Assembly (NCBI RefSeq): GCF_008326305.1
Contig: NZ_BIXY01000001.1
Location: 1 to 64,000 of the forward strand
Length of the DNA: 64,000 nucleotides
DNA from: Dictyobacter arantiisoli
GTDB lineage: Bacteria > Chloroflexota > Ktedonobacteria > Ktedonobacterales > Ktedonobacteraceae
Direction: 5' to 3'
This document shows, piece after piece, positions 1 through 64,000 of this stretch (position 1 is its first letter; each line of letters opens with the position of its first letter). The translations under genes were made by a program, and so were the position numbers. The notes beneath the pieces are model-generated. The model did not search any database. It was not told the DNA's origin and worked only from the letters and a program-made list of their open reading frames with translations.

Positions 1-3
1 CAA

Positions 4-190
4 AGTGTTTGATTCCCATTGTCTTCGCCATCCTGGCGCATGAGTTTTCGCACCAATGGTGCTCAAACAGATTTTTATTATGTGATGTAGAAAAGGTTCT
101 TCGAACCTTTTCTACATCACATAATAAAAAGGGCGCAGGCGCGCCTGCGCCTGCCAGCAGGTATCCCGATGGTGATGGGAATCAAACACT
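4..190. repeat. Composite palindromic MITE-like repeat, copy A
   Basis: Element bounded by a perfect 16-bp terminal inverted repeat, AGTGTTTGATTCCCAT (4-19) and its complement (175-190). Inside are a small hairpin GCACC-aat-GGTGC near 50-62, a perfect 28-bp hairpin (72-99 with 103-130, loop of 3) and a GC-rich palindrome GGCGCAGGCGCGCCTGCGCC (132-151). The conserved parts are tgagttttcgcac before and gcgcctgccagc after the long hairpin. It shares this plan with four other copies in the window. No transposase is encoded, so it is non-autonomous. The short ORFs crossing it only read through the palindromes. Confidence 0.85.
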
Positions 191-200
191 CTCTCAGAGT

Positions 201-395
201 GTGTCAGCCTCCCGTGGTCTCCACGGTCTCTGTGCATGAGTTTTCGCACCTGCGGTGCTCAAACATCTTTTTAGTGTGTGATGCAGAAAAAGTTCTTCGA
301 ACTTTTTCTGCATCACACACTAAAAAGGGCGCAGGCGCGCATGCGCCTGCCAGCCAGTGAGCAGCAAGATCCCGCTGGTATTGGGAGGCTGACAC
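201..395. repeat. Composite palindromic MITE-like repeat, copy B
   Basis: The 195-bp element has a perfect 13-bp terminal inverted repeat GTGTCAGCCTCCC (201-213) / GGGAGGCTGACAC (383-395). It holds the conserved tgagttttcgcac-ggtgctcaaa block, a perfect 29-bp hairpin (267-295 with 299-327, loop TTC) and the GC-rich block gcgcaggcgcgc. Its terminal repeat differs from that of copy A at several positions, yet each is self-complementary. It lies just past the 3' end of the XRE-type gene at 400-1218. Confidence 0.85.
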
Positions 396-399
396 ATTC

Positions 400-1218
400 T
401 CAGTGTAAAAAATGGTTCCCGGGCTGCCAGCCCTGCGCACAATACACATCCAGTGTCTGCTGATCCCCCGGTACATAGCTCACCATCGAATAATTGGAGA
501 GATTTGTAAATACCGTGGTCGCGGTGCGCAAGGTGATACGACCCAGATCATCATGCTGGATTTGAAAGACGAATGACGGCGCAGGCTTACTGCGTGTATA
601 TACCGAAGAGGCAATACGCCGATATTCAGGATAGTCGCGCAAGGTTTTAATCAGTGCTTTATACTCACTCAGATGGGTCAGAGTACGCGTGTTATACAAA
701 AAATCGCTGACGAGGCGACGAGCTAAATTCTCCCACCCATGAAAACGCTTGCGCATCTCTGGATCAAAGACCAGTTCCAAGAGATGAATATGTTCGTGGT
801 TCTCCAACACTTTCTGAACCTCAAAAAGATAGATTGATGCCTCATTCCAGGAATGAAGGAACCATAAATTATCCAATGAGTGCGCTGGATAAGAGGTATT
901 TAATACCAGCAAACGAGCCAGTGCGCCCAGATCAAGCAGGGTACTCTCCATTTGATCAGTATCCACAAATTGTCCCGTCTGACGGTTATACGCTTCAAAG
1001 AAACTGACACGATCTCCTGTGCTTAACTCAAGCACCCGCGCTATATTTTGTACCACCTGCGGTGAGGGATTGGCACGCTGTCCCGTTTCTAGATGATAAA
1101 CATAGGTGCGTGAGAGGCGCGTCGCCTGCGCAAGCTGACCTTGCGAAATACCACGCCTCTGGCGGTAATATGTTACCAACTGAGCAAACGGTGAAATTTC
1201 ATGAGTCTTATCAAGCAT
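400..1218 (-). CDS. XRE-family regulator with MmyB-like ligand-binding domain
   Basis: Predicted cytoplasmic DNA-binding regulator of 272 residues. An XRE/Cro helix-turn-helix occupies about residues 10-70 (YYRQRRGISQGQLAQATRLS, then YVYHLETGQRANPS). The rest matches the MmyB-like domain, with the characteristic FDPEMRKRFHGWENLARRLV stretch. An upstream GTG at 1258-1260 is in frame, but the ATG at 1218 has a better GAGGA ribosome site 8 nt away and is preferred. The gene is divergent from the fatty-acid degradation operon starting at 1413, which makes that operon an inferred target. The ligand cannot be told from sequence; MmyB-type domains have been linked to fatty-acid-like ligands. Confidence 0.85.
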   Translation of the reverse strand: MLDKTHEISPFAQLVTYYRQRRGISQGQLAQATRLSRTYVYHLETGQRANPSPQVVQNIARVLELSTGDRVSFFEAYNRQTGQFVDTDQMESTLLDLGALARLLVLNTSYPAHSLDNLWFLHSWNEASIYLFEVQKVLENHEHIHLLELVFDPEMRKRFHGWENLARRLVSDFLYNTRTLTHLSEYKALIKTLRDYPEYRRIASSVYTRSKPAPSFVFQIQHDDLGRITLRTATTVFTNLSNYSMVSYVPGDQQTLDVYCAQGWQPGNHFLH

Positions 1219-1314
1219 CCCTATATCCTCAACAGTTACATTTTCGTTAGCTATCTGCACATTATGACGTAAAAAATGTTAGCTGGCAACATGTTCATAT
1301 TCACACAGGTACCA

Positions 1315-1320
1315 TATAAT
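1315..1320 (+). promoter_or_regulatory. Candidate -10 element of the fad operon promoter
   Basis: A perfect TATAAT lies in the 194-bp gap between the divergent XRE gene and fadD. The matching -35 (TGTTCA at 1292-1297, 17-bp spacer) is weak, so an activator or relief from repression may matter. The inverted repeat at 1350-1365 lies just downstream of the expected transcription start. Confidence 0.45.
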
Positions 1321-1349
1321 TATGAATAGTGGGTTGTTGCTTGTAGGTA

Positions 1350-1365
1350 GCGACAAAGTTGTCGC
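1350..1365. promoter_or_regulatory. Candidate operator palindrome upstream of fadD
   Basis: Perfect 7-bp inverted repeat GCGACAA-AG-TTGTCGC, 16 bp long. It sits between the candidate TATAAT at 1315 and the fadD start at 1413, where a bound repressor would block transcription. The divergent XRE/MmyB protein is the nearest candidate binder, but an unlinked TetR-type regulator is equally possible. Confidence 0.45.
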
Positions 1366-1412
1366 CCAGGTGTCCTATATGGGATGCCCCTATGGAGAGG
1401 AGCTATTACCGA

Positions 1413-3185
1413 ATGTCTGATCCGTCGTTAATACACAACACACAAGCAGAGCAGCACTCAATCAAGCCAACGAACGTTGATCCGGTAATGCCTTCTTATC
1501 CCTGGCTACACCACTATGATGCTGGTGTTCCAAGACAGCTTGACATACCGGAAAGATCCCTTACCTCGATTTTAGATAATGCAGCCAAAAATTATCCACA
1601 TCAGACTGCCTTTATCTATTATGGGAACAGGATCTCCTATGCTCAATTTTCAAATCTCGCGAACCGTTTTGCGATTGAGTTGCAACGTCTGGGAGTGCAA
1701 AAAGGGGACCGCGTCGCCATTGCACTGCCAAATATTCCACAATTTCCGATTGCTTTCTTTGGAACCCTGCGCGTAGGGGCGGTTGCCGTTCCTACCAATC
1801 CATTGTACACCGAACGCGAGATGCAACATCAACTCGCCGATTCTGGAGCCAAAGTGCTGGTTGTCCTTGATAGATTTTATCCTATAGTTCGCAATATTCG
1901 TCAGCAAACAAGCCTGGAACAGATCATTGTCACCAGTCCAGCGGATTTTCTGCCACCCTTGCTCCAGAAATTGTATCCCTTGAGCTTACGAGGCACCAAA
2001 CAACCTCAACTACCTCTGACCAAAAGGGAGGTTGCGCAAGATCCAGGCTTGCATTTCATGCAACCCTTCTTGAAGTCACGCACAAAAGGTGGGATCGAGC
2101 TTTTCCATTTACCAGTCCATATCCAGGGCAATGATCTGGCGATACTTCAATATACAGGTGGCACAACTGGCCTCTCCAAAGGAGCCATGCTGACGCACCG
2201 CAATGTCCTGGCAAATGCGATGCAAACACGCTATTGGGTACCTCGCGTCAAAGATGGCACGGAAATAACCCTCTGTGTCACGCCGCTTTTCCATGCCTAT
2301 GGTTTGACAGTCGGCATGAATCTCTCTATTCTCGCCGCCGCTACTATGGTTTTACTGCCACAGTTTAAAGCAAAAGACGTGCTCGAGGCCGTTCACCGCT
2401 ATCATCCCAGCATGTTCCCTGGTATTCCAACTATGTATGTCGCTATTATGAGAGAAGCAGAGAAACATCCCGAATATCTAAAATCTGTAAAATATTGTAT
2501 TAGCGGCGCATCTCCGTTAGCAGCCAAAATCCAGGCTGATTTCGAAAAGATTACCAGCGGCAAACTGGTTGAAGGCTATGGATTAAGCGAGGCTGCACCG
2601 GTCACACACTGCAATCCTCTCTCAGATCAGTGCCGTAACGGCAGTATCGGTCTGCCAGTACCCGACGTTGAGGCCGCGATTATCAATAGCATAACCGGCA
2701 CATCTCTTCCAGCGGGCGAGGTGGGTGAAATCGTGGTCAAAGGCCCAAACATCATGCAGGGCTACTGGCAACGTACCACGGAGACACAGGAAATGTTTAT
2801 CAATGGCTGGATGCGCACCGGCGATATCGGCAAAATGGATGAGGATGGCTTCTTTTATGTAGTGGAGCGCGCCAAGGATATGATTATCGCCAGCGGCTTC
2901 AATGTCTATCCGCGTGAAATCGAAGAGGTGCTCTTCCAGCATCCAGCTATCGCCGAGGCTGCGGTTGCGGGTGTGCCGGATTCCTATCGTGGAGAAACTG
3001 TGGCAGCATTTATTGTCCTCAAGGAAGGATTTACTCCCTCGGAAAAGTTAGAACAAGAGATTGTGCTATTCTGTAAGCAACAACTTGCAGCATATAAAGT
3101 TCCGAAACGCCTGGAATTCCGCGACCAATTGCCAAAATCCATTATTGGCAAAGTCTTACGTAGAGAATTACGCAAACAAACCTGA
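1413..3185 (+). CDS. fadD: Long-chain fatty-acid--CoA ligase
   Basis: AMP-forming acyl-CoA synthetase of 590 residues that activates fatty acids with ATP and CoA at the start of beta-oxidation. The AMP-binding P-loop YTGGTTGLSKGAMLTH is near residue 246, the GYGLSEAAP motif near 388, and the C-terminal catalytic-lysine region PKSIIGKVLRREL is present. A longer TTG-initiated frame begins at 1359, but the ATG at 1413 has GGAGAGGAG 10 nt upstream and is chosen. First gene of a same-strand set with acyl-CoA dehydrogenase, hydratase, thiolase and the FadN-type enzyme. Length is normal for the family. Confidence 0.93.
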   Translation: MSDPSLIHNTQAEQHSIKPTNVDPVMPSYPWLHHYDAGVPRQLDIPERSLTSILDNAAKNYPHQTAFIYYGNRISYAQFSNLANRFAIELQRLGVQKGDRVAIALPNIPQFPIAFFGTLRVGAVAVPTNPLYTEREMQHQLADSGAKVLVVLDRFYPIVRNIRQQTSLEQIIVTSPADFLPPLLQKLYPLSLRGTKQPQLPLTKREVAQDPGLHFMQPFLKSRTKGGIELFHLPVHIQGNDLAILQYTGGTTGLSKGAMLTHRNVLANAMQTRYWVPRVKDGTEITLCVTPLFHAYGLTVGMNLSILAAATMVLLPQFKAKDVLEAVHRYHPSMFPGIPTMYVAIMREAEKHPEYLKSVKYCISGASPLAAKIQADFEKITSGKLVEGYGLSEAAPVTHCNPLSDQCRNGSIGLPVPDVEAAIINSITGTSLPAGEVGEIVVKGPNIMQGYWQRTTETQEMFINGWMRTGDIGKMDEDGFFYVVERAKDMIIASGFNVYPREIEEVLFQHPAIAEAAVAGVPDSYRGETVAAFIVLKEGFTPSEKLEQEIVLFCKQQLAAYKVPKRLEFRDQLPKSIIGKVLRRELRKQT

Positions 3186-3216
3186 TACTCATTCTTTCTA
3201 CGAGCAATAACAACTG

Positions 3217-3282
3217 ATACATCATTGTAAAGCGATGTATTAGAACAGAATGCACCCTGGCAGGCGCAATGGTGCGCCTGCC
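3217..3282 (+). other. Two intergenic hairpins between fadD and fadE
   Basis: ATACATC (3217-3223) pairs with GATGTAT (3234-3240), and GGCAGGCGCA (3259-3268) pairs perfectly with TGCGCCTGCC (3273-3282) across a 4-nt loop. There is no U-run after the second stem, so it is not a clear terminator. It could set differential mRNA stability of fadD and fadE or be a partial attenuator. Confidence 0.5.
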
Positions 3283-3327
3283 CATTCACACAAGTAGTGT
3301 CTGCATATTCGGAGGAGAAGAACGACC

Positions 3328-5121
3328 ATGTCAACGACCACGAAACCAATGGAAGCAGGGACAGCATTTCTTACCAATCCTGTGCATGAGAATGCAGCCA
3401 AGATATTCACATTGGAGGAGCGGGATGAGGAGCAGCGCTGGATTGAGGAGTCGGCGCATACCTTTGTGACACGCGAAGTATTGCCGAAAGTTGAGGCCAT
3501 TGATCGTCAGGAACCGGGTGTAATGCCTGGATTGGTCAAACAGGCTGGCGAGCAGGGTTTGTTGATGATCGATATCCCAGAGCAATATGGTGGCGCTGAA
3601 TTGGGATTACTGACCAGTGCGCTGGTGGCTTCTCAGTTGCGCGAGGCTTCGTTCAGTGTGGCTTTCGGAGCCCATACCACCATTGGAACTCTGCCCATTG
3701 TCTATTATGGGACGGAAGAGCAGAAACAGCAGTATCTCCCCAAATTAGCCAGCGGCGAGTGGATCTCAGCCTATGCCTTGACCGAGCCAGGCGTGGGTTC
3801 AGATGCGATGGGACTCAGCACACACGCCAAGCTTTCAGAGGATGGTACCCATTATATTCTCAATGGTACCAAGCAGTGGATCTCGAATGCGGGCTTTGCT
3901 GATCTGTTTGTCGTCTTTGCTCGCATTGGCAATGAGCGTCCTTCGGCCTTTATTGTGGAAGCAAGCTGGCCTGGCATCTCGCTGGGAAGCGAAGAGAATA
4001 AGATGGGTATCAAAGGCTCATCTACCCGTCAGGTGATCTTTGAGGATGCGAAAGTTCCGGTCGCGAATGTGCTGGGTGAACTGCATAAAGGCTACAAAAT
4101 TGCCTTCAATATCCTCAATATCGGACGCTTGAAGTTGGGCGCTGGCAGCGTTGGTGGCTCAATCTCAGCATTGGGTCTGGCCGCAACATATACCACCGAG
4201 CGCAAAGCTTTTGGGAAATTCCTGCATAATTTCGGTATGATCAAAAAGAAACTCGCACGCATGGCCGCGGAAACCTATGCCGCCGAGAGCGAGGTATTTC
4301 GGACCGCTGGCAATATCGCACAGGCCCAGAAAAGCGCGGGCTCTGATACCGAGACGGTCTTCAAATCCATTGAAGAATATGCTATCGAGGCTTCTATCGC
4401 CAAAGTCCATGGCAGCGAAGTGCTGGCTCTGGTCGTGGATGAAGGCGTACAGATCTTCGGCGGCTACGGCTTTATGCATGAATATCCCATTGAGAAAGCC
4501 TACCGCGATGCGCGTATCCAGCGCATCTTCGAAGGCACCAATGAGATTAACCGTATCGTCGCAGTCACAACACTCTTCCGCCGCGCTATGGCTGGCAAGA
4601 TCGATCTGATGACAAAATATCCTGCCATCGAGGCACGTATGAAGGCGGATCAGGTACCTGCTGGTGTAGGTGAAGAGGTACCTGCCGAGTTGCGTGAGGG
4701 CGTCAATGCCCTGGAACGCGCAAAAGACGCTACCATCTATGCCACCATGCAGATCGCACTTAAGTACATGCAGAATCCCAATGCACTGGCTGAAGAGCAA
4801 GAGTTTATTGAGTATCTGGCAAACCTGTTGATCGATCTCTACGCCGCCGATAGCGCGCTGGCACGCGCCATCAATGTCACGAAAGCGGGAGATGAAAAGA
4901 GCAGTACCCATATCAAATTGGCCCAACTGGCAACGCTGACCGCACTGACACGTATCCGTAGCAATCTGGAGCAGTTGATTAGCGCCTATGTGGATGAGGC
5001 ACGGGCTGAAAAAGTTCTGAGCCGCGTACGCACCTATGTCGGTGACTATCGCATCAACGGTGTTCAGTTACAACGCGAAATTGCCGCTCTGGTCATTGAA
5101 AAGCAAGGTTATCCATTGTAG
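3328..5121 (+). CDS. fadE: Acyl-CoA dehydrogenase, FadE/VLCAD-like
   Basis: FAD-dependent acyl-CoA dehydrogenase of 597 residues catalysing the first oxidation step of beta-oxidation. The N-terminal helical domain, middle beta domain (YALTEPGVGSDA) and C-terminal domain with GGYGFMHEYPIEKAYRDARI are visible. The catalytic base is expected at Glu402 in RIFEGTNEINR. A C-terminal extension of about 170 residues beyond the usual 380-residue core matches Bacillus FadE and VLCAD/ACAD9-like enzymes. ATG is preceded by GGAGGAG at 3311-3317. It lies second in the fad operon. Confidence 0.93.
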   Translation: MSTTTKPMEAGTAFLTNPVHENAAKIFTLEERDEEQRWIEESAHTFVTREVLPKVEAIDRQEPGVMPGLVKQAGEQGLLMIDIPEQYGGAELGLLTSALVASQLREASFSVAFGAHTTIGTLPIVYYGTEEQKQQYLPKLASGEWISAYALTEPGVGSDAMGLSTHAKLSEDGTHYILNGTKQWISNAGFADLFVVFARIGNERPSAFIVEASWPGISLGSEENKMGIKGSSTRQVIFEDAKVPVANVLGELHKGYKIAFNILNIGRLKLGAGSVGGSISALGLAATYTTERKAFGKFLHNFGMIKKKLARMAAETYAAESEVFRTAGNIAQAQKSAGSDTETVFKSIEEYAIEASIAKVHGSEVLALVVDEGVQIFGGYGFMHEYPIEKAYRDARIQRIFEGTNEINRIVAVTTLFRRAMAGKIDLMTKYPAIEARMKADQVPAGVGEEVPAELREGVNALERAKDATIYATMQIALKYMQNPNALAEEQEFIEYLANLLIDLYAADSALARAINVTKAGDEKSSTHIKLAQLATLTALTRIRSNLEQLISAYVDEARAEKVLSRVRTYVGDYRINGVQLQREIAALVIEKQGYPL

Positions 5122-5146
5122 ACCAATCCCGGTATTCCATCCAGGC

Positions 5147-5186
5147 ACCACTATGTCGGGATCGCAAGCGCACACGGCATAGTGGT
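5147..5186 (+). other. Inverted repeat between fadE and the MaoC-type gene
   Basis: Perfect 9-bp inverted repeat ACCACTATG (5147-5155) / CATAGTGGT (5178-5186) with a 22-nt loop. It has no following U-tract, so termination is unlikely. It ends 28 nt before the next start codon, where it could be a protein-binding site or mRNA structure. Confidence 0.4.
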
Positions 5187-5214
5187 CGACCACACTCTGA
5201 AGAGAGAAGGCACC

Positions 5215-5613
5215 ATGCAAATCGGAGACATTAAAAAGTGGAAACGTACCTTCACAGACGAAGATGTACGCCTTTTCGGCAAGGTATCCAGAGATATGGG
5301 TACCCACCATATCCTGCCAGATGAACAGGGACGCGTCATGGTTCATGGCTTATTAACAGCTACCCTGCCTACCAAGCTCAGCGGAGAACTTAATTTTATC
5401 GCCCATGACCTATCTTTTGAATTTATTCGCCCTGTCTTTGTCGGAGATACCGTTCACTGTATGGTCACGATTACTCATCTAGAGCAGGTGGATAATCGCA
5501 CCAAAGTGACGGCAGCGGTTCTTTGTCACAATCAGTATGGCAAAATTGTGCTGCGCGGCCATACGGCTGGAATTATTCGTGAGCCACAACCAATGAGTGT
5601 TGGTCTGCTTTAA
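5215..5613 (+). CDS. MaoC-like hotdog-fold enoyl-CoA hydratase
   Basis: Hotdog-fold protein of 132 residues resembling MaoC-type (R)-specific enoyl-CoA hydratases. The catalytic pair is likely Asp27 and His32 in SRDMGTHH, aligning with the family D-x-N-P-x-H pattern, and MVHGLLTATL resembles the conserved helix end. A longer frame starts at a GTG at 5182; the ATG at 5215 follows GAGAGAAGG and is preferred. Its place between fadE and fadA suggests hydration of enoyl-CoA intermediates, perhaps of (R) stereochemistry, which could divert intermediates to polyhydroxyalkanoate or other uses. Substrate is inferred only. Confidence 0.8.
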   Translation: MQIGDIKKWKRTFTDEDVRLFGKVSRDMGTHHILPDEQGRVMVHGLLTATLPTKLSGELNFIAHDLSFEFIRPVFVGDTVHCMVTITHLEQVDNRTKVTAAVLCHNQYGKIVLRGHTAGIIREPQPMSVGLL

Positions 5614-5732
5614 GCGCCGCTCTATCTTTTAAAACAACAATCATTGAATTGACAAAATAGTCCATCATGCACGGCGTGCCGGATACATCTACCTGATACG
5701 CCATGTGTGGTGATGCAAAGGAGCAAGTAGCC

Positions 5733-6941
5733 ATGGCTGAAGCTGTTATTGTCAGTGCCGTCCGTACGCCAATTGGACGTGCCCATAAAGGCTCTTTAAA
5801 AGATGTACGCCCGGATGATCTGGCCGCGCTCGTTGTCAGAACGGCGGTTGAGCGTGTCCCACAACTTGATCGCGCCTTGATTGAGGATGTTATTTTAGGC
5901 TGTGCCTTTCCTGAAGGTGAGCAGGGTATGAATCTGGCTCGCCTTGTCGGAGCATTAGCCGGTCTGCCCGAAACGGCTGGCGGTGTTACTGTCAATCGTT
6001 TTTGTGCCTCAAGCTTACAGGCAGTCAATATGGCAGCGCAAAATATTCTCCTGGATCTGGGAGAGGTGATTATCGCCGGTGGCGTGGAAAGCATGTCCCG
6101 TGTGCCCATGGGCGGCTTCAATCCCAGCTATAATCTTCGCTTGCTGGACTCACTCAGCGAACAGGAAAAGCAGAAGCTCCAGGCCAGCCCTTATCCTTCC
6201 TGCGAACTGGAATATGCTCATTCCAGCTATATCCCTATGGGTCTCACCGCTGAAAATGTCGCCAAACAATATCAGATCAGCCGCGAAGCCCAGGATGCCT
6301 TTGCTTTACGCAGTCATCAACGCGCTATAGCTGCCATGGATAATGGAATCTTTCAGCGCGAAATAGTGCCCGTTCCCTTGCCTCAAGGCGGTGTCCTGGA
6401 GCACGATGAAGGACCACGCCGGGATACCTCTCTGGCAAAACTCGCCAGCCTGGAGCCAGCCTTTGTCAAAGATGGTACCGTCACTGCTGGCAATTCCAGT
6501 CCCCTCAATGATGGCGCTGCCGCGCTCGTGATGATGTCAGCTGACCGCGCTCGTGAACTGGGCATTGCCCCTCTGGCACGCGTCCATACCATGGCTGTCG
6601 CGGGCGTCCGCCCCGATGTGATGGGCATTGGTCCGATACCAGCAATCCGCAAAGTGTTAAAACGCGCCAATATGCAACTTAGCGACATCGATATCATTGA
6701 ACTCAATGAAGCCTTTGCCGCGCAGAGTCTGGCCGTGGTACAGACGCTGGGCATCGATGAAGAGAAGCTTAATCCCCATGGTGGCGCAATTGCAATTGGA
6801 CATCCTCTGGGCTGTAGTGGCGCACGCCTGGTTGGCGCGCTCATCAACGATCTTCAGACCAGAGATAAAACGTTCGGTATTGCCACGCTCTGTATCGGTG
6901 GCGGGCAGGGACTGGCAACATTGATTGAGAGGATATCGTAG
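5733..6941 (+). CDS. fadA: Acetyl-CoA acyltransferase (thiolase)
   Basis: Thiolase of 402 residues performing the last, thiolytic step of beta-oxidation. The nucleophile is Cys91 in [11 protein letters not shown]. The C-terminal part has the histidine motif [16 protein letters not shown] and the second cysteine in CIGGGQG. An in-frame upstream ATG at 5703 gives a poorer start; the ATG at 5733 is preceded by AAAGGAG at 5717-5723. The gene ends 2 nt before the next start, so thiolase and the FadN-type protein are probably translationally coupled and form a complex as in other FadA/FadN pairs. Confidence 0.94.
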
Positions 6942-6943
6942 CC

Positions 6944-9346
6944 ATGGCATATACTATTCACAGCGCAGCTGTCATTGGGGCAGGTGTTATGGGAGCCGCA
7001 ATTGCGGCTCATCTCGCCAATGTGGGCATCCCCAGTTTGCTGCTCGATATCGTGCCGGAGAACGCCAAAGATCGCAATAGTATTGCCCGCACCGGCCTCG
7101 AAAAGACGCTCAAATCTCGACCAGCCTCGTTCTATAGTAAACGCGGTGCCCAATTAGTCACTATTGGCAACATCGAGGATGACCTGGAAAAATTAGCACA
7201 GGTCGATTGGATTATCGAGGCCGTGGTTGAACGTCCTGATATCAAACAGCAACTCTATAACAAGATTGAGAAAGTCCTGCAACCGCACACGATTATCAGT
7301 TCGAATACATCGGGCCTGCCAGCTCACCTGTTAATTGAGGGACGGTCAGAACAATTTCGCCAGCACTTTCTGATCACCCACTTCTTTAATCCAGTGCGTT
7401 ATATGCGCCTGCTGGAACTGGTCCCCACGGTGGATACCGATCCGGCCCTGCTGCAATTTATGCGGATCTTTGGGACGGAAAAATTGGGTAAAGGCATCGT
7501 AATCTGTAAGGATACACCAAACTTCATTGCCAATCGCCTCGGCGTCTACGTCTCCTTGAATACTATTCAGCATGCGCTCAACGAGGGCTATAGTGTCAAC
7601 GAAGTAGATACCATTCTGGGCACGAGTATGGGGCGTCCGAAATCAGCTGTCTTCCGTACAGCCGATCTCTCTGGCCTGGATACGCTGATGCATGTGGCAA
7701 ACAATCTGTATAAAAACGCCCCGGACGATGAGCAGCGCGAGACGTTCCGCATACCACCTATCGTCCAGCAAATCATCGACAAGGGATGGCTCGGTGAAAA
7801 GAGTGGTCAGGGCTTCTACAAACGGGTCAAGGGACCGGATGGAGCCTCAGCCATCCTTGAGCTGAACCTGCAAACGCTGGAGTATGAACCACAGACAAAA
7901 CAGCGCTTCGCCTCCCTGGGCGCAGCTCGCCGTCTGGATACACCGGCTCAGAAAATCAAAGCCGTCCTGCAGGGGGATGATCGTGCCAGCCATCTCGCGC
8001 GCGAAACGACTGCCGCAGCTCTTACGTATGCCGCTAATCGTGCGCAAGAGATCGCGGAGAGTGTGGTGGATATTGATAATGCCCTGCGCTGGGGCTTCAA
8101 CTTTGAACTGGGCAATTTCGAGCTCTGGGATGTTCTCTTGCAGGAACCGGCCTTACTGGCACAAATCTTTCCAGAGCAAGAGCTACCCGAACTCGTCCGC
8201 CGCGTGCAGGAAAAAGGACAGGGTACCTTCTATATCACCGGCAATGGACAAAAACAGTTCTTCGATTTCCACACGGATACCTATCAACCAGTCCCTACGA
8301 CAGAGAATGTCATCTCTCTGAGTACCTTTAAAGCTGGCCCAATCACCCAGGGCCAGGGTGTCATTAAAGACAATGGCTCGGCATCCCTCATCGATCTCGG
8401 AGACGGCATTGCCTGCCTTGAGTTTCATACCAAAATGAACTCGATTGATGAAGGGATCATCGAGATGATGCGCTACGCTGTTGAAGACGGAGCAAAACAG
8501 TTCAGAGCACTGGTTATCAACAACGAGGCACCTGATTTTTCGGCTGGTGCCAATCTATTCCTGGTATTGATGGGTGCACGCCAGGGAGCCTGGGATATGC
8601 TAGAAGGTGCTATTTCAGGATTACAACAGGCGCATCAACTACTGAAATACAGTTCCCTGCCAGTCGTCGTAGCGCCACGCGGACGTGCTCTGGGAGGTGG
8701 TTGTGAAATTATCCTGCATGCTCACCACACGCGAGCCCTGGCGGAGTCCTATATCGGTCTGGTTGAAGTAGGTGTTGGCTTGATACCAGCCGGTGGCGGG
8801 AGTAAAGAGTACCTCTTGCGCATGGGAGCTGGTGTTGAGAGCCAGAAAGATGGCAAAGGAAACGGACCATTTACACCAGCGCGGCGTGCCTTTGAAACCA
8901 TCGCCGTCGCCACGGTCTCAACCAGCGCCGTTGAAGCACAGGAACTTCGCTTCCTGCGTAAAACGGATGCCATCACGGTCAATCCAGAAACCCTCTTACG
9001 CGACGCCAAAGCTGATGCCATCAAACTGGCTGAAGCCAAAGCCGCTGGAACCTGGCAGCCAGCTCAACCACAGCAGTTGCTCCTACCGGGAACAGGCGCA
9101 CGCCTTGTGCTTGAGCAACAGATTGAAGGTATGCTCCTGACAGGGAAAGTCAGTGAACATGATGCCGTGGTGGGACGTCATCTCGCTCACGTGCTCACAG
9201 GAGGAGACTGTTCGCCCATCACACCGGTCAGCGAACAATACGTCCTCGATCTTGAGCGTGCGGCCTTCTTGAGCCTCTGTGGCATGGAGAAGACCCAGGA
9301 ACGTATCCAGTATACCCTGGAAACAGGAAAGACACTGCGCAATTAA
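6944..9346 (+). CDS. fadN: 3-hydroxyacyl-CoA dehydrogenase/enoyl-CoA hydratase fusion
   Basis: Bifunctional beta-oxidation enzyme of 800 residues. The N-terminal Rossmann domain has GAGVMG at residues 12-17 and NFIANRLGV of the hydroxyacyl-CoA dehydrogenase. The crotonase-like domain lies near residues 470-680 with RALGGGCEI and GVGLIPAGGG. The dehydrogenase-first order is that of Bacillus FadN, the reverse of proteobacterial FadB. It starts 2 nt after the thiolase stop. It closes the operon and is followed by a strong terminator at 9365-9424. Confidence 0.93.
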   Translation: MAYTIHSAAVIGAGVMGAAIAAHLANVGIPSLLLDIVPENAKDRNSIARTGLEKTLKSRPASFYSKRGAQLVTIGNIEDDLEKLAQVDWIIEAVVERPDIKQQLYNKIEKVLQPHTIISSNTSGLPAHLLIEGRSEQFRQHFLITHFFNPVRYMRLLELVPTVDTDPALLQFMRIFGTEKLGKGIVICKDTPNFIANRLGVYVSLNTIQHALNEGYSVNEVDTILGTSMGRPKSAVFRTADLSGLDTLMHVANNLYKNAPDDEQRETFRIPPIVQQIIDKGWLGEKSGQGFYKRVKGPDGASAILELNLQTLEYEPQTKQRFASLGAARRLDTPAQKIKAVLQGDDRASHLARETTAAALTYAANRAQEIAESVVDIDNALRWGFNFELGNFELWDVLLQEPALLAQIFPEQELPELVRRVQEKGQGTFYITGNGQKQFFDFHTDTYQPVPTTENVISLSTFKAGPITQGQGVIKDNGSASLIDLGDGIACLEFHTKMNSIDEGIIEMMRYAVEDGAKQFRALVINNEAPDFSAGANLFLVLMGARQGAWDMLEGAISGLQQAHQLLKYSSLPVVVAPRGRALGGGCEIILHAHHTRALAESYIGLVEVGVGLIPAGGGSKEYLLRMGAGVESQKDGKGNGPFTPARRAFETIAVATVSTSAVEAQELRFLRKTDAITVNPETLLRDAKADAIKLAEAKAAGTWQPAQPQQLLLPGTGARLVLEQQIEGMLLTGKVSEHDAVVGRHLAHVLTGGDCSPITPVSEQYVLDLERAAFLSLCGMEKTQERIQYTLETGKTLRN

Positions 9347-9364
9347 AACCCGCGTCTCCTCCTT

Positions 9365-9424
9365 GCATAACAAAAAGGCAACCTCTTATTCCCAAACGAA
9401 AATGAGGTTGCCTTTTTGTTATGC
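9365..9424 (+). terminator. Intrinsic terminator of the fad operon
   Basis: Perfect 21-bp inverted repeat (9365-9385 with 9404-9424, 18-nt loop). The stem carries AAAAAGG on one arm and CCTTTTT on the other, so it can act in both directions. It lies between the fad operon and the convergent acetyltransferase gene. Confidence 0.85.
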
Positions 9425-9499
9425 TACACCGGCTCACTCCAGCAAGACGGGGACCCTATACAGTGTAGTAGGATAGGAAAAGCCGCTTTCAGCCCTTAC

Positions 9500-9994
9500 T
9501 TAATCTAAGCGAAGCAGGAATTCTTCCACCTCCTCGCCGCGTGCATGAGAAAATCCCTTGCCCTCTCCGATCCTCAAGAACCCACATTTTTCCAGAACGC
9601 GCAGAGAGCCGATATTGTCTTTAGCAGCACGAGCATACAGGGGGCGATCTTTTATGTGATTCAGAAAGGCGATCAGCGCCCTGGTCGCAATACCCTTACT
9701 CCAGTAGGGCTTTCCAATCCAATAGGTAACTTCTGGCTGCTCGTCTTCATCAATATATTTCGAGACCGAGCCTGCCACCTGCCCATCGAAGAGGATCGTT
9801 TGTATGCTGCTCGTCTCATCACTCAAAATCCTTGTCCAGTGTGCCATAAAGGCATCCTTATCCGCCGGATCTTTGGTGGTGAAGGCGGCCATATAATTCG
9901 CCTCCGGGTCTAACTGCTGGTCGAAGAAAATAGGGAGGTCATTCATCGTTACGTCCCGCAAGACAATGCCGGGGGTGAATGCTTGTCTTTCCAT
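9500..9994 (-). CDS. GNAT family N-acetyltransferase (RimJ/RimL-like)
   Basis: Cytoplasmic acetyltransferase of 164 residues. The fold is indicated by ITLRDV-like N-terminus (IVLRDVTMNDLP), the acetyl-CoA-binding GKPYWSKGIATRAL pyrophosphate loop near residues 94-107 and the NIGSLRVLEKCGF motif typical of RimJ/RimL-type enzymes. Substrate, whether protein N-terminus, aminoglycoside or small molecule, cannot be inferred. Single gene, convergent with the fad operon. Confidence 0.88.
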   Translation of the reverse strand: MERQAFTPGIVLRDVTMNDLPIFFDQQLDPEANYMAAFTTKDPADKDAFMAHWTRILSDETSSIQTILFDGQVAGSVSKYIDEDEQPEVTYWIGKPYWSKGIATRALIAFLNHIKDRPLYARAAKDNIGSLRVLEKCGFLRIGEGKGFSHARGEEVEEFLLRLD

Positions 9995-10014
9995 TTTACC
10001 CTCTCATCTAATCC

Positions 10015-10186
10015 AAAGTAGCAGCCACCCTTCATGGGTGGAGAGAACCGACCCTCTTACTTCCGTGCGTTAACGCAACCCCGAAAAATATATCACCTGA
10101 TGTTTGGCGCGTCTTCGGAACGAGACGTATGTACGACTCCACTCGTGAAGGACAATATCGCTTAAACAAAGGGTGGCTGCTACTTT
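10015..10186. repeat. MITE-like element with 16-bp terminal inverted repeats
   Basis: A 172-bp segment bounded by perfect 16-bp repeats AAAGTAGCAGCCACCC (10015-10030) and GGGTGGCTGCTACTTT (10171-10186). It has no ORF. Its right inner part (gactccactc...cgcttaaacaa) aligns with a segment of the element at 33434-33542, so the two appear related. It fills most of the gap between the acetyltransferase and the ABC ATPase gene. Confidence 0.7.
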
Positions 10187-10200
10187 GCATGCGCGATACT

Positions 10201-10244
10201 CAAAAAAAAGCAACAGTGCATATATTCATATTGTGCACTGTTGC
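10201..10244 (-). terminator. Intrinsic terminator of the ABC ATPase gene
   Basis: On the minus strand, GCAACAGTGCA pairs perfectly with TGCACTGTTGC (10210-10220 with 10234-10244) and is followed by eight T residues (the A-run at 10202-10209). It is 57 nt beyond the stop of the minus-strand gene at 10302. Confidence 0.85.
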
Positions 10245-10301
10245 AAACATATGAATGTGGAGCTACTCCTGGCTCCTCATGCACATGAGATAGCTATTTA
10301 G

Positions 10302-11420
10302 TTAGAAAATAGCTTCGCCGGTGTCAGTATCGAACAAATGAATCTGATCGCTATCAACAAACAGGCGGATCTTGTTACCGGCGGTAACATGAGCACGGGG
10401 ATCAAGGGTTGCGACGATATTCTTGCCACCAGTGGTGAGATATACCTGTAATTCGTTACCAAGGTTCTCGACCACATCAACAGAAGCATCGATAGCCGAG
10501 CGGATATCTCCATGGTTGCTATTGGCGCTAACCAGGTTGACATCTTCCAGGTGAACCGGGCGGATACCAAAGGTAAGATTGCGGTCAGCAGCAGCACGAG
10601 CGCGCTCCTCATAAATCTGAGGAACTTCTACTTTACCAATGCCCTCAAGAATCACCGAGGTGCGGCCATCAACGGTACCAACTTTAGCTCCAGGAATGAA
10701 GTTCATAGCAGGGGAACCAATGAAACCAGCTACAAAAATATTGGCAGGATGATCATACAGTTCCTGTGGGGCACCCAGCTGCTGGATAACGCCACCATTC
10801 AAGACGGCAATGCGATCACCCATCGTCATGGCTTCAACCTGGTCGTGGGTTACATAGACCATGGTTGTCTGAATGCGCTGGTGCAGTTTGATGATCTCTG
10901 CACGTGTCGCAACACGCAATTTAGCATCCAGGTTGGAAAGAGGCTCGTCCATCAAGAAGACTTGCGCTTCACGGACAATAGCACGTCCCAGAGCAACACG
11001 CTGACGCTGACCACCGGACAACTCTTTTGGCTTACGTTTGAGGAATGGCTGGAGACCAAGGATCTCAGCGGCTTCTTCCACGCGTTTCTTGATTTGATCT
11101 TTGGGGAAGTGACGCAACTTCAGACCGAAAGCCATGTTGTCAAATACGGTCATATGGGGATAAAGAGCGTAGTTCTGGAAGACCATGGCGATGTCGCGGT
11201 CCTTAGGATCTACACCATTGACGACGCGGTCGCCAATATAAATTTCACCCTCGGTCGGCTCTTCCAGACCTGCAATCATACGTAAGCAGGTACTTTTACC
11301 ACAACCGGAAGGTCCAACGAGGACGAGGAATTCTTTGTCTTTGACATCAATGCTGATGTCGTGCACAACTTCGACCTTATTGAAGGTCTTGTATACATGG
11401 TCAAAACGTACTTGTGCCAT
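10302..11420 (-). CDS. Sugar ABC transporter ATP-binding protein (MalK/UgpC/MsmX type)
   Basis: ATPase of 372 residues. Walker A GPSGCGKST, signature LSGGQRQR, Walker B VFLMDEPLSNLD and switch THDQVEAM are all present, followed by a C-terminal OB/TOBE regulatory region typical of MalK/UgpC. Start is MAQVRFDHV at 11420, with AAGGAG upstream; the frame is open to 11474. No permease or binding-protein gene is nearby, so it probably serves several sugar importers, as MsmX does in Bacillus. Exact substrates cannot be inferred. Confidence 0.92.
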   Translation of the reverse strand: MAQVRFDHVYKTFNKVEVVHDISIDVKDKEFLVLVGPSGCGKSTCLRMIAGLEEPTEGEIYIGDRVVNGVDPKDRDIAMVFQNYALYPHMTVFDNMAFGLKLRHFPKDQIKKRVEEAAEILGLQPFLKRKPKELSGGQRQRVALGRAIVREAQVFLMDEPLSNLDAKLRVATRAEIIKLHQRIQTTMVYVTHDQVEAMTMGDRIAVLNGGVIQQLGAPQELYDHPANIFVAGFIGSPAMNFIPGAKVGTVDGRTSVILEGIGKVEVPQIYEERARAAADRNLTFGIRPVHLEDVNLVSANSNHGDIRSAIDASVDVVENLGNELQVYLTTGGKNIVATLDPRAHVTAGNKIRLFVDSDQIHLFDTDTGEAIF

Positions 11421-11474
11421 GAAGGTTAACTCCTTTTTCGCTTCTGTAACAGGTTCATTCCTGTTACCCCTCAC

Positions 11475-11950
11475 ATTATTTAAAGAAGCATTCGCTTAGT
11501 GCCAGCATTGCAACTGATCCCGTATCAGCTGGGAGTCAATGTGGCCTCTTAACATCATACCGTCCATTGAGTTTCGAAAAGCTCTTGTTTTGTAGATGTT
11601 AAACGAGAGTATACCATATCGAGTGCTGAAAGTGAAGCTTACAAGCGCTGATTTTGAGCAGTTTTCTGGCGTGGGTAAAAAATTGGGATCATCCCAACAT
11701 TTGGGGAATAAAGCTTGCTTGTTTGCCTCTCTACAGAGAGAATAGAGAGCCTCTGTTCAACTGCTCATCGAAGCAGATATGTTTCCTGCTCGCATCCTAC
11801 GTCCCTTTTTTGCCTTTGTTTTGATTCTGTACAAAGTCATGTGCGTGGTGATAGAGTAGGAGGAAAAAGCCAAAGAGAAGGGATTATCAAATCATGATCA
11901 AATCTCTAAACGAATATCTACATGTATTGCCTAATAGACTTTAACGTCTC
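11475..11950. other. Intergenic region upstream of the ABC ATPase
   Basis: No convincing gene. It holds a 15-bp palindrome TTGGGATCATCCCAA at 11683-11697, about 260 bp upstream of the minus-strand ATPase gene, and a minus-strand TATACT at 11611-11616 that may be a -10 element. A 60-codon frame at 11715-11897 lacks a ribosome site and family features. Confidence 0.4.
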
Positions 11951-12283
11951 ATGGTGTGGCCTCTCATCGTGTTTATCTATGCCTGGTCAGATAGGAGTGG
12001 AGCACATCCAGTTCCTGGACTCAGCATCGTAGTGGCTGCGCTCTGGTTCGGGTGTATTTCACTTCCACTCTTGATCCTGAACCTTCCCATTTTCCTCATA
12101 TGGAAGCTCTTCCTCAACAGGTATACTATTTCCCAAACCTGTAAATTGCATCTTAATGCCAAGATGTACAGGTTTGGAAAACAGAAAAGCTTTGATGATG
12201 AACGTTTCCCCGTTGTAACTTTGTATGACTCTTCCTATCATTTCCATCACCAAGGCTTCCGCGCTAGTGATCAGACATGCTAG
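11951..12283 (+). CDS. Possible small membrane protein
   Basis: Open frame of 110 residues with two hydrophobic stretches (about residues 4-15 and 24-53) followed by a polar tail. No ribosome-binding site precedes the ATG and I recognise no family. An 11-bp inverted repeat CCAAACCTGTA (12133-12143 with 12167-12177) lies inside the frame, which is unusual for coding sequence. It ends overlapping the convergent nitroreductase gene by 4 nt. It may be a degraded gene or non-coding. Confidence 0.25.
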   Translation: MVWPLIVFIYAWSDRSGAHPVPGLSIVVAALWFGCISLPLLILNLPIFLIWKLFLNRYTISQTCKLHLNAKMYRFGKQKSFDDERFPVVTLYDSSYHFHHQGFRASDQTC

Positions 12284-12717
12284 CTATTTGTACGCGTAAG
12301 CCGAATAACTGGAATTTCACGTATGCCTTTTGTTTGCTCTAAATTTAGAGCAAAATGAGAAGACAGAGAGAGTGCTTGTGCATAAAATCGATCCCATTCT
12401 GGTTTCGGCACGAGAGAGGCCCGTACGTTCACTACCTCCTCCCCTAGTTCAATAGATGCTTGTGGATTCGCCAGCAGATTATAGTACCATCCAGGATAGC
12501 GAGGGCGGCCGTTATTAGAGGCCATGACAAACCAGTGATCACCCTCGGTGATGTAGCCTGTAGGGTTTACTCGATCCTCCCCACTTTTTACACCCATTGT
12601 ATGAAGAAGGAGTACAGGGACACCTTCAAAAACTCCGCCAAGCGTGCCCTTGTTTGCACGGAATTCCTGCATAACCTGTTGATTCAAATTCTGGTCGGCC
12701 TGATTTGGGGTTGACAT
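12280..12717 (-). CDS. Deazaflavin (F420)-dependent nitroreductase family protein
   Basis: Protein of 145 residues matching the Ddn/DUF385 family of F420-binding oxidoreductases. Typical features are LLLHTMGVKSGEDRVNPTGYI, the ASNNGRPRYPGWYYNLLANP block with the family PxWYxNLxANP pattern, and the C-terminal RLTRT. Start ATG is preceded by AGGAGA. Family members reduce nitro compounds or quinones using reduced F420, so the host probably makes F420, although no F420 biosynthesis gene is in this window. Confidence 0.88.
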   Translation of the reverse strand: MSTPNQADQNLNQQVMQEFRANKGTLGGVFEGVPVLLLHTMGVKSGEDRVNPTGYITEGDHWFVMASNNGRPRYPGWYYNLLANPQASIELGEEVVNVRASLVPKPEWDRFYAQALSLSSHFALNLEQTKGIREIPVIRLTRTNS

Positions 12718-13055
12718 AGTTTTCTCCTATGAAACTGGTACTTGATCAGTTTCTTGATAGTATTTGGAACGGTAATGGTAAATGACTTGAAAGGTAGGCA
12801 CAAGTTGACCCGAATGTTGCACAGTTGCCCTCACTGTTGAGCCTCCGTGATGTATCGGATGCTCGCAGGCTCCTGGAGCCAATCAAGGTGTTCGAGAGAG
12901 GGGAATGCATGAGCCGGGTGAGCGAGCAATTTCCTCCTGCACTTCTGTACTGCTCTCAAGATAGCCTCAGTGTTCTTCAAGCGCAATGATTTTCATATCG
13001 TTTTTTCTTTCCGTTTCCCCAATGCGAAGAGTACACTCACGCCACGCGCTATTTA
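12718..13055. other. Intergenic region, no gene recognised
   Basis: About 340 bp between the nitroreductase and MarR genes. No ORF, RNA motif or inverted repeat was found in it apart from the palindrome beginning at 13056. Confidence 0.4.
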
Positions 13056-13069
13056 TTATGGCACCATAG
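13056..13069. promoter_or_regulatory. Second copy of the MarR-flanking palindrome
   Basis: TTATGGCACCATAG matches 13 of 14 positions of the palindrome upstream of marR at 13626-13639. It lies 18 nt beyond the stop codon of the MarR gene, on the side facing the nitroreductase gene about 340 bp away. Confidence 0.5.
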
Positions 13070-13086
13070 CATCGGGGCAAAAAAAA

Positions 13087-13599
13087 TTAAGATGAAAGAG
13101 CTTGAACCAACTGGTGGTGCAACTTGACGAGTAAGGTACGCAGTTGCTCCAGTTCTTCTTGCGTGAATGGAGCAAGGAGCGCCTTGATCTTGTAGAAACG
13201 CTCGGAGAAGATCTGGTCAAAGAGGGCAAGTGCGCTGGGAGCGAGGGTAATGGTTGCTTTGCGCCTATCGGTTGGATGCTCCTCGCGGCGAATATGTCCC
13301 GAATGCTCCAGCCCGACCAGTAAGCCGGTAATGGTTCCCGGCGTCACCTTGAGCGCCACTGCCAGTTCAGACGGAGTAGACTGACCAGATGCTTTGAGAA
13401 AGGCGAGGACGGCCATCTTTCCTTCGGAAAGGGCAAACTGGTCGAAAAATGCTTGTCGATCGTTGAAGCCCTCCCCTGCAACTTGCAAGAAAAGGAGGTA
13501 GGTTTCGACCTCACGCATCTCTTCAGTGTGCATCACCTGACGGAACTCTTCCAGAAGCGGCTGGTGATCGATTGCGCGTTCCATGTCTGTCTCTCTCAT
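13087..13599 (-). CDS. MarR family transcriptional regulator
   Basis: Winged-helix repressor of up to 170 residues. The recognition region TPSELAVALKVTPGTITGLLVGLEHSGHIRREEHPTDRRKATITLAPS shows the MarR helix-turn-helix and wing with the conserved DRR. Start may be 13599 or the ATG at 13584. A perfect palindrome at 13626-13639 lies just upstream and a near-identical copy just downstream, which suggests autoregulation. The nitroreductase next in the same direction is a plausible second target. Confidence 0.9.
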   Translation of the reverse strand: MRETDMERAIDHQPLLEEFRQVMHTEEMREVETYLLFLQVAGEGFNDRQAFFDQFALSEGKMAVLAFLKASGQSTPSELAVALKVTPGTITGLLVGLEHSGHIRREEHPTDRRKATITLAPSALALFDQIFSERFYKIKALLAPFTQEELEQLRTLLVKLHHQLVQALSS

Positions 13600-13625
13600 T
13601 GCATCTATATTCGCCTCTCATTATT

Positions 13626-13639
13626 CTATGGCACCATAG
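13626..13639. promoter_or_regulatory. Candidate MarR operator upstream of its own gene
   Basis: Perfect palindrome CTATGG-CA-CCATAG ending 27 bp upstream of the MarR frame at 13599. Size and symmetry fit a MarR-dimer operator, and the repeat at 13056-13069 supports a specific sequence. Confidence 0.6.
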
Positions 13640-13829
13640 TGTTTTTGTCAAGGAGGGCAAACAAGAGATACCGTGCCGTGTTCTGTGTAAGCTAGAGGCT
13701 GAACGCTCCTGGTGGTTGGCGTCAAAGCAACCTGCCGATCTTGGAGGCGAGTATCCCTTGTTTTCCTGGAGGGAGAGGCCCCACTAACCAGCGTAGATGG
13801 TGCAGTAGTTTTTGGAACGAGAAGCGGAT

Positions 13830-14069
13830 CTACACTGCATGCAGGACTTTTACCCGTAACAAGTTGAGATGGGCACGACCGAACATTTGACGCTTCAGAA
13901 ATTTCAGGCGATTGACATGCCCTTCGGTGATGCCATTGCTCCATTTGGAAGAGCAAGCGGCGTGAACAGCGGCGTAGTCTCGGCTGATCTTCTTTTTACG
14001 CTCGGCATATGTCAAGCAAGAAAATTCTTCCTCTGTTGTAGCGCTTTGTCCTTCTTGTCGCCTTGATGA
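13830..14069 (-). pseudogene. ISL3-family transposase, C-terminal relic
   Basis: The frame encodes RDYAAVHAACSSKWSNG followed by ITEGHVNRLKFLKRQMFGRA and a closing HLNLLRVKVLHA. This is the conserved C-terminal end of ISL3-family DDE transposases (SNG.xEGxxNRLKxxKRQMxGRA..LLRxRVL). The upstream two thirds, including the catalytic region, is missing, so this is a decayed insertion. The frame is open further to 14153 without transposase similarity. It marks past IS activity between marR and the AT-rich gap to 14616. Confidence 0.75.
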
Positions 14070-14616
14070 AGGGAGAGCGATTTGCTTAGCAAACAACGGT
14101 AAACAACATATCATACATGCAACAACAAAAATTTCTTTTTTTAAGTCTTGCAAATCTCACAGTCTTATATAAGAGAAGCACATAAAAATTTCATTAAAAT
14201 GGTCTGAATTATTTAGAATATGAGTGCATCTCTGCTACATTGCAACATATCTTTTACATCCCAAAGGTACTAAGTACGGCACAACAAATCTGAACATTTT
14301 GCATTACGGCAAAAAACTGCTATTTCATTACATATTTGCACTTTGTAAAGCTTGAAAAGTAAGAACAAATAAGGAGCGTGCAGGTTACTCTGTTCAGAGT
14401 AATGTAAAAATATTATGAAGATTTGTATAGTTTGTGTAATAAATAGCATTAAAGCACTGGACAAGCACATAAGCAATAATGCATAATAGTCATATGCATT
14501 GTTAATCTTGTTTTTACAAAGAACGAACAATGTATTTACATCGTTTGTAAGCTGTTGAATGTAGTAGCAAAGAGATAAAAACACCACCTAGAGGGTTAGG
14601 AAGGATTGGAAAAACC
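14070..14616. other. AT-rich intergenic region
   Basis: About 550 bp of AT-rich sequence between the ISL3 relic and the small ORF at 14617. No gene, clear repeat or RNA motif was recognised. It probably holds the promoter for the ORF at 14617. Confidence 0.4.
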
Positions 14617-14850
14617 ATGCTTGAAGCATACGAACAACGCAGCGAAGTGGCCCGCTTATTGTCTCAGATCAGCTCAGAATACGAAGCTGCACAACGTGGC
14701 CTCACAGGGTTGTCATACGGTATGTCACAACATGACTTTATTACCGCTCGGATGGAGAACATGGGCCAATTACATACACAACTACAATCAATTGTTGGTG
14801 ATGTTGCAATTGCAATGATTGCAGATCGCTTAAATACAGTCCATTCATAA
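14617..14850 (+). CDS. Small hypothetical helical protein
   Basis: Unrecognised 77-residue protein, probably all-helical and cytoplasmic (MLEAYEQRSEVARLLSQISS... ending NTVHS). AGGAAGGA at 14598-14605 is a good ribosome site 11 nt before the ATG. Composition and length argue for a real gene, probably a small interaction protein. A strong hairpin follows at 14991-15041. No neighbour suggests a function. Confidence 0.65.
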   Translation: MLEAYEQRSEVARLLSQISSEYEAAQRGLTGLSYGMSQHDFITARMENMGQLHTQLQSIVGDVAIAMIADRLNTVHS

Positions 14851-14990
14851 CTCATGTGCAAGAAGAGATGGCCTTCCAATTTTTATCTCATTAATCAATC
14901 TTCGTAGCAGTGCACGTTCTTTTCAAAATATATTGTTGTAGCCATCGCCTTTAGTAATGAATCTATACAATTTTTCCTGGCATTTCCTCA

Positions 14991-15041
14991 CTCAAGCTGA
15001 AAGGGTATCTGGCGACAGGTCAGATGTCCTTTCAGCTTGAG
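14991..15041. terminator. Long hairpin between convergent genes
   Basis: CTCAAGCTGAAAGG (14991-15004) pairs perfectly with 15028-15041. Two G-U pairs and ATCTG/CAGAT (15007-15011 with 15021-15025) extend it to an almost continuous 21-bp stem with a 9-nt loop. It lies between the 77-residue ORF and the convergent methyltransferase gene. No U-run follows on either strand, so bidirectional termination is inferred from position only. Confidence 0.5.
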
Positions 15042-15309
15042 CGCTTTGTAGCTGGTAGCCTCCTCTATCTTCTCCCCTCTTCACAGATGATTTTTCGTGC
15101 TCAATGGCGCTCCAAAAGGGTTTATTTGTGGAATTGTTCAAGCGAAAGAAAATGTCAGGTACTTAGAGAAAGGAGGAGAGGGGCATATGAATAGAAAATT
15201 ATTCTAGAGGATGAGGAAAAATCCTACCCTGCACTGTTTTTTCTCAGGGGAAATGAAACAGCGCAGGACAGGCATGGGCGCATTTAAGTACGGCAAACAG
15301 AATGCAAAG

Positions 15310-16239
15310 CTACTTACTAACCATGCTAAGTGGCTCTATGTGCTCAATATCAACATGCATATCTGCAAAGAAGCGTGGCTGAACCACATCCCAGACACCA
15401 GACACCACAAACTCAGTTTCTTCGTAAACAAAATTCTCGCGCTCCAGCATATTTCCCGGATCATCAGAAAAACATTGTAACCACGCTGTGACATCATCAG
15501 GGGAAAGATAGGGTGCTCCTTCACAGACAAACCATTCAGCAATACCGCGCAGATAAAAACGGAAATTCTCTGGCAAGGGATAATGGCGTACAATACGGTA
15601 AGCCTTCTCTTCTACATCGCGATAGCCAGCAGCACGTAAGTATTCAGATAATTTTGAGCCGACCCAGCTATCCTCATACGCATAGCCATTGTCTGCACGT
15701 TCCGCCTCCCACCGTTCACGCGCCTGGAAAACACGCGCCTGTAACATTGAATCAATGGTATGGAAACACATTGTCCCAAAGTCGATATCTTTGATCACCA
15801 GCCGTCCACCGGACTTTAAATACGGGCCCATAGCCGCAAATGTCTCCGCAGGCTCAGGTAAGTATTGGCTAACGTTAGCGCTAAAAATGAGATCAGCACT
15901 CCCGCATTCAAGTGGGAGCTGCTCTAACACGGCTTGCTTGTATTGTACATTCTGTCGGTACCAGGTATTGCTACTTCTCCGTTGTGCGGTCACTAACGCC
16001 TCGGCCGAAATATCAATACCCAGCATTTTTCCCTCCGCCCCAATTGCCTGGGCAAGGAGAGGCGTCCACAATCCAGGGCCGCACCCTGCATCCACAACCA
16101 GACTCCCTGCGACCAGATGTAAATCTTGAATCATCTGGCTTCTTTCTTGCAGCTTGCTCTGATGGTGCTTCATCAGCCAATCTACTGCATTTAGTGGGAG
16201 TCCACACTCATTGACATGCACAACATTGTTGACTGCCAT
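15310..16239 (-). CDS. Class I SAM-dependent methyltransferase
   Basis: Cytoplasmic methyltransferase of 309 residues. Motif I VVDAGCGPGLWTPLLAQA binds S-adenosylmethionine; LGIDISAEAL gives the acidic end of strand 2 and SADLIFSANVSQYLPEP the motif after strand 4, similar to UbiE/COQ5-like methylases. The start at 16239 has GGAGG 13 nt upstream; a frame open to 16314 contains an ATG at 16263 that would leave almost no leader behind the TATAAT at 16271-16276. Substrate unknown. Confidence 0.85.
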   Translation of the reverse strand: MAVNNVVHVNECGLPLNAVDWLMKHHQSKLQERSQMIQDLHLVAGSLVVDAGCGPGLWTPLLAQAIGAEGKMLGIDISAEALVTAQRRSSNTWYRQNVQYKQAVLEQLPLECGSADLIFSANVSQYLPEPAETFAAMGPYLKSGGRLVIKDIDFGTMCFHTIDSMLQARVFQARERWEAERADNGYAYEDSWVGSKLSEYLRAAGYRDVEEKAYRIVRHYPLPENFRFYLRGIAEWFVCEGAPYLSPDDVTAWLQCFSDDPGNMLERENFVYEETEFVVSGVWDVVQPRFFADMHVDIEHIEPLSMVSK

Positions 16240-16270
16240 CTTCTGCCTAATTCCTCCAGCCATCAAATGT

Positions 16271-16276
16271 ATTATA
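16271..16276 (-). promoter_or_regulatory. Candidate -10 element of the methyltransferase gene
   Basis: Minus-strand TATAAT 32 nt upstream of the chosen start. No good -35 is seen at 17 bp. The remaining AT-rich gap to 16634 holds two similar segments (gttaaacattgta and gtttaaacattgta) and the promoter of the next plus-strand gene. Confidence 0.4.
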
Positions 16277-16571
16277 CTTTGTAAACACGTTTCATTATAA
16301 GAATTACTATACATGCCATATCACAAAAAATCAATAGTTTGTTAAACATTGTAGTTTTTCCGTTTAAACATTGTAATTTACAGGCATTAATACTAATATA
16401 TATTAAAATTTGTTAATATTACTGACAACGTTTGACTTTGTTCAGGAACCATGCCCGGTAGAGGTAACTTCATGCATAGTGATATAAATAGAGCCACGAG
16501 CAACAACAATTTCTATATAAAGATGGTGTAAAGATTTTTAAATCATGTAACATTCCCTATCTCACCTATGG

Positions 16572-16577
16572 TATAAT
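16572..16577 (+). promoter_or_regulatory. Candidate -10 element of the AT-hook/HTH/GAF gene
   Basis: TATAAT 57 nt before the ATG at 16635. The spacing-matched -35 (AACATT, 16549-16554) is poor. Confidence 0.4.
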
Positions 16578-16634
16578 AACAACTGTGCATCTTATAGATA
16601 TTGTGTATCTCTCAACTGAGAGAAGGAAGGTAAC

Positions 16635-17804
16635 ATGGCGAATAGACTCCCCCCGAATGAACAAGTCAAAAAGAAACGTGGACGCCCTCCTGGTCCACTG
16701 AAAGAGAAAACAGCACTTCCTCATAAGCGGGAGAGACGCTCAAGTGCTACCTCAAAGTTGAATCCTGTGTATACAGCAACAATAGAAACAAATGGTTATA
16801 CAGCAAATAGTGCAGATCAAGCAATGCACAATACATCGAATGAAGAATATATAACGCCTTTTAGTACGTATATGCAAACAATTATGCATCGAGACCGTAT
16901 TGAGATTGCGCGTGTCGCAAGAGAATTAACGGTTGCGGAAAATACCGTGTATCGATGGATGAATGGTACCTCGGAACCACGTGCAAACTATTTGAAACGA
17001 TTGCCTGAAGTATTTCCTGAACATCGCACCCAATTGATTAATGTGATTAATGAAACATTTGGAGAGGTCATTGGAGCGCCAGTGTTAACTATCCGTGAGG
17101 TTCAGGCTGACACCTATCGGCGTGCGTTGGAAATAACAGCCAACAGCCAGGATAGCGATACACTCTTCTGGCAGATTTCTGAATTGATCTTTGATGATGC
17201 GTTAACGTTACTGGATACAGAACAGCTCGGATTGGCAATTACGTATGCAAAATTGATGCCTCCACATGAGGATGGCATTCATTCTTTGCGCGAAGTCAAA
17301 ATGCATGGGCATGCTCCCTGGCCTGAGACGGTCGATAGCAAGGCTTTTCTTGGCAGCACAACCTTGGTCGGTTCGGCGGCCGTTTCACAACGAATGCAAG
17401 TTTGGAATGATATTGACAATAATCGCACACTGGTAGATATTGATGATAACGAGCATAGTGCCTGTGCGGTTCCGGTTATACGAGGAAACAGAATAGCTGG
17501 TGTCCTGATTGTCTCTAGCACACAAGCTGATTTTTTCAATAATCCTTCCGCTTGCCAGGCTGTCAGCGAATATGCCTTACTGATGGGAGTTGCCTTGTGT
17601 GATCGCGATTTCTATACATCTGCCCTTTTGCATTTAAGGCCAATGCTTCCCTTAAAAGAGCAACGTGCAGAGATCTCACGCGATTACGTGCGACGTATTA
17701 TCGCATTTGCACACAAAAACGCGACATCTCGTTGTGAAGCGGAGGCTTGGATTCAGCATGAGATGGAGCTGGAGTTTGAAGCCAAAGCCCGCACAGTACA
17801 GTAG
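16635..17804 (+). CDS. AT-hook, helix-turn-helix and GAF domain protein
   Basis: Predicted DNA-binding sensor of 389 residues. An AT-hook-like KRGRPPG at residues 14-20 lies in a basic N-terminal tail. A helix-turn-helix follows near 85-125 (RIEIARVARELTVAENTVYRWMNGTSEPRANYLKRL). A GAF-type domain covers about 165-330, ending ACAVPVIRGNRIAGVLIVSS. AAGGAAGG precedes the ATG. A paralogue without the AT-hook is at 27764-28774. The GAF ligand and target genes are unknown. Confidence 0.8.
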   Translation: MANRLPPNEQVKKKRGRPPGPLKEKTALPHKRERRSSATSKLNPVYTATIETNGYTANSADQAMHNTSNEEYITPFSTYMQTIMHRDRIEIARVARELTVAENTVYRWMNGTSEPRANYLKRLPEVFPEHRTQLINVINETFGEVIGAPVLTIREVQADTYRRALEITANSQDSDTLFWQISELIFDDALTLLDTEQLGLAITYAKLMPPHEDGIHSLREVKMHGHAPWPETVDSKAFLGSTTLVGSAAVSQRMQVWNDIDNNRTLVDIDDNEHSACAVPVIRGNRIAGVLIVSSTQADFFNNPSACQAVSEYALLMGVALCDRDFYTSALLHLRPMLPLKEQRAEISRDYVRRIIAFAHKNATSRCEAEAWIQHEMELEFEAKARTVQ

Positions 17805-17871
17805 AAGGTGAATAGTGGTCCACGGCCAGTCTTCCATCTCTTTCATTATTCCTTGAATAGAGTAAAAAAAG

Positions 17872-18789
17872 ATGCAAACGTCTGACGAATCACCAGAAGA
17901 AAAACAACCAGCAAGCGATCAACAAACTCCTCTAAATGGGATTTCCCCAACGCCAGCAACACAACCAATATCTGTTGAGCCTGCATTGCCCGCCGATTTG
18001 AAACAATCTGAACAGTCACGGGATACCTCATTGAGGACGGATAGCAATGCCGTTCACCAGGAGGGTCTTGTCTATCCTCCACTACCATCTTTTTATGAAG
18101 AGATGCCATCACCGCCGCAGCAATCTATTCCTGAGGTTCCACGTGTGCCTCAAGCGGAGCAGATACCAACCCCACCCGTGACAAGACAAGAAGAGCTGAA
18201 TTCTCCACCTGCCTTCTGGCAAGGACCTGTTGGACAACCATTACCGCCCGGCTATCCACCCTATCCTCAGGGTCAGAGCTATTTAGGGAATCAGCCTCCT
18301 CCCTTTGTCGTCGGTCCACCACGCCCAAAAAAAACAAACAAATGGACTGTCATTGCCATCTCCATTCTCGTCGGCCTTCTTTTACTGAGTTGTGGCATCT
18401 GTTTCTGGGCCGGGACATCAATGTTCGGAGGTATGTTTAATCAAGTCTACAATGGATTGAGCAACGGAACACAGGTCGTTAACAACTTTTATGATGCCCT
18501 CCAAAACAAACAATATGCACAGGCGTATCACGCGCTGAAACCACAAGGTTCGCTCAAGAATATATCAGAGCAAGATTTTATCACGCGTGCGGAAAAGCAG
18601 GATACACTTTATGGGCCAGTCTTACGCTACTCTGTCGGACAACCCGATCTGAGCAAATATGATGGACAAGTCCTGGATACTATTAGCTTACCAGTTGATG
18701 TTGCTCGTACTAAAAAATCATACACTGCGCATATTCAACTCAAACTAATCAATAATCAGTGGAAAATCACTGCTATCGATAATCTTTAA
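17872..18789 (+). CDS. Pro-rich single-pass membrane protein with NTF2-like extracellular domain
   Basis: Protein of 305 residues. The first 155 are rich in Pro, Gln and Ser, low in complexity and probably cytoplasmic. KKTNK then precedes one membrane helix at about 161-182 (WTVIAISILVGLLLLSCGIC). The outer C-terminal part (VVNNFYDALQNKQYAQAYHAL ... IQLKLINNQWKITAIDNL) resembles DUF4878/NTF2-like domains. The ribosome site is weak. It follows the HTH/GAF gene by 67 bp and may be cotranscribed. A strong terminator follows at 18802. Function unknown. Confidence 0.8.
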   Translation: MQTSDESPEEKQPASDQQTPLNGISPTPATQPISVEPALPADLKQSEQSRDTSLRTDSNAVHQEGLVYPPLPSFYEEMPSPPQQSIPEVPRVPQAEQIPTPPVTRQEELNSPPAFWQGPVGQPLPPGYPPYPQGQSYLGNQPPPFVVGPPRPKKTNKWTVIAISILVGLLLLSCGICFWAGTSMFGGMFNQVYNGLSNGTQVVNNFYDALQNKQYAQAYHALKPQGSLKNISEQDFITRAEKQDTLYGPVLRYSVGQPDLSKYDGQVLDTISLPVDVARTKKSYTAHIQLKLINNQWKITAIDNL

Positions 18790-18801
18790 TACTCCAGTTA
18801 C

Positions 18802-18854
18802 AAAGCAAAAGAAGGAGCAGCCTTATGAAGTCTGCTCCCTCTTTTGCTTTTTTC
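18802..18854 (+). terminator. Intrinsic terminator after the Pro-rich membrane protein
   Basis: AAGCAAAAGAAGGAGCAG (18803-18820) pairs with CTGCTCCCTCTTTTGCTT (18832-18849), with one mismatch, and ends in TTTTTTC. Confidence 0.85.
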
Positions 18855-18923
18855 TTTTTAAAGGTTTCTATGATTTGATCGGGGTTTTTCAAATATATAA
18901 TGCATAAATATAAAACTGAATAG

Positions 18924-19139
18924 TTAGATGGCGGTGTTCGTCGCCGGAGTCATAGAAACTTCACGCCCGACACAGGCTCGAAGATCTTCGCGATAAAAGC
19001 GCCAGGTACTCCCAACCTTATGCCCTGTGAGTTGACCCGACCACATCAGGCGATAAAGCGTTGAACGGCTTACGCGCAAGTAACCCATCGCTTCTTTGAA
19101 AGTCAGCAGAACATCTTCCTGAAGCATCTGTACGACCAT
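18924..19139 (-). CDS. Small helix-turn-helix (excisionase/AlpA-type) DNA-binding protein
   Basis: Protein of 71 residues. TFKEAMGYLRVSRSTLYRLMWSGQLTGHKVGSTWRFYREDL is the MerR-like excisionase fold found in phage Xis, AlpA and many stand-alone regulators. AAGGAG lies upstream of the ATG at 19139; the frame is open to 19181. No integrase is nearby, so a role in recombination is not supported; a simple regulatory role is as likely. Confidence 0.85.
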   Translation of the reverse strand: MVVQMLQEDVLLTFKEAMGYLRVSRSTLYRLMWSGQLTGHKVGSTWRFYREDLRACVGREVSMTPATNTAI

Positions 19140-19470
19140 GGATTTTCTCCTTAAATAAATAAAACGAATAAATAAGTGCACTTGACACTAACAATGTAGC
19201 GCTGAGAACAGGAAAAATGATGATATCTTTGTCTCATTGCATGTTATAGTAACCAATCTTGACACGCTTTCATGTTAAGGAATAGTTGCGATCTGGTTAA
19301 TTTTGCGGAAAGCCTGGTTTGATATTCACTACCGACATATCTGGCAAGCTCAGGATTATCCCGATCAAGGCCCATAACAAGATTAAGCAAACATATCTAT
19401 CGTATATCAATATGATTGAACGTGCTTTTCATTATTTTCTTCAATTTTAGAACGCTTTACCAGGACTCTT
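19140..19470. other. Intergenic region between the HTH gene and the GGDEF-like gene
   Basis: About 330 bp. A plus-strand TTGACA (19182-19187) is present but has no gene after it on that strand. No ORF, RNA motif or repeat was recognised. It probably contains the minus-strand promoter of the small HTH gene. Confidence 0.35.
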
Positions 19471-20535
19471 TTACCAGGGATGGATCAATAAGGCGTTAAG
19501 CTCTTGCTCTTCACAGGCCACTGGAAAAATCGTGAGTCCTGTGATTTCATGTAACCGCGTCAGCATGGTTGCATTGGTTGGTTCACGCATAGCAACGGTC
19601 AATTGCTGGCGCTCATAACCTACGGGCGCGCAATGGAATTCACAAGCGATCTGATAAGGAAGCAGTGCCTTGACACGTTTTGGTAATACATGTGGCAATT
19701 CCAGATAAGGGACCGCTCCGGTCAATGACGCATTCCCAACAGGCTGTTTGTGGTCTGGTTGTCGCTCAGATACAAGTACAGGCACTGAGCGTACACCACG
19801 ACGATGCGCCACCAATGCTGGTCGAAATGTGACAGTATACGCGCAATATTCTATTTGTTGATACAAGGCGTCCAGTGAAGCTGAGGGCTGGGGATAAGTC
19901 CCATAACCAAACACGATTGTGGTTTCATGAGTCAGGGGTGGCGTCATTGTCTGGGCCTGCAAAAGAGAAACACTTCTATATACGCGTTCGACTATAATAC
20001 GTATGCCTTCTCGATCCACCTGTGAAAAAATAATCGCAGCACCGCCGGGCCCATTAATGAACATTTTGTCATCTATCCGCAAAACTCGCCGTACATTGCG
20101 CAATACTTGTTGTAACAAATCAGGGGAAGCATGATAGTGTCGACGTTCATAGTGTGTTGTCAGTGAGGAGGCTTCCAATTGCGACATATGCAATAGTAAT
20201 ATGCTGAATGTCTCACCATGTGTAAACAAACTCTGTATCATAGTAGACATGGCTGCATACAATTCTTGCGCGATTGGAACAGTGGTATTCTTACCCTCCC
20301 ATTGCTCCATTGCTTGCACTCCCTGCATCCTCTGTTCAACCGGTGTCAGCACAACACAGGTACAGGGTTCACCTGCAAAACGCCTGGAGGTAGCGCGTTT
20401 ATTTAACTTCACTGCGAGTTGTGGGCCAGCGCCAGTCGCTGTACGCAATGGGACTCTACTTGTTTTATTCTTCTGTTTCTGACCCATAACATTTCTCACA
20501 CCTTCGTCCGGCACCATACCTATGGTGCGTGGCAC
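19471..20535 (-). CDS. Degenerate GGDEF domain fused to MshEN-type domain
   Basis: Protein of up to 354 residues (start at 20535 or M17). The middle part follows the GGDEF fold: FSILLLHMSQLE, SPDLLQQVLRNVRRVLRIDDKMF, then GPGGAAII where active enzymes have R-GGDEF. That change removes the catalytic site, so diguanylate cyclase activity is unlikely. The last 65 residues (LPYQIACEFHCAP..., LTVAMREPTN, LHEITGLTIFPVACEEQEL) match the MshEN/T2SSE-N domain, some of which bind c-di-GMP. Adjacent on the same strand is a response regulator gene. Inferred role: c-di-GMP or nucleotide-linked adaptor. Confidence 0.7.
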   Translation of the reverse strand: MPRTIGMVPDEGVRNVMGQKQKNKTSRVPLRTATGAGPQLAVKLNKRATSRRFAGEPCTCVVLTPVEQRMQGVQAMEQWEGKNTTVPIAQELYAAMSTMIQSLFTHGETFSILLLHMSQLEASSLTTHYERRHYHASPDLLQQVLRNVRRVLRIDDKMFINGPGGAAIIFSQVDREGIRIIVERVYRSVSLLQAQTMTPPLTHETTIVFGYGTYPQPSASLDALYQQIEYCAYTVTFRPALVAHRRGVRSVPVLVSERQPDHKQPVGNASLTGAVPYLELPHVLPKRVKALLPYQIACEFHCAPVGYERQQLTVAMREPTNATMLTRLHEITGLTIFPVACEEQELNALLIHPW

Positions 20536-20580
20536 GCAACCAGCTTTCGTCTATCCATAGAGCAAGATATGAAAATGTAT

Positions 20581-20602
20581 CACTCTCACTCTCACTCTCA
20601 CT
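20581..20602. repeat. Short tandem repeat CACTCT
   Basis: Three and a half copies of the hexamer CACTCT in the gap between the GGDEF-like gene and the response regulator gene. Too short for a CRISPR or VNTR array; it could alter spacing by slippage. Confidence 0.6.
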
Positions 20603-20697
20603 ATACGCAATTCATTCCGGTAAAAAGAGAGAGAGATTGTTCCATAGTGGTTAATATCTTCCCTCCATGGTTAAGATGAGCGCAACCGACTGGAAGA

Positions 20698-21390
20698 TTA
20701 CTCATCAAGCGGGGCAGCAAAGGTATAACCAACTCCAGGTACCGTCATGATATAGCGGGGTTTATTGGGATCGGGCTCCACTTTCTGTCTGAGATGACGA
20801 ATATGTGTCTTGACGAGACCCGAATCACCTGCCTCATCATATCCCCAGACGCGCTCAATAATCATATCAGTCGTCAAAACCTGTCCGGTATGTGAAATTA
20901 ATAAGTGCAACAAGCGACTCTCGGTGGGCGTCAGGCGCACCTTTACACCCTCGCGAGTTACTTCATGGCGCATCGCATCGTGGGTCACCGGTCCGACCGT
21001 AATTTCTGAAGAGCCAGTCGTACCACGACTACTATTAGAACGACGCATCACAGCTTTAATGCGTGCAAGCAATTGACGTGGACTAAACGGTTTCCGTAAA
21101 TAATCATCTGCGCCCAGTTCCAGGCCGCGCACCTCATCATCTTCACGGTCATGGGCAGTCAAAATCATCACCATGGAATTGGTTTCCATACGCATCTGAC
21201 GGCATACTTCGAAACCATCAAGCTTGGGCATTTGAATATCTAAAATTACCAGATCCGGCAATGTTTCACGCCAACGTTTAATCGCCTGCTCACCATCAAA
21301 AGCGCGGACAACATCATAACCATGTCCCTTGAGCCAGTAACTCAACATGTCCACCATGTCGCGGTCATCATCCGCCACCATGATCTTCAA
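20698..21390 (-). CDS. OmpR/PhoB-type response regulator
   Basis: Two-domain regulator of 230 residues. The receiver domain has the acidic pocket DDD at 7-9, the phospho-acceptor Asp51 (LVILDIQMP), Thr78 and Lys100 (LRKPF). The C-terminal winged helix has LTPTESRLLHLLISHTGQVLTTDMIIERVWGYD and IRHLRQKVEPDP. No histidine kinase is nearby, so it is an orphan in this window. The downstream GGDEF-like gene, on the same strand after 162 bp, may be cotranscribed and suggests a link to second-messenger signalling. Confidence 0.94.
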   Translation of the reverse strand: MKIMVADDDRDMVDMLSYWLKGHGYDVVRAFDGEQAIKRWRETLPDLVILDIQMPKLDGFEVCRQMRMETNSMVMILTAHDREDDEVRGLELGADDYLRKPFSPRQLLARIKAVMRRSNSSRGTTGSSEITVGPVTHDAMRHEVTREGVKVRLTPTESRLLHLLISHTGQVLTTDMIIERVWGYDEAGDSGLVKTHIRHLRQKVEPDPNKPRYIMTVPGVGYTFAAPLDE

Positions 21391-21763
21391 AAGTAACCTC
21401 CTGCCTGCCCTATATTACAATACTAGGATGTACCGATGCTCCGTTACAAAATCGAATTCCTTGATACACTTCCGTTTGTAGTAACGGGAATGTTCAAAGC
21501 TCAGTAACATCATGACACAAAATAGGCTATAGCTAGACAATTTTACGTTCTAAATACGTCAAAACAGGGGTTGCTACTTCATCAGATCAACAGGGTTCGT
21601 ACCTACTTCATTCATACGTGCCGTCTTTTGCCCGCTCTGGCGAGTAATCCAGGCGGCAGTGTTCATCCCTCCGTTAGTAATGATCGGCTTGACGAGGCAT
21701 GGCAAAAAGGTTAGATTGTAACAACGCCCATGCCTGTTACTGGACTCAACGTAAAGGATAGAG
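21391..21763. other. Intergenic region upstream of the response regulator and cdd
   Basis: Divergent promoter region of 373 bp. It contains a minus-strand 30-codon frame at 21574-21666 (MNTAAWITRQSGQKTARMNE...), with GGAGG one base from its ATG, which is too close for normal initiation. No other feature was recognised. Confidence 0.35.
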
Positions 21764-22153
21764 ATGATGGATCGAGAAGCGTTGTTAGATTTAGCCCGTC
21801 AGACCGCTCAGGGAGCACATTGCCCTTACTCGCATTTTCATGTTGGTGCCGCGCTGCTAGCCGGTGAGAAGGTCTTTACCGGCGTCAATATCGAAATTTC
21901 AAGCTATGGCCTGACCCTTTGCGCGGAACGGTCTGCCCTGGCAGCCGCGCTCACGGCACAGGCTGGCCCCATCACACACATTGCCATTGCTTGTATCGAT
22001 GCCCCTGAAGATGCTCCTACCCATGAACGCATGCCCTGCGGCGCATGCCGACAGTGGATCGCCGATCTGGCGCCAGAGGCGACGATCTTTATCGATGGGT
22101 GCGAACGCGATTTTCAAGCCGGGGATTTGTTGCCATTCGCCTTCAGATTGTAA
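21764..22153 (+). CDS. cdd: Cytidine deaminase
   Basis: Zinc enzyme of 129 residues that converts cytidine and deoxycytidine to uridine and deoxyuridine in pyrimidine salvage. Zinc ligands are Cys53, Cys92 and Cys95, with catalytic Glu55 in LCAERSA and MPCGACRQ. The NIEISSYGLTLCAERSA block is typical of the small homotetrameric type. AAAGGATAGAG precedes the two candidate ATGs (21764, 21767). Confidence 0.94.
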   Translation: MMDREALLDLARQTAQGAHCPYSHFHVGAALLAGEKVFTGVNIEISSYGLTLCAERSALAAALTAQAGPITHIAIACIDAPEDAPTHERMPCGACRQWIADLAPEATIFIDGCERDFQAGDLLPFAFRL

Positions 22154-22185
22154 TCTTGCTGGTACACATTGGCACATTTTGCCTC

Positions 22186-22191
22186 TTGACA
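22186..22191 (+). promoter_or_regulatory. Candidate -35 element for the YbdK-like gene
   Basis: Perfect TTGACA in the 342-bp gap between cdd and the next gene. Possible -10 boxes are weak (TACGCT at 17-bp spacing, or TATAAG at 22 bp). The rest of this gap has no convincing gene; two overlapping short frames near 22264-22523 lack features. Confidence 0.35.
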
Positions 22192-22495
22192 GACGTAAAG
22201 TCCTTGTGTACGCTATAAGTCCAGTACTTTTCAAAAAGTAGTGCTCACTATGCTAGCACCACAATGCATTTGTGCAATCACACAGAGGTGCTTTTATGCT
22301 GGTTTCGTGCACTTATGCACAAGGGCCGTTCCAACACTCTATGCTCCCAGGTGACGGTATCATGCCACTCTCTACCGTCATACGCACAATACATAGACTC
22401 TTCCATTTTTTCGAGCGGATCTTCTTCTCCTGTAGGTTGCTACCACGTATGTTTGCTCACATCGGTTGGCTAACGTTATCCAAAAGGAGATTACG

Positions 22496-23650
22496 ATGTC
22501 ATCACGTTTCACCCTGGGCGTAGAAGAAGAGTTTCAGATGGTCGATAGAGACACAGGACAACTGGTATCCCATGTACATACGGTTCTGGATAAAGGAAGT
22601 GCTGTTTTTGGAGAATTAATTAAAGCAGAAATGCTGCAATCTATGGTGGAGATTATTACTGGGGTGTGCGCGGATATCCATGCTCTGCGCCAGGATTTGT
22701 CTACGAAACGTATGCAGCTAGCCACTATCCTGGCAAATGAAGGGCTGGCAATGATCAGTTCGGGTACCCATCCTGTCGCTCACTGGCGGGATCAACGCCG
22801 GACCGTTAATGAACGCTATAAAGAAATAGAGGAAGAGTTTCAGGATGTGGGACGCTCGATTCTGATTTGTGGACTCCATGTCCATGTGGGTATCGATACT
22901 CATGAGATTGCCATTCCACTGATGAATCAGCTCCGAACCTGGATTCCCCATCTATTAGCCCTCTCATCTAATTCTCCCTTCTGGATTAATTACAATACAG
23001 GCCTCAAGTCGTACCGCTCCATTGTCTGGAAACGCTTTCCCCGCTCAGGTATCCCTCCCACCTTTACATCAAGCATGGAGTTCGATTGCTATGTCTCTGA
23101 TTTGATGCGCAACAACTGCATCGATAATGCCAAAAAAATCTGGTGGGATATTCGCCCTCATCCTTTTTTTGATACTCTTGAGTTCCGCGTCTGCGATATG
23201 CCCGTAACCTTTGAGGATACGATGGCAATCGCGGCTCTCTGCCAGGCACTGGTCTGCAAATTGACCTTCTTGCTTGAACAAAATATGAACACCCTTGTCC
23301 TGCCAACTCATTATATTGAAGAAAATAAATGGAAAGCAGCTCGCTATGGATTGGATGCCGTGATCGTAGATTTCCCACACCATCGGAGCCTGACATTGCG
23401 CGATTCACTGCATGAAACTCTCGATTTTGTAGAGGATGTGGTAGATGAATTAGGCATTCGACGTGAGATGAACTACTTACGAATCTTGCTCACAAGTTCC
23501 CAGGGAACTGGCGCTGACCAACAAATCGCGGTTTACAATGAGACTCAAAACATACAGGCAGTGATCAGATATTTGATGGAATGTACCATGCAGTCCATAC
23601 AAACAAATTCGGTCATTTCCACAGCAGGTAAACCAACCACAAAACTATAG
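22496..23650 (+). CDS. Carboxylate-amine ligase, YbdK/GCS2 family
   Basis: ATP-dependent ligase of 384 residues in the glutamate-cysteine ligase family 2. The N-terminal FTLGVEEEFQMVDRDTGQLV, the GLHVHVGID core motif and the RPHPFFDTLEFRVCDMP block are characteristic. AAAAGGAGA lies 6 nt before the ATG at 22496; an upstream in-frame start at 22466 is less likely. Family members have weak gamma-glutamylcysteine synthetase activity, and some act in pathway-specific ligations. No glutathione synthetase is nearby, so the substrate is uncertain. Confidence 0.9.
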   Translation: MSSRFTLGVEEEFQMVDRDTGQLVSHVHTVLDKGSAVFGELIKAEMLQSMVEIITGVCADIHALRQDLSTKRMQLATILANEGLAMISSGTHPVAHWRDQRRTVNERYKEIEEEFQDVGRSILICGLHVHVGIDTHEIAIPLMNQLRTWIPHLLALSSNSPFWINYNTGLKSYRSIVWKRFPRSGIPPTFTSSMEFDCYVSDLMRNNCIDNAKKIWWDIRPHPFFDTLEFRVCDMPVTFEDTMAIAALCQALVCKLTFLLEQNMNTLVLPTHYIEENKWKAARYGLDAVIVDFPHHRSLTLRDSLHETLDFVEDVVDELGIRREMNYLRILLTSSQGTGADQQIAVYNETQNIQAVIRYLMECTMQSIQTNSVISTAGKPTTKL

Positions 23651-23654
23651 GAAA

Positions 23655-23850
23655 TCCCAAAGGGTCTATGACTACCACGATCTCTGTGCATGAGTTTTCG
23701 CACCTACGGTGCTCAAACATCTTGTTAGTGTGTGGTGTAGAAAAAGTTTCTTCAAACTTTTTCTACACCACACACTAACAAGGACGCAGGCGCTTGCGCG
23801 CCTGCCAGCCAGTGAGCAGCAAGATCTTGATGGTACTGGGAGTCTGACAC
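23655..23850. repeat. Composite palindromic MITE-like repeat, copy C
   Basis: Conserved block tgagttttcgcac-ggtgctcaaac at 23691, a perfect 29-bp hairpin (23721-23749 with 23754-23782, loop CTTC) and the gcgcctgccagc block. The right end GGGAGTCTGACAC (23838-23850) matches copies B and D, but the left end is diverged and no longer pairs. The stem differs from copy B at several positions, with matching changes on the other arm. Confidence 0.8.
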
Positions 23851-23858
23851 ATTCTTAA

Positions 23859-23952
23859 CTCGACTTTGTACATTTTTAGGCTTTTGAGCCTGCGAAAAAG
23901 GGCCAGTGCGACGCATTTCGAGCTCATGTTTTCAAAATTGTACAAAGTCGAG
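23859..23952. repeat. Inverted-repeat element after copy C
   Basis: CTCGACTTTGTACA (23859-23872) and its exact complement (23939-23952) enclose 66 bp, with further partial pairing outside (cttaa/ttaag). No ORF. It lies directly after repeat copy C and between two convergent genes, so it could be a small mobile-element end pair or a long terminator stem. Confidence 0.55.
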
Positions 23953-23993
23953 CTTAAGCAAAAGCACAATCTCCATTGAGAGGCTGCGCATAT

Positions 23994-24956
23994 TTAGTAC
24001 CCAACAACACCTTCTAAGATGGTATCAATGCGCTCTAAATCATTGTCCGACAACTTGATATCAGCGGCGCTGACGTTCTCTTCTACCTGAGAGGGACGAG
24101 AAGCACCAATGATGGCAGAGCTGACGTTTTTCTGGCGCAAGATCCAGGCCAGGGCCAGTTGGCTGACTTTATAGCCACCCTCTTCAGCCAGCTTCTGCAA
24201 TTCCTGTACCGCGCTTAATGTCTTATCACTCAATGTCTCACCCATAAAACCATTGATCTCCGCATTGGCGGCACGGGTATCGGCGGCTGGCTGCTGTCCG
24301 GGTTTGTATTTACCGGTCAAGACACCCTGTGCCAGAGGCGAAAAGACGATCTGTCCGATGCCTTCGCGCTCACATAGAGGAATGATATCCTTTTCAATCC
24401 GGCGATGGAGCAGATTATAAGCAGGCTGATTAGAGACAATCTTATCCAGATTGAGCTCACGTGCAGTATAGACGGCATCAGCGATGTTGACTGCCGACCA
24501 CTCGGAGACACCAGCATACAGAATCTTCCCCTGGCGTATCAGGTCATCGAAGGCACGCAGTACCTCGTCAATGGGCGTCTCGGGATCATAGCGATGACAT
24601 TGGTACAGATCAATATAATCAACGCCCAGGCGTTTCAGGCTGGCATTACATTGCTCAATGATATGCTTACGCGACAAACCGCGATCATTGGGACCTTCGC
24701 CCATAGGGAAATAGACCTTGGTTGCCAGCACATAAGAGTCACGGCTATATGCGCTCAAGGCGCTTCCTACAACCTTTTCGGCCTCACCGCGATTGTAGAC
24801 GTTCGCCGTATCAAAGAAGTTCACACCAAGATCGTAAGCGCGATGAATGCAATCGATAGCTACCTGCTTATCGGTTGACATACCATACGTCAACCAGCTT
24901 CCCAATGAAATCGTACTTACCTTGACACCCGCCCGACCTAAATGACGATACTCCAT
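23994..24956 (-). CDS. Aldo/keto reductase (Kv-beta-like)
   Basis: NADPH-dependent oxidoreductase of 320 residues with the TIM-barrel AKR fold. The catalytic tetrad is visible: Asp in FFDTANVYNRGEAE with Tyr, Lys in LATKVYFPMG and His in YQCHRYDPETP. The C-terminal VSSAIIGASRPSQVEENV is the cofactor loop. Similarity is strongest to the potassium-channel-beta/YghZ-like AKRs. The frame is open upstream to 25082, but GGAAGGA precedes the ATG at 24956. Substrate unknown. Confidence 0.92.
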   Translation of the reverse strand: MEYRHLGRAGVKVSTISLGSWLTYGMSTDKQVAIDCIHRAYDLGVNFFDTANVYNRGEAEKVVGSALSAYSRDSYVLATKVYFPMGEGPNDRGLSRKHIIEQCNASLKRLGVDYIDLYQCHRYDPETPIDEVLRAFDDLIRQGKILYAGVSEWSAVNIADAVYTARELNLDKIVSNQPAYNLLHRRIEKDIIPLCEREGIGQIVFSPLAQGVLTGKYKPGQQPAADTRAANAEINGFMGETLSDKTLSAVQELQKLAEEGGYKVSQLALAWILRQKNVSSAIIGASRPSQVEENVSAADIKLSDNDLERIDTILEGVVGY

Positions 24957-25210
24957 ATTTAAATATCCTTCCAATTCATGTATATATTCGTATTGTTCCA
25001 ATACAGCTTGATTATAAACACATAAAGCGCTCGCATACAAGCAGACGCTTATCATGAACAGACAGGGTCTTCCAATGCTCATCCATGGAGATGAGGCTGC
25101 AAACTACCGTAGCGGCCATCCTGCCCCACGCATGAGAATTGGAATGCCCTGTTGTCATGAATACGATCCGGGTTGGCTATCTGGATCAGGTCGTTAACCA
25201 TGCCACCCGA

Positions 25211-25258
25211 TGACAAGAAGAAACCTTCCTGCTCGAGGTGGAAGGTTTCTTCTTGTCA
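25211..25258 (-). terminator. Hairpin downstream of the sigma factor gene
   Basis: Perfect 19-bp inverted repeat (25211-25229 with 25240-25258, 10-nt loop), 69 nt past the sigma gene stop. A true U-run is lacking, but the stem ends in TTTCTTCTTG on each strand. The rest of the 24957-25327 gap shows nothing else. Confidence 0.6.
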
Positions 25259-25327
25259 GGCACTTGTTCAGGAATCTATGCTGGCAAGCCAGAAGATGGA
25301 TGAATGCAGCCAGCAGGTAAGCCATGA

Positions 25328-26335
25328 TCAGGCTCGGGCCAGTTCGCGCACGCCCTCGTAACGCTCTGGATAGCGTAGTTTCCGCAGGGCTTTGACCTCA
25401 ATCTGACGAATGCGCTCACGGGTCAGACGGAAAATTGTGCCGACCTCATCCAGGGACAACGAATGGCCCTCTTTCAAACCATAGCGCATCTCAATAATGG
25501 TACGTTCACGGGGGCTTAATACGGTTAAAGCCTGCTCGATTTGAGCTTGCAGAAGCTGGTCAGCGGTTTGATCAACAGGAGGAGGTGTGGCCGCATTTTC
25601 AATCGCATCGGCCAGATGATATTCTTCATCATCCGCCATGGGAGCATCCAACGAGATGGGTTGCTCGGAAGCGTTCAAAAGCTCAACCACGCGTTCGCGC
25701 GGTAGACCCATCTCAGCGGCAATCTGTTCTGGCAGTGGCTCAATTCCCTGCTCCTGATACATACGCCGGGCAATGCGCTTGATTTTATAGATAAGTTCGA
25801 CCACATGCACAGGAATATGAATGCTGCGCGAATGCTCGGCAATGGCCCGACTGATCGCCTGTCGAATCCACCAGGTTGCGTAGGTACTAAAACGAAAACC
25901 ACGCTGATAATCAAACTTCTGGGTCGCCCGCATCAATCCAATATTGCCCTCTTGAATGAGATCCAGCAAGGGCAGGCCCTGATTGGAATATCTTTTCGCG
26001 ATGCTTACAACCAGGCGCAAATTGGCCTCAATCAGCCGCTGGCGGGCACGCAGATCTCCACGCGCGACACGCTCAGCCAGTTGTAATTCTTGCGCAGAGG
26101 TCAACAGGGGATACATACCAATTTCTTTTAAATATTGTTTTACTGCATCATCAACTGCCATCCGTTGGTCTTCTTCGACATCTTGTATTTCTTCATCTGT
26201 ATCATAGAAGCAATCTCTCTCATCTTCTAATGGAGCCTCATCAAAGACAACCTCTTTTGTGCGTCGCTTCTTCTCAACTTTTTCTGAAACCAGGGACTCA
26301 CTCTTTACCGTTGCTTTGACTGTTTTTGCCGCCAT
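25328..26335 (-). CDS. RNA polymerase sigma factor, sigma-70 family
   Basis: Sigma factor of 335 residues of the RpoD/SigA class. An acidic N-terminal tail is followed by region 1.2 ([22 protein letters not shown]), region 2 ([20 protein letters not shown] and [14 protein letters not shown]), region 3 and region 4 ([15 protein letters not shown] and [19 protein letters not shown]). It lacks the long region 1.1, so it may be the principal factor or one of several group-2 paralogues. AAGGAG precedes the ATG. Confidence 0.92.
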
Positions 26336-26850
26336 ACCACCGACTCCTTCTTCTCACGCACTATGATGCATGCATCAAACTCCAGGAAAACAACCCTGCC
26401 AATGTCTTTCTTCAATAGCTTCTCTTCAAGCTTTTAGGATTACGCTTACATCTTTTCTTTATTGCAATAATCATGCCAAAGGCCGAAGCTATTTTGTCGT
26501 GCGCTTATACTGACAGTATTTCTAGATACAGGCCGCACAAAACTAGTTGGATAGGGCTTTTTGAAGAGCACAAAAGTTGTGTCAGGAGTGCCAGATGAGA
26601 ATAAAAATCGGGAGCAGTCGAACCAAAAAGCTGAAGATATTTCTAGAAGTGGGGAATTTTACCCATAATTGTAGACCTCACCGTAAAGATGAGGTCTACA
26701 ATTATGGGTGGTAATGTTTATGAATAGGCTGGTGTTGTGGAGTAGAGTAGCTGAAAAGGCATCTTCAGCAGTGCCAAAAAGGAGTTGCTCGTTTGATGGA
26801 AGCGTGCCATACTAGAAAAAAAGCCAGGAGTTAAAGGAGTACTCGTCGTC
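26336..26850. other. Divergent intergenic region with a perfect hairpin
   Basis: The 515-bp gap between the sigma factor gene and the membrane protein gene. It has a perfect 20-bp hairpin at 26661-26709 (stems 26661-26680 and 26690-26709, 9-nt loop). It is not at the end of a recognised gene and has no U-run, so it is not an obvious terminator. Promoters for both genes should also lie here. Confidence 0.5.
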
Positions 26851-27537
26851 ATGGACAAGCAAAGACACGCGCCACGGCTCGATTTCACAAATGTCGTGCC
26901 TAGCAATATACTGCAAACGATTGTGATCGATCTGGCCTTCCCCTATATGCTCTATCCCATTTTAACGGCGCGCATGCCTCTACTGGGCGCACTCGGCATA
27001 GTGGCACTGTTCCCCATCGCACATATTATCTGGAATCTGTATCAGCGCCGTATGCTGGATCTGATTGGCATTGGGGCGCTCTATTTTCTGCTCTGGGCGC
27101 TCATCAATGATCTTGTACCAGCTTCCTCGCTATTACAGCTAGAACTGCAACACTATACACTGCCTATCGCGCTAGTGGGATTACTGATATTGCTGACACA
27201 TGTGGTGGGGAAACCACTACTGTTCTATATTGATCGCTACTGCCATGCGCATTCCACGGCACAAAACACTGCCTATAACGATTACTGGCAGGAAAACGCT
27301 ACCTATCGCCGTATGCTTTACCGCTTGAATATCGTCTGGGGAGTTGGACAAATCATTTTCGCAGCACTATTGCTGGCACTCTTTCGTGTCATTTCTTCGG
27401 ATATTTATTTTACCGTGGCATTGGTCGCAAGCTGTCTATTTTATGTGATTATGGCAATGTGGAGTGTTCACTACGAAGATACCTATACCCAGAGCACAGA
27501 GACAACCAGCAATGATGATCAGAAACCATATAAATAG
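26851..27537 (+). CDS. Polytopic membrane protein, VC0807-like
   Basis: Integral membrane protein of 228 residues with about six hydrophobic segments. The N-terminal NVVPSNILQTIVIDLAFPYMLYPIL and the spacing of helices resemble the VC0807/intracellular septation-like family, although this assignment is tentative. The C-terminal tail is polar. No ribosome site stands out (aggagt lies 12 nt upstream). Single gene with a terminator near 27724. Function unknown. Confidence 0.7.
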   Translation: MDKQRHAPRLDFTNVVPSNILQTIVIDLAFPYMLYPILTARMPLLGALGIVALFPIAHIIWNLYQRRMLDLIGIGALYFLLWALINDLVPASSLLQLELQHYTLPIALVGLLILLTHVVGKPLLFYIDRYCHAHSTAQNTAYNDYWQENATYRRMLYRLNIVWGVGQIIFAALLLALFRVISSDIYFTVALVASCLFYVIMAMWSVHYEDTYTQSTETTSNDDQKPYK

Positions 27538-27723
27538 GCCATGCTCCTAACGGAGCACTCTGAACCATGAAATTGCTCCCAATTTCAGAAGAATAGTTGA
27601 GGACATGGGAAGCAAACATTTTGAAAGAAATATGATTCATGTTATCTCTATGCATTCCGATATAATAATGCAAGAGGTTTTATCCACCTCTCAGGCTTAT
27701 GCATCACACCTATCCCTTTTTCG

Positions 27724-27766
27724 AGAAGGAGCAATGCTTATCCACAGCATTACTCCTTCTTTTTTA
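27724..27766 (+). terminator. Intrinsic terminator between convergent genes
   Basis: AGAAGGAGCAATGC (27724-27737) pairs with GCATTACTCCTTCT (27747-27760), one mismatch, followed by TTTTTTA. It is 187 nt beyond the membrane-protein stop and touches the end of the convergent HTH/GAF gene. Confidence 0.75.
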
Positions 27767-28774
27767 TGGAGCGAGTATACTTACTGGTGGATGCGATGAT
27801 GAAGCGGTTGTTATAGCGAATAATTCCTTTTCTAACTGCTGCCAGATAATCTTTTCCGCCTCGATGCGGGTGGTTGTATGCTTTTGGTGGGCAGCCAGCA
27901 TAATCTGTTGCGTGACGCGCTGCTGGAAGGTTAGGAGAGAAGGGAATTGTTTTTCACGCGCTGGCATGACCCCAAGTGCCACATCACGAAAGAGATAATA
28001 TTCATTTTCGTCAAAGGATAGACACAGCAACTCGGCATATTTCTGAATACATATGATCAAGGACGATGAAAAATAGCTTGCCTCAGCACTCGCGACGTAC
28101 AATCCTCCCACGATGCGATTTGCCAGCACAATAGGGACAGCAACAGCGCTTTCAAGTCCATCAATATAATCGCCAGGAAAATTACGCAGAATTTCTGCCT
28201 GATTCTGGACGGCGGTCATATGTCCTGAAGAAACGACATACCCAACCATGGATTCGATGCCCAGAAATTGAGGATGGGATTCGATATTGTTGCCCCAGGG
28301 AGCTGAGCCACGCCCTGCTACGATGCGTAAACTGCGTACCACTTGTCCTACAGATGGAGGAACACATTGTGCCACAGAGACCAGCATTCCGGCTCTGCCT
28401 GCGTCTAAATGCCTGAGCATTTGCTGTAAAATAAGATTACTTATGGTTGAGGAACGCAGGTGACGGGAGACATTTACATAGGAGCTAATAACGCAACCGT
28501 AAAAATCGGCAGAAATTTGAAATATTTCTTCCTCTTTCAACACGTTAGTCGTGCCAGCCGGAGGAAACTCCTTTGCTAATAGGTCGATCATTTGCTTGCG
28601 ATATTGTGGAAGGGCATTAAGCAATAAGCGCAAATTTTGCGGACGTGGATTTGTCTCTCCAGTAATCCAGCGCCGTAACGTCATAGCATTCACAGAAAGC
28701 GCATCCTGAATCCTTTGCTGCTCTTGCGGATCCATCAGGATGGTTCCAAGTAATTCACGCCATGTCATATCCAT
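27764..28774 (-). CDS. Helix-turn-helix and GAF domain protein
   Basis: Paralogue (336 residues) of the protein at 16635-17804. The helix-turn-helix covers about residues 8-50 (QQRIQDALSVNAMTLRRWITGETNPRPQNLRLLLNALPQ), and the GAF domain about 110-260 with AVAVPIVLANRIVGGLYVAS. The closing segment (FQQRVTQQIMLAAHQKHTTTRIEAEKIIWQQLEKEL) aligns with the end of the first paralogue. It has no AT-hook. An AT-rich region at 28775-28945 should contain its promoter. Ligand and targets unknown. Confidence 0.8.
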   Translation of the reverse strand: MDMTWRELLGTILMDPQEQQRIQDALSVNAMTLRRWITGETNPRPQNLRLLLNALPQYRKQMIDLLAKEFPPAGTTNVLKEEEIFQISADFYGCVISSYVNVSRHLRSSTISNLILQQMLRHLDAGRAGMLVSVAQCVPPSVGQVVRSLRIVAGRGSAPWGNNIESHPQFLGIESMVGYVVSSGHMTAVQNQAEILRNFPGDYIDGLESAVAVPIVLANRIVGGLYVASAEASYFSSSLIICIQKYAELLCLSFDENEYYLFRDVALGVMPAREKQFPSLLTFQQRVTQQIMLAAHQKHTTTRIEAEKIIWQQLEKELFAITTASSSHPPVSILAP

Positions 28775-28945
28775 TTTTGTACACCACCAATAAAAATAAT
28801 AATATACTTCTCATGCAATTAATATATTTACATGATATATAGCATAACGCTTATTATGATATACATCAATGTATTTTTACAGTATACACTCTACTAATTT
28901 AATCCTGGCTGGCACAAATTTCATCTATCTCAGTGGCAAGTAAGA

Positions 28946-29425
28946 TTACGCCGCACAGGATGCCTTCTGGCGCGCTCGATAACTTAGATAATCATCAAAG
29001 ATCTTTAGTGTATGTTTGTCTAGACGCTCACGTAGCTCACTTTCAGCAACCCAGCAGGGGCGACCTTCAATATTGTTGCGCAAACTTCCACCCGTTACAC
29101 GCGCATGATAGACAAAACTCAAGTTACTCATGTTCAGCCAGCTATGACTGGGACATGAATAAAAGCCAATTAAATCATCCGCCTTCACATCCAGCCCCGT
29201 TTCTTCGTGAGCTTCACGCTCCGCAGCCTGAATAGGATTCTCACGCCAGTTCATAAAGCCACCGGGCAAGGCCAGACGATGCCTGGGCAATTCAACTACC
29301 AGATAGCACTCATCCTGCTCAACAATCACTGCGGCACTTCCGAAGGGGGGAAGCTTACCGCCAAGCAGCAGATTCAAGAGATGAAAAGCGATGCTCACGC
29401 ACATCTTCAACAAATCATATAACAT
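28946..29425 (-). CDS. NUDIX hydrolase
   Basis: Pyrophosphohydrolase of 159 residues. The Nudix box GGFMNWRENPIQAAE-REAHEETGLD is complete, with the metal-binding REAHEE. A short hydrophobic N-terminal stretch (LLKMCVSIAFHLLNLLL) precedes the domain, which could be a membrane anchor. GAGGAGAA precedes the ATG at 29425; TTG and GTG codons just upstream are in frame. Substrate not predictable. Confidence 0.9.
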   Translation of the reverse strand: MLYDLLKMCVSIAFHLLNLLLGGKLPPFGSAAVIVEQDECYLVVELPRHRLALPGGFMNWRENPIQAAEREAHEETGLDVKADDLIGFYSCPSHSWLNMSNLSFVYHARVTGGSLRNNIEGRPCWVAESELRERLDKHTLKIFDDYLSYRARQKASCAA

Positions 29426-29693
29426 CACCAATTCTCCTCAGCTCGTCGTGGCGCGAGCATCTTTTCTCTTGCATAAACAATATAGGTATTAGAATCCAGT
29501 ATAACATGGAACTCCTGATTATGGTACGTTTATCATAACTCAATAGATGCCATCATACACAGCATTCGGGTAGACACACCTGGTTCTATTGATCATAGTA
29601 ACTCCACTATAAAGAAATTCAATAAGCCCTTCCTTTATTTAAACGAATTTCTTCATATGTTGACTTAGTTAGTCAATTTAGTCAAGAAAAGTC

Positions 29694-29723
29694 TTGACAG
29701 CAAGGCGTGTTATGGATTATGCT
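29694..29723 (+). promoter_or_regulatory. Candidate promoter of an unassigned transcript
   Basis: Perfect TTGACA (29694-29699) and TATGCT (29718-29723) with an 18-bp spacer. Expected transcription start is near 29730. No convincing gene follows on this strand before the terminator at 30004. Confidence 0.5.
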
Positions 29724-29727
29724 TTGT

Positions 29728-30052
29728 GTAGAGTAGAAATACAGCGATAGCGAAGGCAGCTTCATTATCTCTACAAGTCTAATACACAATATATAGCTGT
29801 TATGAGGGGTTATAACAGGCAATAGATTGTCGTCATTAGCATGAGTGGTTGACCCCATGTCTCTACTGGATAAAGGAGATGGCGGTCAAAGGATGAAGTG
29901 GAATGAAAGATGATGGAAGCGAGTCAAGCTATCAACTGGATTTTTCGCATACTACTCCGGTTCATGCTTGTGTCTCCTCTGTTCGTGCTTGTGTCTAAGG
30001 GAGGCGGTCTCAGTGATACTTCTGGAGAGTATCATCGAGACCGCTTCTTTTT
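29728..30052 (+). ncRNA. Candidate small RNA or untranslated leader
   Basis: The region from the candidate promoter to an intrinsic terminator contains hairpins: GTAGAG/CTCTAC (29728-29733 with 29769-29774) at the expected 5' end and CTGTTAT/ATAACAG (29797-29803 with 29812-29818). An open frame from 29910 runs through the terminator and repeat copy D and has no family features. I could not match it to 6S, tmRNA, RNase P, SRP RNA or a known riboswitch. A leader of a lost gene is an alternative. Confidence 0.4.
30004..30052 (+). terminator. Intrinsic terminator ending the candidate small RNA
   Basis: GCGGTCTC (30004-30011) with GAGACCGC (30037-30044) and TGATACT (30014-30020) with AGTATCA (30028-30034) form a 15-bp stem with one small internal loop, followed by TTCTTTTT. 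Confidence 0.85.
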
Positions 30053-30064
30053 GCCTCTATCAAA

Positions 30065-30259
30065 GCGTCAGACTCCCATGCTCTCCACAGTCTCTGTGCA
30101 TGAGTTTTCGCACCTGCGGTGCTCAAACTTCTTTTTATTGTGTGGTGTTGGAAAAGTTCGAAGAACTTTTCCAACACCACACAATAAAAAGGGCGCAGGC
30201 GCGCACGCGCCTGCCAGCAAGTGAGCAGCAAGATCCCGCTGGTATTGGGGGGCTGACAC
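30065..30259. repeat. Composite palindromic MITE-like repeat, copy D
   Basis: Length 195 bp, the same as copy B. Ends GCGTCAGACTCCC (30065-30077) and GGGGGGCTGACAC (30247-30259) pair imperfectly. Holds the conserved tgagttttcgcac-ggtgctcaaac block, a perfect 29-bp hairpin (30131-30159 with 30163-30191, loop GAA) and the gcgcaggcgcgc block. Its 3' end is 20 bp from the valS stop. Confidence 0.85.
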
Positions 30260-30278
30260 TCTCTATCAGAGTGTCAGA

Positions 30279-33020
30279 TTACGGCTGCATCGCGGCCAGT
30301 TCGTTGCGGCGCGCCTGGAGCTTACTGAGGCGCTCTTCATGCGCGGCCAGTTTCTCCCGTTCCTTCTCCACTACTTCTGGCCTGGCACGAGAGACAAAGT
30401 TCTGATTGGAGAGCTTACCTTGCAAACGTGCCTGCTCCTGTTGCACCTGCACGATCTCCTTATCCAGACGCGCCAGTTCCTTTCCAATATCTAGCAGGCC
30501 AGCCAGCGGCAGATAAATCTCAACCGCACCAGCTAACAGGCTCATAGCCTGCTCTGGCTTCTGGGCCAGGGTGCTAAATAACTGCGGCTTTTCAGTTGTT
30601 GCCAGGAATTCGATCAATGGTGCCTGCGCCTCGAACATTGACACATCCTCACCCACAGCCATAATCACAGGATTACGATGTGAACGCTCAACATTCATCT
30701 GGTTACGAGCATCACGAATCAAGGTGATCACTTGCTGGAGCAGGCTAAATTGTTGCTCAGCAGTCTCATCCTCAAAGGCCGCGTGATATTGAGGCCAGGG
30801 AGCAATGATCAAAGCAGAAGCAGGCCATGACGCTCGATCTGGCTGGCTGAAGTGATACAGATATTGCCAGACTTCCTCGGTCACAAAAGGCATAAAAGGA
30901 TGCAGCAGACGCAGGCTCTGATCCAATACCGCTCGTAGAATACCAGCGGTATTCTGTCTGGTCTGCTTATCTCCACGCATCTGTACTTTAGAAGCCTCGA
31001 CATACCAGTCACAATAATCTGACCAGAAGAAGTCGTTAATCTGACGACCGGCTTCACCAAACTGGAACTCTTCAATCAAACGTGTGACCGTTTTCGTCAG
31101 ACGCTCAAAGCGCTGGAGAATCCAGCGATCTGCTAATGTCTGTGGCTGTACAGACTCAATAGCGGGTACACCACCAGGAATATCAGCCGTCGTCATCAGC
31201 ACGAAACGCGATGCATTCCAGATCTTATTGGCGAAGTTGCGGTTGCCCACAATGCGCTCATCGATCAACTTCATATCGTTACCCGGCGTACTGCTGGTTG
31301 CCAGGGTAAAACGGAGCGCATCCGTCCCAAACTTATCCATCACCTCCAGAGGATCAATCACGTTCCCCTTGGACTTACTCATCTTCTCACCTTTGGCATC
31401 CCGCACCAGGCCATGCAGATAGATGGTGGAGAAGGGAGCATTGCCCATGAAATGGATACCAGACATGACCATACGCGCCACCCAGAAGAAGATGATGTCA
31501 TAGCCTGTCTCCATCACAGCGGTTGGATAGTAGCGCTGGAGATCAGGGGTATGATCCGGCCAGCCCAGGGTGCTAAACGGCCAGAGCCAGGAGCTAAACC
31601 AGGTATCGAGCACATCTTCATCCTGCCGTAACTGCGTGCCTTCGCAATGGGGGCAGATCGTGATATCCTCCCGGCTGACGGTCATCTCGCCACAACTATC
31701 ACAATACCAGACTGGAATGCGATGGCCCCACCAGAGTTGACGTGAGATACACCAATCGTGGATGTTCTCAAGCCAATCAAAGTATGTCTTGTTAAAACGC
31801 TCTGGCACGATTTTGATCTGACCATATTTGACTGCATTCAGGGCCGGGGTTGCCAATGGCTTCATCGAGATAAACCACTGTTTTGATATCAAAGGTTCAA
31901 TCACAGTATCGCTCCGCTGGCAGCGTCCCAGCGGCACCACATAATCTTCAATCTTCACGATCAAGCCAGTTTTTTCCAGATCCGCCACCAGATTTTTACG
32001 GGCCTCATGGCGATCCTGACCGGCATAGGGGCCAGCCTCAGCGGTCATCTTCGCGTCAAAGCCAATCACCTGGATACGTGGCAGATTATGGCGCTGCCCG
32101 ATCTCAAAGTCGGTTGGATCATGGGCAGGAGTGACCTTCACGGCCCCGGTACCGAAATCAGCCTCAACCGCTTCATCAGCCACAATCGGGATCTCACGCC
32201 CAATTACCGGCACAATTGCCAGACGACCAATGATATTGACATAACGATGATCTTTCGGATTGACAGCGATGGCGGTATCACCCAGAATCGTCTCGGGACG
32301 GGTCGTGGCAACAGTGATATAGTCACCCTCACCCGCTACCTGTCCATCAACTGGCTTGAGGGGATAGCGTACGTAAGTCAGCTTGCCCGGCGTATTCACG
32401 TGGTTGACTTCGAGATCTGACAGCGCACTCATACAGACTGGACACCAGTTGATGATACGCTCGCCACGATAGATCAAGCCTTCCTCGTACAAGCGCACAA
32501 AGACTTCACGCACAGCTTTGGAGAGGCCTTCATCCAGCGTAAAGCGCTCATGTGACCAATCGCAAGAAGCGCCCAGGCGGCGATGCTGATTCTGAATACG
32601 GCTCTTATACTGGTCCACCCACTGCCAGACACGCTCCAGGAAGGCCTCACGTCCAATTTGATGGCGATCGGTGCCCTCGGTTGCCAGTAAACGCTCGACA
32701 ACCGTTTGCGTCGCGATACCGGCATGGTCCTCACCGGGAACCCATAGCGTCTCGTCGCCCTGCATGCGATGGTAACGAATCATAATATCTTCAATAGTTG
32801 AGGTAATACCATGTCCCAGATGGAGCGCGCCCGTCACGTTGGGAGGAGGCATACTGATCACAAACGGCTTGCGAGCGGGATTGGGTCGGGGTTTAAAATA
32901 GCCACCCTCCTCCCAGAAGCGATACCATTTTGCCTCCACCGCCTGCGGCTCATAAGCCTTGGGCAAGTCTGCAACATCCGTGATTGGTGTTGTCTCAATT
33001 GTTTTCTCTTGATCGATCAT
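30279..33020 (-). CDS. valS: Valyl-tRNA synthetase
   Basis: Class I aminoacyl-tRNA synthetase of 913 residues that charges tRNA-Val. The HIGH motif is HLGHG near residue 68 (PPPNVTGALHLGHG) and the KMSKS motif lies near residue 546. The editing domain and anticodon-binding domain lie in order, and the C-terminal coiled-coil arm (LDIGKELARLDKEIVQVQQEQARLQ) is typical of ValRS. The frame is open from a GTG at 33026; the ATG at 33020 is preferred behind AAGAGG. Expression is likely controlled by the T-box leader just upstream. Confidence 0.97.
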   Translation of the reverse strand: MIDQEKTIETTPITDVADLPKAYEPQAVEAKWYRFWEEGGYFKPRPNPARKPFVISMPPPNVTGALHLGHGITSTIEDIMIRYHRMQGDETLWVPGEDHAGIATQTVVERLLATEGTDRHQIGREAFLERVWQWVDQYKSRIQNQHRRLGASCDWSHERFTLDEGLSKAVREVFVRLYEEGLIYRGERIINWCPVCMSALSDLEVNHVNTPGKLTYVRYPLKPVDGQVAGEGDYITVATTRPETILGDTAIAVNPKDHRYVNIIGRLAIVPVIGREIPIVADEAVEADFGTGAVKVTPAHDPTDFEIGQRHNLPRIQVIGFDAKMTAEAGPYAGQDRHEARKNLVADLEKTGLIVKIEDYVVPLGRCQRSDTVIEPLISKQWFISMKPLATPALNAVKYGQIKIVPERFNKTYFDWLENIHDWCISRQLWWGHRIPVWYCDSCGEMTVSREDITICPHCEGTQLRQDEDVLDTWFSSWLWPFSTLGWPDHTPDLQRYYPTAVMETGYDIIFFWVARMVMSGIHFMGNAPFSTIYLHGLVRDAKGEKMSKSKGNVIDPLEVMDKFGTDALRFTLATSSTPGNDMKLIDERIVGNRNFANKIWNASRFVLMTTADIPGGVPAIESVQPQTLADRWILQRFERLTKTVTRLIEEFQFGEAGRQINDFFWSDYCDWYVEASKVQMRGDKQTRQNTAGILRAVLDQSLRLLHPFMPFVTEEVWQYLYHFSQPDRASWPASALIIAPWPQYHAAFEDETAEQQFSLLQQVITLIRDARNQMNVERSHRNPVIMAVGEDVSMFEAQAPLIEFLATTEKPQLFSTLAQKPEQAMSLLAGAVEIYLPLAGLLDIGKELARLDKEIVQVQQEQARLQGKLSNQNFVSRARPEVVEKEREKLAAHEERLSKLQARRNELAAMQP

Positions 33021-33040
33021 ATCCACCTCTTGCTAACACA

Positions 33041-33330
33041 TAAAAAAAGCCCTTCCCGTCAAGGACGAGAAAGGACGTAACTCGTGGTACCACCTTGTTT
33101 CGATCAATCCGGCTGTAGAGCAGTATGGCGCATCTGAGATTGATCCTCAGCCAGTGCTGTATCGGGCATACCCGTGAAAACTAGACTACGCAGTATGTTG
33201 CGCTAGCTTTATTTTCAGGCTCGCAGGCGACCTTCACTGTACCGTTCCGAGGAAGACTTGCAGCCGGTGATCTTCCTTCTCTAGCCGGGGAGGTACACTT
33301 ACTCCTCCTGGTCTGTGCCAGTATAAATTC
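33041..33330 (-). promoter_or_regulatory. T-box leader of valS
   Basis: On the minus strand the T-box sequence GGTGGTACCACG (33083-33094) is followed by a terminator stem (around 33049-33076) and seven T residues just before valS. This is the antiterminator/terminator layout of T-box leaders that sense uncharged tRNA. Upstream paired segments (GGAAGA/TCTTCC near 33252-33275, CTAGCGCA/TGCGTAG near 33186-33206) fit stem I and stem III. I could not fix the specifier codon with certainty; a Val codon is expected. A candidate -10 TATACT lies at 33320-33325. Confidence 0.9.
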
Positions 33331-33433
33331 TTGTTTACATTAGTCTATCGAGTACACATCCAAATGTCAAGCCCGAGCATTCTACATTTCTACCACAAGG
33401 TCTTCCAATTCTGATACGTGGAGAAGAGACTGC

Positions 33434-33542
33434 AAGCCAACGTAGGGGTCTGATTTCTATGCGACTCTACCCCTAAAGAGCAATACCGCTTAAACAAGAG
33501 GAATCTCGACAAAAAACGTAGGTGCGGCCCCTACATTGGCTT
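33434..33542. repeat. MITE-like inverted-repeat element near the FHA gene
   Basis: AAGCCAACGTAGGGG (33434-33448) and CCCCTACATTGGCTT (33528-33542) pair at 14 of 15 positions around 79 bp. Inside, gactctaccc...caataccgcttaaacaa aligns with the right inner part of the element at 10015-10186, suggesting a common family with different ends. Confidence 0.6.
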
Positions 33543-33568
33543 ATCGGTGCGCTTCCACTGAAAACTGA

Positions 33569-35197
33569 TCAAGCTTGTTTGAAGGTGCTGGTGATTTTGC
33601 CAAATTGCAGCGTATCTCCAGCATTGATGGGTGTTGGTGTGTCTGGTGTCAGGCGTTTACCATTGATACGCGTGGCATTGGTGCTGTTGAGATCAGTCAG
33701 GGTATAACTGCTGCCATGGCGTTCAAAGGCCGCGTGGATACGCGATACGGTATCCGCAGCAGGGATTTGACTGAGGTCTACTTCAGGTTTATCCCCCCCC
33801 AGATCGTGATCGTAGCGTCCTACGACAGCATGGTCACTGACCAACTGGATCTGCTGTCCATCACTGAAAGTTAGACTTCCCCAGGGTGCCGATGACTGGT
33901 TGCCAGCTACTGCGTTGGTGGCATAGATGGTCGGCTCATCGTGTGGATCAACCTGGGCCTCAGCGGATTGCGGCACAGACCCCTGGACGGTGGGCTGATC
34001 TTCTGGCTGCGATGGAATATAGTATTGTTTCTGCGGTCGCTGTTTATGTGGCGGCGGCGGTTCCTGTTTAGGTGTACTGGGTACTATCGTTACCCTCGGC
34101 TGTGATTGAACAGTTGGTGTCTGTGTCTCCGGTGGCACGTAATAAGGCTCCGCAGGCTTCTGTGGCGTGAGCTTTGACTCGCTCGGAGCTGACTGCTCAG
34201 AGGGCACGTAGAAGACCTGTGGCTGTGGAGCTGCTGGCGGCGTCTGCGTGACCGGTGGCGTATAGGTCGGTGGCTCTGGCGGACGATAGGCCGGGGTGGC
34301 GGGCGGTGTATAGGTTGGAATTGCTGGTTCCGGTGCCTGATAAAGCGGAGGCTGCGGCGCAGGTGCGCTGGACTGATAGGTTACTGTGGGCTGTGGCGGT
34401 ACTGCTGGCTGTGGAGCCACTTTTTGCGAAGCCGCTCCAGCGGCAAAGGTTGAGGCACCACATTTCGGACAGAAAGAGGTTCCAGCCTTGAGATCTGTAT
34501 GACAGTTGGGACAGGAAAAACGTGGCGTGGCTAATGCACGGCCACAACCTGAACAAAAGGTATCGCCAGCCTCATAGGGCGTATTACACTGGGTGCAGCG
34601 CAAGCTTGTAGCTGCCGGAACGGATTGCGACGATTGCACAGGAGGCGGCGTTGGTGTAAAAGATGGCAATAGTGGTTGTGGAGCCGCTTCGACCACAGTA
34701 TTAGATGGAACATAATAAGGCAATTGCTGCTGTGGATCTGGCTGTCCCCATTGCCGCTGGATTTGCGGCACAATTTGCGAAGGGATCGGACCTGCCAGCA
34801 GACCAGGCCGTTGCTGACGCACCAGACCATCAACCACATTGAGCACTTGATTGCCCAGGCTGGCCTGCCGCAACGCACCAGCTCCTGCGGTCAATGCCAG
34901 AGGCCAGAGTATCGGAAAGCCTACCAGACCCACGGCTCCCACAGCCGCTTTATCTACCCAGCGTTGTCGGCCAATCATCGCCAGCACGCCACCAGCCGTC
35001 CGCTGTATCGTCAGCGAGACCGCCGCTTGCATACCAATAATGGCCTCAAAGTCGCCACCTTTTTTCAATTGGATCAAGACCTGATCATTATTGCCAAAAT
35101 TTTGTGCCTGATAGCCCTGGGAGAGATAAACATTCACAAGATCACTGGCAAGCCGCTCGATATCTATATCTTCTGAATTATAAAAGCGGGCATCCAT
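33569..35197 (-). CDS. Zinc-ribbon and FHA domain protein with membrane-associated N-terminus
   Basis: Protein of 542 residues. The first 140 match the small protein at 35536-35976, including a hydrophobic segment near 85-110. Two zinc ribbons follow (CTQCNTPYEAGDTFCSGCG and CPNCHTDLKAGTSFCPKCG, about 210-260), then a long Pro/Gln-rich linker. A C-terminal FHA domain (VVGRYDHDLGGDKPEVDLSQIP ... ISRIHA-like VSRIHAAFERHGSSYTLTDLNSTNATRINGKRL) ends the protein. FHA domains bind phosphothreonine, so it may act in Ser/Thr-kinase signalling. Start ATG follows GGAGG. Confidence 0.85.
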   Translation of the reverse strand: MDARFYNSEDIDIERLASDLVNVYLSQGYQAQNFGNNDQVLIQLKKGGDFEAIIGMQAAVSLTIQRTAGGVLAMIGRQRWVDKAAVGAVGLVGFPILWPLALTAGAGALRQASLGNQVLNVVDGLVRQQRPGLLAGPIPSQIVPQIQRQWGQPDPQQQLPYYVPSNTVVEAAPQPLLPSFTPTPPPVQSSQSVPAATSLRCTQCNTPYEAGDTFCSGCGRALATPRFSCPNCHTDLKAGTSFCPKCGASTFAAGAASQKVAPQPAVPPQPTVTYQSSAPAPQPPLYQAPEPAIPTYTPPATPAYRPPEPPTYTPPVTQTPPAAPQPQVFYVPSEQSAPSESKLTPQKPAEPYYVPPETQTPTVQSQPRVTIVPSTPKQEPPPPHKQRPQKQYYIPSQPEDQPTVQGSVPQSAEAQVDPHDEPTIYATNAVAGNQSSAPWGSLTFSDGQQIQLVSDHAVVGRYDHDLGGDKPEVDLSQIPAADTVSRIHAAFERHGSSYTLTDLNSTNATRINGKRLTPDTPTPINAGDTLQFGKITSTFKQA

Positions 35198-35310
35198 CCA
35201 TTATCCTCCAACGTAACATTCTTTCTCGGTGTCTTTAAGTGCATCACACGGATGGTCACTGGTCACATACATGGAATACTTGGCGGTGTACCTTACCTGT
35301 CCCTGGCACT

Positions 35311-35376
35311 ACATGTGGATTTTTCAAAGTTATCTTCTGCATTCACTACTATCTACACATGTGATTTGTCAAAGTT
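35311..35376. promoter_or_regulatory. Direct repeats and candidate promoter in the leader of the FHA gene
   Basis: Two similar blocks, ACATGTGGATTTTTCAAAGTT (35311-35331, final T beyond 20 nt) and ACATGTGATTTGTCAAAGTT (35357-35376), lie 114-179 bp upstream of the FHA gene. On the minus strand the second contains TTGACA (35367-35372). They may be regulator sites or repeated -35 regions. The rest of the 35198-35535 gap shows no gene. Confidence 0.4.
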
Positions 35377-35535
35377 GAGCAGTACAATTACCCTCTTCTT
35401 GCTAAAGTATACCATAATCGTATGCTGCCGCATTCTGATCCTTTTATGGGCCTCCAACCAATCGCATCCAGCCTTCCGGCAGTCTCCATTACAGATCAGA
35501 TATGCAGCAACAGCGAGGAATCGTGTTAGCGAAGC

Positions 35536-35976
35536 TTAGAAAAAGCTGGGACCCTGCGCATTGGGATTAATTTGCACCTCAGGATATTGCTGGCGTACCA
35601 GTCCATCCAGAAATGAGAAAACTTGATGCGCGAGATTGATCTGACGTAGCGCTCCAAAGCCAGCAGTCAAGACCAGGGGCGCCAGGATTGGCACCATCAG
35701 ACTGGCAGCGCCAACCGCCACTTTGTCGATCCACTTCTGCTGACCGGCGGTCGCTGTCATGCCACCCTCGGTACGTTGCAATGAAAGCGAGAGTGCGGCC
35801 TGCATACCAATCACAGCCTCAAAATCACTCCCTTTTTTAAACTGTACAATAATCTGATCCTGATCTTTGACGTATTGCGCCTGATAACCCTGCGACCGAT
35901 AGGCGTTGACCAGACTATTTGCCAGAGTTTCAATATTGATTTCTTGATTCTTTAAATTATAAAAACGTGCATCCAT
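35536..35976 (-). CDS. Hypothetical membrane-associated protein, paralogue of the FHA protein N-terminus
   Basis: Protein of 146 residues that begins MDARFYN, like the neighbouring FHA protein, and stays similar to it over its whole length (SLVNAYRSQGYQAQ, DFEAVIGMQAALSLSLQRTEGG, FGALRQINLAHQVFSFLDGLVRQQ). One hydrophobic stretch (VAVGAASLMVPILAPLVLTAGFGAL) could insert in or lie on the membrane. GGAGG precedes the ATG. The pair looks like a duplication where one copy gained or lost the zinc-ribbon/FHA part. Function unknown. Confidence 0.8.
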   Translation of the reverse strand: MDARFYNLKNQEINIETLANSLVNAYRSQGYQAQYVKDQDQIIVQFKKGSDFEAVIGMQAALSLSLQRTEGGMTATAGQQKWIDKVAVGAASLMVPILAPLVLTAGFGALRQINLAHQVFSFLDGLVRQQYPEVQINPNAQGPSFF

Positions 35977-36190
35977 TTTTTTAATCCTCCAGAGAGAGCT
36001 TTTTTTATGACAAAGAGCCCCAAACTCAACAATCCAATGCCGGCTGGCTCTATAGTGGTATAAGTATATCTACAGCAATATATACGCTCTGTCTGAGAGA
36101 AAGTTGGAGAGCAGTTAAAAATCCCTACTGGCCTCTGACGAGGAAAACGTAGAGAAGAACCAGCCATGCCGCATAACAGCGCCAGAAGGA

Positions 36191-37408
36191 TTAAATGGAT
36201 GCATATGAACTACTTTGATTCCAGGTCTTGCCACCATCCAACGTCAGATACAGTTGATTTTCCATATTTTTGCTGATCCCAATTGCCCATCCATCCATTG
36301 GAGAGATAAATTGTAGCTGCGTGATAGAAACCAGGGCAGATCCCAGTTGTGCGGCTACCTGCCAGGTATTGCCTCCGTCATCAGTACTATAAATCGTGCC
36401 TGGATGACGACTATTGCCAGCGGCCCAACCATGCAAAATATTGATAAACGAAACAGTTGAGGTAATCTCGGCAGCAGGCCGTGAGCCAGTCCAGGTTTTT
36501 CCACCATCTACAGTGGTACACATCACGATAGGATGGCTATCAACATTCAATTCAATTGGCATAATACCACTATCATGCTGAAAGAACTGGGGCGGAAAGC
36601 TACGCGCTGCTTTCCCGGCTAGGAGGGATACACTCTGGGCGCTCCAGGTATAGCCAGCATCCTGGCTATGATAGAGGACATTGCGGTTGTCGGAGGTAGA
36701 TACCTCCGTCACCCAACCCTCAGTTGGCGTATGAAAGCTAATCCCTGACTTTATGCCAGCGGCAGGTGGGACATTGCGTATACCTGCACCCACAGGTTGG
36801 CTACTATCAATGCGGTACCAATTGGCTCCCCCATCCATGGTTCGAAATACAGCAACAGGCTGCTCGGTCAGATCTGTGCCGGGCTGATCGGTATTGAGTA
36901 AGAGCCAACCATTTTGTTCATCCACGAAACTCATATTGGTGACACTCGATCCATCAACGGATAAAGGAGTCTCTAACCAGAAGTCCCCACCCGTATAGGT
37001 ACGCCAGATAGAAACCTTATCGCGTACCAGCACCGCAATCCAGGCATTTTGCGCATCCAAAAATACAGCTGGCCCAAATACTGAGGAGACATCCTGTACT
37101 GGCGGTGTAATATCCTGCCATTGGAATACTCCCTGTGAGGTATGTAAAACATGGCTATCAGTCGTCACGGCCCAGCCATCTTTTACATCTAACATATGAA
37201 TCATACTCAACATCACCGCTTGATTGGGACCAGGGGTTGGGGTAGGAAGAGGAGCAACCACATTGGAAGAAGGGTTGGTAGGATCAGAAAATATACCACA
37301 GCCAGCCAGACCTGAACAACATAGACAAAATAAAACGACGCCGCAAATATGTTTGAGGGGCTGCATACATCTGGTAATAGATGGTTTACGAGAGTATAAA
37401 GCATACAT
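36191..37408 (-). CDS. Lipoprotein with BNR/Ycf48-like beta-propeller repeats
   Basis: Exported lipoprotein of 405 residues. A hydrophobic signal (HICGVVLFCLCCSGLAGC) ends in a lipobox with the modified Cys37. After a Pro-rich linker, repeats with the Asp-box pattern S-x-D-x-G-x-T-W occur: DGGANWYRI, DAGYTWSAQ, DGGKTWTGS, DDGGNTWQVA, DGGKTWNQS. This indicates a beta-propeller of the BNR/photosystem assembly factor Ycf48-like type. Start ATG is preceded by GAGGA. Likely anchored on the outer face of the membrane; ligand unknown. Confidence 0.88.
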   Translation of the reverse strand: MYALYSRKPSITRCMQPLKHICGVVLFCLCCSGLAGCGIFSDPTNPSSNVVAPLPTPTPGPNQAVMLSMIHMLDVKDGWAVTTDSHVLHTSQGVFQWQDITPPVQDVSSVFGPAVFLDAQNAWIAVLVRDKVSIWRTYTGGDFWLETPLSVDGSSVTNMSFVDEQNGWLLLNTDQPGTDLTEQPVAVFRTMDGGANWYRIDSSQPVGAGIRNVPPAAGIKSGISFHTPTEGWVTEVSTSDNRNVLYHSQDAGYTWSAQSVSLLAGKAARSFPPQFFQHDSGIMPIELNVDSHPIVMCTTVDGGKTWTGSRPAAEITSTVSFINILHGWAAGNSRHPGTIYSTDDGGNTWQVAAQLGSALVSITQLQFISPMDGWAIGISKNMENQLYLTLDGGKTWNQSSSYASI

Positions 37409-37503
37409 ATTTTTACATCCTCTAAAGACAAAAAAGGAGTGTCAGCAGAATAATGGCTCTCCTTATTGTATGTGCCAACTCATAAAATTACAATGCCTAT
37501 TAA

Positions 37504-37680
37504 GAGTTGGATTGCCATGTCTTCCACTCTCTTCATTCATGATTTTTCGCACACAAGGTGCTCAAAAAATTTTATCATGTACGGCAGAAAAAGTTCTTCG
37601 AACTTTTTCTGCCGTACATGATAAAATGTGCAGGCACATTAGCGCCTGCCCAGGAAAAGCGGGGATGTAAACTCCATTCT
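37504..37680. repeat. Composite palindromic MITE-like repeat, copy E (diverged)
   Basis: Conserved tgatttttcgcac-ggtgctcaaaa block at 37540, a perfect 27-bp hairpin (37570-37596 with 37600-37626, loop TTC) and a shortened gcaggcac...gcgcctgcc block. The terminal repeats seen in copies A and B are degraded; the outer limits given are approximate. The hairpin sequence (ATCATGTACGGCAG) is unlike the other copies yet perfectly paired. It lies between the lipoprotein gene and the end of the ABC exporter gene. Confidence 0.75.
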
Positions 37681-37698
37681 TGCAGTGTGGTTTACATT

Positions 37699-39756
37699 CT
37701 AGGCCAGTGTCTCTTCTTCGACGGTAACGGCCTGGAATTGTTCCTGATACAATTGGGCATAGAGTCCATTGGCTTGCAGGAGTTCCTGATGAGTGCCACG
37801 TTCAACGATCTCACCCTTATCGACGACGAGGATTACGTCGGCTGCCAGGATGGTTGAGAGGCGGTGAGCAATCGCCAGGGTGGTACGGCCCCGCATCAAT
37901 GGTACGAGTGCGGCCTGGATCAAGCGCTCTGAATGGGTATCCAGCGCGCTGGTGGCCTCATCCAATATCAGGATACGTGGATTTTTGAGGATGACACGGG
38001 CAATCGCGATACGCTGCTTCTCACCACCGGAGAGACGATAGCCGCGCTCGCCGACCAGCGTATCATAGCCCTCATCCAATTCCATAATCCGTTCATGGAT
38101 CGCCGCCGCTTTGGTCGCCGCGATCATCTCCTCATCGGTGGCATCGGCACGCGCATATAAGAGATTCTCACGCACGCTGGCATGGAGCAGATAGGTCTCT
38201 TGCGTCACCATACCAACCAGATTGCCCAGCGAGGCAAGCGAAAGATCCTTCACATTATGTCCGTCAATTTCGACTGCGCCACTATCCACATCATAGAGGC
38301 GTGGCACCATATAGGTCATCGTCGTCTTGCCCGCGCCACTTGGTCCGACCAGCGCCGCCAGTTGGCCGGGAAGGATATCAAATGAGACATCGTTCAATGT
38401 CAGCCCATTTTCCTCAGGCTCGACTGGCGTATCAACTACCATAGCGGTCATATCAGAGATATTCGTGTGACCGTTGGCACCATTGCGCTGCCCGCCATTA
38501 TATTTATTGCGAGCGGACCGCTTACCGTTAAGTAGTATATCCGGGCCCTTGCCATCCTCAGGTGTGGAGGGAATTTGACGGAGGACGTCAGGCAGGTCGC
38601 GCTTATAGGAAAAAGAGACATGGTCGAAGGTGACACGCCCACTTGCTTCCTGAGATGTCAATTGCAAGGCTTCGGGCTTGTCGGTAATTTCAATCGGAAT
38701 GTCCAGATATTCAAAGATGCGATCAAAGAGGGCCAGCGCGCCCTGGATGTCTACCTGGATCGATAGTAATTGCGCAATCGGGAAGAAGATGCGTGTCTGT
38801 AAGGTCGTGAAGGCCACAATCGTCCCAAAGGTCATCCCAGGATCATGGTTGATAACCATCCAGCCTGCCACCAGATAGACTACAGCGGGCATAATTGAGA
38901 AGAAGACATTGATGGACATGAAGAACCAGCGCCCGACCATCTGCTGACGTACCTCTAACTCCGTCAGATTCTGGTTCTCGGCCTCAAAAACCTGACGTGC
39001 GTACTCCTGACGTCCAAAGGTTTTCATTAAGAGAATACCGCTGACGGAGAGGGTCTCCTGCATCATGGCGGTCAGGGAGGCCATGGACTGCTGGGTCTCT
39101 TTACTGGTGGAACGGCGCACATTGCCCACCTTGACCGTGATCCAGAGGAAGAGCGGCAACATACAAAGCGAAATCAGTGTCAGCCAGTAATTAAGCCAGA
39201 TCATGACAATAATGGTACTCGCGACAATAGCGATATTCGAGACAATACTGGTTGCGGTACTGGTGACAACAGACTGCACGCCATTCACATCATTCGAGAG
39301 GCGGGACTGTATCTCACCGGTCTTGGTCGCGGTAAAGAAGCGCAGGGACATTTTCTGCATATGTTCGTAGAGGCGATTGCGAAAATCGCGCATCACGCTT
39401 TGTCCAATCACATTATTGAGATAGGATTGCCAGACGCCAATCAGACCAGTCACGACCGGCGTAACAATCATAATTATCACATAAATGATCAGCAAGCGGA
39501 GATCGCGTTTCGTGATCGCATCATCAAACGTACGCGCAATCAACAAAGGATTTATCAATCCCAGACCAGTCGTTAAAAGAATCGCAAATACGACCAGCAC
39601 CACTTTTATCTTATAAGGTTTGAATGAGATCGCGACCCGACGGAGGGTGTGGGCATCGGTTTTGCGCCCACGACGTTTTTGCTCCTCCAAATATGAAGCC
39701 ATACCACTGGCGCCGCCACCACCCCTGCCACCTCTTGGACCCATACCCATGCCCAT
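37699..39756 (-). CDS. ABC exporter, fused permease and ATPase
   Basis: Half-transporter of 685 residues of the MdlB/LmrA type. An unusual Met/Gly/Arg-rich N-terminus (MGMGMGPRGGRGGGGASGM) precedes a six-helix membrane domain (about 45-340). The ATPase has Walker A GPSGAGKTT, signature LSGGEKQR, and Walker B RILILDEATSAL. Between the first ATPase strand (VTFDHVSFSYKRD) and the Walker A strand there is an insertion of about 65 polar residues not usual in the family. GAGGAGA precedes the ATG. It probably forms a homodimer; substrate unknown. Confidence 0.92.
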   Translation of the reverse strand: MGMGMGPRGGRGGGGASGMASYLEEQKRRGRKTDAHTLRRVAISFKPYKIKVVLVVFAILLTTGLGLINPLLIARTFDDAITKRDLRLLIIYVIIMIVTPVVTGLIGVWQSYLNNVIGQSVMRDFRNRLYEHMQKMSLRFFTATKTGEIQSRLSNDVNGVQSVVTSTATSIVSNIAIVASTIIVMIWLNYWLTLISLCMLPLFLWITVKVGNVRRSTSKETQQSMASLTAMMQETLSVSGILLMKTFGRQEYARQVFEAENQNLTELEVRQQMVGRWFFMSINVFFSIMPAVVYLVAGWMVINHDPGMTFGTIVAFTTLQTRIFFPIAQLLSIQVDIQGALALFDRIFEYLDIPIEITDKPEALQLTSQEASGRVTFDHVSFSYKRDLPDVLRQIPSTPEDGKGPDILLNGKRSARNKYNGGQRNGANGHTNISDMTAMVVDTPVEPEENGLTLNDVSFDILPGQLAALVGPSGAGKTTMTYMVPRLYDVDSGAVEIDGHNVKDLSLASLGNLVGMVTQETYLLHASVRENLLYARADATDEEMIAATKAAAIHERIMELDEGYDTLVGERGYRLSGGEKQRIAIARVILKNPRILILDEATSALDTHSERLIQAALVPLMRGRTTLAIAHRLSTILAADVILVVDKGEIVERGTHQELLQANGLYAQLYQEQFQAVTVEEETLA

Positions 39757-40149
39757 ACCTGTTATCTCCTCAACGAATGCATGTGATTACATGTCAGTTA
39801 CATTTCAATAGTGTTCAGCAGCCTGCATAAAAATTTATAGTACTTGCCCAGCATACTCTTCCCATAAGAGAGTATAGAAGAATTTTGGATTGAATGCACT
39901 GTCTATGGCAACGGTTTTTCGGCCTGTCCATTTTAACAGGGTCGCTACTATAAAGTGAAAAGGAGACGCAAAACAGGTAGAGAAATCAACACAACGGCCT
40001 GAACTCAACCAGCAACAAGCTACCGCGCCGATACATACGCCAGAAGTCCCTGCTGGCCCATTTGTCCCAAAACACACAATCATAACCAGGAAAACATACA
40101 ATCTTAACCGTCTGCATGCTATACTTAGTTCCATAAATACCGTTTTAGA
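39757..40149. other. Intergenic region upstream of the glmS ribozyme
   Basis: Divergent region. The extended -10 promoter TGC-TATACT (TATACT at 40120-40125) predicts a transcript starting near 40132 for glmS. A minus-strand 112-codon frame (39835-40173) overlaps this promoter, has no ribosome site and is not accepted as a gene. Confidence 0.5.
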
Positions 40150-40300
40150 GAGTAGCGCATGGGCCGGATTCACAGGAGGGAGTCACGGTTGACGAGGGGG
40201 AGGCCGTTCGGAATTGTCAGCGGGGAGCCTCCAGGGATGATCACGTTCCTGAGAAGAGAATGTACAACGCCTGCCGGTAACGACCAGGACAAAACATTTT
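40150..40300 (+). ncRNA. glmS ribozyme (GlcN6P-responsive)
   Basis: The sequence TAGCGC...GGGCCGG then GTTGACGAGGGGGAGG, TCAGCGG and GCCTCC follows the conserved core of known glmS ribozymes (Bacillus: GUUGACGAGGG, CGGCGG, GCCUCC), and CTGCCGGTAACGACC fits the 3' P4 region. The cleavage site is expected before G40155. It lies 5' of the glmS coding region, where glucosamine-6-phosphate would trigger self-cleavage and reduce GlmS synthesis. Approximate ends only. Confidence 0.88.
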
Positions 40301-40454
40301 CAGTGATGTAGTAGAACAACACATCTGTTCTTGCATTCAGATGCGAAGAGTGTCTCTGTGCGTTTTTAACGCCGAGTACCACGCTCCTTGTATTGCTGAA
40401 TGTCGATGGATGTCTGATACTGTTTTATTACAATACAGAAAGGTACCCGACCAC

Positions 40455-42323
40455 ATGTGCGGTATCATAGGCTACGTCGGCTCACAAGAGACCGATGTTA
40501 CTTCCATATTGCTTGACGCCCTCGCGAAACTTGAGTATCGCGGTTACGACTCCGCAGGCATCGCCGTTTTAAATCCCGCTGGCACCATCGAACTCCATCG
40601 ACAGGCTGGTAAGATCACCAATCTGGTCGCCACGGTTGAGAACGGAACACGTCCCGGCAATAGCACGCTTGGTATTGGTCATACACGCTGGGCCACCCAT
40701 GGACGCCCCAATGAAAGCAACGCCCATCCTCATCCCGACTGCACCAACGGCATTATCGTCGTCCATAACGGCATTATCGAAAACTACGCCGAACTGCGCT
40801 ATGAGTTACAACAGGATGGTCACAGCTTCAATTCAGAGACCGATAGCGAGGTCCTGGCCCATCTGATCGAGCACGCATACTATGGATCAGCCGAGCACGA
40901 TCTGGTGCTAGCGGTGCGCACTGCGCTGCAACGTGTCACCGGTTCCTATTCCATTGGAGTCCTCAGTCGAGAACATCCTGATCTCCTGGTAGGAGCGCGC
41001 TGCGCCGGTCCATTGATCGTCGGTCTGGGTGAAAACGAACAATTCCTGGCCTCCGACATTCCCGCCCTGCTCACGCATACGCGCCGCATCCTCATCCTCG
41101 AAGAAGGCGAGATCGCCGTCCTGCGCCCCACTGGCGTACAACTGATGACCCTCTATGGGACGCCCATTGAGCGCGAACCCCAGATCATTGATTGGGATGC
41201 CGAGGCTGCCGAAAAGGGAGGCTATCCTCATTTTGTGATCAAAGAGATCAACGAGCAGCCTGATGCCCTGCGCCGCGCCCTCACCGGCCGTATTCGCGAT
41301 GGACAACTACATCTCCCAGAGATGGAGCGCATCGAGCATGCGGGCCTGCTAAATGGTATCCAACGCATCATCGTCGTCGCCTGCGGCACCTCCTACCATG
41401 TCGGCATGCTCGCCAAATATGCTATCGAGAAATGGGCGCGCATCCCGGTCGAGGCCATCACCGCCGCCGAGTTCCGCTATAGCGATCCCATCGTTGGACC
41501 CGAAACGCTCTGTATCGCCATCACACAATCAGGAGAGACCGCCGACACCCTGGTCGGTATCCGTCAGGCCCGCGAGCATGGAGCGCCCGTCATCGCCATC
41601 ACCAACATCGTCTCCAGCGCCATCACGCGCCTCGCCGACGCCGTCCTCTACCTGCAAGCGGGACCAGAGATCGGGGTTGTCGCCACCAAATCCTTTGTCA
41701 GTTCCGTCGCCGTCCTCTATCTGCTCGGCCTCTACCTGGGTCAGGAACGCGGACGTATCAATCCCGAACAGATGCAAGAGTTTCTTGAGGCGCTCGAAAT
41801 CCTACCAGAACAAATTCAGCAGATTCTGGACCATGCCAATAGCGAACACGACACCATCGAGCCACTCGCCAGACGCATGGCGGACCTCAAGAGCATCATG
41901 TTCATCGGACGAGGCGTCGGCTATCCCACCGCGCTTGAAGGAGCCCTCAAGCTCAAAGAAATCTCCTACATCCATGCCGAAGGCTTTCCCGCCGGCGAAC
42001 TAAAACACGGCTCGATAGCCCTGCTCGATCCAGAAACTCCACTGGTCGGTATCGCCACCGCCTCGCATGTCTATGAGAAAGTCCTGAGCAACATCCAGGA
42101 AGTGCGTGCCCGCGACGCCCACGTCATCGTCGTCGCCACCGCCGGAGACGAAAGAATCAAGCAGCACGCCAACGACATCATGTACGTCCCGGCCACCCTC
42201 GAAATGTTCAGCCCACTGCTGGCATCAGTCCCGCTGCAACTCTTCGCCTATCACGTCGCCGTCGCCCGCAACTGCAACGTCGACCAACCCAGGAATCTAG
42301 CCAAATCCGTCACCGTCGAGTAA
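40455..42323 (+). CDS. glmS: Glutamine--fructose-6-phosphate aminotransferase
   Basis: Enzyme of 622 residues making glucosamine-6-phosphate for cell-wall and aminosugar synthesis. The start at 40455 is fixed by the need for Cys2 (MCGIIGYVG) as the N-terminal nucleophile of the glutaminase domain; a longer frame to 40341 is not used. EYRGYDSAG, HTRWATHG and two SIS domains (CGTSYHVGMLAKYAIE and GRGVGYPTALEGALKLKEIS) are present, and the end DQPRNLAKSVTVE is typical. AAAGG precedes the ATG. It is likely controlled by the glmS ribozyme upstream. Confidence 0.97.
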   Translation: MCGIIGYVGSQETDVTSILLDALAKLEYRGYDSAGIAVLNPAGTIELHRQAGKITNLVATVENGTRPGNSTLGIGHTRWATHGRPNESNAHPHPDCTNGIIVVHNGIIENYAELRYELQQDGHSFNSETDSEVLAHLIEHAYYGSAEHDLVLAVRTALQRVTGSYSIGVLSREHPDLLVGARCAGPLIVGLGENEQFLASDIPALLTHTRRILILEEGEIAVLRPTGVQLMTLYGTPIEREPQIIDWDAEAAEKGGYPHFVIKEINEQPDALRRALTGRIRDGQLHLPEMERIEHAGLLNGIQRIIVVACGTSYHVGMLAKYAIEKWARIPVEAITAAEFRYSDPIVGPETLCIAITQSGETADTLVGIRQAREHGAPVIAITNIVSSAITRLADAVLYLQAGPEIGVVATKSFVSSVAVLYLLGLYLGQERGRINPEQMQEFLEALEILPEQIQQILDHANSEHDTIEPLARRMADLKSIMFIGRGVGYPTALEGALKLKEISYIHAEGFPAGELKHGSIALLDPETPLVGIATASHVYEKVLSNIQEVRARDAHVIVVATAGDERIKQHANDIMYVPATLEMFSPLLASVPLQLFAYHVAVARNCNVDQPRNLAKSVTVE

Positions 42324-42342
42324 GCATCGGAAAAGTTTCTAC

Positions 42343-42386
42343 AGTCCTGTCCACGAACATTAAAGTTATGGGCAGGACTTTTTTTG
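42343..42386 (+). terminator. Intrinsic terminator of glmS
   Basis: AGTCCTGTCC (42343-42352) pairs with GGGCAGGACT (42370-42379) with one G-U pair, followed by seven T residues. Confidence 0.88.
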
Positions 42387-42524
42387 TCAACAGCAACCTT
42401 GTCTTTGAACTATTTCGCATAAGCTCACCTGAATAGTTACAATGATGTTATAATCAATGAGCAAAAATACGTTGCAAATAGAGTGGATAGATTACAAGAT
42501 TCATTTTACAACAAACACATCAAT

Positions 42525-44609
42525 TCAGGCTGAAACGATTTCTTCTTCGTCTTCGTCTTCAGCATCTTCCCTTAACTTAGCATAGTCCAAACACCCATTT
42601 AACCAGAGCAGGCCAGCATTAGCAGAAGCCAGATCAGCAGGGTTAATATCGTTTCCATGCTTGATTGCATTGCGCACATTAATCACATACTGGGTATACT
42701 GCTCCATATTCAACTGCTTTTGAAATACATCTTCAAACAGTGACCAATTTTCCTTGATAATCTTTGGATACTGACTAAACAGGCAAAAGGAGAGCTTTTC
42801 AAGTAGAGTTCCAAACTTATCAGCTTCAAAAGGCTTGTTAACCTTACGTTGCGTTATAAGCTTCTCAACACTTTTGCGAACATCATCTGGTTTAAGTAAT
42901 TCCCAGGCTTTTTCCCCATGTTCCTCTTCCAGACGTGTTGCTATAAGCAAACGAAATTGGTATTCCAAATGGTCAATCTGAGCTTCAAGCATTTCTACTG
43001 GTGTGTCTGCCCAAACAGTATTTTCATCACTAAGCATCAGTAACAACTGGTTAATACCATTAGCAAGTTGCGTTCGTCTTTGTTTCATAAAATCATCAAA
43101 ATGATTTAGCTTCCATAAAACTTCATCCAAAGGAATTTCCTGGGCCTTCAAACGCTGTTTGTCAATCTTTAGTAAATAGCTATCAGGGGCTTCTACCAAA
43201 TATTCATTCGGAGGAGTAGTTGATACAAAGATCAGGTTGGCTAATTGAGAAGCAGCCTTACTACCATCATTGGATTTATATGTTTTTGTCAGTAACTTTT
43301 TAGGAAAGATGTGGTGAAGTTGATAATCCTGCCCATTATTGCCAATAGCCATGCCATTAAACCAATCCTGGGCATGAGCGCGCCGGGCTAATACATAAGA
43401 CATGAGTAGAAATGGCGAGTTTTTAAGCTGGCCTTGTATTTCACGTTCAGTAATTGGGCGATTCCCAACCACGTCTTCAATATTTTGAATCATCGCCTGC
43501 ACTGGTTGCTCTTTTGCTAATGCATTTAGATCCTGATCCAGTGCCGTTTCGGATGAACCGCTATAACGAGCCCGAATAAGTGCAAGGTAGACCCAACGCT
43601 GTAAATCTCGCAGCATACTATCACTAGCATGATTCTCATATCGATCAAAAAAAGCGATCAAAGGGATAATCAAGGTCCGCGTTGAGAGCATCTCTAAACG
43701 ATCAATCAAGCAATTATGAACCAGAAAATCGATCGATCGATCCAGGGCTTTTTTGACTTTTTCCCAGGCATCTTGTAATTTTTCAATCGTAACCTGCTCT
43801 CGACCGCCCCGTATCAATTGATTAAAGCGGCTTTGTCCACTTAGAAGTACCACGATCGCTCTGATAATCAGCCCGCTATCAAGTTTAAAACCAAATTGTT
43901 TACCAATAAAGGTATGTTGATATTCTTCAAAAAGTTGTGTTGCTCCCTGCCAATAGCTAGATACTTGTGCTAGTGCAAGATCAGCATTTCCTAGCTTGGT
44001 ACCCCCAGAGTTGGTACGCACAAAGATGTGTGTTACCTCTTGATAACTCATATGTTGCAGAACATTGACATTATATTGGTACTTCTTGATATTATCTAAT
44101 TTATTTAGACGATCATACACGTTTTGTGCTTCGGTGCTCTTCAAATCGAGGCCAAGATGTGCATAAGTGGTCATTGCTCCTTTAACGAAAAAATCGCTGA
44201 TGGAAATCCAATTTTGCTGTAGCTTATAGTTAGAGGGAGCGATTTTAAAATTACCGGTGTAGACATTAAAGGCAATATCAATAGGATTTTGGGCATCTCG
44301 CACTTTAAGAGGTCGTCCCAACATAATATTTGCTAGTGAAGTCAAGCGCTGCTGGCCGTCGAGCAAAAGTTGAGCATGATTTTGCTTGAGGTAGATACCG
44401 TTCACACCAGCTTGACGAGAAAGCAAAATTTCGTCTGTATCCCAGATTAATAACTGACCACTAGGATACTCACGGTACAGAGAATCAAACAGATCTCGTA
44501 CTTGACGCCCTTTCCATACATATTGACGCTGTAATTCTGGCAATACTAATTTTTCATCTTTAATAGCTGCTATCAATGATTCAATACTACGATATTCTGT
44601 CTGAATCAC
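42525..44609 (-). CDS. DUF262 (GmrSD-type) and HNH-like protein
   Basis: Protein of 694 residues. The N-terminal DUF262 domain has LPELQRQYVWKGRQVRDLFDS, YPSGQLLIWD, LLLDGQQRLTSL and FVRTNSGGTKL. DUF262 is the GmrS-like ATP-binding/nuclease regulator of type IV restriction. A histidine motif YQLHHIFPKKLL near residue 430 resembles the HNH-like DUF1524 of GmrD. A helical C-terminus follows. GTG start at 44609 with AGGG upstream. Third gene of the methylase-helicase set, 138 bp after it. Inferred role: nuclease or effector of that system. Confidence 0.8.
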   Translation of the reverse strand: MIQTEYRSIESLIAAIKDEKLVLPELQRQYVWKGRQVRDLFDSLYREYPSGQLLIWDTDEILLSRQAGVNGIYLKQNHAQLLLDGQQRLTSLANIMLGRPLKVRDAQNPIDIAFNVYTGNFKIAPSNYKLQQNWISISDFFVKGAMTTYAHLGLDLKSTEAQNVYDRLNKLDNIKKYQYNVNVLQHMSYQEVTHIFVRTNSGGTKLGNADLALAQVSSYWQGATQLFEEYQHTFIGKQFGFKLDSGLIIRAIVVLLSGQSRFNQLIRGGREQVTIEKLQDAWEKVKKALDRSIDFLVHNCLIDRLEMLSTRTLIIPLIAFFDRYENHASDSMLRDLQRWVYLALIRARYSGSSETALDQDLNALAKEQPVQAMIQNIEDVVGNRPITEREIQGQLKNSPFLLMSYVLARRAHAQDWFNGMAIGNNGQDYQLHHIFPKKLLTKTYKSNDGSKAASQLANLIFVSTTPPNEYLVEAPDSYLLKIDKQRLKAQEIPLDEVLWKLNHFDDFMKQRRTQLANGINQLLLMLSDENTVWADTPVEMLEAQIDHLEYQFRLLIATRLEEEHGEKAWELLKPDDVRKSVEKLITQRKVNKPFEADKFGTLLEKLSFCLFSQYPKIIKENWSLFEDVFQKQLNMEQYTQYVINVRNAIKHGNDINPADLASANAGLLWLNGCLDYAKLREDAEDEDEEEIVSA

Positions 44610-44747
44610 TTGTATTTCCCTTTCACTACTTAATTGCTTTATTCGAATTAAATATTTTTACCGCACTATAGCTATTCCAATATAAACATCTAAATTTGGT
44701 TCTAATTTAGAATAATACCCATAAGATTGTCAGTTGAGAAATTTTTA

Positions 44748-47700
44748 TCAGGATTCCAGAGGAGCAAATAAGCCAAGTGAGCAGATGATTTGCGGTTCCT
44801 GTGGCTCTTCCTCTTCTAGAATGTTGCAGAGGCGATTGGCGTCGCGTAATTTGATGACTAGCCCTGCAAGTTCGTCGTCAGTGATGCCAGCGCGTAGTTG
44901 CCGGTTCAGGGTATCTCGTGCCGATCCCTGGAGGGGATAGCGATAAATTTCGTCGATGGCTTTTAACAGCTCTGGTTGTGGCGGAAAGAGTGTCTCTCTG
45001 GTTGTTTCAACAAAACGCTTTAATTGGTTATACGTTCGCATACGTGCTCCAGATCGGCTGCCCAATTGTCCGATAGATCCGCTGGTTTCCTCTTTGATGA
45101 TATGTTTCACCCCTTCTATCACCAGCTCATGCTGCTCTTCTGGACGCGCTATGATGGGTGTGAGGGAATTACAGGCGGCGGCACGTAAGATGGCGAGTTG
45201 CGATTGCGTGACACTTTCACCTTTACGATTGATCCAGGCCAGCGAGTCGTTGCCTTCGGAGGTACGCATATAGACAAGCACGCCCTCTGGAGCTATAGCG
45301 GTTCCTCGATGTTCTCGTGTGGAGAAAGCAACATTGGGTAACTTTTCAACAATGCCTTTGAGACGTGGATCAGCATCAATTGCGTTCTTCCAGATTTGAT
45401 AGGCTTGCGATGCTAAATCAATATCAGAGTCGCCATCACCGTCAAGAATGCTGGCTTTCTCGTTATAAAGATCTTGCATAGATTGATTGGAAAGATCATC
45501 CTCAGCCACATCGTCTTCAAAAAAGTGTTCGTCGGTACCAACCACATCAGCGTTCTCTTGTAAGCGCTGCCGCACACGCTCCCGCAGTCGAATCAGGCGT
45601 TCAACCCCTTCAGCAGGTAAAAATGAATAGCAATAGATACTATCCGCCCTCTGCCCAATACGATCAACGCGGCCTGCCCGCTGGATCAGCCGAATGATGG
45701 CCCATGGCAGGTCATAGTTGACGACAATCGCGGCGTCCTGCAAATTTTGTCCTTCACTCAAGACGTCTGTCGCGATCAGGATACGCAACTCTTTTTCTGG
45801 AGCGATTTGCTTGCGCCGATTGTTGCTGACCGGGCTAAATCGCCATGCCAATAACGTAGGATCTTCATCACTGCCGGTGACGCCTTCGATGGAAGTTATA
45901 CCATATGCTTTGAGTTGTTGGGTGAGATAGCGTACAGTGTCGGCAAACTGGGTAAAGATCAGCACTTTCTCATCAGGATGTTGTCGCGTCAGAAGATCAA
46001 CCAGGGCATTGAATTTGCCATCCAGGTCGGTCTGCCAATCACCACATTGGGACAATATCGATAGCAACTTATGAGCATCCTGCTGCAAATCTTTTTTGAG
46101 ATGAGCATTGAAGTAGTGAGGCTTGATCCACTTGAAACGTCGATGATATTGTCCCGCATATTGTTTATAGATGGCCGCTGCTTTTTGTTTAAAAACCGCT
46201 TCATTTTGTGCATCCAACGCATCCGCATCAATCAACTCGCCCGGCTCTAACAGTGCATTTACAAATGTCAGTCCTTCATTGCTGGCATCGTTCTCATCGG
46301 ATGTAGTGGATAGCACAGTCTCTTCATCTTCATCATTGGTGTTAAGATCCAACAATTCGACATTCTGCGTGCCGATAGGAATATCCAGATCATGCTCAAT
46401 CGCATAGATTACGATATAGTTGCGTAAAATATGGCGTTCAATTGATTGCAGAAAAGCCGGACCACCACTCTCCAGGCGTTTAAAAAGATTGATGCGGCAA
46501 AAGCCCATCAGACGTTTGCCACCCTTGGATAGACCTTGCAGGATCAAATCATCGGTTCCTTTAGCCTTGACACGCTTGTTGACATAACTAGCCATCCCAT
46601 AGCGCGGTAGATTGAGCTCGCTGATCGTGGACACAACCTTCTCGGAATAAAGCAGCGCATAGGGATCATGGTCGGGTTGCTGTTCACTGTTAACATGAAA
46701 CTTGACGGTCCGAGGCACACGCAATGGGAAATAGGAACGTGTTTTATCCGGGAACTCAAGATATTTACGACCACTTTTTGCGTCCAGGCGAGCATAATTA
46801 TCTTGAATGAAACTACGGGTACGCCGTACGAGAAAATGGCGCATCAGTTCGCGCCAATCATCCGCATGCTGACTCTTCTCGAAAGCTGTCAATGAGCGTA
46901 CAGGACATTGAAAGGCTGCGTTAAACTTCGCCTCCCCCATCTCGCTCAAGAGAGCCTCTGGACGAATACCCAGATCTTTGCTCATCTCATCATTCAGAAA
47001 GAGGCGCAACTGTGTCGAGATATCAATATACGTCTTGTTGTAAGGGGTAGCTGTGAGCAGAATACACTTGCTTTCGTTTTTCTCAATATAGTCTTTGATG
47101 ACCTTATAGCGTTTTCCTTCGCGGTTACGCAGATTATGGCTCTCATCGATAATTACTAGCCGATAGCGTCGTAGTTCGTGTAATTCATTGATTGCCATAC
47201 TCATTGAACAGATGTGCCCGACAATCCCATATTCCTGCAAGTAGCTATCCCACATCTTGACCAGATTCTTGGGGCAGATGACCAGCGTCTCCAGGTTATA
47301 GTCATCCTGCATGATACGGGCCAGGGCGGTCGCCATCAGCGTTTTACCCAGACCGACAACATCGCCAATAATCACGCCGCCACGTTTATTGAGATGGCGT
47401 GCAGCGATCTTGACGGCGGCGGTCTGGTAATCGAAGAGCCGATCACGGAAGATATGGGGGATGGTAAAATCGCTCAGGCCAGCGCGTGCCTCTTCGGACA
47501 GGTGATAAGCCATCTTCAGATAGATATGATAGGGAGGAATATCGTCTTTACGCGCCCAACTCTCGTCGATGATATCCGCCAGTTCGGTTGAAATATCCAG
47601 GCACCAGCGATCCTCCCAGCGACCCTCAAACCACTGTTCCAACTTGCGGCAGGCATCATTATCTACCACATCCACATTCAGCTCGCCCTGATGGGATAAG

Positions 47701-48200
47701 CCTGAAAATGTGAGATTACTACTGCCTACATAGCCAACCGACTTCGCGTAAGGATGGCTGGGATTATAAAGCAGATAGAGCTTGGCATGGAGATGATGGC
47801 GCAAGAACAGCTTGACAACCAGCCTCCTGGAACGCAACTGCTCGCTCAGACGACGCAAACCCTCATAATCCGCATTGGTAGGTGCGCCGACCAGAAGTTG
47901 ATCACGGAACTCCTGAGCCACCTGCTTTTTAATACGCACCGCCACAGAATTATCGATGCCTTGATCATCGCGCAGACTAAAAAACTTGCGCAACTCATTC
48001 TCTGGCTTATCCTGCATGCCAATCATCAAACGGCAACAGGACTCATCACCTCCCTGCCACGCCTCCATCAAATGATCAACATGCCGCCAGCCACGCAAAT
48101 TAAAATAGCCCACACAAAAATCTGCTCGCTCCGACACCTTCAGCGTATCCTGCAACGCCCCCAACATCTTCTGCTCTATATTATCAAAAATCCTCGGCAT
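44748..48200 (-). CDS. Fused PLD-like nuclease and SNF2-type helicase
   Basis: Protein of 1150 residues. The N-terminal part (1-190) carries one PLD motif, HAKLYLLYNP followed by VGSSNLTFSGL. A helicase superfamily 2 domain follows: Walker A GDVVGLGKTLMA, DESHNL box, LLTATPYNK, and the C-terminal helicase half with LIATDVLSEGQNLQDA and QRAGRVDRIGQ. It abuts the methylase gene with no gap, so the two are translationally coupled. It probably translocates on DNA, with or without cutting. It resembles DrmD-type helicases but with a fused PLD module. Confidence 0.88.
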   Translation of the reverse strand: MPRIFDNIEQKMLGALQDTLKVSERADFCVGYFNLRGWRHVDHLMEAWQGGDESCCRLMIGMQDKPENELRKFFSLRDDQGIDNSVAVRIKKQVAQEFRDQLLVGAPTNADYEGLRRLSEQLRSRRLVVKLFLRHHLHAKLYLLYNPSHPYAKSVGYVGSSNLTFSGLSHQGELNVDVVDNDACRKLEQWFEGRWEDRWCLDISTELADIIDESWARKDDIPPYHIYLKMAYHLSEEARAGLSDFTIPHIFRDRLFDYQTAAVKIAARHLNKRGGVIIGDVVGLGKTLMATALARIMQDDYNLETLVICPKNLVKMWDSYLQEYGIVGHICSMSMAINELHELRRYRLVIIDESHNLRNREGKRYKVIKDYIEKNESKCILLTATPYNKTYIDISTQLRLFLNDEMSKDLGIRPEALLSEMGEAKFNAAFQCPVRSLTAFEKSQHADDWRELMRHFLVRRTRSFIQDNYARLDAKSGRKYLEFPDKTRSYFPLRVPRTVKFHVNSEQQPDHDPYALLYSEKVVSTISELNLPRYGMASYVNKRVKAKGTDDLILQGLSKGGKRLMGFCRINLFKRLESGGPAFLQSIERHILRNYIVIYAIEHDLDIPIGTQNVELLDLNTNDEDEETVLSTTSDENDASNEGLTFVNALLEPGELIDADALDAQNEAVFKQKAAAIYKQYAGQYHRRFKWIKPHYFNAHLKKDLQQDAHKLLSILSQCGDWQTDLDGKFNALVDLLTRQHPDEKVLIFTQFADTVRYLTQQLKAYGITSIEGVTGSDEDPTLLAWRFSPVSNNRRKQIAPEKELRILIATDVLSEGQNLQDAAIVVNYDLPWAIIRLIQRAGRVDRIGQRADSIYCYSFLPAEGVERLIRLRERVRQRLQENADVVGTDEHFFEDDVAEDDLSNQSMQDLYNEKASILDGDGDSDIDLASQAYQIWKNAIDADPRLKGIVEKLPNVAFSTREHRGTAIAPEGVLVYMRTSEGNDSLAWINRKGESVTQSQLAILRAAACNSLTPIIARPEEQHELVIEGVKHIIKEETSGSIGQLGSRSGARMRTYNQLKRFVETTRETLFPPQPELLKAIDEIYRYPLQGSARDTLNRQLRAGITDDELAGLVIKLRDANRLCNILEEEEPQEPQIICSLGLFAPLES

Positions 48201-51200
48201 CTATTTATTGTCCTCATCGTTTATATCTTCCACACTCATACGATATTTTATATCATAGTTAATAATGAAGTCGATTTCTTCATCAGTAAAATCATAGTGA
48301 ACAGCTAATATACGATCAATTTTATCAATGATATGCTTAGATTTACGAGGAGAAAGTTCTTCATATATGACTTTCCCTGTTGTTTTGTAGTAACACTCCT
48401 TCGAAATGGCATTCCTTTGCAAATCATCCATTAGTTCATAAGACAACGACACAAGTCTTTCTCTGACATCTTCTGCCATCTTGTTTATACTTACGGGAAA
48501 CGACTCAATCTCATGCTTGCCACAGTGGTATCCCTCAAACAACGTATACCACCACCAAAAAAAGAGGTTTGAATTTAAAATGGCAACGATGATCAATGCG
48601 TCGCCTTGTTCAAACAGATAATAGGGTTTGTAATCCTCAGATTTCTTTTCTCCATCAATTTCGTTCCAGAAATAAGGAACAAAATTAACTGCCTTGACGT
48701 AGTTATACGGAATTCGATGAACATAAAATGGTGCTCCAAAATTCTTTTTAAAGTAAGCAGGCTTAAGTTTGTTAATTTTATTCAAAATTGTTTCGTCTAA
48801 CTTCTTTCCTAATTTAGGTATTGTATATAATTTATGATCGTAAAAGGTGCTAGAATAGGAAAGATACTTAAATAGATTATCACGCTCTGCATTTTTCCAT
48901 CTATGATATTTACTGGATAATAATGTATGCTCATTGCCACTTGGTGATGTCAACAAAATTGTTAATCTTTGTTTAGCTCCTTCAAACAATTTTGAAGGAT
49001 AAACATCAAAACTACTCAACCATGCATCATTTTTTTTATGGTCCATTATAGTCTGTAAAACATTCATTCTCTCTGTAGATACAATGCTTAATGGAACAAT
49101 GAATCCAATTCGACCGCTCTTAGACTTTAGTATATATGCCCGCTCACACACAAATGCATAGATGTTTCCACAATCAATTGTCTCATAACCTTTTAATGTA
49201 TATTCTTTCCTGATTTTACTATATTCTACATAAGGTGGGTTCCCAATTATCACATCAAAACCGCCGCCCTGCATAATTCTATAAAATTCTATCCACCAAT
49301 GAAATGGCCGATGTTTTTTAATCCACTCTTTGTATTCGAGACTTTGCCCTTTATCAACATAGTTAAATTTAAAATCGTATTCGGTAGCGATATACCCATC
49401 AATTTCTTTTCTCAAATGAGTAAGTTTTTCGTACAATATCTGTTTATGTTCCCGCAGAGTCTGACCTTCGAAGGTAAGCTTATATTCAGTTTGTAAGCGA
49501 CGAAAAACTCCCTCACTACGCTCAATTTCTTTCGCTTGTTTTTCGATATTAATTAAAGTGTCACTTAGGGTTGCTCTAGCAATCAAATTATGTTGCACGA
49601 CCTGGCGCACCTCTTCCAAGTTGGTAAAGCCTATAAGAGTGTTACCTGCAAGAATATTAAAGTCAATATCGGGCAAGGGTTCGAGTTCGTTGGGTTTGGT
49701 GACGTGAGAAACCAGTTTGAGGAAGAGGCGCAATTTGCAGATTTCAACTGCTTCTTCCATAATGTCCACACCATAGAGGTTATTGATGATTATAGATTTG
49801 AGAATAAAATATTCCTGACTATGATGCGTTCCTACAAGTGCCAGGATCTTACGGAAGTAATTGATACGGTTACTGACCATACGCTTACTCACGGGCAGCT
49901 TTGCATCGAGCTGATCGCGCTCTTCGACCAGTTCCTGCATGCGTTTCAGGCAAGCTTCGTAGAGCGGCTTGAGGATATTGAGGGCGGCGAACAAGAAGGC
50001 TCCTGAGCCACAGGTGGGGTCCAGAACAGTGACTTTCTCAATAACCTGATAGAAGGCTTTTAGTAACTCTGGCCCTTCGCTATAAGCGATGACGTGTCGT
50101 GCGAACTTACAGATATCCAGGTTGTAGGTGATCAGATCATTGATGGAAGTGATCTCGCCTGAGATCATCTTTGTGCGCACCTCTTCATAGCGCTGGCGTC
50201 GCGCAATTACCTCGCGCCAGATCTCAGTTGGTAAGGCATACTCTTCAGGAGCTGGCTTATTCCACAAGGTTCGTTGCGCAACATCCTGCACACCTACCTC
50301 AATCTCCGCAGGCAGAGGTTCATTCACGCCCTTCGCCACAGCTTCATAGATATATTCATCTGGATTATTGCGCAACAGTGCCCAGACCGGCCCATCGGCC
50401 TCAAAAGCAATTGAGCACTGGTTTGCAGCCTTCTCAAACAGAAACGGAATAACGGTATTCTTGCTAATATACTCCGTGATGTCCTCTTTGGTATAATACG
50501 CCCCCATCTGCTTCTGATTGATATACTTCTCAAAAATATAGCCCAGCACATCGGGATTAATCTCATTGCCCTTACTCGTGGGACGATCATCCAGATACCA
50601 ATCATAAACATCGAAGAAGGCGAAGAGATGCTCAAATGCCTCATCGTCAATCTGAATATTCTCATACTTCTGTTCTAGCATATGTACATCAAAGAGACCA
50701 CCATTCAGATAGGGCACATTACCAATGATCTTATCTATCTCAGGCGTACGTTCACGTTTGCTCAAGCCATCATGAAAAAGGCACAGCAAGAAATAGCGAT
50801 AGAAAGTATAGAAAAATCCCTGTCCATTGAGTTCCTGCGTTAACTTTAAATGATTCCGCAAATAGTGTGGATCACCCTTCAGCTCACGCTCGCTTGTATT
50901 GTCCAAAAAACCTTTGTGCTGGATAAAATAAATAAACATCAAGCGATTCAACATCAGTGAGGCGTACCACTCCCGATCCTTATCGTCCTTGATGTCATCA
51001 TTGATGCCATGAATGTGTTCCAGAAAAAAGGTATGCTCTTTCTTGAAGCGTTCATAAAACTTCGTTGTAACCTTATCAACATCAAAACCGCTCTTCACAC
51101 GCCCATAGGTTACAATCACATCAGCATTTTCCTCTTCATCGATGCCAAAGGCAATATTGGAGAGCTTATGGGCCAAAAGTTCAGCGCTTTGACCTTGATA

Positions 51201-51563
51201 GAGTTTATTGATACGCGCAGCCGCCGGTTCTCCTGGCTCTCGCTTGATCCATAGCCAGGCCTGATTGGCTTTCATTCCATCCAGAAAGATAATAATTTTT
51301 TCATGGGCATAAGGTTCCAGCAAACGATCAAGTTGTTTGAGGACCTTATCCTCCGGGATAGGACCATTTGTGCACATACATGTGTAGGTTTTAAAACCAC
51401 CTTTTTCTGCCAGAGGCTCAAAAATATAGTCCTGTCCTTTATAGGGGATTGAAAGAGCTGTCTCTTTCAGGCGGTTCCAACCTAATTCCTCAAAAAAAAG
51501 ATGCTTTAAATTACATGCCTCAAGCTGCTTTTTGATCTGTTGAATATCCACTTTAGTTAACAT
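48201..51563 (-). CDS. N6-adenine DNA methyltransferase, Eco57I/PglX-like
   Basis: Protein of 1120 residues. Motif I is VLDPTCGSGAFLFAALNIL and the catalytic motif IV is VIIGNPPYVEY, as in amino-methylating adenine methylases. GAYYTKEDITEYISKNTVIPFL is the usual lead-in. The C-terminal 250 residues (ILNSNLFFWWWYTLFEGYHCGKHEIESFPVS) match TaqI-like specificity domains. An N-terminal 330 residues has no recognised fold. First gene of a three-gene operon. It probably sets the DNA sequence specificity of a restriction-like system; a separate specificity subunit is not needed. Confidence 0.88.
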   Translation of the reverse strand: MLTKVDIQQIKKQLEACNLKHLFFEELGWNRLKETALSIPYKGQDYIFEPLAEKGGFKTYTCMCTNGPIPEDKVLKQLDRLLEPYAHEKIIIFLDGMKANQAWLWIKREPGEPAAARINKLYQGQSAELLAHKLSNIAFGIDEEENADVIVTYGRVKSGFDVDKVTTKFYERFKKEHTFFLEHIHGINDDIKDDKDREWYASLMLNRLMFIYFIQHKGFLDNTSERELKGDPHYLRNHLKLTQELNGQGFFYTFYRYFLLCLFHDGLSKRERTPEIDKIIGNVPYLNGGLFDVHMLEQKYENIQIDDEAFEHLFAFFDVYDWYLDDRPTSKGNEINPDVLGYIFEKYINQKQMGAYYTKEDITEYISKNTVIPFLFEKAANQCSIAFEADGPVWALLRNNPDEYIYEAVAKGVNEPLPAEIEVGVQDVAQRTLWNKPAPEEYALPTEIWREVIARRQRYEEVRTKMISGEITSINDLITYNLDICKFARHVIAYSEGPELLKAFYQVIEKVTVLDPTCGSGAFLFAALNILKPLYEACLKRMQELVEERDQLDAKLPVSKRMVSNRINYFRKILALVGTHHSQEYFILKSIIINNLYGVDIMEEAVEICKLRLFLKLVSHVTKPNELEPLPDIDFNILAGNTLIGFTNLEEVRQVVQHNLIARATLSDTLINIEKQAKEIERSEGVFRRLQTEYKLTFEGQTLREHKQILYEKLTHLRKEIDGYIATEYDFKFNYVDKGQSLEYKEWIKKHRPFHWWIEFYRIMQGGGFDVIIGNPPYVEYSKIRKEYTLKGYETIDCGNIYAFVCERAYILKSKSGRIGFIVPLSIVSTERMNVLQTIMDHKKNDAWLSSFDVYPSKLFEGAKQRLTILLTSPSGNEHTLLSSKYHRWKNAERDNLFKYLSYSSTFYDHKLYTIPKLGKKLDETILNKINKLKPAYFKKNFGAPFYVHRIPYNYVKAVNFVPYFWNEIDGEKKSEDYKPYYLFEQGDALIIVAILNSNLFFWWWYTLFEGYHCGKHEIESFPVSINKMAEDVRERLVSLSYELMDDLQRNAISKECYYKTTGKVIYEELSPRKSKHIIDKIDRILAVHYDFTDEEIDFIINYDIKYRMSVEDINDEDNK

Positions 51564-51946
51564 AAGCCACTTCCCTGCTAAAAATAAATATATATGTCAT
51601 TAGTCTATTGGAAACCATTAAATCAAAGATTCTGTTTATATAATAATATGCAGTAAATTATTTGTAAAGGATAATTATTATGCAAATCATAAATTCAAAT
51701 CAAACGCATCTTTTTCCTATAAGCTTTTTATGCGCAGAAATGGAGTAGGCCCGATCCCTTGCGGTCGGGCTTTGCGACGCGTACGATCACCTCCCCTCAC
51801 CACTCCCAACACGTTGCGGTGGGCATGATCCTTCACGGCTCTATCCCTCTCCGCAATACCACTTCAAGAAGAGGAATGATGAATACAAATGGAGAGGTAT
51901 TCGTACCCCACCAACAGTGCCAGGGCAGGGGACAGAGCGTTGGGGA
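51564..51946. other. Intergenic region upstream of the methylase operon
   Basis: AT-rich sequence (51564-51730) that should hold the minus-strand promoter of the operon. A short hairpin GCCCGA/TCGGGC (51749-51754 with 51765-51770) with a TTT follows. Beyond it nothing was recognised until the inverted repeat at 51947. Confidence 0.4.
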
Positions 51947-52107
51947 GCGATGTAGGTGCGTGCCGAGGTGACAGCCGAGGTGCGCTTTCCTCGTCACGTA
52001 CGACCATCTCGTCCCTACGCGCTGGCCTGATGGGATTGGAGCCTACGGGAGAGTACGAGAACGGGAAAGCGCACCTCGGCTGCGGCCTCGGCACGCACCT
52101 ACATCGC
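51947..52107. repeat. Element with 44-bp near-perfect inverted repeats
   Basis: The left arm 51947-51990 and right arm 52064-52107 pair at 41 of 44 positions; the three mismatches are adjacent. The inner 73 bp has no ORF. The arms begin GCGATGTAGGTGCGTGCCG. It lies between the restriction-like operon and the ATPase gene. It is probably a small mobile-element relic or a solo hairpin element. Confidence 0.7.
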
Positions 52108-52137
52108 CTTCGAGATTCTCGTTTCCGGTAAGCAGGC

Positions 52138-53520
52138 TCACTCCAGGGAGTTTTGTTCTAGTTCCAGGAGTTCTTTGAGCAGGACTTGCAGGGCGTGCTC
52201 TTGTTCGCGGTAGAACTGGCGCATGCTGCCGATGCCGAGACGGCCAGCGGCCTGGGAGTTGTGCAGATGGTGCTTGAAGTAGTGATACCACAGGATATTA
52301 TACAGCCGCCATTCGGGCGCGGAGTCGACACGTATCCCGCCAGCTTGCATGCGTTCAAAGCCGGCTTTTAAGAAGCTGCGTACGTGTACGCCTTTTCTGA
52401 TGGTGGGATTTTTCTCGCAGAGCAATGTGACATAGTTCATTTCGGCGAGGCGGGAGTTCTCAAGGAAGTCGTTGTCCTTCATGTTGTCGAGGACGTCCTT
52501 GAGCTCCTTAAGCTGGAGTTCTGGTCCGGTGATCTGTACGAACTCACGGACACGCTGGCGGAATAAGCTGCTCTCGCTTAATTCGGGCATTTTGCGGCGT
52601 TCGGGATTGCTTTGGATGAGTTCTAATCGCAGGCTCTGCTGCTGATCCTCGTTGAGATCGTTCCAGGAGTTGACGAAGTGTGGTGCTAACTCCCGATAGA
52701 TCTGCTCTTTGATCAGTTCATAATCCAGGACGTCGGCGGGCCGATGGATTTTTTCGTTGACCAGGAAGCGGCAACTGACCTGGACATAGAAAGGATGCCG
52801 ACCAGCCAACGAAATGATCCAATCGACCTCGGTGGGGATGATTTCAAAGCCTGCCTGTCTGGATGGGACACGGATGAGCTGGCGCGTCTCTTCGAGCGTT
52901 AATGAGCTGACAATACACGTCTGAAAGATATTGAAGAAGGGTGATGAGGCAACGGCATCGGAATGGCAGACGTCATAGAGCGGCTTGATGGAGGCGGTGA
53001 CATAGGAGATAAGATCATAGATGCCAGCCAGCGAGCGCAAGAAGGAGAAGAAATCGGGATCAAAGTGGGGATTTCGCGTTACTTTATCAAAGCCGTCCAT
53101 CAGTAAGACGGGTCGCAATCCGGCGTCGCGAATACCCTCCAGGAGCTTTTTTAACTTGTCTTCTCCACTGAATTGATCGGTGGGAATCTGCAAGTCTACC
53201 ATAGCTCGACTCTGTGCAACTATTTGTTCGCAGACCGAGCGAAAAAAATCCTCACGTGTCTTTTGCAGATATTCGCGCCAGTCGGTCAAAATGAAGATGC
53301 GATCCCGTAGCTCGAAACCAACACGCTGCTGAATCTCAGGCCAACCCAAAAATTTGAGCAATGAAGATTTGCCACTATGGCGCGAACCAACCAGCGCCAC
53401 ACACTGTCGCTTCTCAATAGCATTATAGAGCATTTTTAATTCTTGCTGGCGCCCAAAAAACATCGAAGGATCGCGCACCGCATCATAGTCATAATATGGA
53501 TTTATACCTGGAGGATTCAT
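52138..53520 (-). CDS. AAA/STAND-type ATPase with C-terminal helix-turn-helix-like end
   Basis: Protein of 460 residues. NPYYDYDAVRDPSMFFGRQQEL precedes the ATPase; Walker A is GSRHSGKSS (residues 45-53), and Walker B PVLLMDGFDKV. The C-terminal stretch SQAAGRLGIGSMRQFYREQEHALQVLLKELLELE looks like a helix-turn-helix. ATG at 53520 follows AAAGGA; a TTG-initiated frame begins at 53529. Its NPY...FGR entry is like that of the giant protein at 54041, from which it is divergent, so the two may work together. Role inferred: regulatory or effector NTPase. Confidence 0.8.
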   Translation of the reverse strand: MNPPGINPYYDYDAVRDPSMFFGRQQELKMLYNAIEKRQCVALVGSRHSGKSSLLKFLGWPEIQQRVGFELRDRIFILTDWREYLQKTREDFFRSVCEQIVAQSRAMVDLQIPTDQFSGEDKLKKLLEGIRDAGLRPVLLMDGFDKVTRNPHFDPDFFSFLRSLAGIYDLISYVTASIKPLYDVCHSDAVASSPFFNIFQTCIVSSLTLEETRQLIRVPSRQAGFEIIPTEVDWIISLAGRHPFYVQVSCRFLVNEKIHRPADVLDYELIKEQIYRELAPHFVNSWNDLNEDQQQSLRLELIQSNPERRKMPELSESSLFRQRVREFVQITGPELQLKELKDVLDNMKDNDFLENSRLAEMNYVTLLCEKNPTIRKGVHVRSFLKAGFERMQAGGIRVDSAPEWRLYNILWYHYFKHHLHNSQAAGRLGIGSMRQFYREQEHALQVLLKELLELEQNSLE

Positions 53521-54040
53521 CGCTTTCAAATCCTTTCCTTCATTGCCTGCTTCTATTACAGTATATATTTTCGCATACTACTCCTTCATTGTCCATATAT
53601 AATGATATATACCAGTATATATGCCTTACTCTGCCATTTTCTGTCATTCTATTCCTAAAAATACTATTTTGCCACAATGACTGGTTTTAAAAATTCAATC
53701 CTCAGCCGTCTCATCTAGAAGATACTTCCCGTTGTCCTGAAAGGAGATACGTTACTATGTGTGAACAAAGATGCTTTCTGATTACTACATAGATAAAACC
53801 AAATTCCGATACTTTGACAGAGATCCGGCACTATATGGCAGACCGCTCGCTATATACTTCTTGAAAAGTCAGGATCATTTCCTGCCAGTGCGCGAATTTT
53901 TTATGGGGAACGATACAATAATTATAACTGTACGTCTCATCTGAAGATTGGTGCTGGCAGGTTGCCTTTCCGGTATCCGGTATGGGGAAATGACTTTAAG
54001 CACGGATACGGTCCGGCCAGCGAGAAACAGGGGTTATGCG
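53521..54040. other. Shared intergenic region of the two divergent ATPase genes
   Basis: About 520 bp, AT-rich near the minus-strand gene. It probably contains both promoters. No clear repeat or RNA motif was seen. In-frame starts for the giant gene at 53948 (TTG) and 53990 (ATG) lie within it but are less well supported than 54041. Confidence 0.4.
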
Positions 54041-57000
54041 ATGTTAATCAAACCACCACAGTCAAGCACCTCGAGCATTCGTCAGCTAAAAGATGCCCTC
54101 TGGGATGGCGCGGCAATTACGTCGATCCTCTGGAATCATCGTACGAAAGACTGGGTGACCAATGTACAGGCCGCCGATATTGATAACGACGGCGATATTG
54201 AGGTCTTGCTCAGTTCACGCGATGGGACGGTCCGTGTTCATACTCCGCTCGGCGCGAAAAAATGGGATGCTTCCTCCGAAGGCAACTATATCAGCGCGCT
54301 GTGTGCTATTCCCATTTCCGGTCCACCATCCCCTAATAAGAGAAGCATGCAGAAGCAGGCTTGCGTGATTGTCGGCACGCGTAACGGCCTGGTCTACGCG
54401 CTCGATCAGGATGGTGAGCGTATTCCGAACTGGCAATATACAACCGGGCGTATGGTCCGCCAGATCTACGTCCATCCCAATGCACCAGATTATATCGTCG
54501 TTGGTGGACAAGATCGCATGGTCCATGTGCTCAGCCGAGCCACAGGCCAACCGCTCTGGCGTCCCTATCAAACCGATGGTTGGGTACGTAGCGTTTTTGT
54601 ATGTGATATTGATGGTGATCAGCGCTATGAGATATTGGCAGGATCAGGAGATAAATATCTCTATCTCTTCGATGATCATGGTCAATTGTTGGATAAATTA
54701 AATGTGGGGCATCAAATTTATGCTCTCTTCGCCGCTCCTCTAAGGACGGGGGGACCGATGAAGGTTATCACCAGTTCAAATCGCAGCGAACTCTTCGTCT
54801 GGACAATCGAAAAAGGTTCCGAAGGTCAGTGGGTCGCGCACAAAGATTGGGAATTAACATCCGCCAGTGGGATGTTTGAAGATCGCATCCACGCCATTTA
54901 CGTGGATGATATGAATGATGATCAGGAGCCGGAAATTCTGCTTGGCGCAGAAGATGGCTGGCTGTACATTCTCAATGCAAAAGGTGAACTCCTCTGGAAA
55001 CGCCGTTTCGGGACATGCATCTATAGCCTCTTGTCATCAGATATTAATATCGATGGCCAGAAAGAAATTATTGTGGGGACGGAAGATAGCGGTGTCTATG
55101 CAATACAACTTGAACTCAATAGCAAAGTGTATACAAAAATAACGGAAGAGTATCAACATGCATTGCAAGATGAACAGGTTGATGACAATAATAGCATCTT
55201 AAAAATGTTGACCCCTAGAGAGAAGGCAATCTTGAAAGACTTTATTGACGAACGTCCTCCCATCAGCCATGTGCAAATGGCGCTTAGCAAGGGTATAGAA
55301 TTGATGGAAGAGGGACACTATGAAGCGGCACTCTCACTCCTCTTGCGGGTACGACAACAACGCGTACAATACAACTGGTCACAGCCGATTACGACCAATG
55401 GACATATACGCACTATAGATATCGGACAACTCGAACGACCAGGGAAATATGATCTGGTGGTGGGCACTGATACCGGTTATATCTATGCCATCGATGCGCG
55501 GCAAGGAGCCGATCAGTACATCTGGAAAAAAGATGTGCCGGATCGTATTAGATTTATCGGTGTCGCGAACTTACGCCCGGGCGAGCTCGATTCGGTTGTC
55601 GCACTTGTGGGAAACCGCCACGTCTCCGTCCTCAATCATCAGGGCGAAATCGTTGTAGAACGTGCCTTTGAACAGGAAGCGCAGAAGCCACGCAGCCTAT
55701 ACATCAATAGTTTCCCTACCGACCAGAATAAAGAAGCCGAAATTTTGATCGGACAAGAAAATAAGAGCATTGCGATCTGGGATGCTAACATGGAACATAT
55801 CAAGAAAACTATTCCGACACCCCAGGATAGTAGCATCCTTTATGTATCACGCATCATTCAACCGGGTGCCATCGATATTATCAGTGGCTCAGTCACTGAT
55901 CATGTCTATGCCTACGGCCACGATGGAGCTCTCCTCTGGAGCTTTCAAGCCCAGGATCGTATTCAGGCACTCTGTGTAGACGATATCGACGGTGATGGAA
56001 AGGCCGAAGTCATCGTGGGTTCCGAAGATCGCTATGTCTATGTGCTGAGCAATACGGGCTACCTCAAATGGAAATATCGCATGAAACGAGGTGTCCTGAA
56101 TGTAACCACCGCCAAAATGAAACTGGATAGTGATGATGTAGAACTCAAGACTGCCGTTCTGGTCAGCAGCGCAGATAGCTATCTCTATGCCTTGAAAGCG
56201 AGTGGCGATCTCCTCTGGAAGTACAAGAGCCGTACCCGCATCAAAGCAGTCCAGGCCGCAGACGTCAATGAGGATGGTATTGTTGAGATTGTGGTAGCCA
56301 CAGAAAATCAACTGGATCTCCTTCAGGCTCCTGACCGGAGTTATGTCTTTGAGATTATCCAACAATGCTGGGAAAAGTGGCAGAAATTGCAGCCAGACCG
56401 TCACACAGCCATTATGAAATTCACTCACCATCCAGATGAATTTATCCGCGCCTTTTCTCTGGCCAAACTGGCCGGTCAGCACACACGCTATGAAGAAGAT
56501 ACAAAACGGTTCCATGATGCATTGCGTTACGAAGAGTCTCTAGAGGTCAAAAAAGAACTGGTGCGCGCTATTGTCGTTTTCTTGCTTGTACCTACCTACA
56601 AAGAGGAAAATGCGCGTCAGGCCAGAAACTTTATTCGTCAGCTTTCCGCCGATCCAGAACCTGAAATTCGTCTCGCCATCGTCAACCTTCTGACAGCCCT
56701 GATTGATCTCGATGAAGGCCTCTGTTTTGACTACCTTGAATACTTCACGCATAACGTTGACCTCTGGGTACGCCGTACCGTGGTCCGACAAATCAATACA
56801 CTGGTGGAAGCATATCCCGAACGCACGTTTCATCTCTTACAAATCACGATGAATGATGAGGAGGAATGGATTCAGCAAGAGACTGGGCGCACACTGGCCC
56901 ACTACTTTACCGTGCATCCAGAGCGCGTTATTCACGACAGCCTGCTTCTCCTGTCGGCCCGTATCAAACCAGCCATTCTCGAACAGATTTCGCACTCAAC

Positions 57001-59041
57001 CGATCTGCCAGCCATTCAACACTGGTTTAGCAGCCTGATGTCCCTGCTCACCAGATTCCAGAAACACACCCTGGCAAGCGCATTGGATGATTTTCTTGCC
57101 GCTATCCAGGATCTGCAGGCCTTTTCGCCTCAGTATGGCGATGATTACTTCCAGATCTATACAGAATTTCGCCGCATCTTACAAATACATTCCAGTAATA
57201 CGCTGGCTCAATATCAATGGACTAATACTGCGGATGATGAAGAAAAGGATAAGGCATACAGCATCATCAAGACCTGTATGCATATCTTTGATGAGTTCTG
57301 CGAGGTGGCGAATATTATTCGCGGCTTTGAGAGACGCGAGGCCGTGCGGGATCTGGTCACCAGTTTGATCAGCGCGACTGATAAAATTGAGCTGATACGT
57401 GCCCAACTACGCCAGGAAGAATTGCGGCAGGAACAGGCATATACCCAGGGCTATTATACCCTGCCAGAAATGGCGATCCTTTCCCTTTTATTGGACCAAT
57501 TCTATCAGATTGTCAAGGTTGAGATTAATAGATTACGCGGCAGCGCTCGTCTGGTCGCTGAGATTCGCAATAAAGAGATACAACCCGAAAAGGAAGTAGT
57601 TGTCTCATTATGCGTGAGTAACAAAGGGGTCAGTGCCGCCGATAATATTCGTGTCTGCCTTGCTGAGGCGGAACAGGATTATAAGATTGTCGGAGCCAGA
57701 CAACAAATCCTGACGCAGCTTCCTACCGGAGGAGCGGCCTCAGTCGAGTTTCAGCTTCAGCCCTATAGCCCCGCGCCCCGTCTCCGCTTTCAAATTACAT
57801 ATGATGATGCCGAAATGCACGCAAAAAAGGAAGAGTTTGCAGATGTCTTCATCCTGAAAGATCGGCAACATCCTTACATCGAGATCGCGAATCCTTACAC
57901 CAGCGGTACTCCAATTCGTGATCGCCATATGTTTTATGGTCGGCGTGAAGATATCGATACGCTACGCGAAAAGCTGAGCAGCGTCACAGCCAATAAGGTC
58001 GTGGTCCTCTCGGGACAACGCAGGATGGGCAAGACGAGCCTGGTCTATCAGCTCAAAAAAGAGCTGACCTATGGTCCTCAGGTGCCTGTCCTGATCGATC
58101 TCCAGGGCCATGATTTGCAAAGCATGGGACACTTTCTGTTCGGGATGGCCCAGCGGGTACGTGAGGAGATGCAATCGCAACGACAGATGGTTGTTCCTAT
58201 GGCGGAGCGCTCAGATTTTCTCGCCAATCCTATTGATAGCTTCAACTTCTTCCTCGCACAAACCATTGACTCTTTGCAAAACGAGAAGATCGTCTTCCTC
58301 TTGGACGAATTCGAAATGCTGCAAGAAAAGATTAACAAGGGTCCGCTGAACGAGAATGTCCTGCACTACCTGCGCAGTTTGATGCAACATCGTCAGGGCT
58401 TGAACTTTCTACTCGTCGGCGCGCCACGGATTCGCTATGTCACAGAACCATTGTGGTCAGTCTTCTTTAATATCGCCATTCACCATAACTTAAAGAGGCT
58501 GGAACAGAGCGAAGCCCGGGCCTTGATCACAGAACCTGTCAAAGGCATGCTGGAATACGACATGCTCGCCCTGGAGCGCATGCATAAATTATCGGGCAAC
58601 CTCCCCTACTTTATCCACGTGCTCAGCGAAATCTTGATTTCCTACTGCAACAGGCAACACAAATCCTATGTCACGATCAATGATATCAACAATGTATTAG
58701 AGATCGTGCTGGAAGAACAATCCGGTACGATCAACTGGATCTGGAACCAGCCATCCTCAACAACTGAACGCTTTCTCCTTTCCGTGCTGGCGCAGGATAA
58801 AGGGGAAGACGGTCGCATCTTTACCTTCAGTGATATCTACGCGGAGTGTGATGTACAGGGCTTCCACTATGAACAACAAAAAATAGTTGCCGCCCTCCAA
58901 AATCTGGTACGCGAAGATCTGATTGAAGAACTCCATCATGGAGCACAATACCGCTTACCCGTCGGTTTGTTCAAAGAATGGCTGCGTAAAGCCAAATCGC
59001 CCGAACGCGTGCTGCAAGATGAATGTGCTTACGACGATTAA
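54041..59041 (+). CDS. Giant beta-propeller, HEAT and STAND-like ATPase fusion
   Basis: Protein of about 1,666 residues. Two blocks of FG-GAP/PQQ-like propeller blades (about 40-370 and 450-765) carry calcium-loop-like motifs: DIDNDGDIE, DIDGDQRYE, DMNDDQEPE, DINIDGQKE, DIDGDGKAE, DVNEDGIVE. HEAT-like helices follow (790-970), then a coiled region, an Ig/CARDB-like domain (1167-1275) and an ATPase with NPYTSGTPIRDRHMFYGR, Walker A GQRRMGKTS near 1325 and Walker B VFLLDEFEML near 1416. No signal peptide is evident. The start is uncertain: AGGGG lies 7 nt before the chosen ATG, with ATG 53990 and TTG 53948 as alternatives. Function unknown; the layout fits a sensor-STAND protein. Confidence 0.85.
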   Translation: MLIKPPQSSTSSIRQLKDALWDGAAITSILWNHRTKDWVTNVQAADIDNDGDIEVLLSSRDGTVRVHTPLGAKKWDASSEGNYISALCAIPISGPPSPNKRSMQKQACVIVGTRNGLVYALDQDGERIPNWQYTTGRMVRQIYVHPNAPDYIVVGGQDRMVHVLSRATGQPLWRPYQTDGWVRSVFVCDIDGDQRYEILAGSGDKYLYLFDDHGQLLDKLNVGHQIYALFAAPLRTGGPMKVITSSNRSELFVWTIEKGSEGQWVAHKDWELTSASGMFEDRIHAIYVDDMNDDQEPEILLGAEDGWLYILNAKGELLWKRRFGTCIYSLLSSDINIDGQKEIIVGTEDSGVYAIQLELNSKVYTKITEEYQHALQDEQVDDNNSILKMLTPREKAILKDFIDERPPISHVQMALSKGIELMEEGHYEAALSLLLRVRQQRVQYNWSQPITTNGHIRTIDIGQLERPGKYDLVVGTDTGYIYAIDARQGADQYIWKKDVPDRIRFIGVANLRPGELDSVVALVGNRHVSVLNHQGEIVVERAFEQEAQKPRSLYINSFPTDQNKEAEILIGQENKSIAIWDANMEHIKKTIPTPQDSSILYVSRIIQPGAIDIISGSVTDHVYAYGHDGALLWSFQAQDRIQALCVDDIDGDGKAEVIVGSEDRYVYVLSNTGYLKWKYRMKRGVLNVTTAKMKLDSDDVELKTAVLVSSADSYLYALKASGDLLWKYKSRTRIKAVQAADVNEDGIVEIVVATENQLDLLQAPDRSYVFEIIQQCWEKWQKLQPDRHTAIMKFTHHPDEFIRAFSLAKLAGQHTRYEEDTKRFHDALRYEESLEVKKELVRAIVVFLLVPTYKEENARQARNFIRQLSADPEPEIRLAIVNLLTALIDLDEGLCFDYLEYFTHNVDLWVRRTVVRQINTLVEAYPERTFHLLQITMNDEEEWIQQETGRTLAHYFTVHPERVIHDSLLLLSARIKPAILEQISHSTDLPAIQHWFSSLMSLLTRFQKHTLASALDDFLAAIQDLQAFSPQYGDDYFQIYTEFRRILQIHSSNTLAQYQWTNTADDEEKDKAYSIIKTCMHIFDEFCEVANIIRGFERREAVRDLVTSLISATDKIELIRAQLRQEELRQEQAYTQGYYTLPEMAILSLLLDQFYQIVKVEINRLRGSARLVAEIRNKEIQPEKEVVVSLCVSNKGVSAADNIRVCLAEAEQDYKIVGARQQILTQLPTGGAASVEFQLQPYSPAPRLRFQITYDDAEMHAKKEEFADVFILKDRQHPYIEIANPYTSGTPIRDRHMFYGRREDIDTLREKLSSVTANKVVVLSGQRRMGKTSLVYQLKKELTYGPQVPVLIDLQGHDLQSMGHFLFGMAQRVREEMQSQRQMVVPMAERSDFLANPIDSFNFFLAQTIDSLQNEKIVFLLDEFEMLQEKINKGPLNENVLHYLRSLMQHRQGLNFLLVGAPRIRYVTEPLWSVFFNIAIHHNLKRLEQSEARALITEPVKGMLEYDMLALERMHKLSGNLPYFIHVLSEILISYCNRQHKSYVTINDINNVLEIVLEEQSGTINWIWNQPSSTTERFLLSVLAQDKGEDGRIFTFSDIYAECDVQGFHYEQQKIVAALQNLVREDLIEELHHGAQYRLPVGLFKEWLRKAKSPERVLQDECAYDD

Positions 59042-59050
59042 CATCTGATC

Positions 59051-59084
59051 ATGTGGAATAGTACAGCGCTGTACTATTCCACAT
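59051..59084. terminator. Perfect 34-bp palindrome between convergent genes
   Basis: ATGTGGAATAGTACAGC and its exact complement meet with no spacer (59051-59084), then gatc recurs outside. It lies between the giant gene and the convergent maturase gene, which fits a bidirectional terminator, but it lacks a U-run on both strands. Confidence 0.55.
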
Positions 59085-59109
59085 CCTGATCCTGCCAGAA
59101 CAGATCAAA

Positions 59110-60249
59110 TCAGGCCGTGGCGACCTTGTAGCGCTGCTCAAGATGTTCTAATAACACATCTGTCGTGATCTTGATGCGTAAACGGCAGGCATGCGTTTCT
59201 GTAGAGTCAAAACTACCGTTTTCATGCAACTTATTTGAAGGCGCGCCACCACCACATAAAGCGAAGTAGTCACAACTCTCCCGACAGCTCGCGATGCCGC
59301 GCTGAATTGCTGCATACATCGGCACAAATTTACCATCCTGCAAAATATCTTCCAGTTGTGTGGTGAAGACATTGCCAAAGGTGAATCTGCCATACACAGG
59401 ATGAGTGAAGGAGAGCAATTCAGGTGAGAATGTCGATATGTTGCCCTCATAATCAAAATTGAGGATCGACATTGGTGTATTTGTGCCAGCGTTGTTCGCT
59501 ACCTGGCCCGCCTGTATCTTTGCTAACAGGGTATCGAACTCACGAATAGGTAAAGGGGATTGACTCTGCTCATTTAAGCTTAACAGGCGTTGCAGAAAGC
59601 GTTTATACTGTTCGATACCTGCAAGCGTATGCAGAGACGAATGCCGATTACAACCTTCCACCTCCTCAGGATTCAGTCCTAACCTGCTGGGTTGTAATTC
59701 CGCAAAAAAGTGCCAGAATTCGTCTGGATAGTGGACCGTTTCACCTGTTACTACCGCGATGGCCGAGTAGGGGATATCATTGGCACGCAACAATGCGATG
59801 CCTTTGAGCACACGTTCAAAGGTGCCTCTGTTTTTGCGGTCAACACGCTGCGCATCATGCAGATATTGCGGCCCATCGATACTGACGCCAACATGGATAT
59901 CGTGTTCACGAATAAAGTCGCACCATTGCTGCGTGATCAGGGTAGCGTTGGTCTGAAAAGCATTGCTGATGTGCAAACCATTGACGTTATACTGCTGCTG
60001 CAACAAAAAGGCTTGTCGATAAAAATCAATGGATAGCACAAGGGGTTCTCCGGCATGCCAGATACAGGTCAGCTCGTCTTTAAGAAAAGGCGAGGCGCAA
60101 AGGACCTGAAAGATCTGTGCCAGTGTCGCATTACTCATGCGCCGACTTAAGGTACGCTGCGGCAAGTAGCAATAGCGACAATTAATATTGCAGAATGGTG
60201 TTGGTTGGATCACAACAAGTTGGTTCTTCACAGAGAAGCCTTTCCCCAT
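59110..60249 (-). CDS. Radical SAM/SPASM peptide maturase (cyclophane-forming type likely)
   Basis: Enzyme of 379 residues. The radical SAM cluster motif CNINCRYC (Cys20, 24, 27 from the ATG at 60249) sits in LVVIQPTPFCNINCRYCYLP, closely like GrrM/OscB-type maturases. The C-terminal SPASM region has CRESCDYFALCGGGAP and a final HACRLR, supplying ligands for auxiliary iron-sulfur clusters. Start MGKGFSV or two residues upstream; no strong ribosome site. It is 56 bp downstream of a small ORF on the same strand, the candidate precursor. Role inferred: crosslinking of aromatic residues in a RiPP. Confidence 0.85.
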   Translation of the reverse strand: MGKGFSVKNQLVVIQPTPFCNINCRYCYLPQRTLSRRMSNATLAQIFQVLCASPFLKDELTCIWHAGEPLVLSIDFYRQAFLLQQQYNVNGLHISNAFQTNATLITQQWCDFIREHDIHVGVSIDGPQYLHDAQRVDRKNRGTFERVLKGIALLRANDIPYSAIAVVTGETVHYPDEFWHFFAELQPSRLGLNPEEVEGCNRHSSLHTLAGIEQYKRFLQRLLSLNEQSQSPLPIREFDTLLAKIQAGQVANNAGTNTPMSILNFDYEGNISTFSPELLSFTHPVYGRFTFGNVFTTQLEDILQDGKFVPMYAAIQRGIASCRESCDYFALCGGGAPSNKLHENGSFDSTETHACRLRIKITTDVLLEHLEQRYKVATA

Positions 60250-60305
60250 AAACATTCAGGGCCCATACCTGATCACGCGATATATGTGTTTTTGAAGCAC
60301 AGCAT

Positions 60306-60641
60306 TTATTTCTCAGCATCAGTCCAGCCATCATCCCATCCAAACAAGCCTTGATTTGTTTGACGCAGATCAATCTTATACACTGCTGCAAGCTTACGTA
60401 ACTGTGCACGGATAAATGGGGAGAAGAGCCATGCTTGATAGGGGGAAAACGAACTGCTTACTCCATGCGAAATGTTGAGGAACTTGCTCGCTTCATCGCA
60501 TGTATGCTGTTGATCACTATCAGTACATTTTTCAATTTCCAAGGATATCATACATGTTGTGGCTTCTGAGAGCATATGCTGGCGCACGCTGGCAATGCGC
60601 TCAGCAAGAGGTGGCGGTTCAGTTTCAGAAGTAATCGTCAT
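60306..60641 (-). CDS. Candidate RiPP precursor of the radical SAM maturase
   Basis: Protein of 111 residues upstream of the maturase gene. GAGGAG precedes the ATG at 60641; the frame is open to 60728. The first 97 residues (SETEPPPLAERIASVRQHML..., FSPYQAWLFSPFIRAQLRKLAAVYKI) could be leader. The C-terminus GLFGWDDGWTDAEK (98-111) holds two Trp-x-Asp triplets, WDD at 102-104 and WTD at 106-108, matching the three-residue cyclophane pattern of such maturases. No known family recognised. It could instead be an unrelated small protein. Confidence 0.6.
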   Translation of the reverse strand: MTITSETEPPPLAERIASVRQHMLSEATTCMISLEIEKCTDSDQQHTCDEASKFLNISHGVSSSFSPYQAWLFSPFIRAQLRKLAAVYKIDLRQTNQGLFGWDDGWTDAEK

Positions 60642-61107
60642 AGGCCTGGCTCCTCTGCTGGTTAAGCGGCATCCAGTGAAATACATGGATGCGTCAACGA
60701 TTACTCCAATTCTAACATAAGATAACACAAATTTCTATACTACCTATATGGCATTTTTAAACATATAGACCAATAAATGTAATCAGTTTATGACTAATGG
60801 TATCTACATCATTTTCAATGTGCATTTATGTGCCAACCCCATGCCATTTTTGAAGCACCATGAGATCACTTTTAGCCATCGGTATCCCATTGATCGTGCT
60901 ATCCCCACGGCAATAAAGTGCTTTTTTTATGAGCTGCACAGATTCGGCAGAAGACTGCATACCTCTGATTCTATACTCTGTAGTATACGATATTATACCA
61001 GCTTGTACCATAGTATTTCACAATTTCATTCTAAGAAAGCATGCAATACACAACGCCATCTATAGGATAAAAAAATTTAGGGCAGCCCCACGAAAGGATG
61101 TTTATCT
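60642..61107. other. Intergenic region between the precursor and NACHT genes
   Basis: Divergent region of 466 bp. The promoters of the RiPP-like pair and the NACHT gene should lie here. No repeat, ORF or RNA motif was recognised. Confidence 0.35.
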
Positions 61108-64000
61108 ATGCTAGATAGTAAGACGCTTATAGAACCCATTCTCCACCTGATACAGGATCATCTAGATAGCTGGATTCAAGCAATAGTGCCACTCCTGGGG
61201 ACAGGGATTGCGGCAGCGTTTGGGGTCGGCTTTCATGCCATTATAGCGCAGGCCAGGAAACGCACCCCGCCTCAGGAAAGCCAGAGCGAAAAGATAGATC
61301 AAAATAAATTCAAACACGCAATTACAGCTTATGAGCAATCAGTACTGACAAATTCGCATATCGCACAGATACAAATTATAGATATGCCACATCCCCTCAA
61401 TCTCCTGGAGGTCTATGTCCCACTGCATCTGCGCTCCCATAGCGCCCTTCCCTATACCATTAATCTGATCTATGAGGAAAATGATGAAATACCAGATTCT
61501 GAACAGCTCTTATTAGCCCCCTCCAATACGCATTTGTATACTGATAACACGCCGATCCTGGACAAGGATATACTGCAACACTACAAGCGCTGTATCATCA
61601 TCGGTGATCCTGGAAGTGGGAAGACCACGCTGCTTCATTATCTGGCCCTCAAGACCGCGCAACATACACTTGAGAGCGCTCCATGCACACCTGTCTATAT
61701 CGCGCTGACAACCTTTGATTGCGAGCGACACAAGAATCTCTTCGAACTCATCCTGGCCCAATTTGAACATTTTGGGGATCTTCCTGCTCTGAGCGCCCGC
61801 TTACAGCTCGCGATGAAAGCGGGACAAATACTGCTCTTGCTCGATGGTCTGGACGAAACTCGCTCCAGCACTCCCGCCAGAAATACCTATGACTTCCTGG
61901 TTGGAAATATTAAACAACTGGTCAATCGCTATGCGGATATGCCGATGGTGATCTCGGTTCGTAAAGCGGGTTATCAGCAACGGGTTAAGATTACCGGCTT
62001 CAATGAGCTCGAAATTATGGATTTTCAGATTGAGGAGAGCCGTACTTTTATCGAAAACTGGTTTCGAGCCTATCCAACCAACCAGAAAGAAGAGAAGATC
62101 AAGGCCCTCACAGGCTATCTGGAACGCAACGTCCGTATCCAGACACTGGCGACAAATCCCCTCCTTCTCTCACTCATTGCCATTGTCTGTGAAAGGCAGC
62201 GTCGCATGCCCACACACAAAGCTCAACTCTATAGAGCCTGTATTGACATCCTGCAAACAGGCTGGGATACCAGTCGGGATATCGCACGCAGCCAGACCTT
62301 TACACAAATCGCGCTCTCTCGCCTCTATGAGGAGATCGCCTGGCACTTCCACAACCAGAAGAAACGCTACTTTCCTCTGGACGAACTCCTTGCCGTGCTG
62401 CAAAACTACTCCCAGACCAGTCATATGCCACTTGAAAGCTGCCAGCAGTTCCTTAATCAGATCGCAATTGACAATGGTCTACTACGCGAACAGGCTCATG
62501 GCTGGTATGGTTTTTCACATCTCACCTTCCAGGAGTACTTTGTCACCCAGTACATCATTCGCAATCAACAACAAAAGCTCCTGCGTCAACACTTTGTTGA
62601 TCCCTGGTGGGAGGAAGTTATTCTCCTCTATGCCAGTAGCACGTCGGATGCCAGTCAACTCCTGAGCATTCTCCTGGGACAACATCGCCAGCTTTATAAC
62701 ACAGATGATCTCTTTCATACCCATCTTCTCCTGGCTGGCCGTTGCCTGGGAGAGAATCCACGTGTGAAGCAGCAAAAATTACCCGAACAGATCATTGATC
62801 AGTTGTTGCAAACCTTACAATCTACACCATACGCGCTGGATCGTGAACGCATTGCGTCTATACTCGCAGGAATGGACCATGCGCACGCCAATCATCACTT
62901 GCTACAGATTCTGACTGCACCCGCCAGTACTCCTGACCATATCTATGAATGCGTAGTGCGAGCCATCGGATATGCTGGCAATCCATCCTTTGCGACAGAG
63001 CTGGTAGCGCTCCTGGGGCAGTCGCACATAGCTCGCTATAAACGTATCATGCTCGCGCGAGCATTAGGGATCTTACAAGAAACGCACACTGGCAAACAAC
63101 TCGTTAGGCTCCTCGTCAATCCAAAAGAAGATCCTTTTGTGCGCCAGGGCGTTGGGATGACAATTGGACAACTGGGTGAAAGTAGCGCGCTTTCAGCCTT
63201 AATTCACGTCAGCCAGCAGGCAGATGAGCATACGCTGGTACTCCAAAGCATTGCCTTTGCCCTTGAAAAACTGGGCGGCCCACAGGCGATACAAGCACTC
63301 ATCACAATGGTACAGAACAGACTGCTCGACTCGGCTGTGCGCGGCAGTAGTATCAGGATGCTGGGCAAGCTACACGCCAGGAGCAGCATTCCCCTCTTAG
63401 AGACGATTCTAAAGGATCGTGAAGAGAACATTTACGTTCGGCGTTGCGCGGCCCTGGCGCTGGGTGAGTTTAGCTATGCCGAAATCCCTGTACCAACCAT
63501 GCTGGCTCTTCTGCATAGCAAATATGTTGAAACTGGCGTACGTGTCAGTATTGCCAATAGCTTTGCGACTCTCGGAGATCCTCGCGTAGCCAGCGAGCTC
63601 ATCGAAGTGCTTCTCAATCAGGATTGCCATATCAAAGTTCGCATGAGTGTTGCGCTAACGCTCGGTTTTCTCAAGCAACGCGAACAGATACTTACGCTGA
63701 GGAGCATCGCGCAAGAACAGCAACACGGTGATGTAAATCTCTATACCTGCCTGATAGTCGCGCTCAGCATGCTGGGAGTGAGCACCGTGATCAATGATCT
63801 GGTTGATCTCCTGCTGCATCCAGACATCGCGCATGATACACTCCCACATATTGTCAACGCGCTACTGATACAAGCTGAACAACATACCATTGATACCCAC
63901 GCGATGGCCCGGAAGATGGTCGGTCACCTGCAAGTTGTTACGCTGGACCGCTATCGAGGACAGTGCATCCTCAAGGTGCTCTGCAAGTTACGCGTCACCG
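61108..64000 (+). CDS. NACHT-type NTPase with HEAT repeats (truncated by window end)
   Basis: The frame runs without a stop from the ATG at 61108 to the window edge, 964 codons. AAAGGA precedes the ATG. A hydrophobic segment near residues 27-48 (IVPLLGTGIAAAFGVGFHAII) could be a membrane anchor. The NACHT module has Walker A GDPGSGKTTLLHYLA near 166 and Walker B LLLLDGLDE at 242-250, followed by the NACHT-type helical end (GFSHLTFQEYFVTQYI). From about 600 onwards HEAT/PBS-type repeats recur (VRQGVGMTIGQLGESSALSALI, VRRCAALALGEFSYAEIP). Bacterial NACHT proteins often sense phage or stress, but no assay-based function can be given. The end is missing. Confidence 0.88.
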   Translation, partial: MLDSKTLIEPILHLIQDHLDSWIQAIVPLLGTGIAAAFGVGFHAIIAQARKRTPPQESQSEKIDQNKFKHAITAYEQSVLTNSHIAQIQIIDMPHPLNLLEVYVPLHLRSHSALPYTINLIYEENDEIPDSEQLLLAPSNTHLYTDNTPILDKDILQHYKRCIIIGDPGSGKTTLLHYLALKTAQHTLESAPCTPVYIALTTFDCERHKNLFELILAQFEHFGDLPALSARLQLAMKAGQILLLLDGLDETRSSTPARNTYDFLVGNIKQLVNRYADMPMVISVRKAGYQQRVKITGFNELEIMDFQIEESRTFIENWFRAYPTNQKEEKIKALTGYLERNVRIQTLATNPLLLSLIAIVCERQRRMPTHKAQLYRACIDILQTGWDTSRDIARSQTFTQIALSRLYEEIAWHFHNQKKRYFPLDELLAVLQNYSQTSHMPLESCQQFLNQIAIDNGLLREQAHGWYGFSHLTFQEYFVTQYIIRNQQQKLLRQHFVDPWWEEVILLYASSTSDASQLLSILLGQHRQLYNTDDLFHTHLLLAGRCLGENPRVKQQKLPEQIIDQLLQTLQSTPYALDRERIASILAGMDHAHANHHLLQILTAPASTPDHIYECVVRAIGYAGNPSFATELVALLGQSHIARYKRIMLARALGILQETHTGKQLVRLLVNPKEDPFVRQGVGMTIGQLGESSALSALIHVSQQADEHTLVLQSIAFALEKLGGPQAIQALITMVQNRLLDSAVRGSSIRMLGKLHARSSIPLLETILKDREENIYVRRCAALALGEFSYAEIPVPTMLALLHSKYVETGVRVSIANSFATLGDPRVASELIEVLLNQDCHIKVRMSVALTLGFLKQREQILTLRSIAQEQQHGDVNLYTCLIVALSMLGVSTVINDLVDLLLHPDIAHDTLPHIVNALLIQAEQHTIDTHAMARKMVGHLQVVTLDRYRGQCILKVLCKLRVT

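Follow-up and report, generated by a model that had tools for sequence, protein, structure and literature searches.

The window, i.e. the whole 64,000-nucleotide stretch of DNA analysed here, contains a small open reading frame (ORF) followed by a maturase gene, both on the minus strand. ORF calls on the sequence return the two genes as the initial annotation described them. The maturase gene, at 59110..60255 (-), encodes a radical SAM/SPASM cyclophane maturase of 381 residues. In a profile search it matches TIGR04261 (GrrM/OscB) with 437 bits, above the curated cut-off of 310, and all its radical-SAM (CxxxCxxC) and SPASM cysteines are present, which confirms the GrrM/OscB type proposed earlier. 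The AmcB model gives 300 bits, below its cut-off of 425 and well behind the GrrM/OscB score. The small ORF, at 60306..60641 (-), lies 50 bp upstream on the same strand and encodes a precursor peptide of 111 residues, with a leader helix LAERIASVRQHMLSE and the tail FGWDDGWTDAEK. Its ATG at 60641 is preceded by AGGAG, a good ribosome-binding site. The frame is open further up to a GTG at 60728, giving 140 residues.

According to Pfam, the pair is flanked by two STAND-type NTPase genes, as had been noted in passing; we rank these neighbours as the more interesting part of the locus. The first, at 53948..59041 (+), is convergent with the maturase gene and encodes a giant STAND NTPase of 1697 residues with PQQ/FG-GAP-type beta-propeller regions, a HEAT-like region and an nSTAND/AAA ATPase. 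Between the two convergent genes there is a hairpin, TGTGGAATAGTACAGCGCTGTACTATTCCACA, at 59050..59090. It is a perfect palindrome, folds at z -5.5 on the plus and -4.3 on the minus strand, and is a probable two-way terminator. An nSTAND2 ATPase (52138..53529, minus strand, PF20702 with 76 bits) is located head-to-head with the propeller-STAND, and this head-to-head pair (52138-59041) is kept in many Ktedonobacteria genomes, maturase present or absent. The second flanking gene, NACHT-HEAT by its Pfam domains, occupies 61108..63999 (+) and runs off the window; in the full contig it encodes 1041 residues. Among the other GrrM loci it has an orthologue, with 45% identity, in L022 alone, and it is a doubtful member of the cassette. 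At 42525-51563 the window contains a defence island with a GmrSD-like protein, an SNF2/PLD helicase and a type IIG restriction-methyltransferase (1100 bits). Searching the NTPases of the window with PADLOC gave weak matches only.

Close relatives of the maturase, defined by an E-value below 1e-60, are present at eight loci, the window included, in 6 out of 47 Ktedonobacteria genomes searched. The named relatives, Ktedonobacteria bacterium brp13 and Ktedonosporobacter rubrisoli, place the window's own genome in this class. The related maturases score 402-449 bits against the GrrM model, and no match to the window maturase was found in viral contigs. In an alignment of 16 maturases the CxxxCxxC and SPASM cysteines are kept in all except L027 (G007 C1, 6379-7692), where a GrrM-like maturase carries the precursor as a C-terminal fusion. 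Here the middle cysteine of CxxxCxxC is gone (CDIDHLYC), as is one SPASM cysteine. With these two losses, the fusion probably has no activity or is decaying, or it is a pseudoenzyme that bears its own substrate. The same contig (G007 C1:3568000-3583000) has an FxsB/YhhB-like maturase (L073, 6816-8248; 246-267 bits, below the cut-off), preceded by an 84-residue ORF containing GYSKGDRYSKADRYSKAEM repeats; this is another candidate cyclophane precursor, here with Tyr-Ser-Lys. On the Streptomyces plasmid NZ_CP033582.1 (604576-617661), lantibiotic dehydratase, thiopeptide-type and lanthionine synthetase C genes flank the GrrM gene, possibly a hybrid RiPP cluster.

A small ORF is found upstream of the maturase in seven of the eight loci, ribosome-binding sites recur before the precursors, and L027 has the fusion. 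No family in NCBIfam or Pfam matches the 111-residue ORF; with TIGR04260 (the GrrA/OscA precursor) and the other NCBIfam models there is no match even at E 0.1, whereas a cyanobacterial GrrM-linked precursor (L018) matches TIGR04260 with 72 bits. With the other precursors of the class the window precursor shares only 15-25% overall identity, and searching it directly against genome contigs found nothing. A weak family-level precursor match (E 0.005) was dropped, as its DNA reads as a MutS-like ATPase gene.

The initial annotation described the leader as unlike that of the Gly-rich GrrA precursors. The Gly-rich repeat core is indeed absent, the tail FGWDDGWTDAEK standing in its place. However, the leader helix itself, LAERIASVRQHM, matches those of GrrM-linked precursors from Nostoc, Phaeobacter and Nitrospinota, and the motif h-x-x-R-h-x-x-h-R-x-x-h is common to most of the leaders. 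Six of the seven separate Ktedonobacteria precursors have a leader helix in common with GrrM-linked precursors from other phyla. Judged by its sequence, the window leader is therefore of the GrrA kind and not new in kind. To avoid circularity, a leader profile of 15 columns was trained only on five GrrM-linked precursors from outside the Ktedonobacteria (Nitrospinota, a cyanobacterium, another Chloroflexota family, Nostoc and Phaeobacter). Among 1290 small ORFs, the seven upstream ORFs obtain ranks 1, 3, 6, 11, 20, 30 and 430 (Mann-Whitney p 2e-7), the window precursor being number 20 and that of L026 number 430. A regular expression combining leader motif and Trp tail finds six distinct ORFs out of 931, each beside a GrrM gene, and 0 out of 2491 small ORFs in loci outside the set, where the sole match was an already counted GrrM locus. 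This expression was picked after the sequences were seen, so the outside-trained profile is the better test. The proposal that the small ORF is a precursor is thus upheld by its ribosome-binding site, its profile rank and the upstream equivalents in relatives, and we are highly confident that the precursor/maturase pair is genuine.

The tail of the window precursor contains WDDGWTD, and in the six related loci with a separate upstream ORF the tail is of the form Trp-x-[D/K/Q/T]: FWTDDWVDWNKLEDWNDL in L021, YWTDWHK in L022, WAKWDKYEEPWKDCPWGD in L023, WDQWSKTPPEPWDDCW in L024, WQKWQK in L025 and WLTWEQ in L026. In the L027 fusion a leader-type SLIERISRLRKQIALMNEN is followed by DAWTDDWNDWSDWPK, its tail also being given as WTDDWNDWSDWPK. 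The L022 precursor (4912-5742, genome G006) is 276 residues long, with a long degenerate RSNDRDR repeat separating the leader from the Trp tail. As the initial annotation required, the small ORFs are linked to maturases and the Trp-x-x triplets recur, though with a variable third residue. In 24 triplets the third residue is D in 12, K in 8, T in 2 and Q in 2 (24/24), whereas the second position is free, with D/K/T/Q in only 12/24. The third-position test gives p 8e-5 for the class D/K/T/Q, a class picked after the data were seen, and p 0.05 with a broad polar class.

According to a review (PMC11002830), OscB, the type member of the GrrM branch, crosslinks C7 of Trp with the beta carbon of an Asn or Asp residue. 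The aromatic-x-Asp pattern that was pointed out for WDD and WTD holds, and by analogy with this published OscB chemistry both are the expected crosslink substrates of the window maturase. It is likely that three-residue Trp cyclophanes are formed on the tail; in the window peptide itself there would be one at each triplet. Going by the same review, Trp-x-Lys, Trp-x-Gln and Trp-x-Thr in the relatives would be new for GrrM, if real.

In each of the eight loci, the maturase gene and a gene for a large STAND NTPase are convergent. In five of them, window included, this NTPase has the propeller-HEAT-nSTAND architecture; orthologues of the window's propeller-STAND are next to GrrM in four other genomes. 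In the other three (L025, L026, L027) it is a TIR-NB-ARC-TPR protein. A TerC gene lies between the maturase and the propeller-STAND in L023 and L024. In the TIR-NB-ARC-TPR loci the 3' ends of the two genes are 34 bp apart, or overlap (L026 and L027). Of the 15 propeller-STAND sites in the class, five are beside GrrM. The linked ones form their own clade with support 100/100 (5/5 linked, compared with 0/8 elsewhere on the tree), and the maturases of these loci likewise group as a clade (99/97), splitting the genomes alike. Since the linked propeller-STANDs are one clade, diverged to about 34% identity, the linkage has outlasted this divergence. Part of it is stable synteny, as the nSTAND2 gene is kept in linked and unlinked loci alike, and the propeller-STAND link may be a single ancestral event preserved by general synteny.

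TIR-NB-ARC-TPR genes are common, with 4-44 matches per genome, some of them fragments (20 in G007, 44 in G017). From these counts, assuming one gene per kilobase, we estimate that under roughly 0.5% of genes would be a TIR-STAND by chance, whereas all three loci without a propeller-STAND have one beside the maturase. In the TIR-STAND tree L025 and L026 pair (89/80) and may be one duplicated cassette, while L027 is unplaced; a single origin is seen in 14% of the bootstrap trees. The TIR domains of L025 and L026 match ThsB in PADLOC with 155-161 bits. Among PDB structures, kinesin light chains are the best relatives of the TPR portion of the TIR-STAND. Kinesin light chain TPRs bind short Trp-acidic motifs. 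Trp-acidic tails occur in several of our loci, less so in the TIR-linked ones, L027 excepted.

The best explanation, to which we give a probability of about 0.55, is that the pair and the STAND gene form a triceptide cassette of the GrrM/OscB branch dedicated to the STAND NTPase, for conflict or signalling. The maturase would bind the precursor through its N-terminal amphipathic leader helix (h-x-x-R-h-x-x-h-R-x-x-h) and join the Trp indole to the beta carbon two residues on, with 2 Da lost per ring. The ring sites would be WDD and WTD in the window and W-x-D, W-x-K, W-x-Q and W-x-T in the relatives. The modified tail may then act as ligand, trigger or restraint of the convergent STAND NTPase and might be sensed by its propellers or, where the NTPase is of the TIR kind, by its TPRs. 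We infer a functional coupling between the peptide pair and the STAND NTPase, at slightly better than even odds. The restriction and helicase neighbours and the ThsB-like TIR domains fit a conflict role. Against the coupling, TerC intervenes in two loci, the window is a defence island, where unrelated genes gather, and TIR-NB-ARC-TPR genes are abundant; further, neither a protease nor an exporter was recognised in the cassette, the L026 leader fails to score and L027 is short of a cluster cysteine.

The most serious alternative, which is possible though we do not favour it, is an ordinary triceptide pair making a secreted natural product, e.g. an antimicrobial, with the STAND genes as mere neighbours in a defence island of stable gene order. 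The pair by itself suffices for triceptide chemistry, restriction and helicase genes are close by, and the nSTAND2/propeller-STAND pair occurs without GrrM in many loci. GrrM loci of other taxa also lack an annotated adjacent STAND gene, as seen in the plasmid loci of Nostoc, Phaeobacter and Streptomyces. However, a neighbour by accident does not agree well with a convergent STAND gene in 8/8 Ktedonobacteria loci and in two architectures, nor with the separate clade of GrrM-linked propeller-STANDs, and no transporter was recognised next to the pair.

It is improbable that the maturase acts on the Trp tail by forming another bond (ether, C-N or a larger ring) and so makes a new product class. 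Lysine is third in several tails (WSK, WQK, WNK), as in darobactin, ether and C-N links are made by related radical SAM enzymes (PMC9055067, PMC11002830), and the tail in the window departs from the classical GrrA core. The GrrM score is, however, far over its cut-off, while the DarE/DarW models reach only 127-151 bits against a cut-off of 650, with DynA likewise well behind GrrM/OscB, and both window triplets are W-x-D, a reported OscB substrate. The suggestion of the initial annotation that the product class could be new is therefore unsupported, since the leader is of a known kind and Trp-x-Asp is known OscB chemistry. Finally, it is very improbable, and already disfavoured, that the small ORF is no real gene or that the maturase has its substrate elsewhere. 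In favour of this reading, the ORF matches no database family and its identity to the other precursors is low, as described above; against it, related loci repeat the ribosome-binding site, the position, the leader and the tail, and in L027 precursor and maturase are fused.

Triceptide maturases are common, and the roles of their peptides are mostly obscure. The link to STAND genes suggests a concrete job, in which a chemically stapled peptide controls an NLR-like switch, the pair staying by one STAND clade through deep divergence. More tentatively, the stapled peptide could be a dedicated ligand or restraint of immune-type STAND proteins that arose separately with FxsB in Actinobacteria and with GrrM in Ktedonobacteria, on two STAND architectures. 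If true, the modification of peptides by radical SAM enzymes would be a general means of licensing NLR-like switches in bacteria, because the arrangement would have arisen separately in two maturase branches and two STAND architectures. To the candidate substrates of GrrM the relatives also add Trp-x-Lys, Trp-x-Gln and Trp-x-Thr.

No earlier description of the Ktedonobacteria cassette was found in the literature searched, most subscription papers being outside its reach. Among known systems, it shares with GrrA/GrrM (OscA/OscB; TIGR04260/TIGR04261) the maturase family, the precursor-then-maturase order and the leader helix motif. Several known members also have a Trp-containing core (NWDN..WNDS in Nostoc, a Trp-rich core in Phaeobacter). 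It differs in a core that is not Gly-rich and has a short Trp-x-[D/K/Q/T] tail, in the missing TIGR04260 match and in the constant STAND NTPase neighbour. The darobactin and dynobactin maturases (DarE, DynA) are likewise radical SAM/SPASM enzymes that act on Trp-containing motifs, Trp-x-Lys included; the maturase studied here scores far below their curated cut-offs, and no export genes were recognised at its loci.

The closest comparison in gene content is with the FxSxx systems (FxsA/FxsB). In actinobacterial peptide-processing systems, Kaur et al. 2020 (PMC7159879) describe the FxSxx peptide together with a radical SAM-SPASM enzyme, a metallopeptidase and a TPR-bearing TIR-AP-ATPase; for the peptide they propose a role as toxin or as a signal amplifying the system. 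Both kinds of system combine a cyclophane-type radical SAM/SPASM enzyme with a precursor that is small and variable but keeps a C-terminal motif, and in three of our eight loci (L025, L026, L027) the adjacent gene is also a TIR-NB-ARC-TPR STAND ATPase. In contrast, our maturase is GrrM and not FxsB (TIGR04269, 103 bits against a cut-off of 370), the tails are Trp-x-[D/K] and not FxSxx, and five loci, window included, have a propeller-STAND. No HEXXH ORF of at least 150 residues was found near the maturase in any locus, the sole match in the window being about 59 kb off. Since the maturase family and the motif differ and this peptidase was not found nearby, the cassette resembles the FxSxx systems in gene content and is not a member of them. 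With it, the peptide/radical SAM/TIR-AP-ATPase concept published for Actinobacteria gains a further phylum, maturase branch and sensor architecture.
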